Positions 1-42,166 of a DNA stretch of 42,166 nucleotides are shown here, in pieces. The position numbers were made by a program, and so were the translations under genes. Positions within the stretch are counted from its first letter, which is position 1, and every line of letters begins with the position of its first letter. The notes beneath the pieces were generated by a model. It was not told the origin of the DNA and ran no database searches. It saw nothing but the letters and a program-made list of their open reading frames with translations. Source of the DNA: Roseburia sp. (GTDB taxonomy: Bacteria; Bacillota; Clostridia; Lachnospirales; Lachnospiraceae); NCBI GenBank assembly GCA_023664685.1, contig JAMPFC010000017.1, positions 1 through 42,166 of the forward strand. The letters run 5' to 3'.

Positions 1-2
1 TA

Positions 3-674
3 TATCTGGAGGAAGAAAAGACAATCAATATTGAATATGCGGCAAAGAGCATACGTCTGGACGTGTATGTGGAAGAGGGAAACCGGGCATTTAATCTGGA
101 AATGCAGGCAACATCCCGGAGCGACCTTCCTTACAGAAGTCGGTATTACCAAGGAATGATTGACTTAAACTGCATCGAAAAGGGCGAAGATTATGACGAG
201 CTGAAAGAAAGCTACGTTATTTTCATCTGCACCTTCGACCCATTTGGAAAAGGAATGGCTCAGTACACGTTTGAAAATCTTTGTAAAGAGGATACGGGTA
301 TTCCGCTGAATGACGGAACGAAAAAGATTTTTTTTAATGCAAAAAACTATGCAAAGGCGGAGGACGAGGACGTCAGGGAATTTCTCCGGTATGTAAATGG
401 GGAGAAGAGCGAAAATTCCTTTGTGCAGATAATAGATAATAAGGTGGCAAAGGTTAAGTCAAGCAAGGAATGGAGGCGAGAATATATGACGTTATTGATG
501 AGAGAAAGAGAGATTGAGAAAAGAACGAGGAAAGAAACGAAAGCAGAAGATATTAAAATTTTTGTAGAATTGCTAAAATCTTTTCAAATTCCAAGTAGAG
601 AAGTGGCAGAAAAGTTGATGGAGAAATTTGACTTAACAGAGGAAGAAGTGAATTTATTTCTAAGCCAAGAGTAG
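3..674 (+). CDS. Rpn-family PD-(D/E)XK nuclease / putative transposase, C-terminal part
   Basis: The frame is open to the left window edge, so this is the 3' part of a longer gene; the GTG at 63 is not a convincing start because coding continues upstream. The early sequence (LDVYVEEG, FNLEMQ, then PYRSRYYQGMID) matches the core of the recombination-promoting nuclease/putative transposase (PDDEXK) family, where the D...E-x-Q residues form the nuclease site. The cysteine-containing FICTFDPFGKGM block and the charged helical C-terminus ending in a predicted helix-turn-helix (residues about 165-203) are also usual for these proteins. Family members are DNA endonucleases that promote RecA-independent recombination and are present in many copies in Lachnospiraceae. 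Whether this copy is intact cannot be judged. Confidence 0.8.
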   Translation, partial: YLEEEKTINIEYAAKSIRLDVYVEEGNRAFNLEMQATSRSDLPYRSRYYQGMIDLNCIEKGEDYDELKESYVIFICTFDPFGKGMAQYTFENLCKEDTGIPLNDGTKKIFFNAKNYAKAEDEDVREFLRYVNGEKSENSFVQIIDNKVAKVKSSKEWRREYMTLLMREREIEKRTRKETKAEDIKIFVELLKSFQIPSREVAEKLMEKFDLTEEEVNLFLSQE

Positions 675-741
675 GAATCAATGAATACATTGATTGTAGC
701 ACATGCGAATGCAATGGGGTTAGTAAAGGAGACAAAAAATC

Positions 742-1074
742 ATGAAAGAAATCATGAAAAATATCACAAAAGCAGAGGTACTTACTTTAAAAGAACAGAT
801 TGCTTATCAGGAGGGACAGGTTGTCAGTAAAACGCTAGTGCAAAACAGTGCAGTCAGTGTGACATTATTTTCTTTTGACAAAAATGAAGAGATTAGTACA
901 CATGAATCCGGCGGGGATGCTTTTGTGACTTGTCTTGACGGTGTGGGAAAGATTACCATTGACGGTGTGGAGAATTTTTTGCATGAGGGCGAGTCCATCG
1001 TGATGCCGGCAGGGCATCCTCATGCTGTTTTTGGAGAAGAACAGTTTAAGATGTTGTTGTTGGTTGTGTTTTAA
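742..1074 (+). CDS. Small cupin-domain protein
   Basis: A 110-residue single-domain cupin. The two cupin motifs are visible: motif 1 around residues 53-74 (THESGGDAFVTCLDG, with one metal-ligand His and an acidic residue) and motif 2 around residues 85-99 (GESIVMPAGHPHAV, with the typical PAG-x-PH turn). The length is usual for stand-alone cupins, which fold as a beta barrel and bind a metal or a small ligand; the substrate cannot be predicted. The ATG at 742 follows GGAG at 729-732; an in-frame ATG at 754 is an alternative. The methyltransferase gene starts 21 bases after the stop on the same strand, so the two may be cotranscribed. Confidence 0.8.
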   Translation: MKEIMKNITKAEVLTLKEQIAYQEGQVVSKTLVQNSAVSVTLFSFDKNEEISTHESGGDAFVTCLDGVGKITIDGVENFLHEGESIVMPAGHPHAVFGEEQFKMLLLVVF

Positions 1075-1107
1075 GCAGAAACAAATCGCTCAGAAATGGG
1101 GGTTAGG

Positions 1108-1995
1108 ATGAACAATCAGTGGTCAGATTTTATACAGACAACACAGGAATTATACATGAGCCGGGAAGCAAGATTTACTGACCAAAATAAGGATTTGTGG
1201 ATAGGGCATATCGGAGTCAGGCATGGGATGAAGGTGCTGGAGATTGGCTGCGGCGGAGGCGTATTTTGCCACAAGTTGAAAAAATATATTCCGGATCTCG
1301 ATATAACGGGGTTAGACCGAGATACAAACCATATAAAATACGCAAGGGAAAAGGCGGAGGAATTGGGACTGGATTGTACATTTACTGAGGGGGAGATCGG
1401 GAGTCTGCCCTTTGCGGATGAGACATTTGATCTGGTATATTCCCACACGGTGGCGGAACATGTTGCGCCGGAGTTGTTTTTTGGCGAACAGCACAGGGTT
1501 TTGAAGCCCGGGGGAAGGTTTTGTGTATTATCCGTTCGTACCCGGCTGAATCTGAAGGATATGCCGCAAGAGGAACCGTCCGATGAAGAAAAGCAGCTTA
1601 TGGGAAAACTCTGGTCGAAGGCAGGAGAGGTGTCAGAGCAGTATCAGGTCGGAGAATATGAGATGGATGAGCATGAATATCCGCATCGGTTAAATGAATA
1701 TGGCTTCCGCGATGTGGATGTGCAGATGTTTAACGTTATGGACTACTGTCCGGACAATCATTCTGTGTCAGAGGAGGAGGCAGCAGGACAGATCAACAGC
1801 CGCCGGCTGATTAGTCTGGATCGGGTCAGAAAGGGAATCCGTCTGGCGCCGGAAGCTTTAACAGAGAAAGAGCGGGAAAGACTGGAGAGCCTGATAAATG
1901 AAAGATACGATAAAAGACTGGCAAAATACCGGGCAGGGATACCAGTGTGGGACTTTACAACCTCTTGCATTTTGGCGGTCAGCGGGGTAAAATAA
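1108..1995 (+). CDS. Class I SAM-dependent methyltransferase
   Basis: About 295 residues. The Rossmann SAM-binding motif I is VLEIGCGGG at residues 43-51. It is followed by an acidic residue after the second strand (ITGLDRD), the ADETFDLVYS motif (post-II) and a KPGG turn (motif III), the classical layout of the Methyltransf_11/25 group. About 130 further residues after the core suggest a substrate-recognition extension, but the acceptor is unknown. An in-frame ATG lies at 1096. The ATG at 1108 is preferred because GGGG followed by TTAGG lies just upstream of it. It directly follows the cupin gene; no terminator was seen between them. Confidence 0.8.
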   Translation: MNNQWSDFIQTTQELYMSREARFTDQNKDLWIGHIGVRHGMKVLEIGCGGGVFCHKLKKYIPDLDITGLDRDTNHIKYAREKAEELGLDCTFTEGEIGSLPFADETFDLVYSHTVAEHVAPELFFGEQHRVLKPGGRFCVLSVRTRLNLKDMPQEEPSDEEKQLMGKLWSKAGEVSEQYQVGEYEMDEHEYPHRLNEYGFRDVDVQMFNVMDYCPDNHSVSEEEAAGQINSRRLISLDRVRKGIRLAPEALTEKERERLESLINERYDKRLAKYRAGIPVWDFTTSCILAVSGVK

Positions 1996-2034
1996 GACAA
2001 AATCAGACAAAATGCGACGATTTGGAAAAAAATA

Positions 2035-2064
2035 CTGTTATTTTAACAAAAAAAATGGTATAAT
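2035..2064 (+). promoter_or_regulatory. Promoter of the receiver-ComFB gene
   Basis: A perfect TATAAT (2059-2064) is preceded by TGG, giving an extended -10. The -35 is weak (CTGTTA at 2035-2040, 18-bp spacer). It lies about 120 bases before the GTG start at 2184, leaving a leader of about 110 nt. Confidence 0.55.
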
Positions 2065-2140
2065 AGAGAAACAGACAGGTGGTCATTTGAAATTCATCTT
2101 TGGAGAGGCAGCATGGATTCACCTTTATAAAAAGGTTCTG

Positions 2141-2163
2141 GTACAGCAAAATATCGGCTGTAC
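2141..2163 (+). repeat. Leader hairpin upstream of the receiver-ComFB gene
   Basis: GTACAGC and GCTGTAC form a perfect 7-bp stem around a 9-nt loop, inside the transcribed leader and about 20 nt before the start codon. It could be an mRNA structure or a protein-binding palindrome. It does not match any riboswitch class I can recognise. Confidence 0.4.
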
Positions 2164-2183
2164 TGGTCGGAGAGGGGACAAAT

Positions 2184-2831
2184 GTGAAGGACAAGATACT
2201 ATTGATCGGTCATGATGAACAGCAGGATGAGAAAACGTTGATGGAATCGCTGAAGGCAGATTATGATTGTGTCCTGCTTGCGAGCGGCACAGAGGGAGTT
2301 TCTTATCTGTCGGAAAGCTCAGAACAGGTTGGGCTTATCATTTTGGATTTTGAAGAAATTTTAAAGGATCATTACAAGGTTTTGGAAGAACTTCAGGATC
2401 ATTATGCTTATAAGAGCATTCCGATTCTGCCGATTGCGTTACCGGAGCAGGCGGATGAGATTACGCATTTGTTTGAGATGGGAGCGGATGATATTTTGTT
2501 TAAGCCAGTTAATCTGGATATTGCCCGGAAGAGGGTTCAAAATCTGTTGGATATCGGACGAGTCAGAGGCGTACATAATATAATGGAAGATTTGATCCGC
2601 TCTGAGATCGACGCGAACATTGATAGTCTGGGAATCTGTTCCTGCTTAAAGTGCAGAAGGGATCTTCTGACGCTGACATTAAACAATGTAAAACCCCAAT
2701 ACGTCACTACCGAAAAGGGAAGTGCGATCATCACAGCAGGACGCTTGGCATCGATGGATGACCGGATCCATCTTTTGGCAGACATTGCCCGCTATGCCAA
2801 GATCATTGGAGCAAGCCCGAGACATGACTGA
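2184..2831 (+). CDS. Response-regulator receiver domain fused to a ComFB-like domain
   Basis: Starting from the GTG at 2184 (AGAGGGGA lies just upstream), the product is 215 residues. An open frame exists from 2100, but its extra 28 codons lack a good ribosome binding site. Residues 2-125 look like a CheY-type receiver: LIILDFEE with Asp55 as the likely phosphoacceptor, a GADDILFKPV block with Lys107, and the usual alternating beta-alpha pattern. Residues about 130-212 resemble ComFB: a cysteine cluster (C152, C154, C157) followed by RRDLLTLTLNNVKPQYV. ComFB proteins are small competence-locus proteins and members of the family have been reported to bind cyclic dinucleotides. A two-component or second-messenger signalling role is inferred. 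No kinase gene is adjacent. Confidence 0.65.
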   Translation: MKDKILLIGHDEQQDEKTLMESLKADYDCVLLASGTEGVSYLSESSEQVGLIILDFEEILKDHYKVLEELQDHYAYKSIPILPIALPEQADEITHLFEMGADDILFKPVNLDIARKRVQNLLDIGRVRGVHNIMEDLIRSEIDANIDSLGICSCLKCRRDLLTLTLNNVKPQYVTTEKGSAIITAGRLASMDDRIHLLADIARYAKIIGASPRHD

Positions 2832-2881
2832 TCCGAAGGAAGTGCAGGACAATACATATAAAAAAATGATACATATATTAG

Positions 2882-2923
2882 CCCGGGAGGATAAGAGTAC
2901 TTACCTTTCCGGGTGATTTTTTT
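2882..2923 (+). terminator. Rho-independent terminator after the receiver-ComFB gene
   Basis: CCCGG at 2882 pairs with CCGGG at 2909-2913. The stem extends inwards through GAGG/CTTT and AAG/CTT, and a run of seven T follows at 2917-2923. Confidence 0.8.
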
Positions 2924-2932
2924 GTAAAAAGT

Positions 2933-2961
2933 TTGAAATCTGGTTTTACATGTGGTAAGAT
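2933..2961 (+). promoter_or_regulatory. Promoter of icd
   Basis: TTGAAA (2933-2938) and TAAGAT (2956-2961) are separated by 17 bp, with an extended -10 (TGG before the hexamer). It lies about 45 bases upstream of the icd start, directly after the preceding terminator. Confidence 0.7.
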
Positions 2962-3006
2962 GGTAGGCGGAATCAATATAACGAGAAAGAAAGGCGGATG
3001 ATTGAC

Positions 3007-4212
3007 ATGGCTAAGATTCAGATGACGACACCACTTGTAGAAATGGATGGAGATGAAATGACCCGTATTTTGTGGCAGATGATAAAGGATGAGCTGTTAC
3101 TGCCATATATCGATTTGAAGACAGAGTACTATGACCTCGGTCTTGAACATAGAAATGAAACAGATGACAAGGTGACGATCGATTCTGCTGAGGCGACAAA
3201 AAAATATGGTGTCGCTGTAAAATGTGCGACGATCACACCCAATGCGGCGAGGATGACAGAGTATAAATTAAAGGAGATGTGGAAATCCCCGAATGGCACG
3301 ATCCGGGCGGCTCTTGATGGAACCGTTTTCCGTGCGCCGATTTTGGTAAAAGGAATTGTCCCATATGTAAAGAACTGGACAAAGCCGATTACGATCGCAC
3401 GTCATGCTTACGGTGATGTCTACAAAAACACGGAAATCAAAGTTCCGGGAAGCGGAAAGGCAGAATTAGTATTTACTGCGGAGGATGGAACAGAAATAAG
3501 GGAAGTCATCCACGAATTTAACGGTGAGGGGATCGTTCAAGGAATCCACAATACGAAAGAGTCGATTTCCAGTTTTGCAAGAGCATGTTTTGGATATGCG
3601 GTTGATACGAAGCAGGATTTGTGGTTCTCTACGAAGGATACGATTTCTAAAAAATACGATCACACATTTAAAGATATTTTTCAGGAAATTTATGATGCGG
3701 AATACAAAGAGAAATTTGAGAAACTCGGCATTGAGTATTTTTATACATTGATTGATGATGCAGTAGCCAGAGTGATTCGTTCCGAGGGCGGATTTATCTG
3801 GGCATGTAAAAATTACGATGGCGATGTTATGTCCGATATGGTAGCGACTGCCTATGGTGATCTTTCGATGATGACGTCGGTGTTAGTATCGCCAAGCGGC
3901 GTTTATGAATATGAGGCGGCGCATGGAACGGTGCAGCGCCATTACTACAAACATCTCAACGGAGAGGAAACCTCTACAAATTCGATTGCGACTATTTTTG
4001 CATGGACAGGCGCTCTCCGAAAAAGAGGGGAACTTGACAAGAATGCCGAACTTATGGCGTTTGCGGATAAACTTGAACGGGCATGTATCAAGACGGTGGA
4101 GGATGGCAAGATGACAAAAAGTTTGTCGTTGATTTCAACTTGTGAAAATCCGGTGATCTTAAATAGTCTTGAGTTTATCAAGGCGATCCGTGAGACGATG
4201 GAGACATTGTAA
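3007..4212 (+). CDS. icd: NADP-dependent isocitrate dehydrogenase (eukaryotic-type, IDH1-like)
   Basis: This 401-residue enzyme oxidatively decarboxylates isocitrate to 2-oxoglutarate, supplying 2-oxoglutarate and NADPH for glutamate synthesis. Diagnostic blocks are near-identical to those of the animal/yeast cytosolic enzyme rather than to E. coli Icd: [16 protein letters not shown] (substrate Ser, Asn and Arg), [12 protein letters not shown], the metal-binding LIDDAVARV and [12 protein letters not shown] (catalytic aspartates), and [11 protein letters not shown] for NADP binding. Length is normal for the family. An in-frame ATG lies at 2998, but AAGGCGG at 2991-2997 is spaced better for the ATG at 3007, giving MAKIQM. 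It is monocistronic up to the thiC promoter, with no clear terminator before thiC. Confidence 0.93.
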
Positions 4213-4236
4213 TCTCTAGTATCAACCTTATATAAT
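4207..4236 (+). promoter_or_regulatory. Probable thiC promoter
   Basis: TTGTAA (4207-4212, overlapping the icd stop codon) and a perfect TATAAT (4231-4236) have an 18-bp spacer. A small CGGGA-ATA-TCCCG hairpin lies at 4239-4251, between the promoter and the thiC ribosome binding site. The leader is only about 30 nt, too short for a TPP riboswitch. Confidence 0.55.
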
Positions 4237-4270
4237 AACGGGAATATCCCGGGAACTGACGGAGGACAGT

Positions 4271-5581
4271 ATGGATAATTATACGACACAGATGGACGCC
4301 GCGCGAAAAGGAATTTTCACGGAGGAAATGAAGCATATATGTGAATATGAGAACATGGAAAAGGATGTGCTGATGGAACTCGTGGCAAAGGGCCAGATCG
4401 CCATTCCTGCCAATAAAAACCATAAGTGCCTGAAACCATATGGAATTGGAAGTAAATTAAAGACAAAAATAAATGTGAATCTTGGGACGAGCCGGGACTG
4501 CCTTGATCTCGATGTTGAGATGAAGAAGGTAAAGGCAGCAGTGGATATGGGAGCAGAGGCAATCATGGATCTCAGTTCTTATGGCGACACAAAAAAATTC
4601 AGGAGAAAACTGATCGATGAGTGTCCGGCTGTCATCGGTACGGTGCCGATTTATGATGCGGTTGTATATTACAATAAGGCGCTCAAGGATATCACATCGG
4701 ATGAGTGGATGGATGTGGTGAAGATGCATGCAGAGGACGGAGTCGATTTTATGACGATCCACTGTGGGATCAACCGTCAGACCGCAGACCGTTTTAAGGA
4801 AAATCTGCGCCATACGAATATCGTATCCCGGGGCGGTTCGATCATCTTTGCGTGGATGGAACTGACCGGAAATGAGAACCCGTTTTATGAGAGATATGAT
4901 GAACTTTTGGATATTTGTGAAAAATACGATGTGACGATCAGTCTGGGTGACGCCTGCCGGCCGGGAAGTATCGAGGATGCTGGGGATATTTCCCAGATTT
5001 CGGAACTCGTGGCTCTTGGCGAGCTGACGCAGCGGGCATGGCGGCATAATGTTCAGGTTATGATCGAGGGGCCGGGCCATATGCCGCTTGATCAGATCCG
5101 TGCCAATATGGAGATTGAACAGACGGTATGTAAAGGTGCGCCATTTTATGTACTTGGCCCTCTTGTGACTGATGTAGCGCCCGGATATGACCACATCACA
5201 AGTGCGATCGGAGGCGCGATCGCAGCGACTTACGGGGCGTCGTTCTTGTGTTACGTGACACCGGCAGAGCATCTTCGCCTGCCGACTGTGGAGGACGTAA
5301 AAGAAGGAATCATCGCATCGAAGATCGCAGCACATGCGGCAGATGTGGCAAAGGGAATCCCGGGGGCAAGAGAGTGGGATTATAAGATGAGTGAGGCGAG
5401 AAGAAATCTCGATTGGGAAAAGCAGTTTGAGCTTGCAATCGACCCGGAGAAAGCCCGTCGTTACCGTGCGGAAAGTAAGCCAGAGAAGGAAGATACCTGC
5501 ACGATGTGCGGAAAAATGTGTGCGGTGAGAAATATCAATAAGATCCTCCGGGGAGAAGATGTGGATATCATGGAGGATTAA
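4271..5581 (+). CDS. thiC: Phosphomethylpyrimidine synthase ThiC
   Basis: This 436-residue non-canonical radical-SAM enzyme converts aminoimidazole ribotide to hydroxymethylpyrimidine phosphate in thiamine biosynthesis. Family blocks include [79 protein letters not shown] and the C-terminal cysteine motif C410-x2-C413-x3-C417, which binds the 4Fe-4S cluster. The motif has one residue less between the second and third Cys than the enterobacterial CX2CX4C, as I recall for short-form clostridial proteins. GGAGGAC precedes the ATG. No other thiamine gene is nearby, and there is no room for a TPP riboswitch in the 58-base upstream gap. Confidence 0.95.
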
Positions 5582-5592
5582 CAAAAGTTTAA

Positions 5593-5709
5593 CAAAATGC
5601 GCACCCGGAACAACACGCTTTCGCTCGATGAATCACGTAGTGGTGCTAAAATCTGAAAAGACCAGATTTTGCACCAACGGATTCATCAGGTTGTTATGGG
5701 GGCATTTTG
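5593..5709. repeat. 117-nt nested inverted repeat (MITE-like or structured RNA)
   Basis: Arms nest in order: CAAAATGC (5593-5600) with GCATTTTG (5702-5709); AACAAC (5609-5614) with GTTGTT (5690-5695); GATGAATC (5627-5634) with GATTCATC (5680-5687); TGGTGC (5641-5646) with GCACCA (5671-5676); AAAATCTG (5648-5655) with CAGATTTT (5663-5670). Between them are internal loops and a 7-nt apical loop. It lies 12 nt past the thiC stop and contains no ORF. No obvious target-site duplication was seen. It is either a small non-autonomous element or an RNA with a long bulged stem; I do not recognise the class. Confidence 0.6.
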
Positions 5710-5779
5710 CTGTCTAGTGGCAGAAACCCTTTCGTCAAGAGATTTATTACAGTAACAGCAAGAGACGTTGGTAATTAAG

Positions 5780-5869
5780 AAAAAACAATATGAAAGCAGC
5801 CTTGATGCACCACGGGGATACGTCTTAATAAAATAATTTGTGCATCCGCTGCGCTCATGTTGTTTTTTC
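5780..5869. terminator. Long hairpin with flanking A and T runs (probable bidirectional terminator)
   Basis: The left arm (5780-5810) holds AAAAAACAA, ATGA, GCAGC and GATGCAC. The right arm (5840-5869) holds GTGCATC, GCTGC, TCAT and TTGTTTTTT in the matching order, around a loop of about 29 nt. The terminal T-run (5863-5868) and the complementary A-run make it terminator-like on both strands. Together with the element at 5593-5709 it accounts for most of the 394-base gap between thiC and the SpoIID-like gene; the remainder (5710-5779 and 5870-5960) shows nothing I can assign. Confidence 0.6.
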
Positions 5870-5975
5870 TATTGCCATTTCTTCAGCTTTACCATATTTT
5901 TGAATAACAACAGCCTGTCTCGCATAAGGTGTTAAAGATAGACAATCTTTAGACCAGTGTGAGGGGGCTGTTTTT

Positions 5976-7787
5976 TTGAAGAGGATCGGGGCGTTTTTTT
6001 TGGCAGTTATCATCATCGCAGTTTCCATTGCCGGGATGTGGGTGTACCAGTCGTGGCGGGATGCAAAAGAGGCGGCGGAGGAGCAGGAAATGCTCAATGC
6101 ATATATTGTAAAAAAAGAAGGGGATTCCATAAAGGTTTATACGCAGGAGGGAGAAACGAGTTATCCGGTGCGGCAGGACATGAAAGAACAGGTGTATGAG
6201 GGGATTGGCGATCTGTATATCCGGCGCGGAGAAGTCGAGCGGCTTGTGTGTAAGCCGGAGCGGATCAGCGGCCGGGTGTTAAAAGTACAGGTCGAGACGA
6301 TGGATATTGAAAATTACGGTTCGCTTCCAATCGATAAAAAGTGTTCGTGGTTTACGGTAAAAGACGGTGTTTCTGCTTCCACACAGGACAATCTCTATAT
6401 CGGCCAGACCGATGTGGAATTTGCTGTAGCAGGTGGCCGGATCTGTGGTGTGCTTTTTAAGGGAGATGTTGGTGAGGAGGAGCAGGAGAAGGAGCAAAAT
6501 ATACGGGTTATTTTAAAAACGGATGGTTTCAGCGGATATGAACATGCTTCTGTCAAAGTCAGAGGAACAAAAAAAGTAATTGTGAAGGAAGGGAAGGAGC
6601 AGACCGAGTATCAACCGGGGGAGGAGATCGGATTTTCACTGGACAATATGAAAGAAAACCGTGTTACCATATCATCCGAGGAGGGCGGAAAGATACAGAT
6701 CACCTCTATGACACGAAATGGAGCGAACCCATTTTACCGCGGGAAGATTGAGCTTGTAAAGGCAGAACAGGGTCTCCATATCATCAATGACCTGCCATTG
6801 GAAGAATATCTGTATGGAGTTGTTCCGAGTGAGATGCCGGCGGAGTATGGGGCGGAGGCGTTGAAGGCACAGGCAGTATGTGCCAGAAGTTATGCGGTGC
6901 GCCATATAAGAAATAACCGCTTGAAGCAGATGGGGGCGCATGTCGATGACAGTACCTCGTATCAGGTTTATAATAACACGTCAGAGGATGAGCGGTGTAA
7001 CCGGGCGGTCGATGAGACAAAGGGAAAAAAGGTGTACCATGATGGAAAAGTTGCCTCGACATACTTTTTTTCGACATCCTGTGGCGTGACGACCTCGGCG
7101 GAGGATGTGACATTCAGCAGTAAGCCCATCTCTTATCTGGTTGGGAAGCTGCAGGAGAAAGAGTTTGAAGATGAAGAGAAAAAGGAGCGTGCCAGACTGG
7201 TTTCGGATACATTTGGAAATGAAGATTTATTCCGGAAATTTCTTCAGGAGGACAGAGACATTCTGGAAAAAGAGGAACCGTGGTATCGGTGGAGTACAAC
7301 GATTTCAGCCGGGGACATGGAGCATAATATAAATTCAAGGCTCGGAGCAAGATGTCAAGCTTCCGGTGAAAAAATCCAAGTGCGCCAGCCAGATGGAACA
7401 TATGCCGCACAGGAGATCGAGAGTATTGGAGAACTGAAACGTGTCAAGATCAAAAAGAGAAAGAGCGGCGGGGTCGTTTACATGGCAGTAATCGTGGGGA
7501 CAGAGGCTACCGTGAGGGTGTATTCGGAGTATAACATACGGATGCTGCTTTTTAATGAAAATGCCATCGTCAGAAAAAATGATGGAAAGAGCGTGTCCGG
7601 GATGAATATGCTGCCAAGTGGCTTTTTTGTTATGGATAAGTCGGGAAGTTCTTATGAAATAAGGGGAGGTGGGTTTGGCCACGGAACCGGTATGAGCCAG
7701 ACCGGTGCGAATGAACTGGCACAGGCGGGAAAAAGCTGTGAGGAGATCTTGAAATATTATTTTGATGGGGTGGAGCTTCGGGAATGA
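5976..7787 (+). CDS. SpoIID/LytB-domain protein (membrane-anchored peptidoglycan-acting)
   Basis: A 603-residue protein from a TTG start preceded by GAGGGGG (5961-5967). Residues about 5-25 form an N-terminal membrane anchor after MKR. Residues about 30-220 are a poorly recognised beta-rich segment. Residues about 265-600 carry the SpoIID/LytB domain: LPLEEYLYGVVPSEMPAEYG, ALKAQAVCARSYA, STSYQVY, ASTYFFSTSCG, and the terminal GFGHGTGMSQTGANELA. SpoIID proteins are lytic transglycosylases that cleave denuded glycan strands during spore engulfment. This copy is much longer than canonical SpoIID (about 340 residues) and its neighbours are not the usual spo genes, so it is more safely called a SpoIID-domain paralogue. 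A terminator follows immediately. Confidence 0.85.
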   Translation: MKRIGAFFLAVIIIAVSIAGMWVYQSWRDAKEAAEEQEMLNAYIVKKEGDSIKVYTQEGETSYPVRQDMKEQVYEGIGDLYIRRGEVERLVCKPERISGRVLKVQVETMDIENYGSLPIDKKCSWFTVKDGVSASTQDNLYIGQTDVEFAVAGGRICGVLFKGDVGEEEQEKEQNIRVILKTDGFSGYEHASVKVRGTKKVIVKEGKEQTEYQPGEEIGFSLDNMKENRVTISSEEGGKIQITSMTRNGANPFYRGKIELVKAEQGLHIINDLPLEEYLYGVVPSEMPAEYGAEALKAQAVCARSYAVRHIRNNRLKQMGAHVDDSTSYQVYNNTSEDERCNRAVDETKGKKVYHDGKVASTYFFSTSCGVTTSAEDVTFSSKPISYLVGKLQEKEFEDEEKKERARLVSDTFGNEDLFRKFLQEDRDILEKEEPWYRWSTTISAGDMEHNINSRLGARCQASGEKIQVRQPDGTYAAQEIESIGELKRVKIKKRKSGGVVYMAVIVGTEATVRVYSEYNIRMLLFNENAIVRKNDGKSVSGMNMLPSGFFVMDKSGSSYEIRGGGFGHGTGMSQTGANELAQAGKSCEEILKYYFDGVELRE

Positions 7788-7810
7788 AAAGTTAGTGCTT
7801 GAAATGGGTA

Positions 7811-7850
7811 AATTTTGTGCGGTAACAGGAATATTTTCCGCACAAGATTT
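7811..7850 (+). terminator. Terminator after the SpoIID-like gene
   Basis: TTGTGCGG (7815-7822) pairs perfectly with CCGCACAA (7838-7845), with a 15-nt loop, and is followed by GATTTT. Confidence 0.7.
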
Positions 7851-7856
7851 TACTAG

Positions 7857-7867
7857 TACTCCCTGAA
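7857..7867 (+). repeat. Left copy of an 11-bp direct repeat bracketing the KilA-N gene
   Basis: TACTCCCTGAA occurs here and again at 8850-8860, where it includes the TGA stop of the KilA-N gene. The copies are 993 bp apart and enclose promoter plus gene. It could mark an insertion or be chance. Confidence 0.35.
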
Positions 7868-7913
7868 CTGTAGTTATTCAAAATTGATTTCCGTGGATTC
7901 GAATGTGTTCATA

Positions 7914-7942
7914 TTGAAAAAGATTATACTTTGATGTATAAT
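7914..7942 (+). promoter_or_regulatory. Promoter of the KilA-N gene
   Basis: TTGAAA (7914-7919) and TATAAT (7937-7942) have an exact 17-bp spacer. Its position means that a translation start at 7942 would lie within the promoter; the real start must be downstream. Confidence 0.75.
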
Positions 7943-7989
7943 TGGATGAGGAAATGGGAGGAGAAATTGATAAGAGGGGGAAACCTATA

Positions 7990-8859
7990 TTGAAAGACAT
8001 GAAGATAGATGCGAACGGAACAGAGATTAGAGTGATGGGCGATGTTCTTAATGAGGATGCCTATATTTCTCTTACAGATATCGCAAAATATAAAAATCCA
8101 GATAATGCTTTTATTGTAGTGGCAAACTGGATGCGTAATCATTCTACGATTTCGTTTTTGGGCTTGTGGGAACAAATCCATAATCCTAATTTTAAACCTA
8201 TCGAATTCGATAGGTTTAAAGCAGAATCGGGAGATCATGCGTTTACATTGACGCCACAGCAGTGGATAAAGGCAACAGATGCAATCGGTATTGTATCAAA
8301 ATCAGGGCGATATGGAGGCACTTATGCTCATACAGATATTGCTTTTGAATTTGCTTCATGGATTTCTCCTGAATTTAAGCTTTATATTATTAAGGATTAT
8401 CAGCGATTAAAGAAAGACGAATCAAACCGATTAGCGATTGGCTGGGATGCAAAGAGGGAACTTTCAAAAATAAATTACCGGATTCATACAGATGCGGTAA
8501 AGGAATTTTTGATAACCCCGACATTATCTCCTCAAGAAATGGCTTGTACATACGCATCGGAAGCGGATATTTTGAACATGGCATTGTTTGGGAAAACGGC
8601 GGCACAATGGAGAAACGAGAAGGGAATAAGTGGGAAAACGCCTAATATTAGAGATTTTGCTTCTGCAGAGGAATTGGTTGTTCTGATCAATTTGGAAGAT
8701 ACAAATGCTGATTTAATAAGAGAAGAAGTGCCGAAACTGGAACGTTTGAAAATACTAAGAGAAAAAGCATATAGGCAGCTTAAACTCCTTAAAAAGAATG
8801 AGGAAGCGATTATAACACTTAAGAAAAATCTCGTTGAGGATAGTGATAATACTCCCTGA
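7990..8859 (+). CDS. KilA-N domain protein
   Basis: The frame is open from 7942. Because a strong promoter ends at 7942, the TTG at 7990, about 9 nt after GAGGGGG, is the preferred start (289 residues); an ATG at 7954 is an alternative. The N-terminal two thirds match the KilA-N domain, a DNA-binding fold found in phage and large-virus proteins: YISLTDIAKYKNPD, VVANWMRNHSTISFLGLWEQ, NPNFKPIEFD, GGTYAHTDIAFEFASWISPEFKLYIIKDYQRLK. The C-terminal part is helical and charged with a Lys-rich coiled-coil-like end. KilA-N proteins of this length occur in many Lachnospiraceae and Bacteroidetes accessory regions; the biological role is not established. No other phage gene is nearby. A 30-bp perfect palindrome lies inside the gene. 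Confidence 0.85.
   Translation: MKDMKIDANGTEIRVMGDVLNEDAYISLTDIAKYKNPDNAFIVVANWMRNHSTISFLGLWEQIHNPNFKPIEFDRFKAESGDHAFTLTPQQWIKATDAIGIVSKSGRYGGTYAHTDIAFEFASWISPEFKLYIIKDYQRLKKDESNRLAIGWDAKRELSKINYRIHTDAVKEFLITPTLSPQEMACTYASEADILNMALFGKTAAQWRNEKGISGKTPNIRDFASAEELVVLINLEDTNADLIREEVPKLERLKILREKAYRQLKLLKKNEEAIITLKKNLVEDSDNTP
8191..8220. repeat. Perfect 30-bp palindrome inside the KilA-N gene
   Basis: The 15-mer TTTAAACCTATCGAA is followed without spacer by its exact reverse complement. It encodes the NFKPIEFDRFK segment, a conserved part of the KilA-N domain. It contains an EcoRI-type GAATTC at its centre and DraI-type TTTAAA at both ends. Confidence 0.95.
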
Positions 8860-8884
8860 ATTTGCAGCAAAAATATTCGGGAGT
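8851..8884 (+). terminator. Weak hairpin at the end of the KilA-N gene
   Basis: ACTCCCTGAAT (8851-8861) pairs with ATTCGGGAGT (8875-8884) with one bulged T. No T-run follows, so termination would be inefficient. Confidence 0.3.
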
Positions 8885-9063
8885 TATATAATTGGGGGGA
8901 GCCTGACGGTGACTGTTTAAGTGAAACATGGAGCAAATTCTTTAAAGAGTTTATTCCACAGACCGATTATGCACAGACAGACGATACCGATTGCGAAATA
9001 TATTTTGAAAAAGGAGAAAGAGGTGTATTCTGCGAATTATAGGTTCCTGTAAAAAAGGATTAA
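8881..9063 (+). pseudogene. Remnant of an AraC-type regulator / effector-binding-domain protein (C-terminal end)
   Basis: Reading the frame at 8881 gives LYNWGEPDGDCLSETW, KFFKEFIPQTDYAQTDD and CEIYFEKGERGVFCEL, then a TAG stop (9040-9042), then VPVKKD and TAA at 9061-9063. This is the typical C-terminus of GyrI-like/effector-binding domains attached to AraC-family regulators, where the family reads CELW-[VI]-PVKK. The TAG therefore replaces the Trp codon TGG. No start codon, helix-turn-helix part or ribosome binding site exists upstream. It is a decayed 3' fragment. Confidence 0.7.
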
Positions 9064-9102
9064 GTCCAACTGCCAGTTGGGAAATATAATCGCGTTGGAT
9101 GA

Positions 9103-9399
9103 TTGTTTCTTTTGCAGAGTTGTTGTATTATTAAACTAAGAGAGGCGCTTCTTCAAAAAATATTTTACTGTCATGACCGAAAGGTAAAAGACAGCAGGGG
9201 ACGTTCCCTGTGCGGGTATACGCTGCAGGATGGTGACAAAGTTGTGGTTATTGCAGACCAAAAAATTCAGAACAAATCATCTGAAATGGTCGGTTCGGTG
9301 ATGCTGGAAAAAAAGTACTGCACGAAAGTATACTCCATCATAACTGATAAGGATATCAAAAAAGCTATTGACAAAACAGAGAAAATTAGTTATCATTAA
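9103..9399 (+). CDS. Hypothetical 98-residue protein, possibly a gene fragment
   Basis: An open frame from a TTG at 9103 directly after an in-frame TGA, with no ribosome binding site that I can see. The product has a basic middle (FYCHDRKVKDSRGRSLCGY), a beta-like stretch (TLQDGDKVVVIADQK) and a helical tail. The composition looks like real coding sequence, but I do not recognise the family. It lies between the AraC remnant and the operator region of the ABC exporter, in a stretch with other broken genes. It may be the tail of a gene whose 5' end was lost. Confidence 0.4.
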   Translation: MFLLQSCCIIKLREALLQKIFYCHDRKVKDSRGRSLCGYTLQDGDKVVVIADQKIQNKSSEMVGSVMLEKKYCTKVYSIITDKDIKKAIDKTEKISYH

Positions 9400-9403
9400 T
9401 AAC

Positions 9404-9421
9404 GGTTAGATAAAGCTAACC
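9404..9421. promoter_or_regulatory. Operator-like inverted repeat 1 (GGTTAG-N6-CTAACC)
   Basis: GGTTAG (9404-9409) and CTAACC (9416-9421) are separated by six bases. The same GTTAG-N6-CTAAC pattern recurs at 9515-9530. It lies 145 bases before the ABC ATPase gene. Confidence 0.55.
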
Positions 9422-9496
9422 TAACAGAATGATTATAGGACAGGAGAAAGCGGATTTCTTGTCTTGGCTCGACGACACAAACTGACGCCGCCGAGC

Positions 9497-9534
9497 TATA
9501 ATTTTTAATCTTGAGTTAGTTAAAACTAACTCAA
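9497..9534 (+). promoter_or_regulatory. Probable -10 element and operator 2 of the ABC exporter operon
   Basis: A perfect TATAAT at 9497-9502 is followed by the palindrome TTGAGTTAGTT-AA-AACTAACTCAA (9511-9534, arms of 11 bp, no mismatch). No good -35 is visible at 16-18 bp. The palindrome sits at about the transcription start, a classical repressor position. The half-site spacing (GTTAG-N6-CTAAC) equals that of the site at 9404. Confidence 0.6.
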
Positions 9535-9565
9535 AGCCGGGTTATGGAATAGGAGAGGATAAACG

Positions 9566-10264
9566 ATGTTTTTAGAAATCTGTGATTTGAAAAAAGGATT
9601 TGGAAGTGCCTCGAACCGCGTTGAGGTACTACAGGGAATCGACTGTAAGATCGACCGGGGAGAAATCTGCGTCATGCTTGGGCCATCCGGCTCTGGCAAG
9701 TCAACGCTGCTAAATATCATTGGCGGAATTGACTCTGCCGACAGCGGGTATATCTGTATCAACGGAGACCGGATGTCGGATCTGTCCGAGAAGCAGATGA
9801 CATTGTACCGCAGAAAACATTTGGGTTACATTTTCCAGATGTATAATCTGATCCCCAATCTGAATGTGAAGGAAAATATTGAGACTGGCGCTTATCTGAG
9901 TGACCGTCCGTTGGATATTGATGAATTGTTAAATAATTTAGGGTTGTACGAACACCGCCATAAACTGCCAAATCAGCTTTCGGGCGGGCAGCAGCAGAGA
10001 ACCTCGATCGGGCGTGCGATCGTGAAAAATCCGGATATCCTGCTCTGTGATGAGCCGACGGGGGCGTTGGATTACAAGACCTCGAAAGATATTTTGGAGC
10101 TGATCGAGAGTTTGAACCAGAAATATGGAAATACCGTTATCATGGTAACGCATAATGACGCCATTCGGAATATGGCAGACCGCGTGATCCGGCTGAGGGA
10201 CGGTCAGATCCGTAAAGATTATCGGAATGAAACGAAGATCAAGGCAGCCGATCTGGACTGGTAA
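9566..10264 (+). CDS. ABC transporter ATP-binding protein (MacB/LolD/FtsE type)
   Basis: This 232-residue ATPase has Walker A GPSGSGKS (residues 39-46), Q-loop Gln91, signature LSGGQ (138-142), Walker B ILLCDE (158-163), the EPTGALD D-loop and H-loop His196. The EPTGALD motif and short length place it with the MacB/LolD/FtsE/YtrE class, which work with FtsX-type permeases in export, lipoprotein release or antimicrobial-peptide resistance. GGAGAGG precedes the ATG. The permease gene starts 20 bases after the stop, so the pair forms an operon. Regulation is probably through the two GTTAG-N6-CTAAC sites upstream; no regulator gene is adjacent. Confidence 0.9.
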   Translation: MFLEICDLKKGFGSASNRVEVLQGIDCKIDRGEICVMLGPSGSGKSTLLNIIGGIDSADSGYICINGDRMSDLSEKQMTLYRRKHLGYIFQMYNLIPNLNVKENIETGAYLSDRPLDIDELLNNLGLYEHRHKLPNQLSGGQQQRTSIGRAIVKNPDILLCDEPTGALDYKTSKDILELIESLNQKYGNTVIMVTHNDAIRNMADRVIRLRDGQIRKDYRNETKIKAADLDW

Positions 10265-10284
10265 GAGGAAATGGAGGACACAAT

Positions 10285-12639
10285 ATGAAAAATCCATTGA
10301 GAAAGCGTCTGGGCAGAAACCTGTGGGGAGAATTTGGAAAATATCTTGCGATCTTTCTATTTATGGCATTTACGATCGCCTTTGTATCCGGTTTTCTGAT
10401 CGCGGCAAGCAGTATGAAACAGGAGTACGATGAGGCGTTTGACCGTTATAATATCGAAGACGGGCATTTTGTACTGGACGATGAGGCAGAGAAAAAACTG
10501 GTTTCTGAGATCGAAGAAGAAAATATACGCATCTATCCGGATTATTATATCGAGAAAAAGGTGACATGGGGCGAGGAGCAGACGGATGGCGGAACACTGC
10601 GTCTGTTCCGGAACCGTGAAGAGGTTAATAAAATCTGTATTCTGGAGGGCAGACTGCCGGAGCAGGATGGAGAGGTCGCCTTAGACCGTGTTTATATGCT
10701 TAATAACTCACTGAAACAGGAGGATGTCGTCAGCATAGACGGGAAGGAATACCGCATCTGCGGGATCGTGGCATTGTCCGATTACAGTACGATGAGCCAG
10801 AATAATAATGATATCATGTTTGATGCTACGAAGTTCGGAGTCGGCGTCATTACAGATCAGCGTTTTGCCGAGATGGGTACGGGAGAGCTGTTTTACAGTT
10901 ATGCATGGAAATACGATAAAAAGCCGGAGAGTGAGGAGGCGGAAAAAGAGCGGTCGGATGAACTGGCGGAAAAAATATCCGATCAGGCAGGTGGGTATGG
11001 ATTAGAGCTGAAAGTATTTCTGCCGCAGTATGCGAATAAGGCGATACAGTTTGCGGGGGAGGATATGGGCAGCGACCAGCCGATGATAATCTGCCTGTTG
11101 TATGTTTTGATTTTGATCATGGCGTTTGTTTTTGCAGTTACGATTGGGCATACGATTGGCAAAGAAGCCGGGGTGATCGGTACGTTGAGGGCGTCCGGCT
11201 ACACGAAGGGAGAAATCTTGCGCCATTATATGGCGCCCCCGTTGTTGGTTGCCCTGATGGCTGCGGTCACAGGCAATATACTTGGTTATACTTTGATGGT
11301 AGATATGATGGCAGATCTTTACATGGGCAGTTACAGCGTAACAACTTTTTCTGCCAGATTTAATGCGTATGCGTTTGTTCTTACAACAGTAGTTCCGATG
11401 CTTTTGATGTTTTGCATTACCGGCATATCCATCAGCAGAAAGCTTCAGTTGTCGCCTTTGCGTTTTCTGCGTCACGATCTGGCGCGGAGCAGAAGGAAAA
11501 AAGCGATAAAATTACCGCACTTTACTTTTTTGACCCGGTTCCGTCTCCGCATTATCATCCAGAATGCTGCCGGATATGGAATCTTGTTTGTAGGGATTTT
11601 GTTTGCGAATCTGATTTTGATGTTCGGTATGATCATGACACCGATCCTCAATGGGTATTCGGAAGATGCCTTGCAGTATAAGCCTGCCAATTACCAGTAT
11701 ATTTTGAAGACAGCGAAAGAGTTAGATGAGGACGTGGCAGAAAAATACTGCGTAACGTCTTTAAAGATGCAGGATTCTTATTATGATGAGGAAGAGATCA
11801 ATGTATACGGCTTGATTGAAAACAGCCGGTATTTTGATATCGAGCTTCCGGAAGAGGGCGTGGTCATTACGTCTGATTTTGCCAAAAAGTACCGGGTGTC
11901 AGAGGGAGATATCATCAATCTTAGAGAGGATTATGGCAGGAAAATCTATGCGTTCCGTGTGGAGGGGATTTATGAGTATCCGACCTGTCTGGGGATTTAT
12001 ATGACCCAAGAATACTACAATCAGGTGTTTGAAGAAGAGATCATACAGCAGATGGGGGCAATGGGATGGCTTGATAAGGCGCTGAATGAAATGTCTGGTT
12101 CGGACGGGACTGCTTATTTTAACGGATATTTCTCGGATGAGGAATTATTGGGAAGCCACTTGCAGGAGGATGACATTGCCAGTGTGATCACAGATGATGA
12201 TCTGGTCAAGCTGTCCCGCCAGATGGATAAGTCAATGGGCGGTATGTTTGAAATGGTCAAAGTATTTGCGATTTTGCTTTTTGCTCTGCTGCTCTGGCTG
12301 TTGACCAAGATTATTTTGGAAAAAAATGTAATTTCCATTTCGATGGTAAAAATACTTGGGTATCAGGATAAAGAGATTGCCGGCCTGTATCTGGCGGCGT
12401 CCATTCAGGTTGTGATTCTTTCGGCAGTGCTGTCACTGCTGATCAATACCGGATTGTTTCATATTATTCTCATTGTGTTGCTCAAAGGATTTGGCGGTTG
12501 GTTCAATCTGAGGATCAGTAACGGGCTGTACCTGCTCATGTTTGTAATGATGGTATTGACGTATCTGGTAGTTGCGGCTGCCCAATTTATCAAAATCCGC
12601 CGTATTCCGATGGACGAGGCGTTAAAAAATGTAGAATAG
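10285..12639 (+). CDS. ABC transporter permease with two FtsX-like domains
   Basis: A 784-residue membrane protein and partner of the preceding ATPase. An N-terminal segment (about residues 15-37) is followed by a large extracellular domain (about 40-260), three membrane spans (about 265-390, the first FtsX block), a fourth region near 430-460, a second extracellular domain (about 465-650) and a C-terminal FtsX block (about 660-775). This ten-span-like BceB/YtrF-type architecture with two soluble domains is found in mechanotransmission-type exporters and peptide-sensing transporters in Firmicutes. The substrate cannot be read from sequence. GGAGGAC precedes the ATG at 10285. A strong terminator follows. 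Confidence 0.88.
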   Translation: MKNPLRKRLGRNLWGEFGKYLAIFLFMAFTIAFVSGFLIAASSMKQEYDEAFDRYNIEDGHFVLDDEAEKKLVSEIEEENIRIYPDYYIEKKVTWGEEQTDGGTLRLFRNREEVNKICILEGRLPEQDGEVALDRVYMLNNSLKQEDVVSIDGKEYRICGIVALSDYSTMSQNNNDIMFDATKFGVGVITDQRFAEMGTGELFYSYAWKYDKKPESEEAEKERSDELAEKISDQAGGYGLELKVFLPQYANKAIQFAGEDMGSDQPMIICLLYVLILIMAFVFAVTIGHTIGKEAGVIGTLRASGYTKGEILRHYMAPPLLVALMAAVTGNILGYTLMVDMMADLYMGSYSVTTFSARFNAYAFVLTTVVPMLLMFCITGISISRKLQLSPLRFLRHDLARSRRKKAIKLPHFTFLTRFRLRIIIQNAAGYGILFVGILFANLILMFGMIMTPILNGYSEDALQYKPANYQYILKTAKELDEDVAEKYCVTSLKMQDSYYDEEEINVYGLIENSRYFDIELPEEGVVITSDFAKKYRVSEGDIINLREDYGRKIYAFRVEGIYEYPTCLGIYMTQEYYNQVFEEEIIQQMGAMGWLDKALNEMSGSDGTAYFNGYFSDEELLGSHLQEDDIASVITDDDLVKLSRQMDKSMGGMFEMVKVFAILLFALLLWLLTKIILEKNVISISMVKILGYQDKEIAGLYLAASIQVVILSAVLSLLINTGLFHIILIVLLKGFGGWFNLRISNGLYLLMFVMMVLTYLVVAAAQFIKIRRIPMDEALKNVE

Positions 12640-12657
12640 GAACCAAGCAGCATGTAG

Positions 12658-12703
12658 ACATCCGGATCGCAGGAGATCAAATCCTGTTTATCCGGGTGTT
12701 TTT
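12658..12703 (+). terminator. Terminator of the ABC exporter operon
   Basis: ACATCCGGAT pairs with ATCCGGGTGT, with an inner CAGGA/TCCTG stem, and a run of five T follows. Confidence 0.85.
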
Positions 12704-12742
12704 ATGTTATCAAAAATATATTAAAAAAAGTGAATTTATTAC

Positions 12743-12771
12743 TTGACAGATAAAGGGAATAGGTGTACACT
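12743..12771 (+). promoter_or_regulatory. Promoter of the GntR-ABC operon
   Basis: A consensus TTGACA (12743-12748) and TACACT (12766-12771) have a 17-bp spacer. The -10 overlaps the left arm of the operator palindrome. Confidence 0.8.
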
Positions 12772-12812
12772 AACTGTATCAATCAGAATGATACAGTTAG
12801 TACGGTTAGTAC
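12769..12812. promoter_or_regulatory. Probable GntR (YtrA-type) operator
   Basis: ACTAACTGTATCA (12769-12781) and TGATACAGTTAGT (12789-12801) are a perfect 13-bp inverted repeat with a 7-bp centre. The right arm is followed by a second GTTAGTAC (12805-12812), a 9-bp tandem of the one at 12796-12803. The site covers the transcription start, so autorepression by the downstream GntR protein is inferred. Confidence 0.7.
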
Positions 12813-12858
12813 AGATGACACAGTATAAACGGAACACTGGCAGCAGGGAGGTGATGAT

Positions 12859-13236
12859 TTGATACAAATAAGTCCAATGAGTAACCAGCCCATTTTTGAA
12901 CAGATTATTTCCCAAGTAAAGCTTGCTGTTTTGAAAGGGTATTTAAAGCCGGGAGACAGTATGCCCTCCGTGCGGAAGCTGGCGCTGCAGCTTTCCGTGA
13001 CGCCGGGAACAGTGGCGAAAGCCTACAATGAACTGGAGCATCAAGGGGTCATTGTTACGATCCGGGGAAAAGGAGCTTATATCGCAGAAGAAAATGAGAA
13101 TAAGCCGAACCGGGCACAGTTGGAGAAGGGGTTTACTGCATTCCGGCAGGCATGTATGGAACTGATCTATATGGGAGTTTCGAAAAAAGAAATGCAGGAG
13201 GAACTGGATAAGCTGTATGGCAGTGTGAGCCGGTAA
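12859..13236 (+). CDS. GntR-family transcriptional regulator, YtrA subfamily
   Basis: This 125-residue protein starts at a TTG with an ideal GGAGGTGATGA ribosome binding site just before it. Residues about 10-75 form the winged helix-turn-helix (QIISQVKLAVLKGYLKPGDS, MPSVRKLALQLSVTPGTVAKAYNELE, a wing with RGKGAYI). The C-terminal part is a short helical dimerisation region, and there is no large effector domain, which is the definition of the YtrA subfamily. YtrA-type regulators repress the ABC transporter operon they belong to, often responding to cell-wall antibiotics. The perfect 13-bp palindrome on its promoter supports autoregulation. The ABC ATPase follows after 49 bases. Confidence 0.9.
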   Translation: MIQISPMSNQPIFEQIISQVKLAVLKGYLKPGDSMPSVRKLALQLSVTPGTVAKAYNELEHQGVIVTIRGKGAYIAEENENKPNRAQLEKGFTAFRQACMELIYMGVSKKEMQEELDKLYGSVSR

Positions 13237-13285
13237 AAGAACTGCGAAAAGCTTTGTAAAAGTGATAGTGGAATGGAGGAAGAAT

Positions 13286-14206
13286 ATGATAGAAGTAAAA
13301 AATGTGACGAAGGCGTATAACAAGGGGGAAAAGCCGGCGGTCGAAGACATATCGTTTGAAGTGCAGCCGGGCAAGATTCATGGACTGATCGGCCCGAATG
13401 GTTCCGGAAAGACGACGCTGATCAAGTGTATCACTGGAATCCTGATGCCAGATCAGGGAGAGATCCGGATCGATGGGGAAAATGTATACGACAATCCACA
13501 GGTCAAGAAAAAGATCGGATATGTGGCGGATAACTGCAATTATTTTCCCAAATACAAAGTAAAAGCGATGGTAGATTTTTATGAAGGCATGTATGAAGAG
13601 TTTGACCGCGAAGAGTTCCGGAAGCTGAATGAGATCTTTGAGATCCCGCTTGGACAAAAGATCGGGCATCTCTCGAAGGGGCAGAAGATGCGGGTGTCAT
13701 TTATGCTCAATATGGCGATGAGGCCGGAAGTGATCGTGATGGATGAGCCGACCTCCGGACTGGATGCCATAGCAAAGGCTGACTTGCTCGAGCAGATCGT
13801 AACCAAAGTAGAATACGACGAAGCGGCGGTCATCATTTCCACGCATCACCTGTATGAATTGGAAAAAGTGTGCGATACGGTCACAATGTTAAATACAGGA
13901 GGCGTACATTATCAGGGAGAGTTAGACAGTGTAAAAGAGCAGATTGGGAAATATCAGGTCGTATTTAAAGACAGTGTACCGGAGGGCGTACTGGAGGATA
14001 AGCGGATCGTCAATTATTCCAACATCGGGAGTGTGTACACATTTTTGTGGGACAGAGGGCTTTCGCCGGCAAGTGATGAAACAGAAGCTGACACCGATGA
14101 TGCGATTGCATTCTTTACGGAAAAAGGGGCAGATTTGGCGGAAAAGACCGAGATTTCCTTAGAAGAGTTGTTTATTTATTCAAATAGAAGGAGGAGGAAA
14201 AAATGA
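13286..14206 (+). CDS. ABC transporter ATP-binding protein (YtrB-like)
   Basis: A 306-residue ATPase. The frame is open from a GTG at 13262, but GGAGGAAG (13275-13282) sets the ATG at 13286. Walker A is GPNGSGKT (residues 36-43). The Q-loop region is followed by a degenerate signature LSKGQ (instead of LSGGQ), Walker B VIVMDEPTSGLD, and a His in the ISTHH switch. A C-terminal domain of about 90 residues follows. This type pairs with permeases that have six predicted spans and no binding protein, usually for export or immunity. The stop overlaps the permease start by four bases (ATGA), showing translational coupling. Confidence 0.9.
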   Translation: MIEVKNVTKAYNKGEKPAVEDISFEVQPGKIHGLIGPNGSGKTTLIKCITGILMPDQGEIRIDGENVYDNPQVKKKIGYVADNCNYFPKYKVKAMVDFYEGMYEEFDREEFRKLNEIFEIPLGQKIGHLSKGQKMRVSFMLNMAMRPEVIVMDEPTSGLDAIAKADLLEQIVTKVEYDEAAVIISTHHLYELEKVCDTVTMLNTGGVHYQGELDSVKEQIGKYQVVFKDSVPEGVLEDKRIVNYSNIGSVYTFLWDRGLSPASDETEADTDDAIAFFTEKGADLAEKTEISLEELFIYSNRRRRKK

Positions 14207-15330
14207 GCCGAGCAGAGATAACTTATACGAAGCGGGAAATAAAGAAAGTGCTGCCCGTCCTGATCGTAGGGGTGTTATATACGATTTACATGTTTGTCTT
14301 GCTTTTTTTCAGACTGAGGGACGTCTGTCTTAATGGCTATCTGGCATTTTCATTTCCAAATTATTTTCAAATTTCGGAATTGGGAGACGTTTTTATGTAT
14401 TGGTGGGATGCTTGTGCCGACGAATTTCACGTCTATGTGATCATTTTTATGGAAATGTTTCTCATACGCCGGATCTTTTATCAGGAAAACCGGGCGGGGA
14501 TTTCGGATTTTTTGCGGACGCTTCCGGTCAAAGAGTGGAAGAAGACGTGGATCAAGGCAGGAGTCGGGGAAGCGACGATCGTGGTCTTTTGTCTCATACA
14601 TGGACTGGCGGCATGTGCTGTAAATTCCGTCTATGACAAACCGATCCACGAGATCACCAGTATGATCCCGGGCGGTGTGACAGGGGCAAATACCTATTTT
14701 ATGATCTGGAAGACGATATTCCTTATGTTTGTGGGCATGAGTGTTATGTTTTTTATATTGTTTGCAGCGCAGCTTTACATCCACAACATGGTAGCGGCTT
14801 ATCTTATAGGGGCAGGCGTATTGGCTACTCCGCTCTATATCACGACGATATATTGGTCGCTCTATGAAGATGCCCGGCATCTTGGGATCGGGAACATTCC
14901 GGCTAGTATGCTGATGCCATTTCCAGTTTTTGACATGAAAGATGTGGCGGCTGATATGGATACGGTGTCTATGGCGAGCCATGTCGCCTATTGGGATGGG
15001 TATTCCGGTAAACTCCTGTTTTTGTTCCTGTTTCTTATAATAGCGATTGCAGTTATTTTGCTTGCCCTGAAAAAGCGATGGAACGTGTGGGAATCAAATA
15101 ATGCGGTCGTCAATTCAAGGGCAGTCATGCAGTTTATCTTCTCAGGGATTTCGATCTGCTTTGGGACGATGGTCGTGATGCTGTTCGATGATATGCTGCC
15201 GGTATCGGGATTTGAGGAGTTTATATTCTGGCTGTTCAGTGTGGCTGTGGCGGGAGTTATATTACTGATCTTAAATGTGGTCGTCGCTGTGATGGAGAGG
15301 AAAGGAAAAGATAGGAGGAAGGCAGGATGA
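14203..15330 (+). CDS. ABC transporter permease (YtrC/ABC-2 type)
   Basis: A 375-residue polytopic membrane protein. Hydrophobic segments lie near residues 15-36, 75-95, 125-145, 165-195, 200-225, 265-290, 310-330 and 340-365. It carries no recognisable soluble domain. It overlaps the ATPase by four bases and has GGAGGAGG before the ATG. Its last ten codons (ending KGKDRRKAG) are part of a sequence repeated 119 bp downstream. It belongs to the GntR-regulated operon and is the likely channel partner of the preceding ATPase. Export of a peptide or an envelope-active compound is inferred from family context only. Confidence 0.82.
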   Translation: MSRAEITYTKREIKKVLPVLIVGVLYTIYMFVLLFFRLRDVCLNGYLAFSFPNYFQISELGDVFMYWWDACADEFHVYVIIFMEMFLIRRIFYQENRAGISDFLRTLPVKEWKKTWIKAGVGEATIVVFCLIHGLAACAVNSVYDKPIHEITSMIPGGVTGANTYFMIWKTIFLMFVGMSVMFFILFAAQLYIHNMVAAYLIGAGVLATPLYITTIYWSLYEDARHLGIGNIPASMLMPFPVFDMKDVAADMDTVSMASHVAYWDGYSGKLLFLFLFLIIAIAVILLALKKRWNVWESNNAVVNSRAVMQFIFSGISICFGTMVVMLFDDMLPVSGFEEFIFWLFSVAVAGVILLILNVVVAVMERKGKDRRKAG

Positions 15331-15536
15331 AAAATGAGAGATTTCAGACATTGATCGCGATCCTTCTTGTGCCGGTGCTTCTTGCCGGGATCGTGGCATT
15401 TTGTAAATTGGAGGTTAAGAAAGGAAAAGATAGGAGGAAGGCAGGATGAAAAATGAGAGATTTCAGACATTGATCGCGATCCTTCTTGTGCCGGTGCTTT
15501 TGGCAGGGATTGTAGCATTTTGCAAATTGGAAGTTC
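15300..15536 (+). repeat. 119-bp-period tandem duplication at a gene junction
   Basis: Positions 15300-15380 and 15419-15499 are identical over 81 bp. They contain the end of the permease gene, a ribosome binding site and the first 18 codons of the next gene. The following 37 bp of each unit (15381-15417, 15500-15536) differ at eight positions; all seven differences within the 12 shared codons are synonymous. Confidence 0.95.
15327..15449 (+). CDS. 40-codon truncated copy of the downstream surface protein gene
   Basis: It begins MKNERFQTLI with the same ribosome binding site as the full-length gene. It keeps the whole signal/membrane segment (through CKLEV) and then runs straight into a copy of the permease C-terminal tail (KKGKDRRKAG). 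Its stop overlaps the start of the full gene (ATGA), as the permease stop overlaps its own start. It is therefore translatable as a small membrane peptide, but its structure marks it as a recombination product. It could still be functional because the diverged part is strictly synonymous. Confidence 0.6.
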   Translation: MKNERFQTLIAILLVPVLLAGIVAFCKLEVKKGKDRRKAG

Positions 15537-16522
15537 AGACGGCAACAAGGAGTGGTACGTGGAAATATCCGGAACGCTACGACTATGACGAGAGTGATGT
15601 GGCAGTGTCCGATACACTAGAGGCACAGGGCTATACACTTTACCAACCGGTTCCGGAGCAGATCAAGAACCTTCATGAACAAAGGCTTTTTAAAGAAAGT
15701 GTAACTGTCGAGAACCGCGGGGGTGAGATGGATATCGACGAAGAGCCAGACGAGGACATCGACGGAGACATTGACGAGGACATTGATGACGAAGAAGAGG
15801 TAGAAATATCTCTGGAAAAACTGGAAAACGGGCAGGTGTTGAAAGAGTTTAACACCACACTCGTCGGATGCGCAGATGACAAGATCTGTCTGTCGGCAGA
15901 ACTTTCTTTTGATCAGGGAAATAGCAGTTTTGCCCCGGGGGAACTGGCAGAGATCGAGGCATGTGGTTTCCCGGGATTTGCAGATAAGATGCAGGAGATC
16001 GCCAAACTGGTAATACAGAACGAAGAAGAGTGTGGCGACGATATATGGGAGTATGGTGAATATTTTCATTATTACAACCGCGGAGTTGAATTTTCTGTCC
16101 GGCGCGCCAGTGCAAATTCGTTTACGCTTATGGCATGGATTAGCGTGACATCCTGCTATGGCCCGGCAAAATATCAGGAATTTATACAGAATGTGACCGA
16201 GGATGGGGAGTATTTCCTATATTCTACATGTGTAGGCGCAGAAACCGATGTGATCACCTTCTGTAAAAACAACACATTTTCCTGTGCCTCCAGAGCAATG
16301 ACAGAAAAGTGCAAAAATGCGTGTGATGATAAAAAGATTACCTGCATGTTCCGGGATGGAAAACTGTATGATTATTATGTGGCAGCGTGTGGAAACGAAC
16401 TGAAACTTGACGAGGCAGATCAGGCATTTTTCGACACGTATACCAAAGGGCTCGGGAAAACGCTTTCACAAAAGGCATCGATGTTTAGGGAGGGAATTTA
16501 CCGGGTGTACCGGACGAAATGA
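15446..16522 (+). CDS. Membrane-anchored surface protein with an acidic repeat, ABC-operon partner
   Basis: A 358-residue protein of unrecognised family. Residues about 7-27 form a hydrophobic signal anchor (LIAILLVPVLLAGIVAFC); the Cys is not in a good lipobox. Residues about 93-115 are an Asp/Glu tract built from DIDE/DGDID repeats. The remainder is a soluble extracellular domain with several Cys residues (some in pairs such as SCYG and FSCAS) that could form disulfides. It is the last gene of the GntR-ABC operon, overlapping the duplicated junction by four bases. An accessory or sensing subunit for the transporter is inferred. The acidic stretch could bind calcium, but no EF-hand consensus was seen. 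Confidence 0.6.
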   Translation: MKNERFQTLIAILLVPVLLAGIVAFCKLEVQTATRSGTWKYPERYDYDESDVAVSDTLEAQGYTLYQPVPEQIKNLHEQRLFKESVTVENRGGEMDIDEEPDEDIDGDIDEDIDDEEEVEISLEKLENGQVLKEFNTTLVGCADDKICLSAELSFDQGNSSFAPGELAEIEACGFPGFADKMQEIAKLVIQNEEECGDDIWEYGEYFHYYNRGVEFSVRRASANSFTLMAWISVTSCYGPAKYQEFIQNVTEDGEYFLYSTCVGAETDVITFCKNNTFSCASRAMTEKCKNACDDKKITCMFRDGKLYDYYVAACGNELKLDEADQAFFDTYTKGLGKTLSQKASMFREGIYRVYRTK

Positions 16523-16572
16523 CCGGCTGTACTGGCACCGTCAGGTTAGCTTAAAAGAGATAAATTCAAAGC

Positions 16573-16617
16573 AAAAAAGGATGTCGCCCTGCGGTCTTTC
16601 GACCGCAGGGCGACATC
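16573..16617 (-). terminator. Strong terminator of the tRNA-Leu transcript (minus strand)
   Basis: A perfect 17-bp stem (GATGTCGCCCTGCGGTC and its complement, 16580-16617) with a TTTC loop. On the minus strand it ends in a run of six T (complement of 16573-16578). It would also slow plus-strand transcription, although the T-run is missing on that side. Confidence 0.85.
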
Positions 16618-16647
16618 TCCTACATTAAAAAAACATTGGGAAACAAA

Positions 16648-16730
16648 TGCGGATGGTGGGACTTGAACCCACACGAGGTCGCCCCCGCAAGATTTTGAGT
16701 CTTGTGCGTCTGCCATTCCGCCACATCCGC
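16648..16730 (-). tRNA. tRNA-Leu (anticodon CAA)
   Basis: On the minus strand the sequence begins GCGGATG and ends CATCCGC followed by discriminator A, giving a 7-bp acceptor stem. The T arm contains GGTTCAAGTCC, the anticodon loop is CTCAAAA (anticodon CAA, reading UUG), and a long variable arm (class II) is present, as expected for leucine. The 3' CCA is not encoded. Confidence 0.95.
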
Positions 16731-16739
16731 ATAGGCGAA

Positions 16740-16756
16740 AAGGAATCCGATTCCTT
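16740..16756. repeat. 17-bp palindrome in the tRNA-Leu leader
   Basis: AAGGAATC and GATTCCTT flank a single central base, between the tRNA promoter and the mature 5' end. It may form a small leader hairpin used in processing. Confidence 0.4.
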
Positions 16757-16769
16757 CACAACACTCAAT

Positions 16770-16798
16770 ATATTATCATTCTTTTTTTTCCTTGTCAA
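16770..16798 (-). promoter_or_regulatory. Promoter of tRNA-Leu
   Basis: Read on the minus strand, TTGACA (complement of 16793-16798) and TAATAT (complement of 16770-16775) have a 17-bp spacer. It begins about 50 bases past the GH43 stop codon. Confidence 0.7.
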
Positions 16799-16850
16799 TC
16801 TATTTTGAAAATTATTCCTAGAAATGCAAAGGAAAAGACATGTTCCGGTT

Positions 16851-18416
16851 CTATGCGCCGCTGTACTCCATATAGTCAAACGCCGCCCATGTATGGCTTT
16901 CTTTTCCGTTTGAAGTCGCATAGATACCCATTGTATTTCCGACAAAACCGCCGGCGGCATCGGTACACAAAATGCGGCCATCGATCTGGTCTGCGATCGT
17001 CGTAAATGTCTTGCCATCCGTGCTGTAGCAGAACGACAGATCTTGTCCGTCCGCCTCCAATCTTAAGATCAGAGTTGTATATTTCTGATCAAGTGTGGCG
17101 GTCTGAAGTGTTTCCATCGCTCCGTTTTTCGTCCGGATCACAGAAAGCGAAAAAACATTTCCGTCTGTGCCGAGAAGGCACTGGTAGTTGTATCCCTCGC
17201 TCTGGAAGATGGCGATGCCCGCCTGCTCATCCGTAGAAGCCGGAGCAAATTCCAGTGAGGTCTCAAACCGGAACGAAAAATCGGTCTGCCGCACACAGAC
17301 ATAACTTGGGTTTCCTTTCGAGGACAGAATGTCCTGCCCGCATTTCATGGAAAGAAATCCTTTTTTGTCCGTGAGGGAGTAGTTTTCGCATACCGGATTT
17401 CTCAGATACATAACGTGTGGCGGAAGCTCTTCTTCGTTAAAATCTTCCCTGCCCGGGACTTTTTTCACAAGAGATAATGGGAGATCAGGCGCTTTTACCG
17501 TATCCTCGATGATCCCTTTTCCCGGATTAACCACCGGCCAGCCATTTTCCCACACAAAAGGCACAAGAAAGGTTTCCCTTCCCAGATTCCGGTAATAACC
17601 GCCATACGGACGGGAGGCTAAAAGTACCATCCACCACTCACCGTTTTTTGTCTCCACGATATCGGGATGTCCGACATTTACGATCGGGTAAGAGAAGCCG
17701 AGGTGGCGGTGCGTCATGATCGGGTTGCCCGGATATCCCTCAAACGGTTCGGTCAGGCTCTTACTCCTTGCGATAGAAATCGCATGGTTATGACCGGTTC
17801 CTGCCTCGGAGATCATAAGATAATACCAACCGTCCTTCTTATATATATGCGGCCCCTCCGGCCACTCAACATGACGGAGCGCACCGTGCCACGCCGGATA
17901 GCTTTCGCCGGTCAGCTTCATTGTGCCAAGGTCAAGCTCTTGGATATAGATTTCATTGTCGCCAAAATATCTTGCCCCTTCCCGCCTCGGCTTCGTTCCG
18001 CAGTAGTAGCATTTTCCGTCGTCATCGAAAAACAGGGAGGGATCGATCCCCTCTGAGCCAAGCGGATATGGGTCTGACCACGGGCCTGCCGGGTCAGTCG
18101 CAGTGACGATAAAATTGCCGGTCTCTGCGCTTACGTTTGTCGTGATCATATAAAAGGTACCGTCGTGGTAACGTAACGTCGGGGCAAAGATCCCCTCACT
18201 TACGCCGGCGCCATCCAACGGAAGCTGGGACGGCCTGTCCAGAATGTTTCCGATCTGCTCCCAATGGATCAGATCCCTGCTGTGGAAGATCGGAACTCCC
18301 GGGAAATAAGCAAAGGTAGAGGTGACGAGATAGTAGTCGTCCCCGACCCTGCAGATGGAGGGGTCTGGATAAAATCCCGGTAAGACAGGATTTGGATAAA
18401 CCAACTGATTTTTCAT
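16851..18416 (-). CDS. Glycoside hydrolase family 43 (beta-xylosidase/arabinofuranosidase type)
   Basis: A 521-residue cytoplasmic enzyme (no signal peptide). It has the GH43 five-bladed propeller with the catalytic triad in expected contexts: Asp18 (YPDPS, general base), Asp125 (GIDPSLF, pKa modulator) and Glu187 (PEGPHIYK, general acid). A linker near residue 320 is followed by a C-terminal beta-sandwich domain (about 330-520) of the beta-xylosidase type. It is expected to release xylose or arabinose from imported xylooligosaccharides. GGAGAC precedes the ATG. It is divergent from the transport operon across a 291-base intergenic region, where regulation is probably shared. No clear sigma-A promoter was found on the minus strand, and no terminator separates it from the tRNA. 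Confidence 0.92.
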   Translation of the reverse strand: MKNQLVYPNPVLPGFYPDPSICRVGDDYYLVTSTFAYFPGVPIFHSRDLIHWEQIGNILDRPSQLPLDGAGVSEGIFAPTLRYHDGTFYMITTNVSAETGNFIVTATDPAGPWSDPYPLGSEGIDPSLFFDDDGKCYYCGTKPRREGARYFGDNEIYIQELDLGTMKLTGESYPAWHGALRHVEWPEGPHIYKKDGWYYLMISEAGTGHNHAISIARSKSLTEPFEGYPGNPIMTHRHLGFSYPIVNVGHPDIVETKNGEWWMVLLASRPYGGYYRNLGRETFLVPFVWENGWPVVNPGKGIIEDTVKAPDLPLSLVKKVPGREDFNEEELPPHVMYLRNPVCENYSLTDKKGFLSMKCGQDILSSKGNPSYVCVRQTDFSFRFETSLEFAPASTDEQAGIAIFQSEGYNYQCLLGTDGNVFSLSVIRTKNGAMETLQTATLDQKYTTLILRLEADGQDLSFCYSTDGKTFTTIADQIDGRILCTDAAGGFVGNTMGIYATSNGKESHTWAAFDYMEYSGA

Positions 18417-18512
18417 AGTATTGTCTCCTTTAAAATTGGTTGATGTGTATAAAAAAGTATAAAATTATTTTAATATAGTCTGGGTATAAAGTAAATAGCG
18501 AACATAAAATTA

Positions 18513-18557
18513 AAAAAAAGTGTTCATTTTTTAGTCATATTTCATAAAAAAAGTGTT
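18513..18557 (+). promoter_or_regulatory. Direct repeats upstream of the transport operon promoter (activator-site candidates)
   Basis: AAAAAAAGTGTT occurs at 18513-18524 and at 18546-18557, exactly 33 bp apart (about three helical turns). The second copy ends 8 bp before the -35. The arrangement suggests tandem binding of an activator such as an AraC-type protein. Confidence 0.45.
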
Positions 18558-18565
18558 TAAAACTA

Positions 18566-18594
18566 TAGACATGTCACAAAAAGAATGATATACT
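18566..18594 (+). promoter_or_regulatory. Promoter of the nine-gene transport operon
   Basis: TAGACA (18566-18571) and TATACT (18589-18594) have a 17-bp spacer with an extended -10 (TGA before the hexamer). The leader is about 105 nt. Confidence 0.65.
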
Positions 18595-18635
18595 TATTTA
18601 CAAACTGTATGCAAAATATACAAAGAATTCAAAAG

Positions 18636-18675
18636 ATGCGTTTCGGGAAAAGGTTCTTTTTTGTGCGAAACGCAT
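18636..18675 (+). repeat. Leader hairpin of the transport operon
   Basis: ATGCGTTTCG (18636-18645) and CGAAACGCAT (18666-18675) pair perfectly around a 20-nt loop, in the untranslated leader and 32 bases before the start codon. Possible mRNA stabiliser or binding site; it is not followed by a T-run. Confidence 0.55.
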
Positions 18676-18707
18676 AAAAAGAGAAAGGAAAGGAGATTGC
18701 GACAACT

Positions 18708-21700
18708 ATGTCAAAGTTGATGAAGAAAAAAGGCTTGCGGACATTCCTGATCGTGGTGGTAGTAATAGCAGCACTGGTCGCATTTTTCAAGATAAAGGGA
18801 TCTTCTGTAAGCGACAACTCCGACAAGTATGAAGGCGAGGATCTGGAGGCGGCTGAGCAGGATTATGGCCGTGAAGACCGGTATGCCCTGTACAAGACGG
18901 CACATGGGGATTCGATGCCAGAGGGCGAGGGAAATACTTACAAAGTAGATGTTTTTAATTATAAAAACAGCGATGGCGCTTCTAAGCGAAGCGGTGTAGG
19001 CCCGTCCGGTGATCAGACCGATGCTCTCCAGATCAAAGAAGAGGGGTATGCGGAGTTTGAATTTAATGTAAACACAGCGGGATATTATAATATTCTGGTA
19101 GAGTATTATCCGACGACGGATGAGGATGACCGCGGGGTTGACATTGAGACCAAAGTCGAGATCAATGGTTCCGTACCGTTTTCCGGAGCGGATGCGATCG
19201 CATTCCGGCGTGTGTACACCGATGAGGGCGAGATCAAGACCGACAATCAGGGAAATGAGATTCGTCCGACGCAGGTCGAGGATCCGAACCGTACTTGGAT
19301 CCGTTCTTATATGGAGGACTCCACAGGATACGAACTGGAACCGTACAAATTCTATTTTGAAAAGGGAAAGAATACGATCCGGCTCACCAGTGTCAATGAA
19401 AAACTTGTCCTGCGTAATCTGATCGTTCAAAACCAGAAAGCTACTCCGGACTATGAGGGATATGCAGCAGCAAATGCAGGGGCGGCAAATAACGTGGCTT
19501 CTGACTATCTCCAGAAGGTTCAGGGAGAGACCGCAGTGCGGCGTTCCTCACCATCTCTGTATGCGACATATGACAGAACATCAAGCGATACGGAGTATGA
19601 GGATAAAGACGGAAATGTAACACAGAGCAATACCGAGAAACAGGTTTTGGACATGACCGGCGGACAGAACTGGAAAGTGCCAAACGACTGGATTGAATGG
19701 GATATCGAGGTGCCGGAGGAAGGCGATTATATCATCGGCATCAAGGGTCGTCAGGGATACAACCGTGGATACATCGCCAACCGTTCCCTGTACATTGACG
19801 GTGAGATTCCATTCAAAGAGGTTTCCGAAATTCAGTTTACATACAGCAACGTGTGGGAGATGAAATGTCTCCAGAACGAGCAGGGAGAGGCGTACAAATT
19901 CCATTTAACAAAAGGAAAGCATACGATCCGCCTGAAAAACGCTCTGGGCCAGTTGGGAGATTATCTTCAGGAGTTGACGGACAGCGTGTTTAATATGAAC
20001 CAGATGTACCGCCAGATCCTTGTACTGACCGGAACAGAGCCGGATGAGTACCGTGACTACCAGATCGATACGGTATATCCGGAAGTCATGAAGGCAATGG
20101 ACATCGAGTCAAAACGACTTTACAAACTCGTAGATGAGGTGGTTGCTTATACGGGTGAGAAGGGCGGAGAGATTTCGGTTGCCCAGACACTGGCACGTCA
20201 GCTTGAGACATTTGTAGAAAGACCGGATAAGATTCCGGGGATGTTCTCGAACTTTAAAGAAAATATCAGTTCCCTTGGAACTTCGATCAATAACCTGAGC
20301 GGGGCTTCGATGGATATTGACTATATCGCACTTGCGGGAGCAGAAGATCAGCTTCCGGAAGTAAACGAAACCGGATTTAATAAACTGGTACACGAGTGTG
20401 TCCTGTTTGTTAATTCATTCCGTGCAGATTCCTCTGCACTTGGTAACGTATATGATTCCGACGATCCGGACGTGATTGATGTGTGGATCACAGCAGGGCG
20501 TGACCAGAGTAATATCTTAAAAAGCATGGTTGACCAGATGTTTACCCCGAAGTCGGGAATCAAAGTAAATGTCAAGCTGATCGATGCGGCGGCAGGAGCG
20601 AATACCGTTTCCTCCTCCACAGCGGCGATCAATGCCATGCTTCCGGCGGTTATCTCCGGATTCGGTCCGGATGTGGCGCTGAACATCACCCAGACAGAGC
20701 CGGTAAACTATGCACTGCGTAATGCGGTCGTGGATCTGAAAGCGAAGTTTGGAAATGAAGTGGATGAGGTGCTTTCCGAGTACAATCCGAGTTCGTATGA
20801 GGCTTACAAGTTCAATGGTGGACTGTTTGCCCTGCCGGAGACGGAGAACTACAACGTTATGTTCTACCGTACCGACATCATGGAAGAACTTGGAATCGAT
20901 GTAAGCACAGTAAATACATGGGACGATGTGATCAAGATCCTTCCGGTTCTGCAGAAGAACAATATGTCCTTTGCAGTTCCTTCGGTAGAGCGTAAGATCA
21001 ACAACATGTCGAACCCTGACTTAGCAAACTACTATGCACAGTTGTACCAGAGAGGCGGAACTCTTTACGATGAAGACGGAAAAGAGACGACGATCGACAG
21101 TACAGCCGGTATTGAGGCATTTGAGTTCTATACCAAACTCTTTACCAATTATAAACTGACAAAGCAGTACGACTTTGCGAACCGTTTCCGAAGCGGTGAG
21201 ATGCCGATCGGTGTAGCGGATTACAGTACATTTAATACACTTGCTGTCTTTGCTCCGGAGATCAAAGGTCTTTGGGATTTCGGACTGATGCCGGGCATGA
21301 AGCAGGAAGATGGAACGATCAACCGTGCAACCCAGTCATGGGGAACCTGTTCCATGATGCTTCGCGGAGCAGAAGAGCGTGGCAAGACAGATAAGGCATG
21401 GGAGTTCATGAAATGGTGGGCAAGTTCCGAGACACAGGCTACATACGCCAGCGAGTTAGAGGCGGTTATGGGTGCTGCGGCTCGTTATGCGACAGCAAAC
21501 AAGAACACCTTTGAGACACTGTCATGGAGCGGCAAGGAGTCAGAAGCCCTGAAAAACCAGTGGCAGTATGCATTTGGTTTACCGCAGGTTGCCGGCGGAT
21601 ATTATACAGAGCGCCATATTACGAATGCGATCCGTAAAGTGATCAATGACAACGAGGATCCGAGAGAGACCCTTCTGGATTATCGAAATGACATTGATGA

Positions 21701-21788
21701 CGAGCTTACGGAAAAACGACAGGAGTTTGGTCTGCCTACGAAAGAGGACGACGAGGGCGCAACAAATGAAAGCGAGAAAGGAGAGTAA
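18708..21788 (+). CDS. Large membrane-anchored extracellular binding protein with N-terminal carbohydrate-binding-like domains
   Basis: A 1026-residue protein. Residues about 11-30 are a hydrophobic anchor (TFLIVVVVIAALVAFF) without a lipobox Cys, so it is probably an uncleaved membrane anchor rather than a lipoprotein. Two beta-sandwich modules follow (about 55-245 and 310-440, with AGYYNILVEYYP and EGDYIIGIKGR type strands and KGKNTIRL/KGKHTIRL ends, resembling CBM6/35-like folds). A helical spacer comes next. From about residue 590 there is a type 1 sugar-binding fold (VDVWITAGRDQS, GPDVALN, FNGGLFALPETENYNVMFYRTDI, AWEFMKWWASSETQ). It is the first gene of the operon, with two permease genes after it. 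Capture of long xylan fragments is inferred from the neighbouring enzymes. Confidence 0.82.
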   Translation: MSKLMKKKGLRTFLIVVVVIAALVAFFKIKGSSVSDNSDKYEGEDLEAAEQDYGREDRYALYKTAHGDSMPEGEGNTYKVDVFNYKNSDGASKRSGVGPSGDQTDALQIKEEGYAEFEFNVNTAGYYNILVEYYPTTDEDDRGVDIETKVEINGSVPFSGADAIAFRRVYTDEGEIKTDNQGNEIRPTQVEDPNRTWIRSYMEDSTGYELEPYKFYFEKGKNTIRLTSVNEKLVLRNLIVQNQKATPDYEGYAAANAGAANNVASDYLQKVQGETAVRRSSPSLYATYDRTSSDTEYEDKDGNVTQSNTEKQVLDMTGGQNWKVPNDWIEWDIEVPEEGDYIIGIKGRQGYNRGYIANRSLYIDGEIPFKEVSEIQFTYSNVWEMKCLQNEQGEAYKFHLTKGKHTIRLKNALGQLGDYLQELTDSVFNMNQMYRQILVLTGTEPDEYRDYQIDTVYPEVMKAMDIESKRLYKLVDEVVAYTGEKGGEISVAQTLARQLETFVERPDKIPGMFSNFKENISSLGTSINNLSGASMDIDYIALAGAEDQLPEVNETGFNKLVHECVLFVNSFRADSSALGNVYDSDDPDVIDVWITAGRDQSNILKSMVDQMFTPKSGIKVNVKLIDAAAGANTVSSSTAAINAMLPAVISGFGPDVALNITQTEPVNYALRNAVVDLKAKFGNEVDEVLSEYNPSSYEAYKFNGGLFALPETENYNVMFYRTDIMEELGIDVSTVNTWDDVIKILPVLQKNNMSFAVPSVERKINNMSNPDLANYYAQLYQRGGTLYDEDGKETTIDSTAGIEAFEFYTKLFTNYKLTKQYDFANRFRSGEMPIGVADYSTFNTLAVFAPEIKGLWDFGLMPGMKQEDGTINRATQSWGTCSMMLRGAEERGKTDKAWEFMKWWASSETQATYASELEAVMGAAARYATANKNTFETLSWSGKESEALKNQWQYAFGLPQVAGGYYTERHITNAIRKVINDNEDPRETLLDYRNDIDDELTEKRQEFGLPTKEDDEGATNESEKGE

Positions 21789-21790
21789 GT

Positions 21791-22726
21791 ATGAATTTTC
21801 TGGGGAAATATATGCAGATTAAAAAGCGGAATGCCGGAATTGCTTGGAAAAAGGCAAAGGCTTCCAAGACATGTTATTTGTTTCTGCTTCCTTATGCGAT
21901 TTTCTTCCTAGCGTTTTACATTTTGCCGGTATTGATGTCGATCTTTTACAGCTTTACCTACTATAACGTTTTGGAACCTGCGCAGTTTATTGGTTTTGAC
22001 AACTACATCAATCTGTTTCTTTCAGATGACGTATTTTTGATCGCGGTGAAGAATACATTCCTTCTGGCAGCGATCACAGGCCCGCTTGGTTACGTTATGG
22101 CATTTCTCTTTGCATGGTTTATCAACGAGCTGCCAAGATACATACGTGCCTTCGCGGTTATGATCTTTTACGCACCGACGATTGCCGGTCAGGCATATCT
22201 TGTATGGTCGATCCTCTTTAGTGGAGACGCTTATGGATATGTCAATGGTTTCCTCATCAAGTTTGGTATCATCAGTGAGCCGATCCTATGGTTCACCGAT
22301 CCAAAGTATATGATGAATGTCGTGATCGTCGTCGTACTCTGGATGAGTCTTGGTAACGGATTCCTTTCCTTCGTAGCCGGACTTCAGGGTATTGATGCTT
22401 CACAGTTTGAGGCCGGATATGTGGACGGTGTGAAGAACCGTTGGCAGGAATTGTGGTACATTACACTTCCTAATATGAAACCGATGTTGCTGTTCGGTGC
22501 CGTTATGGCGATTACACAGTCCTTTGGTGTGGCTGACCAGACGATGGCGCTCTGTGGATATCCGAGTACGGATTATGCGGCGCGTACCGTTGTTACCCAC
22601 CTGATCGACTATGGTACAACGCGATTCGAGATGGGATATGCTTCCGCGATTGCGACCGTGCTGTTTTTGGTCATGATCTTGTGTAACAAAGCGATAAGGG
22701 CATTGCTCAACAAGGTTGGAACCTGA
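21791..22726 (+). CDS. Sugar ABC transporter permease (MalF/UgpA type), first pair
   Basis: A 311-residue permease with six predicted membrane spans. The cytoplasmic EAA-type loop (FEAGYVDGVKNRW followed by ITLPNMKP) contacts the ATPase. It starts two bases after the preceding stop. It forms a heterodimer with the next gene. No ATPase gene is present in the operon, as is normal for Firmicute oligosaccharide importers that share an MsmX-type ATPase. Confidence 0.92.
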   Translation: MNFLGKYMQIKKRNAGIAWKKAKASKTCYLFLLPYAIFFLAFYILPVLMSIFYSFTYYNVLEPAQFIGFDNYINLFLSDDVFLIAVKNTFLLAAITGPLGYVMAFLFAWFINELPRYIRAFAVMIFYAPTIAGQAYLVWSILFSGDAYGYVNGFLIKFGIISEPILWFTDPKYMMNVVIVVVLWMSLGNGFLSFVAGLQGIDASQFEAGYVDGVKNRWQELWYITLPNMKPMLLFGAVMAITQSFGVADQTMALCGYPSTDYAARTVVTHLIDYGTTRFEMGYASAIATVLFLVMILCNKAIRALLNKVGT

Positions 22727-22743
22727 TAGGAGGTAGTGTAGAG

Positions 22744-23607
22744 ATGAAAATTTTTAAACTCAAAAAAAGAAAACCAAACCGTTCGATAGGCGGTGATATT
22801 GGTATTTATATAATGTTGATCTTGTTTGGTTTATTCTTTGCGTTACCTCTTGTGTATAACGTAAGTAATGCGTTTAAACCATTGGATGAGATTTATCTCT
22901 ATCCGCCAAGATTTTTGGTGAAAAACCCGACTACAAACAACTTTCAGGATTTGCTTGTTGTCATGTCAAGTTCCTATGTACCATTTACCCGTTATGTGTT
23001 CAATACGGTGCTGACTACGTTCGTAGGTACATTCGGACACCTGATCGTCGGATCAATGGCAGCTTACGTACTGGCAAAATATGAGTTTCCGGGAAGCAAA
23101 GGCTTCTTCAGTATGTGCCAGACAGCCCTTATGTTCAATACATATGTGCTTCAGATCCCGACGTATCTGATCATGACAAAACTCGGATGGGTAGATACCT
23201 ATATGGCGCTGATCGTGCCGGCGTTTGCACTTCCGATGGGACTCTTCCTGATGAAGCAGTTTATGGAACAGATTCCGGATGCGCTCATTGAGGCGGCGAA
23301 GATCGATGGTGCAAAAGAGGGAAGAATCTTTTTGCAGATCGTTATGCCAAACGTAAAACCGGCATGGCTGACTGTGACGATCTTTTCCGTACAGGCATTG
23401 TGGAATGCAAAGGGACAGATTTATATTTATTCTGAGGAATACAAGATGCTGCCTTATGCACTGCAGCAGATCATGAGTGCCGGAGTTGCCCGTGCCGGAG
23501 TCGGTGGTGCAGCGACACTGGTTGTCATGCTTGTACCGGTTCTGATATTTGTTATGGCACAGAGTAACATTTTGGAGACAATGGCAAGCTCAGGTATTAA
23601 AGACTGA
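22744..23607 (+). CDS. Carbohydrate ABC transporter permease (MalG/UgpE type), first pair
   Basis: A 287-residue, six-span permease with a canonical EAA loop (EAAKIDGAKEGRIF followed by IVMPNVKPAW). It starts 17 bases after the MalF-type gene with GGAGGTAG upstream. Partner of the preceding permease; together they would serve the large anchored binding protein. Confidence 0.93.
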   Translation: MKIFKLKKRKPNRSIGGDIGIYIMLILFGLFFALPLVYNVSNAFKPLDEIYLYPPRFLVKNPTTNNFQDLLVVMSSSYVPFTRYVFNTVLTTFVGTFGHLIVGSMAAYVLAKYEFPGSKGFFSMCQTALMFNTYVLQIPTYLIMTKLGWVDTYMALIVPAFALPMGLFLMKQFMEQIPDALIEAAKIDGAKEGRIFLQIVMPNVKPAWLTVTIFSVQALWNAKGQIYIYSEEYKMLPYALQQIMSAGVARAGVGGAATLVVMLVPVLIFVMAQSNILETMASSGIKD

Positions 23608-23623
23608 TGAAGGAGGATGAGAA

Positions 23624-25117
23624 ATGAAAGTATGTAAGAAATTTACTTCCGTGTTGGTTCTGTTACTGACAGCATCCGTCCTTTTTGGAAGTGCAGATGT
23701 TGGGGCGACAAGCTCAGACGGCAATCACTATACATATACGTATGATTGCTGGGGATATGACAGGGAATCACCGGACGCATATTCGGTAACGCGTACGATC
23801 ACCGGTTCCGACTTTGAATGCGGAAACTTTGTGGATCCGCAGGGACTGTACGTACGCGGAAAAGATATGTACGTGGCGGATACAGGAAAGAACAGGATTG
23901 TCAAACTGACATATGACAATGACCGCTTTACGTTTATCAAGGAAGTAAACAGCTTTGACAACAACGGAACAGCGGATGCGCTCAGTAAGCCACAGGATGT
24001 TTTCGTGGATGATGACGGAAATATGTATATTGCCGACACCGGCAATATGAGGATCGTTCATCTGGATCCGAATGGAAAACTTGTGAAGATCATCACAAGG
24101 CCGGATGACGAGACGGTAGACCAGAAGACGGATTTTCTTCCGCAAAAACTCGTAGTTGACAGTTCAAACCGTATTTTTACACAGGTTCAGAACGTAAACA
24201 AAGGGTTTATGGAATTTGCAAGCGACGGTTCTTTTACCGGATTTGTAGGAGCGAGCAAGGTTACTTACAATTTTCTTCAGTATCTGTGGAAAATGATAGC
24301 GACAAAAGAGCAGAGAGAGCGTATGGAATTGTTCGTACCGACGGAGTACAGTAATCTCTGTCTTGATTCCGAAGGGTTCATTTATGCGACGATCGCGATC
24401 GCCGGGGATGAGGATACGAATCCTGAGACTGCCCAGCCGATCCGTAAGCTGAACGCAAAAGGAACGGATATCCTTGTTAGGAACGGATACGAGGAACCAT
24501 ATGGAGATCTTTGGTGGACAGGAAGCGGCGAGTTGAGCGGAGCGTCCAAACTGGTAGATATCACATGCCTTGACAACGACGTATACTATGCGCTTGACAA
24601 CACGAGAGGGCGTGTGTTCGCTTATGATTTCCAAGGAAATATGCTCTATGCTTTTGGTGGACATGGATATAAAGCAGGATACTTTATCAATCCTTGTGCG
24701 ATCGAAGATCTGGGCGATACGCTTGTGGTTATGGATGAGAATCTTGGTTCGATCACACAGTTTACTCTTACAGAGTATGGAAAATATATCAACGAAGGGC
24801 TTAGTGAATACAAACTCGGCCATTATGACGAATCGGCTGCGATCTGGCAGAAGGTTCTCAAATTGAATGGAAACTATGACCAAGCTTATATCGGAATCGG
24901 GCGTGCTTATATGAGACAGGATAAGTACACGGAGGCGATGGAATATTTTGAGTTAAAACTGGATAAGACGAATTATTCAAAAGCCTTTAAGTTCTGGCGT
25001 AAAGAGTGGTTTGAGGACAATATCGGAATCATCATTACGGTTCTGGTGATCCTTGTTGTCTTAGGATATGGGTATGGATTCATAAGAAAGATCAGAAAGG
25101 AGGTAGAGAAAGGATGA
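23624..25117 (+). CDS. Secreted NHL-repeat/TPR protein with a C-terminal membrane anchor
   Basis: A 497-residue protein with a signal peptide (residues 1-29, cleavage near GSADVGA-TS). Next come NHL-type beta-propeller repeats (about 50-380; units such as PQGLYVRGKDMYVADTGKNRIVKL and PQDVFVDDDGNMYIADTGNMRIVHL, each split here only for reading), then two TPR units (about 387-455, GLSEYKLGHYDESAAIW and YIGIGRAYMRQDKYTEAMEY). A C-terminal transmembrane helix (about 466-487) and a short basic tail complete it. The propeller and TPRs would face outside. NHL propellers bind proteins or ligands and TPRs mediate protein contacts, so a scaffold for the transporter is inferred. The stop overlaps the YIP1 gene by four bases. 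Confidence 0.75.
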   Translation: MKVCKKFTSVLVLLLTASVLFGSADVGATSSDGNHYTYTYDCWGYDRESPDAYSVTRTITGSDFECGNFVDPQGLYVRGKDMYVADTGKNRIVKLTYDNDRFTFIKEVNSFDNNGTADALSKPQDVFVDDDGNMYIADTGNMRIVHLDPNGKLVKIITRPDDETVDQKTDFLPQKLVVDSSNRIFTQVQNVNKGFMEFASDGSFTGFVGASKVTYNFLQYLWKMIATKEQRERMELFVPTEYSNLCLDSEGFIYATIAIAGDEDTNPETAQPIRKLNAKGTDILVRNGYEEPYGDLWWTGSGELSGASKLVDITCLDNDVYYALDNTRGRVFAYDFQGNMLYAFGGHGYKAGYFINPCAIEDLGDTLVVMDENLGSITQFTLTEYGKYINEGLSEYKLGHYDESAAIWQKVLKLNGNYDQAYIGIGRAYMRQDKYTEAMEYFELKLDKTNYSKAFKFWRKEWFEDNIGIIITVLVILVVLGYGYGFIRKIRKEVEKG

Positions 25118-25779
25118 GCATAAAAGAACGGCTTCTCGATAAAGAAAGATGGGCCTCCTATGGACGGTCTTTGCGATATTCCCTGCACTGTATTGTCCGC
25201 CCCTTTGATGGTTTCTGGGATCTGACCCATGAAAAAAGAGGATCGGTTGCTGCGGCGAATACGATCGTTATCCTTGTATTGATCACAAGACTGCTCCATC
25301 TTGGATTTACGAGTTTCATATTTTATCCGGTAAACTGGAGAACAGTAAACCTTCTGATGGAAATCCTGTCGTTTTTAGTGCCGTTTGTTGTCTACTGTGT
25401 GGCAAACTGGTGTCTTACGACTTTGTTTGAAGGAAAGGGTACTTTAAAGGATATTTATATGGGTACGGCATATGCCATGACCCCATATGTACTGATCCAG
25501 CTTCCCCTGATCCTTTTGAGTAATGTAGTGACGGAGGAGGAAGGTGCATTTTATACATACTTCGGATATTTTTCAATCATCTGGTGCGGCCTTCTGATCG
25601 TGGCATCCGTTATGATGATCCATGACTTCCTTTTGGGAAAAGCGTTTGCGTCGCTTGTTTTCTCGGCGGTCGGAATGTTGGTCATCGTGTTCCTGTTGGT
25701 ACTATTCTTTAGTTTGATCAGTGATGGTTTCTCTTACTTCTATTCTTTGTATAAAGAAATCATTTACCGGTTCTATTAA
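25114..25779 (+). CDS. YIP1-family integral membrane protein
   Basis: A 221-residue polytopic protein with about five hydrophobic segments (near residues 47-68, 78-100, 120-142, 155-178, 184-210). The N-terminal amphipathic part (RSLRYSLHCIVRPFDGFWDLTHEKRG) and the span pattern fit the bacterial Yip1 domain, whose function is unknown. It is translationally coupled to the NHL/TPR gene through an ATGA overlap, which suggests a stoichiometric complex. Its fixed position between transporter genes implies a role in assembly or in membrane placement of the uptake system; this is inference. Confidence 0.7.
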   Translation: MSIKERLLDKERWASYGRSLRYSLHCIVRPFDGFWDLTHEKRGSVAAANTIVILVLITRLLHLGFTSFIFYPVNWRTVNLLMEILSFLVPFVVYCVANWCLTTLFEGKGTLKDIYMGTAYAMTPYVLIQLPLILLSNVVTEEEGAFYTYFGYFSIIWCGLLIVASVMMIHDFLLGKAFASLVFSAVGMLVIVFLLVLFFSLISDGFSYFYSLYKEIIYRFY

Positions 25780-25802
25780 GTGGAAGGAGGGCAATGGTCA
25801 GA

Positions 25803-28379
25803 ATGAAAAAGAAATTTTATTTACTCTTAGTTGCTGCGATCGCTTCCATGTTTGCACTGGCAGGCTGTGGGGAATCTACCACAGGCTACAAAGAACTTAC
25901 TGCATATACGAATGAAGACAGTAAGACGGAAACGATCAGTAACAGCGCATTGGAGCTGACAGTCGACAAGGACTCGTCCACGTTCGTTTTGGAGGACAAA
26001 GCGCATGGAAAAGTTTATCGGTCGAATCCGACGCCGGAGGACATCGAAAAGTATGCAAATGCAAAAGGTCAGCTTAAAGATGTACTGAATGCAACGATGG
26101 TGCTTACGTATTCAAACAGTACGAATACCCAGAAGGAGATCAACAACTACAATGCTTCGATCGCCGATGGGAACTACCGGATCGAGAAAGTAAGCGAAAC
26201 AGAGATTGACGTTTATTATACGGTCGGTGATGTGGAAAAATTATTTGTTTGTCCGCTCGTGATCAAAGAATCCAAGATGAAAAAATATTTGGATCAGATG
26301 TCAGAGACAGACCAGAAAGTCGTAACACGTAATTATCTTCTCTACGATTACGAGGATTTGTCTGAGTCGGATGATGATACGGAATTGCAGCAGGCGCTTG
26401 CGCTGTTCCCGGATCTGAAGGATGAGCCGATTTATTACCTTAGTGAAAAGATCACGGACTCAAAGGCGAAAGGCCTTGAGGAGATTTTTGTAGAACTCGG
26501 CTACACCGAGGAAGAGAGGAATAAGGACAGCGAGTCATACAACGTATCGCGAAACAGCGGGAAACCGATTTTCGATATCGTTATCCAGTATATTTTAGAG
26601 GATGGGGAACTTGTTGTTAAGGTTCCGATGGAAAAGATCGAGTACAATCCGGATTATCCGATCGTCGAGCTTTCCGTACTTCCTTATATGGGAGCAGGAA
26701 GCTCACAGGATAAAGGATTTGTCCTTGTGCCGGATGGCATGGGTGGGATCATTAACTTCAACAATGGAAAAACAGGCCAGCAGACTTACCTGAGTGAGAT
26801 GTATGGCTGGGATTATGGAATCAGCCGGAAGATGGTAGTGGATGAGTCCAGATCCGCATTCCCGGTATTTGCAGTTTCCAATGAGACGGTTGGCGGCTCT
26901 TTCGTCTGCATCTCGGAAGAGGGAAGCTCCTACTCAAGCGTAAAAGCAGATATCGCCGGAAAAGAGAATGGTTACAATTACGGACGTTTTGTATATAAGA
27001 TGGTTCATGGCGAGGATATGGATATTTCCAAAAAATCCGATACGACAGTCCGTTCGTATGAGGAGAGCCTCCCGAAAGAGAACCTGACACAGCGCTACAT
27101 ATTCTCAGACAAAATGGATTATGTAAGCATGGCACAGGATTACCGGGATTACATGATGAAACGGTATCCGGAGCTGACGAAGAAAGAAGATGCGACAGTT
27201 CCGATGGCAGTCGAGATGATCGGTGCGGTGGATAACGTAGAACATATTCTCGGATATCCGGTCACACGTTCCCAAGCGCTTACGACATATTCTCAGGCGG
27301 AGGATATCCTGAAGCAACTGAAAGCGGCGGGTGTGGAGAGCCTGAGTGCAAAATACACAGGCTGGTTCAATACCGGTGTAAACCAGAAATCAGCGGCGAA
27401 GGTAAAACTGGTCGGAAGACTTGGTGGCAAATCAGATCTTAAGAGCCTTGCGGCGTATGCCAGCGGTACAGGCGGTCTGGATCTGTTCCTCAATGGAAAG
27501 TTCATGTATGTCATGAAGGATAAGCTGTTTGACGGGTTTGGCGTAAACAGACATGCGGCGAAGTTTGTAAGCCGTGAAATCTGTGAGCTGTATACACTGG
27601 ATCCGATCGTATACCAGACGAACGAAGAGTATGTTCTTTGTGATCTGTATTACCTTGTAAAACCGTCATATACGATCAAAAATATCGACAGTTATCTTTC
27701 CAGTATTTCTTCATACGGTGTGACAAACATCGGTTTTGAGGATATCGGAAATACACTGGCAGGAGATTACAATCCAAAAGACAGGGTGTCAAGAGAAGCA
27801 TCCATGAATATGCAGGCAGATAAGATGAAGTCACTGAAAGAGAGTGGAAACAAGGTGATGACGACGTCTGGTAACCAGTATGCGGTTCCGTATTCGGATT
27901 ATATAACGGATATGGATATCGATACAAGGGCAGTCAATATCATTGATGAGTCCGTACCATTTTACCAGATCGCTCTCCACGGTCTTGTGAACTACTCAGG
28001 AAGTGCGATCAATCTTTCCGAAGACCAGACAGACATGATCCTCAAATCTGCTGAGACCGGAGCTGGCTTGTATTACACATTTATCAATGCAGCGACGAGC
28101 GTGCTTCAGGATGGCGAGTACACCCAGTACTATGCATGTAACTTTACGGACTGGAAAGATTCCGCAGTGGAACTTTATAATGACTTTAATTCAAAGCTCG
28201 GCGATGTGTATAACCAGTACATCGTTGGACATGAAAAACTTGCAAATGGCGTTTACAAAACGACATATGAAAATGGAAAAGCTGTTGTCGTAAATTATAA
28301 TTATGCAGATTATGATTATGAAGGGACGACAGTTCCACAGAGAGACTTTGTGACACTTAAGACAGGAGGTGGACAATAA
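25803..28379 (+). CDS. DUF5696-type large lipoprotein
   Basis: About 858 residues. An in-frame ATG lies at 25794, but the ATG at 25803 gives a standard signal (MKKKFYLLLV... LAGC, lipid-modified Cys22); the GGAGG spacing does not decide between them. Residues about 40-330 are beta-rich (ELTVDKDSSTFVLEDKAHGK and similar). Residues about 440-760 have the look of a (beta/alpha)8 barrel (AAGVESLSAKYTGW, LDLFLNGKF, SYGVTNIGFEDIGN, GNKVMTTSGNQYA). A short C-terminal beta domain ends VVNYNYADYDYEG and TVPQRDFV. From memory this corresponds to the DUF5696 family found beside YIP1 and sugar-transport genes in other Firmicutes. No catalytic activity is known; an enzymatic or glycan-binding barrel on the cell surface is possible. 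Confidence 0.72.
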   Translation: MKKKFYLLLVAAIASMFALAGCGESTTGYKELTAYTNEDSKTETISNSALELTVDKDSSTFVLEDKAHGKVYRSNPTPEDIEKYANAKGQLKDVLNATMVLTYSNSTNTQKEINNYNASIADGNYRIEKVSETEIDVYYTVGDVEKLFVCPLVIKESKMKKYLDQMSETDQKVVTRNYLLYDYEDLSESDDDTELQQALALFPDLKDEPIYYLSEKITDSKAKGLEEIFVELGYTEEERNKDSESYNVSRNSGKPIFDIVIQYILEDGELVVKVPMEKIEYNPDYPIVELSVLPYMGAGSSQDKGFVLVPDGMGGIINFNNGKTGQQTYLSEMYGWDYGISRKMVVDESRSAFPVFAVSNETVGGSFVCISEEGSSYSSVKADIAGKENGYNYGRFVYKMVHGEDMDISKKSDTTVRSYEESLPKENLTQRYIFSDKMDYVSMAQDYRDYMMKRYPELTKKEDATVPMAVEMIGAVDNVEHILGYPVTRSQALTTYSQAEDILKQLKAAGVESLSAKYTGWFNTGVNQKSAAKVKLVGRLGGKSDLKSLAAYASGTGGLDLFLNGKFMYVMKDKLFDGFGVNRHAAKFVSREICELYTLDPIVYQTNEEYVLCDLYYLVKPSYTIKNIDSYLSSISSYGVTNIGFEDIGNTLAGDYNPKDRVSREASMNMQADKMKSLKESGNKVMTTSGNQYAVPYSDYITDMDIDTRAVNIIDESVPFYQIALHGLVNYSGSAINLSEDQTDMILKSAETGAGLYYTFINAATSVLQDGEYTQYYACNFTDWKDSAVELYNDFNSKLGDVYNQYIVGHEKLANGVYKTTYENGKAVVVNYNYADYDYEGTTVPQRDFVTLKTGGGQ

Positions 28380-29294
28380 ATGAAACGACAAAGAAAGAAA
28401 AAGACACTTGCGTTTAAGAATGCAGTAGCAGGATACTTGTTTATTGCTCCATTTATCATTGGTTTTATCCTGTTTATGGTTGTTCCGTTGGGACAGTCGC
28501 TTATGATGACCCTTAATGAAGTAAAACCGATGTCAGATGGTACCGGGTTCAGCATGGAGTGGGTCGGGATCAAAAACTTCAAAGATGCATTTATGGTGGA
28601 TGCAGATTTTGTACCGGCTCTGGTCGGTGAGCTTGTCAAGATGGTTGTCAATACTCCGGCGACCCTGATCTTCAGTTTCTTTATTGCACTGTTACTGAAT
28701 CAGAACTTTAAAGGAAGAGGCGCAGTGCGTGCGATCTTCTTCCTGCCGGTTATTCTTTCTTCCGGTGTGATCGTGGGTCTTGAGTACAACAATGCACTTT
28801 TAAATGATATGAAGGATGTGATTTCCGAAACCTCCAACGACGCCAGTGTGACAGCGGTGTTAGAGGAGATACTGGTCACCTCGGGCGGAGGCCCGATGGC
28901 AAGGATGTTCCAGTATGTATTTGATATCATCAATAAAGTATATGATATTGCGATCGCATCTGGTATCCAGATCATTATGTTCCTGTCGGCTTTGCAGACG
29001 ATTTCACCAAGTATGTTTGAGGCTGCAAAGATCGAGGGCTGTACTGCATGGGAGAGTTTCTGGAAGATTACCTTCCCTATGGTCAGTTCGATGATACTCG
29101 TAAACGTAATATATACCGTAATCGACTTCTTCTTAAAGACAGATAATACGGTCATGACGAAGATTTCCGAAGAGGTAGGAAAGATGAATTATGGATTTAG
29201 TTCGGCGATATCATGGGTATATTTCCTATGCGTTATTGTAATACTTGGTATTGTTTCGCTGATTATATCTAAGAGGGTGTATTATTATGAATAA
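28380..29294 (+). CDS. Sugar ABC transporter permease (MalF type), second pair
   Basis: A 304-residue permease with six spans and an EAA loop (FEAAKIEGCTAWESFW followed by ITFPMVSS). The ATG follows the DUF5696 stop codon directly and its ribosome binding site (AGGAGGTGG) lies inside the preceding gene. It overlaps the next permease by eight bases. It is not a close copy of the first MalF-type permease in this operon, so two distinct transporters are encoded. Confidence 0.92.
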   Translation: MKRQRKKKTLAFKNAVAGYLFIAPFIIGFILFMVVPLGQSLMMTLNEVKPMSDGTGFSMEWVGIKNFKDAFMVDADFVPALVGELVKMVVNTPATLIFSFFIALLLNQNFKGRGAVRAIFFLPVILSSGVIVGLEYNNALLNDMKDVISETSNDASVTAVLEEILVTSGGGPMARMFQYVFDIINKVYDIAIASGIQIIMFLSALQTISPSMFEAAKIEGCTAWESFWKITFPMVSSMILVNVIYTVIDFFLKTDNTVMTKISEEVGKMNYGFSSAISWVYFLCVIVILGIVSLIISKRVYYYE

Positions 29295-30285
29295 AAAGAA
29301 TAAATTTAAAACCTTTATCGAACGAAACAAAAAATCCAACGGGTACTTATTGAGGAAAGTTTCTTTTAATGTTTTTTACAAGATTGTACGCGCAGTATTG
29401 TTGTTTGGATTGTGTTTCATGATTCTGCAGCCGCTGTTGAATAAAGTTTCATTGAGTTTCATGGAAGAAAAAGACTTATATGATTCTACGATCGTGGCCA
29501 TACCGCGTCACTTTACAACGAACAATTATGAGGTTGCAGCCTACCTCATGAAATACTGGCAGGCACTTTTCAACACAGCATTGATCTCACTGCTTGTCAG
29601 TGTTCTCCAGATCATTTCCTGTGTGTTGGTAGGATATGGTTTCGCAAGATACAAATTCCCGTTAAAGGGACTGTGGTTTGGTGCGGTGATCCTTGTGATC
29701 CTCGTTCCACCGTCCACGATCCAGTCGTCCCTTTACTTGAATTTCTGTTACTTTGATATTTTTGGGATATTTGCCCTATTCAATGGCGGAAAGCCACTGA
29801 ACCTTTTGAACTCCCTGACACCGTATGCACTGATGTGTCTGGGATGTATGGGACTTAAGAGCGGTCTGTATATTTACATGATCCGCCAGTTCTTCCGCGG
29901 TATCCCGAAAGAGCTTGAGGAAGCAGCTTATGTAGACGGATGCGGCAAGGTAGCGACATTTGTAAGGATCATGCTGCCGGATGCCAAACCGATCATCACT
30001 TCCTGTTTCCTGTTTGCCTACGTATGGCAGTGGACAGACTCCTTCTATTCCAATATGTTCCTGAGTTCAGACTTTGTGCTGCTCTCGACAAAACTTTCGA
30101 ATATCGCAGGAGCCTTGGACAGTTATCTGGATGTGCGTGGGATTGCGAAGAAAGCGACGACCGCTTATTCACAGGGTATGATCGCAACGGGTACGCTCAT
30201 GGTCATCATTCCGCTGATCATTTTGTATCTGTTTGCCCAGAAAGGCTTTGTAGAAAGTCTGAGCCAGTCTGGTATTAAGATGTAG
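29287..30285 (+). CDS. Carbohydrate ABC transporter permease (MalG type), second pair
   Basis: A 332-residue permease with six spans and an EAA loop (LEEAAYVDGCGKVATF followed by IMLPDAKPI). It has an extended N-terminus of about 35 polar and basic residues before the first span. It overlaps the partner permease by eight bases. It most likely works with the lipoprotein binding protein encoded next. Confidence 0.92.
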   Translation: MNKKNKFKTFIERNKKSNGYLLRKVSFNVFYKIVRAVLLFGLCFMILQPLLNKVSLSFMEEKDLYDSTIVAIPRHFTTNNYEVAAYLMKYWQALFNTALISLLVSVLQIISCVLVGYGFARYKFPLKGLWFGAVILVILVPPSTIQSSLYLNFCYFDIFGIFALFNGGKPLNLLNSLTPYALMCLGCMGLKSGLYIYMIRQFFRGIPKELEEAAYVDGCGKVATFVRIMLPDAKPIITSCFLFAYVWQWTDSFYSNMFLSSDFVLLSTKLSNIAGALDSYLDVRGIAKKATTAYSQGMIATGTLMVIIPLIILYLFAQKGFVESLSQSGIKM

Positions 30286-30353
30286 TTATGATTCTGCCCG
30301 GTTCTGGGGAGAATATAACAATAAAATTATTATTAAGGAGGTAGAAAACAAAT

Positions 30354-31781
30354 ATGAAAGCAAACATGAAAAAATTGCTTGCAATGGGTCTCACAGTAGC
30401 ACTTGCAGTTGGCTGTCTGACCGGATGCGGTGATGACAAATCAGCAGATAGTTCGGATTCGTCAAGCAGTTCGGATTCTTCAGATGCTTCGTCAACTAGT
30501 AAGAAAACTTTTGATGACCTCGGTGGTATAACAGTGACGATCGGTGACTGGTACACAACGGAGGAGACAGGAGATTCCCCATATGCGAAAGCTACAGAGG
30601 ACTATCGGAAAGAGATCATGGATAAGTACAACTTCAAGATTGAACGTGGAACCAAGTATGCTTATGCAGATATGCAGGAGACATATGTAAATGGTGTCAT
30701 GTCGAACAATCCAAGCTGTAGTTTGTTCTATCTGTATCAGGAAATGGTTTCCGCACCGCTTATGAAAGGACTTATGTATGACCTTTCAAGTCTGCCGGAG
30801 TTTGATTTCACAGAAGAAAAATGGAATCCGACAGTAGTAGAACTTATGAGCATCGGAAATGGAATCTGGGGAATGAACACAGAGGCAGAGCCTCGTGGCG
30901 GTGTATTCTTCAACAAACGTATGCTGAAAGAAGCAGGTATTGATGAGGATGAGCCATATGATCTTCAGGCAGATGGAAAATGGACATGGGATAAGTTTGA
31001 AGAGTACTGTAAAAAGCTTACGGTTGACTCCGATGGTGATGGTAAGACTGACCAGTATGCACTGGCAAGCTTCTCCAAATACTATCTGCCGATGTGTGCA
31101 GCAAACAACAATGCGACATTCGTAGACCGTGACAAAGATGGCAACTATACAAACGCTACGGGAACAAAAGAGTTCTTAGAGGCTATGAACTGGGGTATGA
31201 GCCTTTACAACAAGGGCTACATCATGCCGAAACCGGAAGGAGCAAACTGGGATTGGTATAAAGCTGCATTCCGTGACGGAGAGGTTGCAATGCAGACTGC
31301 TGAGGTTTATGAGATCAGCGCCTTCTCTACAATGGAAGACAACTGGGGATTTGTTATGTTCCCATACAATCAGGACAACAAGGAATCGACAAACAAGACA
31401 ACGCCAAACGACAATATTGTTGTTATGCCTAGCTGCTTTAGCCCGGAGGATGCAGAGAAGATCGCATTCGCATATGATCTTTACACAGAGCCGACTCCAG
31501 ACTTTGATGCGGAGGATGCATGGAAAGAGACATATTATGAGCAGTTCAAGGATGAGCGTGCAGTAGACGAAACACTCGTAATGATGAAAGAAGAAGAGCA
31601 CAAGCAGACATCTTATCTGCCGCTGATCGGCGAGCTTGATTACGGTGATTTCTGTTATGCAGTATATGCAGGAGCTACGACACCGGCGAAGAAGATCGAG
31701 GCAATTTCTTCAAGCTGGGATAGTATCATCAGTGATATGAATAAGAAGTACGCAAACTTTGCAGCTTCTCATTCAAAGTAA
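30354..31781 (+). CDS. Extracellular solute-binding lipoprotein (sugar type)
   Basis: A 475-residue family 1 binding protein. The signal peptide ends in lipobox LTGC (Cys25), followed by a Ser/Asp-rich linker (residues 29-48) typical of lipoproteins tethered to a Gram-positive membrane. The mature part has the usual two-lobe features (GITVTIGDWYT, NGIWGMNTEAEPRGGVFFNKRML, DGKWTWDKFEEYCKKL). GGAGG lies at 30336-30340. A 68-base gap separates it from the permease gene. It is the last gene before the terminator. A short-xylooligosaccharide or aldouronate ligand is inferred from the downstream enzymes. Confidence 0.92.
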   Translation: MKANMKKLLAMGLTVALAVGCLTGCGDDKSADSSDSSSSSDSSDASSTSKKTFDDLGGITVTIGDWYTTEETGDSPYAKATEDYRKEIMDKYNFKIERGTKYAYADMQETYVNGVMSNNPSCSLFYLYQEMVSAPLMKGLMYDLSSLPEFDFTEEKWNPTVVELMSIGNGIWGMNTEAEPRGGVFFNKRMLKEAGIDEDEPYDLQADGKWTWDKFEEYCKKLTVDSDGDGKTDQYALASFSKYYLPMCAANNNATFVDRDKDGNYTNATGTKEFLEAMNWGMSLYNKGYIMPKPEGANWDWYKAAFRDGEVAMQTAEVYEISAFSTMEDNWGFVMFPYNQDNKESTNKTTPNDNIVVMPSCFSPEDAEKIAFAYDLYTEPTPDFDAEDAWKETYYEQFKDERAVDETLVMMKEEEHKQTSYLPLIGELDYGDFCYAVYAGATTPAKKIEAISSSWDSIISDMNKKYANFAASHSK

Positions 31782-31811
31782 TTTACCGGTAATTTATGGG
31801 TAAATAATGTT

Positions 31812-31860
31812 CAGGGCTGTGCAGAATAAACAATGTGTTTGTTTTGTCCGGCCCTGTTTT
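31812..31860 (+). terminator. Terminator after the transport operon
   Basis: CAGGGC (31812-31817) pairs with GCCCTG (31851-31856), with an inner AAACA/TGTTT stem, followed by TTTT. Read-through to the GH3 gene is possible; no confident promoter was found between this hairpin and the GH3 gene. Confidence 0.75.
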
Positions 31861-31987
31861 AAAATATCGTTTATGAAGCAGGAGAGTTATGGATATTTGT
31901 TTTATCAATATGAAGAATGAAAAATAAGAGATGTTATGGTCTCTTTAAAATAGAGCGATGTTAAAATTTAGCAGACAGGAGGAAGAG

Positions 31988-34156
31988 ATGGGCGAGACAA
32001 AAAAGTACCTTGATGAATCTTTGTCCTTTGAGGAGAGGGCAGAGGCACTTGTGTCAGAGATGACGCTTGAGGAGAAGGTGTACCAGACCCTTCACGGAGC
32101 GCCGGCGATCGAGCGGTTGGACGTGAAAGCTTATAACTATTGGAACGAGGCGCTTCACGGCGTGGCAAGAGCCGGAACCGCTACGGTATTTCCCCAAGCA
32201 ATCGGACTGGCGGCGGCTTTTGATGAAGATTTTATGGAGAAGATCGCGATCGCTGTCTCTGACGAGGGGCGTGCCAAATTCAATGCCCAGCAAAAATTTG
32301 GTGACTATGATATTTACAAAGGACTGACCTTCTGGTCTCCGAATGTAAATATATTCCGCGATCCCAGATGGGGCCGCGGGCATGAGACGTTTGGAGAGGA
32401 TCCGTACCTTACTTCCCGGCTCGGTGTGAGATTTATCGAAGGGATGCAGGGAAACGATGACAAATATATGAAAGTGGCGGCGTGTGCCAAGCATTTTGCA
32501 GTGCATTCCGGGCCGGAGGACGAGAGGCACAGCTTCAATGCAATCTCCTCGGAACAGGATTTGCGGGAGACGTATCTTCCGGCATTCAAGGCATGTGTGA
32601 AAGAGGCGGGTGTGGAGGTCGTGATGGGCGCCTACAACCGCACAAACGATGAGCCATGCTGCGGCAGTAAGCGGCTGCTTGAGGATATCCTGCGGGGCGA
32701 GTGGGGCTTTCAGGGGCATGTGACGTCGGATTGTTGGGCGATCAAAGATTTTCATGAGTTCCATATGGTGACGTCTACACCTGTAGAAAGTGTTTCCCTT
32801 GCGATGAACCGCGGCTGCGATTTGAACTGCGGAAATATTTACGGAAATCTGCTCAAGGCGGTAAAAGATGGTCTTGTGACAGAAGAGACGATCAGCCGCG
32901 CAGTAACGAGATTGTTTACAACACGTATGAAGCTTGGGCTGTTTGATCCGCAGGAAAAAGTGCCATATAACGTGATCGACTACCGTGTGGTAGATTGTGA
33001 GGAACATAAGAGATTAAATGAGGAGGCTGCAAGGAAGAGTGCGGTGCTTTTGAAAAATGAAAAGAACCTGCTTCCGTTAGACTTGTCTGGCATAAAGACG
33101 ATCGGAGTAGTCGGCCCGAATGCGAACAATCGAAAAGCCCTCGTAGGAAATTATGAGGGGACAGCGTCAGAGTACATAACGATCCTTGAGGGAATCCAGA
33201 GATTTGTGGGAGAAGATGTACGGGTTATGTATTCCGAGGGATGCCATTTGTGCAAAGACCGGATACAGGGCTTGTCGCAGGGGAATGACCGGATGTCCGA
33301 AGTCCGTGCTGTGGCAGAGGCGTCGGATGTGATCATTGCCTGTCTGGGATTAGATGCCAGTCTCGAGGGAGAAGAGGGCGATGAGGGAAATGAGTTTGCC
33401 AGTGGGGATAAGCCGAACTTGGAGCTTCCGGGGCTTCAAGAAGAGGTTTTGAAAGAACTCGTAAAATCCGGAAAGCCTGTTGTTCTCGTACTTCTTTCCG
33501 GAAGTGCGCTTGCGGTTCCGTATGCGGATGAGCATGTTCCTGCCATTCTACAAGGGTGGTATCCGGGAGCAAGAGGCGGAAAGGCGATCGCAGAGCTTCT
33601 TTTTGGCAGACATTGTCCGGAGGGGAAACTCCCGGTTACGTTCTACCGCACAACAGAAGAATTGCCGGATTTTAAAGATTATTCGATGAAAAACCGCACA
33701 TACCGCTATATGAAGCAGGAGGCGCTATATCCGTTTGGGTATGGCCTGAGTTATACGAAATTTGCACTCAGTGGCACGGAACTTTCCTCGGATTCGATCG
33801 AGGAGGGAGGAAGCATTGCCATCCGGACTTCGATCCGAAATACCGGAGAGACAGCAGGCTCGGAGACGATACAGGTATACATCCGTGCCTGTGTGGAGGA
33901 TGCGCCGAATTATCAGTTGAAGGCGCTGAAAAAGGTGTCGCTGAAACCCGGTGAGACAAAGGAAGTTACACTGGCGCTAAGGGCAGAGGACTTTGCACTG
34001 TACAACAAAGAAGGCGTTAAGATTTTAAATGCATGCGAGCATGAGGTTTACGTGGGGACGTTCCAGCCGGACAGAAGAAGTGTGAAGCTGACCGGAACAG
34101 AGCCGGAAAAATATATCGTGAAACATACCGGTGAGGCTGTGGTCATACCGGAATAA
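31988..34156 (+). CDS. Glycoside hydrolase family 3 (beta-xylosidase/beta-glucosidase)
   Basis: About 722 residues. The frame is open from 31958, but AGGAGGA (31977-31983) selects the ATG at 31988. Order of domains: GH3 barrel (1-310) with WNEALHGVARAG, RDPRWGRGHETFGEDPY, CAKHFAVHSG and the nucleophile Asp248 in VTSDCW; the alpha/beta sandwich domain (about 345-560) with GPNANNRKALVGNY; and a C-terminal fibronectin-III-like domain (about 600-700). No signal peptide is present, so it is cytoplasmic. SDCWAI and ALHGV are typical of the xylosidase branch of GH3. It is expected to degrade imported xylooligosaccharides. It heads the group with GH67, uxuA and uxuB, with short gaps between the genes. 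Confidence 0.92.
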   Translation: MGETKKYLDESLSFEERAEALVSEMTLEEKVYQTLHGAPAIERLDVKAYNYWNEALHGVARAGTATVFPQAIGLAAAFDEDFMEKIAIAVSDEGRAKFNAQQKFGDYDIYKGLTFWSPNVNIFRDPRWGRGHETFGEDPYLTSRLGVRFIEGMQGNDDKYMKVAACAKHFAVHSGPEDERHSFNAISSEQDLRETYLPAFKACVKEAGVEVVMGAYNRTNDEPCCGSKRLLEDILRGEWGFQGHVTSDCWAIKDFHEFHMVTSTPVESVSLAMNRGCDLNCGNIYGNLLKAVKDGLVTEETISRAVTRLFTTRMKLGLFDPQEKVPYNVIDYRVVDCEEHKRLNEEAARKSAVLLKNEKNLLPLDLSGIKTIGVVGPNANNRKALVGNYEGTASEYITILEGIQRFVGEDVRVMYSEGCHLCKDRIQGLSQGNDRMSEVRAVAEASDVIIACLGLDASLEGEEGDEGNEFASGDKPNLELPGLQEEVLKELVKSGKPVVLVLLSGSALAVPYADEHVPAILQGWYPGARGGKAIAELLFGRHCPEGKLPVTFYRTTEELPDFKDYSMKNRTYRYMKQEALYPFGYGLSYTKFALSGTELSSDSIEEGGSIAIRTSIRNTGETAGSETIQVYIRACVEDAPNYQLKALKKVSLKPGETKEVTLALRAEDFALYNKEGVKILNACEHEVYVGTFQPDRRSVKLTGTEPEKYIVKHTGEAVVIPE

Positions 34157-34188
34157 GATTTATGCAGAAATGAGGTTAAGACAAAATT

Positions 34189-36207
34189 ATGAATTTGACG
34201 GATTATACAAAATGCTGGCTTGATCATAAGCCACTCTTGGAGGCGCAGAAACGACCGTGCTATTATCATCCTGTGCTTCTGGCAGAGGGACAGGTGGCGG
34301 CGACTGCCGGAGAGGAATACTGTGTTTCGATGAGCGGGATGCTCGGTGAGACACTCCATTTGTCTCATGAGGTCATGGAGGAGCCGGCGGTATTTCTCGA
34401 GATCGACGAGGAGATGGAGACAGATGCAGCCAGTGAGGAACTGGCACGCCAGACCTTTGTCATCCATGAGGAAGAGGACAGCATCATCATCACAGGAAAG
34501 ACAGAAAATGCTTTATTGCAGGGAGTGTTTGCCTTTTTGCGCATGGTCTGCCTTGACGAACTGGAGGAGAAGCTGCCATATACATGCACACCGTCTATGC
34601 CGCTCCGGATAATGAATCATTGGGACGACATGGATGGCAGTATCGAGAGAGGGTATTCGGGCAGATCCTTTTTCTATGAAGATTACAAAATGTTCTACAG
34701 CGATAGAATAGAAATGTATGCCCGGCTGATGGCTTCGATCGGAACAAATGCGATCGTGATCAACAATGTAAATGTCCATGAAAAGGAGACATATCTCATC
34801 ACGGATGTATATTTAGAGCAGGTAAAAAAATATGCCGATCTGTTTGCCAGATATGGGATCAAGCTGTTTTTGAGCGTCAACTTTGCCGCGCCGATGGAGC
34901 TTGGCGGGATCGCTGTCTCGGATCCACTGGATCATGATGTGATCGAGTGGTGGAAAGGGGCAGTAAAGCATATTTATGAGGTGATTCCCGGATTTGGCGG
35001 CTTTCTTGTAAAGGCGGATTCCGAGGGAAGACCCGGCCCATTTACTTATGGGCGCACTCATGCCGATGGCGCAAACATGCTTGCGAGGGCGCTGGCACCC
35101 TATGGGGGAACGGTCGTCTGGAGATGCTTTGTGTACAACTGCGGACAGGATTGGAGAGATCACAAGACTGACCGTGCCAGAGCGGCGTATGACCACTTCA
35201 TGCCATTAGACGGAACCTTTGATGACAATGTGATCCTGCAGATCAAGAACGGGCCGATGGATTTTCAGGTCAGGGAGCCTGTTTCCCCGCTTTTTGGCGG
35301 ACTGAAAAAGACGAATATGATCCTTGAGGTTCAGATCGCACAGGAATATACGGGACAGCAGATCGATCTTTGCTATCTGATTCCGATGTGGAAAGAGATT
35401 TTATCGTTTGATACGTATGGGGAAGGAGAGGGGACGACAGTAGAGAAGGTCGTCTCGGGAAAGAGTTACGGGCAGTCCCGATGCGGGATGGCGGGTGTGA
35501 TCAATACCGGAGACGATGCGAACTGGACGGGAAATGATCTTGCGGCAGCGAATCTTTATGGGTTTGGGCGGCTTTCGATGGACGCTTCACTGACAGCAGA
35601 GGAAATCGCCGCCGAGTGGACAAAACTGTCGCTTTCCAAAGAGGCTGAGGTCGTTGATACCGTCGTGCCGGTACTTTGTGATTCACTGTCTGCTTATGAA
35701 AAGTACAATGCGCCGCTTGGCATCGGCTGGATGGTGACGCCGCATTATCACTATGGCCCGAATATTGACGGATATGAATACGATCGGTGGGGGACATATC
35801 ACCGGGCGGATCTTCATGGCATCGGCGTTGACCGGACGATGGAGGGAACCGGCTATGTGAGCCAGTACAACGAACCGTGGCGCTCACTCTACGCAGATCT
35901 GCAGACGTGTCCGGAGGAGCTTTTACTTTTCTTCCATCACGTATCATATGACTACATGCTTAAGACCGGAAAGACGCTGATCCAGCATATTTATGACACG
36001 CATTTTGAAGGCGTGGAAGAGGTGGAGGAGTTCCAGAAAAAATGGGCTTCTCTGGAGGGAAAAGTGGAAGAGCGTGCGTTCCGGTGCGTGGCGGAGAGGT
36101 TTGAGAGACAGCTTGTGAACGCGAGAGAGTGGCGCGACCAAGTGAATACATATTTTTACCGTAAATGTGGCATTGGAGATGAAAAGGGAAGAAAAATATA
36201 CACGTAA
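34189..36207 (+). CDS. aguA: Alpha-glucuronidase, GH67
   Basis: A 672-residue cytoplasmic enzyme that removes (4-O-methyl)-glucuronic acid from the non-reducing end of aldouronic acids derived from glucuronoxylan. Family landmarks: an N-terminal domain (about 1-130), the NHWDDMDGSIERGY block (143-156), and catalytic residues in expected contexts: Glu279 (KADSEGRPGP, general acid), Asp358 (KNGPMDFQ) and Glu386 (QIAQEYTG). Length is normal. The GAGGTTAAG ribosome binding site lies just before the ATG. It fixes the likely substrate of the whole locus as glucuronoxylan oligosaccharides. Confidence 0.96.
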   Translation: MNLTDYTKCWLDHKPLLEAQKRPCYYHPVLLAEGQVAATAGEEYCVSMSGMLGETLHLSHEVMEEPAVFLEIDEEMETDAASEELARQTFVIHEEEDSIIITGKTENALLQGVFAFLRMVCLDELEEKLPYTCTPSMPLRIMNHWDDMDGSIERGYSGRSFFYEDYKMFYSDRIEMYARLMASIGTNAIVINNVNVHEKETYLITDVYLEQVKKYADLFARYGIKLFLSVNFAAPMELGGIAVSDPLDHDVIEWWKGAVKHIYEVIPGFGGFLVKADSEGRPGPFTYGRTHADGANMLARALAPYGGTVVWRCFVYNCGQDWRDHKTDRARAAYDHFMPLDGTFDDNVILQIKNGPMDFQVREPVSPLFGGLKKTNMILEVQIAQEYTGQQIDLCYLIPMWKEILSFDTYGEGEGTTVEKVVSGKSYGQSRCGMAGVINTGDDANWTGNDLAAANLYGFGRLSMDASLTAEEIAAEWTKLSLSKEAEVVDTVVPVLCDSLSAYEKYNAPLGIGWMVTPHYHYGPNIDGYEYDRWGTYHRADLHGIGVDRTMEGTGYVSQYNEPWRSLYADLQTCPEELLLFFHHVSYDYMLKTGKTLIQHIYDTHFEGVEEVEEFQKKWASLEGKVEERAFRCVAERFERQLVNAREWRDQVNTYFYRKCGIGDEKGRKIYT

Positions 36208-36245
36208 ACCAATTTGAATTTTTATATAGAAAGGATGAATAAGAA

Positions 36246-37316
36246 ATGGAGATGACATTGAGATGGTATGGCGAGGGAAACGATAGTGTAACGCTTGAGC
36301 AGATTCGCCAGATACCGGGTGTAAGCGGAGTGATCACAGCGCTTCATGATATCCCTGCCGGCGAGGCGTGGACATATGAGGATGTGATGAAGAGAAAGAA
36401 GGAGGTCGAGGCAAAAGGGCTGAAACTGGTCGGGATCGAGAGCATCAACGTGCATGAAGATATCAAGATCGGGCTTCCTTCGAGAGACGAGCTGATCGCC
36501 AATTATAATAAGTCGTTAGAGGCGGTCGGAAAGGCGGATATCCACCTTGTCTGCTACAATTTTATGCCGGTATTTGACTGGACGAGGACAGATCTTGCAA
36601 TGCCTCTTTCCGATGGCTCGACAGCACTTGCTTATGATTCTTCGATCATCGATGGGATCGATGCCAGTGAGATGTTCGACCGGATCGAGAAGGCCAGTGG
36701 CGGTTTTGTGATGCCCGGCTGGGAACCGAACCGGAGAGATGAGATCATGGATCTTTTTGAAAAATATAAGGATGTAACTGCCGATAAGCTCAGGGAAAAT
36801 TTCAAATATTTCCTTGATGGCATCATGCCGACCTGTGAGAAATATAAGATCAAGATGGCAGTCCATCCGGATGACCCAGCTTGGGATGTGTTCGGTCTGC
36901 CGCGCATCGTCACATGTGAGGAGGATCTTTTAAAGATCGCTTCCCTCAATGACAGCATCTACAATGGATTTACGTTCTGCACAGGCTCGCTTGGCAGCAA
37001 TTTGAATAACGACCTTCCGAACATCATCCGCAATCCGAAGATCGCAGAGCGGATTCATTTTGCACACATCCGGAACATCAAATATGAAAATGACCAGTTG
37101 TTCCACGAAGTATCCCACCTGTCTTCGGATGGAAATTTTGATATGTATGAGATCGTGAAAGCGCTGATCGATATGGGCTTTGACGGTGTGATCCGGCCTG
37201 ACCACGGACGTATGATCTGGGATGAGCAGGCGAGACCGGGCTACGGGCTTTATGACCGGGCGCTCGGCGTAGCATATTTAAATGGCCTGTGGGAAGCAAT
37301 CAAAAAGAATCAGTAA
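36246..37316 (+). CDS. uxuA: Mannonate dehydratase
   Basis: A 356-residue enzyme that dehydrates D-mannonate to 2-keto-3-deoxygluconate. Recognised from MTLRWYGEGNDSVTLEQIRQ at the start (20 residues), GVITALHDIPAGE, the metal-site blocks MAVHPDDPAWDVFGLPRI, TFCTGSLGS and FAHIRN, and RPDHGRMIW near the end. It follows the alpha-glucuronidase by 38 bases; AAAGGA lies about 11 bases before the ATG. It works directly after UxuB in glucuronate catabolism. Confidence 0.95.
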   Translation: MEMTLRWYGEGNDSVTLEQIRQIPGVSGVITALHDIPAGEAWTYEDVMKRKKEVEAKGLKLVGIESINVHEDIKIGLPSRDELIANYNKSLEAVGKADIHLVCYNFMPVFDWTRTDLAMPLSDGSTALAYDSSIIDGIDASEMFDRIEKASGGFVMPGWEPNRRDEIMDLFEKYKDVTADKLRENFKYFLDGIMPTCEKYKIKMAVHPDDPAWDVFGLPRIVTCEEDLLKIASLNDSIYNGFTFCTGSLGSNLNNDLPNIIRNPKIAERIHFAHIRNIKYENDQLFHEVSHLSSDGNFDMYEIVKALIDMGFDGVIRPDHGRMIWDEQARPGYGLYDRALGVAYLNGLWEAIKKNQ

Positions 37317-37329
37317 AGAGGGGGAAATT

Positions 37330-38943
37330 ATGAAGCTGACAGATTTAAATAACGAAGTTTCCAGTGTATGGGAGGAAAAGGGATATGAACTTCCTTCCTA
37401 TGACAGAGAAGCAGTAAAGAAAAATACAAAAGAGAAGCCGGCGTGGGTTCATTTCGGAGCGGGAAATATTTTCCGTGCGTTTCCGGCGGAAATCCTCCAG
37501 CGTTTGCTGAATGCGGGAAGTTATGACAAAGGCGTCATCGTAGCGGAGAGTTTTGACCATGAGATCATCACAAAGGCGTATAAACCGTATGACAGCCTCA
37601 GTCTTTCTGTCGTGTTGAAGGCGGACGGGACGATTGAGAAAAAGGTGGTGGGAAGTGTCGTGGAGGCTCTTGTCGCAGACCAGAGTGAGCCGGAGGATTT
37701 TGCGAGATTGTTTGAAATTTTTGAGTCGCCTTCCCTCCAGATGGCAAGTTTTACGATCACCGAAAAAGGATACAGCATTTATGATGGAAAGGGAAATATC
37801 CTTCCGGCCGCAGAGAAGGGATTTCATGAGGCACCGGAAAAGCAGGGACACTTGATGGGACGCGTGGCAGCGCTTTGCTACCGTCGTTTCCAGACCTGTA
37901 AGGCACCGGTCGCACTTTCCAGTATGGATAACTGCTCCCACAATGGGGATAAGTTGAAAGCGGGCGTCATGGCATTTGTTGAAGCTTGGGTAAAAAATGG
38001 CATCGTGGAAAAAGAATTTGAGCAGTATATGAAGGACGAGACAAAGGTATCTTTTCCGTGGTCGATGATCGACAAGATCACGCCGAGACCGGATGAAAAT
38101 GTCAAAGAAATGTTGGTAAAAGATGGGTTTGAGGATACGGAGCTGATCGTCACCAACCGGAATACGTATACGTCGCCATTTGTAAATTCCGAGGAGACCG
38201 GCTATCTTGTGATCGAGGATTCGTTCCCAAATGGAAGACCGCCTCTTGAGCAGGCAGGAATCCTTTTCACAGACCGGGAGACTGTGGATCAGGTGGAGAA
38301 AATGAAGGTTTGTACCTGCTTGAACCCACTCCACACAGCACTTGCAATCTATGGCTGTCTTCTTTCCTATACGTCAATCCACGGAGAGATGGAGGATAAA
38401 GAACTGTCTACTCTTGTAGAAAAAATGTGTTATCAGGAGGGGATGCCGGTCGTTGTCGACCCCGGTATCATTGATCCGAGGGATTTTGCGGATGCGGTAT
38501 TAAAACTCCGTCTTCCCAATCCGTTTATGCCGGATACGCCACAGCGTATCGTGACGGATACCTCGCAGAAGCTTCCGATCCGTTTTGGCGAGACGATCAA
38601 ATCATATATGGCAAAGGAAGACCTTGATGTAAATTCGCTGACACTGATTCCACTCGTGCTTGCCGGATGGTGCCGCTATCTGATGGGCATAAATGATCAG
38701 GGCGAACCGTTTGAGCAGAGTCCGGATCCAAGACTGGATGAGGCAAAGGCGCATGTAGCAGGGATCAAGCTTGGCGAAACGGACAATGTCCATGCCGCAC
38801 TGGAACCGATCTTAAAGGATAAGTCGATCTTTGCAGTCGATCTGTATGAGGCAGGGTTGGGAGAAAAGGTGGAAGGCATGTTTGCAGAGCTTATTGCAGG
38901 GAAGGGCGCTGTAAGAGAGACGTTGAAGAAGTATGTGGGGTAA
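37330..38943 (+). CDS. uxuB: D-mannonate oxidoreductase / fructuronate reductase (mannitol dehydrogenase family)
   Basis: A 537-residue long-chain dehydrogenase that reduces D-fructuronate to D-mannonate with NADH. The frame is open from 37282 within uxuA, but GGGGG before the ATG at 37330 sets the start. The N-terminal nucleotide-binding motif is HFGAGNIFRAF (41-51). Later family blocks are DNCSHNGDKL, VTNRNTYTSPFVNSEETGYLVIEDSFPNGRP (divided only for reading at ETG), NPLHTALAIYG and VDPGIIDP. It follows uxuA by 13 bases. Glucuronate isomerase, which would feed it with fructuronate, is not in the window. Confidence 0.93.
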   Translation: MKLTDLNNEVSSVWEEKGYELPSYDREAVKKNTKEKPAWVHFGAGNIFRAFPAEILQRLLNAGSYDKGVIVAESFDHEIITKAYKPYDSLSLSVVLKADGTIEKKVVGSVVEALVADQSEPEDFARLFEIFESPSLQMASFTITEKGYSIYDGKGNILPAAEKGFHEAPEKQGHLMGRVAALCYRRFQTCKAPVALSSMDNCSHNGDKLKAGVMAFVEAWVKNGIVEKEFEQYMKDETKVSFPWSMIDKITPRPDENVKEMLVKDGFEDTELIVTNRNTYTSPFVNSEETGYLVIEDSFPNGRPPLEQAGILFTDRETVDQVEKMKVCTCLNPLHTALAIYGCLLSYTSIHGEMEDKELSTLVEKMCYQEGMPVVVDPGIIDPRDFADAVLKLRLPNPFMPDTPQRIVTDTSQKLPIRFGETIKSYMAKEDLDVNSLTLIPLVLAGWCRYLMGINDQGEPFEQSPDPRLDEAKAHVAGIKLGETDNVHAALEPILKDKSIFAVDLYEAGLGEKVEGMFAELIAGKGAVRETLKKYVG

Positions 38944-39098
38944 GAAATCCTCTGCCTTGAGAAAGAGATAGGAAGTGGGAAATCCCATGCCTTGTGAAAG
39001 ACCGTTTGCACTATGGGAAGCACGAAACGGTATCGGACAGCAAAGGACGCTGTCCAGATACCGCCGGCTTCCCAAGTCTTTCCAAGGCAGGGGATTTC
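38944..39098. repeat. 155-nt nested inverted repeat after uxuB
   Basis: The outer arms GAAATCCTCTGCCTTG (38944-38959) and CAAGGCAGGGGATTTC (39083-39098) pair over 16 bp with one G-T wobble. A compact inner hairpin uses GGGAAGC (39015-39021) with GCTTCCC (39067-39073), CGGTATC (39028-39034) with GATACCG (39057-39063), and GGACAGC (39035-39041) with GCTGTCC (39049-39055). No ORF or T-run. Its right arm is shared with the dispersed repeat that follows. Confidence 0.7.
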
Positions 39099-39248
39099 TT
39101 GCTTCCTTGTTCTCGGCGGTTGGAACTGAGGTAGTTTCTTCCTATTAGATATAGATACTTCCCCGACAGAGGAGTACGCCCCATCCCCGCTTCTTCCAAA
39201 AGAGACTTGTGAGACCGCGAGCGGTCTCTTCGGGAAGAAGTGAGGTGG
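39087..39248. repeat. Dispersed structured repeat, copy A
   Basis: About 160 bp, from GGCAGGGGATTTCTTGC to GGAAGAAGTGAGGTGG. It matches copy B (39726-39939) almost base for base except for a few substitutions and a 56-nt insertion in B. Its 3' half folds: CTTCTTCC with GGAAGAAG and GAGACCGC with GCGGTCTC. Confidence 0.85.
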
Positions 39249-39250
39249 TC

Positions 39251-39279
39251 TTGTAAGGTAAAAATAAAATGTATATAAT
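39251..39279 (+). promoter_or_regulatory. Promoter of the GNAT gene
   Basis: TTGTAA (39251-39256) and TATAAT (39274-39279) with a 17-bp spacer, placed directly after repeat copy A. Confidence 0.65.
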
Positions 39280-39315
39280 TATAGCAGTGTTGAAAAAATT
39301 AGGAGGTACATAAAT

Positions 39316-39726
39316 ATGGTGATTTATGAAGAATTTGATGTTTCGGAGATGGCAGATGTTATAGGAATTTATGAGGAGGTTGGATGGAGTGCATATTTGC
39401 AGGATGTGGATAAGCTTTTTTCTGCGTTTGAAAATTCATTGTATTTGTTAGGAGCTTATGATAATGACGAGTTGATAGGATTTGCCAGAGTAGTAGGGGA
39501 TGGGGAGCATGTTGTTCTTGTTCAAGATTTGATCGTGAAGACGGAATATCAGAATAAGGGGATTGGAAGTTGTCTTTTTGAGAAAGTCATGAAGAAATAC
39601 CAGACAGTTAGGATGCGCATGGTTGTGACAGATTTAGAAGATAAACGGAATAATACCTTTTATCAAAAATTTGGGATGAAGGAACTGAAACAGTATGCCA
39701 TGATCGGATATGTGATGGAAAAGTAG
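39316..39726 (+). CDS. GNAT-family N-acetyltransferase
   Basis: A 136-residue single-domain GNAT. The acetyl-CoA pyrophosphate-binding motif is QNKGIG (residues 79-84) after strand 4 (VLVQDLIVK). The C-terminal part has NNTFYQKFGMKEL, which is the usual motif B region. The acceptor is unknown; close family members act on small amines, polyamines or protein N-termini. AGGAGG precedes the ATG. It lies between two copies of the structured repeat, and its first 53 bases recur exactly at 42114 at the window end. Confidence 0.88.
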   Translation: MVIYEEFDVSEMADVIGIYEEVGWSAYLQDVDKLFSAFENSLYLLGAYDNDELIGFARVVGDGEHVVLVQDLIVKTEYQNKGIGSCLFEKVMKKYQTVRMRMVVTDLEDKRNNTFYQKFGMKELKQYAMIGYVMEK

Positions 39727-39939
39727 GCAAGGGATTTCTTGCTTTCAGCGGTCGGAACTAAGGTAGTTTCTTCCTATTAGAATAGATACTTCCCCGACAG
39801 AGGAGTATGCCCCCATCCCCGCTTCTTCCAAGAGAGACTTGTGAGACCGCCAATATCAGGATCGTGTATTTTACGATCCGATATTGCTGCGTGTCGCACA
39901 GAGCGCGAGCGGTCTCTCCGGGAAGAAGTGGGGTGGGGG
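39726..39939. repeat. Dispersed structured repeat, copy B with a 56-nt insertion
   Basis: Second copy of the element at 39087, starting at the last base of the GNAT stop codon. Relative to copy A it carries an extra 56 nt (39851-39906) exactly in the apical loop. The extra piece itself folds: CAATATC/GATATTG and GGATCGT/ACGATCC, and TGCG/CGCA. Confidence 0.85.
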
Positions 39940-39950
39940 AGTTTTTTCTT
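39810..39950 (+). terminator. Large branched terminator formed by repeat copy B
   Basis: The outer stem joins 39810-39829 (CCCCCATCCCC then GCTTCTTCC) with 39921-39939 (GGAAGAAG then TGGGGTGGGGG), about 19 bp, followed by a run of six T (39942-39947). Inner stems include GAGAGAC with GTCTCTC-like pairing. It would stop the GNAT transcript. Confidence 0.65.
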
Positions 39951-39985
39951 ATTTGTTGTTATCAAGAATAGTTTTGAAGTTCTAT

Positions 39986-40014
39986 TTTACAGGTTGTATG
40001 AGTTAAGGTATACT
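39986..40014 (+). promoter_or_regulatory. Promoter of the metallophosphoesterase gene
   Basis: TTTACA (39986-39991) and TATACT (40009-40014) with a 17-bp spacer, about 24 bases before the start codon. Confidence 0.65.
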
Positions 40015-40037
40015 ATATGTGAGAGTGAGGTGATCAT

Positions 40038-42005
40038 ATGAGTAAACGTAGAAAAAAGAATAAGAAAGTGTTTCAAAAAAAAGGAAATAAGGGAGTAAGA
40101 GGATTAGTAAGAAAGTTGAAAAAGTCTCAAATAAGATGCTCTGATATTCCTGAAGAATATCAGAATGACAAAGATATTATTAATGCTGAGTGTAAATCAG
40201 GAATAAGAAAACTTGACAATATCAATAATGTATCAAAACTTGATTTTAAAAATACACAAGACGTAGGTGCAATGTGTGAAAAGCTTGGCATTTCACGCGA
40301 ATCATATAAAATAGATGATAATAAAATTGAATCATTTGCTGTTACAAAAGAAAACGAGGAAAATACACAATCAGAACTAAAAGTACCGAGAGGATTACCT
40401 GTATCAAATGAAGTAGGAAGGGTGAGTTTATATAACGTAGATATGACAAAGGAGAGCATATGTTATGTTTCTGATATACATTTATTACATAAATTGAGGG
40501 ATTCTAAATTAGAATCTATGTCAGATGTCGTATATATTATCAAGGCTATTGTTGATAATATTGTAGAAGAATCAAGAAATATAATATTGATCGGTGGTGA
40601 TGTATCTTCTGATTTTTCAATATTTGAGTTGTTTATAAAAATTTTTAGATGTGAACTTGATAGTAAAGGTCATAATCCCTTGGTTATTTTTGTTCTTGGA
40701 AATCATGAGTTATGGGAATTTTCGCAGACTTCTTTTGATGAGATTGTAGAAAAATATAATAATCTGATTAATAAATATGGAATGTACTTATTACAAAATA
40801 ATATTTTATATAAAGATTCCGAAAAAAATGTACACACCATTACTGCAAAGGAAATTTTATTTCTTGGAGATAAAGAACTGCGTGAAAAAACTAGAACTGC
40901 ACAAATTGTATTTTTTGGTGGATTAGCATTTTCGGGATATAATGAACAATTTAATGCTAATAATGGTATTTATCGAGGCACTATTGATAGAGATATGGAA
41001 ATAAAAGAAAGTAAGGGATTTGAAGAACTGTACAAAAAGGTTTGTTCTGCTTTTTTTGATAAAAAACTTGTCATATTTACACATATGCCTATGGATTGTT
41101 GGAATAAAAAGATAGATTATCATAAAAATTATATATATGTTAGTGGTCATACACACAAGAATTATTTTTTCGATGATGGAGATATACGCATATATGCAGA
41201 TAATCAGATTGGTTATGAGAATAGTAAGGTGCATATGAAGTATTTTGATATAGATACTGAGTATGATTATTTTGCGGATTATAAGGACGGTATATACGAA
41301 ATTACAGGGCAGGATTATCGAGACTTCTATCAAGGTAAAAATATAATGATAAATTTCAACAGGAAAGTGAATATACTTTATATGTTAAAGAAGAACGGAT
41401 ATTATTGTTTTATTCACAAGTCTAAGCACGGTTCGCTTAGCATTTTGAATGGTGGGGCATTGAAGAAGTTAGACAGAAACAATGTAAATTACTATTATGA
41501 CAATATGGATTCAATTATCGAGCATATTAGGAAACCGTTGGATATATATACCAATATTCAACAAGCGATTTCAAAGGAAATAAAAAATATTGGTGGTAGT
41601 GGATTTATTCATGGTTGTATCATAGACATTGATTTTTTTAATCATGTGTATGTAAATCCATACGATAAGAAAATTACAGCGTATTGTGCTTTGGATATTA
41701 TAAATAAAGAGGTATATCCCAGTGTGTCGGCATTGTTAAAAAGGGAATGTCCTGAATTATATGTAGGATACATTAAATTGCTTACGGAAAATCCAGAGGG
41801 GCTTTCTGTTCTTAAAAATGATGGAAATGATGCAAATGGTGAAAATGGTGAGTTAGCATTACTGCCTAAAGATTATCTTGATACAGATATATATATAGTA
41901 TCAAGAAAAATAAAGAAAATGCAAAAATTAAATTCTAATATTTTAGCTGTATGGTATGAAAGAAAAGAAGGAAACAACATGATTGAACAAGACACAGATA
42001 AATAA
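40038..42005 (+). CDS. Long calcineurin-like metallophosphoesterase of an accessory type
   Basis: A 655-residue soluble protein with all metallophosphoesterase motifs: D146-x-H148 (YVSDIHLL), G187-D188 (LIGGDVS), GNHE (221-224), His349 (IFTHMP) and GHTH (370-373). The catalytic domain is thus about 140-400. It is flanked by a very basic N-terminus (first 30 residues rich in Lys/Arg) plus a polar region, and by a C-terminal domain of about 250 residues (beta-rich NGYYCFIHKSKHG, then GFIHGCIIDIDFFNHVYVNPYD) that I do not recognise. The gene is clearly more AT-rich than its neighbours, with AAT/ATA/TTA codons, suggesting recent transfer. GAGGTGAT precedes the ATG. Substrate unknown; nucleic acid or nucleotide hydrolysis is possible given the basic N-terminus. 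Confidence 0.82.
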   Translation: MSKRRKKNKKVFQKKGNKGVRGLVRKLKKSQIRCSDIPEEYQNDKDIINAECKSGIRKLDNINNVSKLDFKNTQDVGAMCEKLGISRESYKIDDNKIESFAVTKENEENTQSELKVPRGLPVSNEVGRVSLYNVDMTKESICYVSDIHLLHKLRDSKLESMSDVVYIIKAIVDNIVEESRNIILIGGDVSSDFSIFELFIKIFRCELDSKGHNPLVIFVLGNHELWEFSQTSFDEIVEKYNNLINKYGMYLLQNNILYKDSEKNVHTITAKEILFLGDKELREKTRTAQIVFFGGLAFSGYNEQFNANNGIYRGTIDRDMEIKESKGFEELYKKVCSAFFDKKLVIFTHMPMDCWNKKIDYHKNYIYVSGHTHKNYFFDDGDIRIYADNQIGYENSKVHMKYFDIDTEYDYFADYKDGIYEITGQDYRDFYQGKNIMINFNRKVNILYMLKKNGYYCFIHKSKHGSLSILNGGALKKLDRNNVNYYYDNMDSIIEHIRKPLDIYTNIQQAISKEIKNIGGSGFIHGCIIDIDFFNHVYVNPYDKKITAYCALDIINKEVYPSVSALLKRECPELYVGYIKLLTENPEGLSVLKNDGNDANGENGELALLPKDYLDTDIYIVSRKIKKMQKLNSNILAVWYERKEGNNMIEQDTDK

Positions 42006-42019
42006 GAATGAGGTGATTT

Positions 42020-42109
42020 GTGGAATGCCTGAATGACAAGAACAGGCTGTTCAGGCATTCGATGATGAAGCAATACATGTATTTCGCAGATTGGATTAAG
42101 AAAGGGTAG
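42020..42109 (+). CDS. Possible 29-codon ORF after the metallophosphoesterase gene
   Basis: A GTG start 9 bases after GAGGTGAT encodes a small Met- and aromatic-rich peptide (RLFRHSMMKQYMYFADW in its middle) ending in TAG. It contains the inverted repeat described below. It may be a real small protein, a remnant, or chance. Confidence 0.25.
   Translation: MECLNDKNRLFRHSMMKQYMYFADWIKKG
42023..42060. repeat. Inverted repeat between the metallophosphoesterase and second GNAT genes
   Basis: GAATGCCTGA (42023-42032) and TCAGGCATTC (42051-42060) form a perfect 10-bp stem with an 18-nt loop. There is no T-run after it, so it is not a standard terminator. Confidence 0.5.
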
Positions 42110-42113
42110 AGAT

Positions 42114-42166
42114 ATGGTGATTTATGAAGAATTTGATGTTTCGGAGATGGCAGATGTTATAGGAAT
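42114..42166 (+). CDS. Start of a second GNAT acetyltransferase copy (cut by the window end)
   Basis: The 53 bases from this ATG to the window end are identical to 39316-39368, the start of the GNAT gene. The identity begins two bases before the ATG; the upstream sequence and ribosome binding site are different. The gene continues outside the window, so it is not known whether the whole gene is duplicated. Confidence 0.8.
   Translation, partial: MVIYEEFDVSEMADVIG

Follow-up and report, generated by a model that had tools for sequence, protein, structure and literature searches.

A conserved nine-gene sugar-uptake cassette places two ABC importers around NHL/TPR, YIP1 and DUF5696 proteins

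In Bacteroidota, loci for polysaccharide use are found and read via SusCD. Sus-type systems combine a constant capture and uptake core with exchangeable enzymes and occur in several copies per genome. To our knowledge, no SusCD-like locus marker exists in Bacillota. Gram-positive polysaccharide utilisation loci (gpPULs) are defined by importer genes that lie beside matching glycoside hydrolases. CUT1 importers that take up oligosaccharides and share one ATPase (MsmK) comprise binding proteins, EAA-loop permease pairs and an ATPase encoded elsewhere. In Anaerocellum (Caldicellulosiruptor) bescii, the sharing of MsmK is backed by genetics (PMC8579813, PMC12838199). The xylan locus of this organism, which includes AxoFGE and XloEFG, spans 12 locus numbers that correspond to seven enzymes and two importers in the available part of its description (PMC8579813). 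A lead from one relative (L117) suggested that this locus might be the cassette described below, but the match was rejected because its 12 locus numbers, as given in that part, are already filled.

The DNA analysed here, hereafter the window, is a stretch of 42,166 nucleotides from Roseburia sp. An earlier note on it had described a nine-gene operon, whose coordinates and gene families are borne out: nine same-strand genes, all with ATG starts, occupy positions 18708-31781 (+), belong to the Pfam families described, and form a conserved sugar-uptake cassette. The intergenic gaps from gene 1 to gene 9 are 2, 17, 16, -4, 14, 0, -8 and 68 bases. A GGAG-type ribosome-binding stretch can be read closely ahead of eight of the nine genes, gene 8 having AGAGGG only. 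Because the same order was found again in more than 100 loci, the arrangement is not attributable to chance.

Upstream of gene 1, a possible promoter (TAGACA-17-TATACT with TG ahead of the second hexamer; 18566..18594, +) is a weak consensus match, since the region holds 25 promoter-like sites where 25.5 would be expected; promoter and terminator scans of the region gave chance-level results. A perfect 10-bp inverted repeat (18636..18675, unstranded; arms 18636-18645 and 18666-18675) is a possible operator or hairpin, and a similar repeat was present in one (L129) of 12 relatives checked. No local transcriptional regulator, a further feature of gpPULs, was recognised in a scan of the ORFs from 13262 to 39726, a set from which small overlapping ORFs were left out and in which ORFs 14203 and 15446 had no Pfam match.

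The importer genes lie at both ends of the cassette. Gene 1 (18708..21788, +) encodes 1026 amino acids, with about 570 residues preceding a C-terminal solute-binding domain (SBP_bac_1, Pfam). This preceding part holds a GH115_C-like module, a second copy of it recognised by profile comparison (probability 99.6, 94 columns) and a linker, and hydropathy marked an N-terminal membrane segment, which has no lipobox cysteine. The product is an anchored fusion in which two carbohydrate-binding-like modules in tandem precede the solute-binding protein (CBM-CBM-SBP), a feature absent from the earlier note. The second binding protein, SBPb (gene 9; 30354..31781, +), likewise matches SBP_bac_1 and carries the lipobox L-T-G-C at residues 22-25. 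Between them are the permeases P1A (gene 2; 21791..22726, +), P1B (gene 3; 22744..23607, +), P2A (gene 7; 28380..29294, +) and P2B (gene 8; 29287..30285, +). Genes 2, 3 and 8 match BPD_transp_1 above the Pfam cut-off; gene 7 falls below it (23.0 vs 26.4 bits) and matches P1A in profile comparison (probability 99.9). ATPase-coupling loops are kept in all four permeases, the EAA-loop glutamate being present in P1A, P1B and P2A from 114 of 114 loci and in P2B from 110 of 114. No ATPase gene was found among the nine genes (Pfam). The assembly holds one OB_MalK-type ATPase, on contig C9 outside the window, and a second TOBE_2 match on contig C62 adjoins two other permeases. As in CUT1 importers, SBP_bac_1 binding proteins and EAA-loop permease pairs are thus accompanied by a MalK/MsmX-type ATPase elsewhere in the genome. 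The cassette differs from the MsmK-dependent systems in that two permease pairs in one operon flank three extra envelope proteins (the trio), and in the fusion of the first binding protein to two carbohydrate-binding-like modules.

The window cassette adjoins a glucuronoxylan gene set assigned by Pfam. On one side lies a divergent GH43 gene with a GH43_C2 domain (beta-xylosidase-type; 16851..18416, -); on the other lie genes for GH3 (31958..34156, +), the alpha-glucuronidase family GH67 (34189..36207, +) and the mannonate dehydratase UxuA (36246..37316, +), none of the four products having a signal segment. A mannitol-dehydrogenase family oxidoreductase (37282..38943, +) is, judging from this context, probably UxuB-like. 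Importer genes and matching glycoside hydrolases therefore share one locus, as in gpPULs, whose definition is not known to include the trio. The earlier note had linked the trio to glucuronoxylan, a specificity that does not hold among relatives: their cassettes adjoin xylan, mannan, arabinan, pectin or fructan enzymes, and several copies with different enzymes occur per genome, so that exchangeable enzymes surround a constant uptake core. A recognised enzyme class was absent nearby in 82 of 169 loci. In 65 of 68 cases, a DUF5696 protein and its nearest neighbour shared their companion-enzyme class, against a mean of 27.8 and a maximum of 43 in label shuffles, which ignore relatedness; this clustering is partly due to descent.

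The cassette is widespread. In one sample of 200 genomes from the window's family, strong DUF5696 matches, the NHL/TPR protein and CBM-SBP fell in the same 43 genomes, so that within this sample no unit occurs separately from the others. Across the phylum, a DUF5696 protein was counted in 37 of 398 sampled genomes. The collection was scanned with a closer DUF5696 alignment, the broad one being too divergent, and neighbourhoods were counted in six frames, since ORF-based counts suffered from antisense ORFs. Gene order was counted in loci found through DUF5696, a set that cannot reveal cassettes lacking it; the NHL/TPR and CBM-SBP searches can do so, but only within the 200 genomes. The upstream part is complete in 134 of 141 DUF5696-found loci, and two permease pairs are present in 126 of the 127 with enough flank. 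The earlier proposal that the trio belongs with sugar importers is upheld. A trio mostly without sugar transporters, the outcome named beforehand as contradicting that proposal, is not what the loci contain: where the DNA reaches far enough downstream, a permease pair follows DUF5696 in 146 of 147. The first permease pair is the least variable component, and DUF5696 and SBPb are the most variable, SBPb above all. Across 114 loci, the matrices of pairwise identity for the nine components are correlated with one another (r 0.84-0.97), as expected of any operon inherited as a block.

Gene 6 (25794..28379, +) encodes the DUF5696 protein (628 bits, Pfam). A simple hydropathy scan found a single N-terminal segment, and the lipobox L-A-G-C can be read at residues 22-25, a pattern present in only 59 of 165 DUF5696 proteins. 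A single-sequence search of solved structures returned one chance-level match (E 0.85). Profile searching did better: the DUF5696 profile matches GH129-type structures and, against a GH129-like homologue group, aligns over 474 columns (probability 99.9, E 3.5e-33). By profile comparison, DUF5696 is thus assigned as a homologue of GH129 glycosidases such as NagBb (PDB 5WZN), to which GH101 is related. Unlike these enzymes, it has an extra N-terminal part, is encoded in an importer operon, and does not keep two sets of residues. The first is the Asp/Glu pair at NagBb chain positions 435 and 478, which we take to be catalytic; reading along the DUF5696-GH129 alignment places the acid/base column at 691. 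Among 164 proteins (166 rows minus two duplicate loci), D650 is found in 96, E691 in 25 and both together in one, or in six if one position of slip is allowed. An acid of either kind stands at 691 in 36 proteins, five of which also have D650. The window protein keeps D650 and has T691 in place of the acid. The second set is the His and Asp that precede a conserved GW and are changed to Ala in 5wzq, presumably a metal site; the window protein has K520 and T522, and across the 166 rows the seven commonest residues include no H at position 520 and no D at position 522. DUF5696 therefore seems to be a relative of sugar-cutting enzymes that has lost the catalytic pair, which makes the partial processing of fragments suggested in the earlier note unlikely. 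Catalysis may nevertheless persist in altered form, since many DUF5696 proteins retain one carboxylate.

These features are, somewhat more probably than not, explained by a reusable oligosaccharide-capture and import core, with a shared MsmX-type ATPase, DUF5696 as a non-catalytic glycan-binding subunit and NHL/TPR-YIP1 as a scaffold. Two CUT1-type importers, CBM-CBM-SBP with P1A/P1B and SBPb with P2A/P2B, would both be powered by one housekeeping ATPase encoded elsewhere. The tandem modules of gene 1 would bind glycan, and DUF5696, a tethered GH129-type protein without normal catalysis, would hold a glycan fragment; DUF5696 and SBPb would set substrate preference. NHL/TPR-YIP1 would keep DUF5696 and both importers together at the membrane in a physical complex. 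In the window, methyl-glucuronoxylan fragments would be imported and then broken down inside the cell by the leaderless GH67, GH3, GH43 and UxuA. Alternatively, the cassette could encode two ordinary importers that work independently on different fragments of a single polysaccharide, with DUF5696 as an active glycosidase at the surface, descended from GH129 but using altered catalytic residues, and NHL/TPR-YIP1 only accompanying them. The GH129 kinship, the frequent D650 and an acid at position 691 in 10 of 11 arabinan-type loci are consistent with such activity, and loci L116, L119 and L121 are rearranged into trio plus P2 and CBM-SBP plus P1, as separable units would be. However, the near absence of the GH129 pair argues against an active enzyme and the joint presence of all parts in 43 genomes against independence, and we consider this explanation unlikely.

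The proposed scaffold is encoded by genes 4 and 5. Gene 4 (23624..25117, +) combines an NHL beta-propeller with TPR (Pfam), between an N-terminal signal segment and a C-terminal membrane segment, and gene 5 (25114..25779, +) encodes an integral membrane protein of the YIP1 family (40.9 bits) with five membrane segments, both by simple hydropathy scan. Their overlap, claimed earlier, is real: exactly 4 bases are shared here and, among the 117 loci that keep the two genes separate, in 51; in 115 of these 117 the gap is at most 30. In six-frame counts, the two are merged into one gene in 37 of 167 DUF5696-found loci. Protein or ligand binding is common for NHL and TPR domains and would also suit a sensor, whose propeller would detect ligand or transporter occupancy while the membrane part does the signalling, or an assembly factor, in which TPR aids permease assembly, with DUF5696 as a ligand-binding partner. 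AraC-, LacI- or histidine-kinase-type genes adjoin a number of relatives, and in L067 a kinase immediately precedes YIP1. These regulators are of varied kinds, however, no regulator was identified next to the cassette in the window, and Pfam found no signalling domain in NHL/TPR or YIP1, which leaves either role quite improbable. A co-regulated bundle without common mechanism, its order reflecting only regulation and block transfer, would fit the operon-like spacing but is very improbable, given the NHL-YIP1 fusions and the persistence of order and content despite changes of companion enzymes and a DUF5696 identity to the window protein of no more than 18-38 percent in 23 relatives.

The favoured capture and import core resembles Sus-type systems in its constant core, exchangeable enzymes and multiple copies, but has ABC permeases in place of a TonB-dependent channel and no SusD. 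Neither SusC nor SusD was found among the nine proteins (Pfam), and a SusF_SusE match to gene 1 is below cut-off (E 0.0055). The earlier description as a Sus-type analogue consequently holds as an analogy of logic and fails as ancestry. More tentatively, and with considerable doubt, all nine products might form one membrane machine, in which NHL/TPR-YIP1 bridges two ABC transporter cores and a dead glycosidase and the two-module binding protein serve as a common glycan dock. Such a machine would be a monoderm counterpart of SusCD, its presence marking a polysaccharide locus and its DUF5696 type predicting the substrate. The name DUF5696 was not found in the literature searched. If the cassette is a shared uptake core, DUF5696 and a group of bacterial YIP1 proteins would gain a function, and the cassette would serve as a marker from which the substrates of gut and rumen Lachnospiraceae could be predicted.

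Evidence is strong that the nine-gene cassette forms a genetic unit, and weak that it works as a machine. As the earlier note had claimed, the nine genes run on a single strand (plus, 18708-31781), with intergenic distances of -8 to 68 bases, and a Pfam search recovers the families assigned there to all nine products. P2A, from the second permease pair, scores under the Pfam cut-off, yet it has a profile match to P1A of the first pair and contains the EAA loop. Gene 1, previously described as a binding protein, is one in its C-terminal part; further upstream, it encodes an N-terminal membrane segment, two GH115_C-like modules, which form a repeat (probability 99.6 over 94 columns in a profile comparison), and a linker. 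None of the nine proteins scores above the threshold of an NCBIfam family. The longest gap in the cassette (30286-30353) lies directly 5' of the gene for the last binding protein, SBPb. The same gap is the only long one in relatives (median 96 bases over 115 loci), which suggests separate control of SBPb and would fit its higher expression. Elsewhere in the window, two ORFs (375 and 358 aa; 14203-16522) downstream of an ABC ATPase gene lack a Pfam match, and a tRNA-family match lies on the minus strand at 16648-16730, in the interval that separates the upstream ABC block from GH43.

Gene order was counted by six-frame profile search over 169 different loci. The family search supplied 70 of them and the phylum sample 20, taken from 20 of its 36 further genomes with a strong match; named public contigs gave 78 (the top 80 among 501 relatives, minus two duplicates), and the window makes up the total. 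Four GH129-like loci were excluded. Where 7 kb or more of upstream sequence is available (141 loci), gene 1, a permease pair, NHL/TPR, and YIP1 stand ahead of DUF5696 in 134. A permease pair follows DUF5696 in 146 of 147 loci with at least 4.5 kb downstream, which bears out the proposed association of the NHL/TPR-YIP1-DUF5696 trio with permeases; a binding protein is also found there in 123. Two pairs are present in 126 of 127 DUF5696-selected loci with both flanks (exception, L108). Among the seven upstream exceptions, gene 1 and the first pair (P1) are positioned after the second (P2) in L116, L119, and L121, P1B is displaced in L081, and gene 1 is absent from the stretch read in L108 and L113. 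The remaining one is L067, where response-regulator and histidine-kinase genes replace NHL directly 5' of YIP1-DUF5696-P2A-P2B, possibly through an assembly error. NHL and YIP1 form a single reading frame in 37/167 loci; of the 117 loci with two separate genes, 51 show an overlap of exactly four bases. In one mannan-type cassette (L035, 13001-15088), a gene for a 696-aa protein with CBM65 stretches separates P2B from SBPb, and several further loci carry genes of about 590-710 aa at this position.

Because all 169 loci were selected via DUF5696, they cannot reveal cassettes lacking it; searches with NHL/TPR and gene 1 could do so within 200 genomes of the window's family. PF18952 gives any match in 79 of these genomes and one over the Pfam cut-off in 59. 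Strong DUF5696 matches (E 5.4e-55 or better) occur at 73 places in 43 genomes and are nearly all full length, genome G016 having two fragments only; the other matches are weaker or partial. Four of these, read together with their flanking DNA (L101-L104), prove to be DUF5696/GH129-type proteins that lack the cassette, although sugar-importer-type genes lie near three of them. Profile searches with the NHL/TPR and gene 1 alignments each match 43/200 genomes, and these are the same 43 that carry strong DUF5696 matches. At 69 of the 73 DUF5696 places, an NHL match is found no more than 4 kb away on the same strand, and DUF5696 stands beside 69 of the 71 NHL places. Two of the four misses, L047 and L052, do have an adjoining NHL gene and were probably overlooked because at most five candidates per genome were scored; the others are L067, with a histidine-kinase fragment there, and the DUF5696 fragment of G016. 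In the phylum-wide sample of 398 genomes, PF18952 has any match in 46 and a strong one in 37, the window's own genome counted. Named relatives with cassettes include Eubacterium xylanophilum, Lachnotalea glycerini, [Clostridium] aerotolerans, and Anaerocolumna. Cassettes also occur on five records labelled Treponema or Spirochaetia (L157, L183, L189, L199, and L201); in such diderms, as the labels have them, the trio would sit in the periplasm instead of at the surface.

The P1 permease pair is the constant part of the cassette, and DUF5696 and SBPb are the changing part. Across 114 loci with full canonical order, mean pairwise identity is 0.58 for P1A, 0.55 for P1B, 0.46 for P2A and P2B, 0.42 for gene 1, 0.39 for NHL and YIP1, 0.33 for DUF5696, and 0.28 for SBPb.

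Companion enzymes also vary. Around the window cassette lie genes for GH43, GH3, GH67, UxuA, and an oxidoreductase of the mannitol-dehydrogenase family; a signal segment is absent from the first four, which fits intracellular breakdown of imported aldouronates. Companions at other loci include GH10, GH43, GH51, GH130, GH26, GH36, and GH106, and at least one recognised enzyme class lies near 87 of the 169 loci and none near 82. Genome G173 carries six copies, each with its own neighbours (GH26 and GH130; GH43; GH28; two GH32-type genes; GH43 and GH2; GH43 and arabinose isomerase), GH43 being common to three; gene-cluster labels derive from one representative each, so individual members may be mislabelled. 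A single clear class could be given to 68 DUF5696 proteins (38 xylan, 19 mannan, and 11 arabinan type); in 65 of them, the nearest neighbour at no more than 60 percent identity has that class too, against a mean of 27.8 and a maximum of 43 in label shuffles, which ignore relatedness.

DUF5696 itself is related to GH129. A 50-sequence profile matches the 3,6-anhydro-D-galactosidase 5opq (E 7.8e-13), which we take to belong to GH129, its relatives 8rzg and 8rzk, and NagBb (5wzq, E 0.02). The comparison group comprised 15 GH129-like homologues found via the Pfam DUF5696 model, 13 of them of 626-715 aa; its L104 member matches NagBb 5wzn at E 2.4e-233. All 15 keep D447 and E490, which align to 5wzn chain positions 435 and 478, presumably the nucleophile and acid/base. 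Profile comparison aligns 166 cassette DUF5696 proteins with this group (probability 99.9, E 3.5e-33, 474 columns), placing the catalytic pair at D650 and residue 691, with a slip of one position possible. Among 164 cassette proteins from distinct loci, D650 occurs in 96 and E691 in 25, and both together in one, or six when the slip is allowed; any acid occupies 691 in 36, five of them alongside D650. The window protein has D650 and T691. At position 650, D stands in 50 of the 57 proteins of xylan and mannan type, and G in all 11 of arabinan type. Since the catalytic pair coincides in only 1/164, cassette DUF5696 is best read from its sequence as a relative of glycosidases that has taken on a binding role, and it may instead have altered catalysis.

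In the proposed mechanism, DUF5696 and the gene 1 modules would act as a binding dock, which NHL/TPR-YIP1 would hold in place, and one common ATPase would drive both importers. The shared ATPase is proposed because the coupling loop is kept in all four permeases, none of the nine genes encodes an ATPase, a single OB_MalK-type ATPase is encoded in the window's assembly (131 contigs, 98.75 percent complete), and the genetics of A. bescii points to a single MsmK for its CUT1 importers (PMC8579813, PMC12838199).

Each component belongs to a known family. The literature searched, mostly without subscription papers and preprints, yielded no description of the assembly and no use of the name DUF5696, and for YIP1 combined with importers, xylan, or NHL it returned nothing or apparently unrelated titles. 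In family genomes, close GH129 relatives (L103, L104, and L208-L218) pass the cut-off of the Pfam DUF5696 model; the Pfam GH129 model detects them poorly, in 2/5 such genomes among 60 searched. Annotating by DUF5696 alone confuses the cassette protein with probable enzymes.
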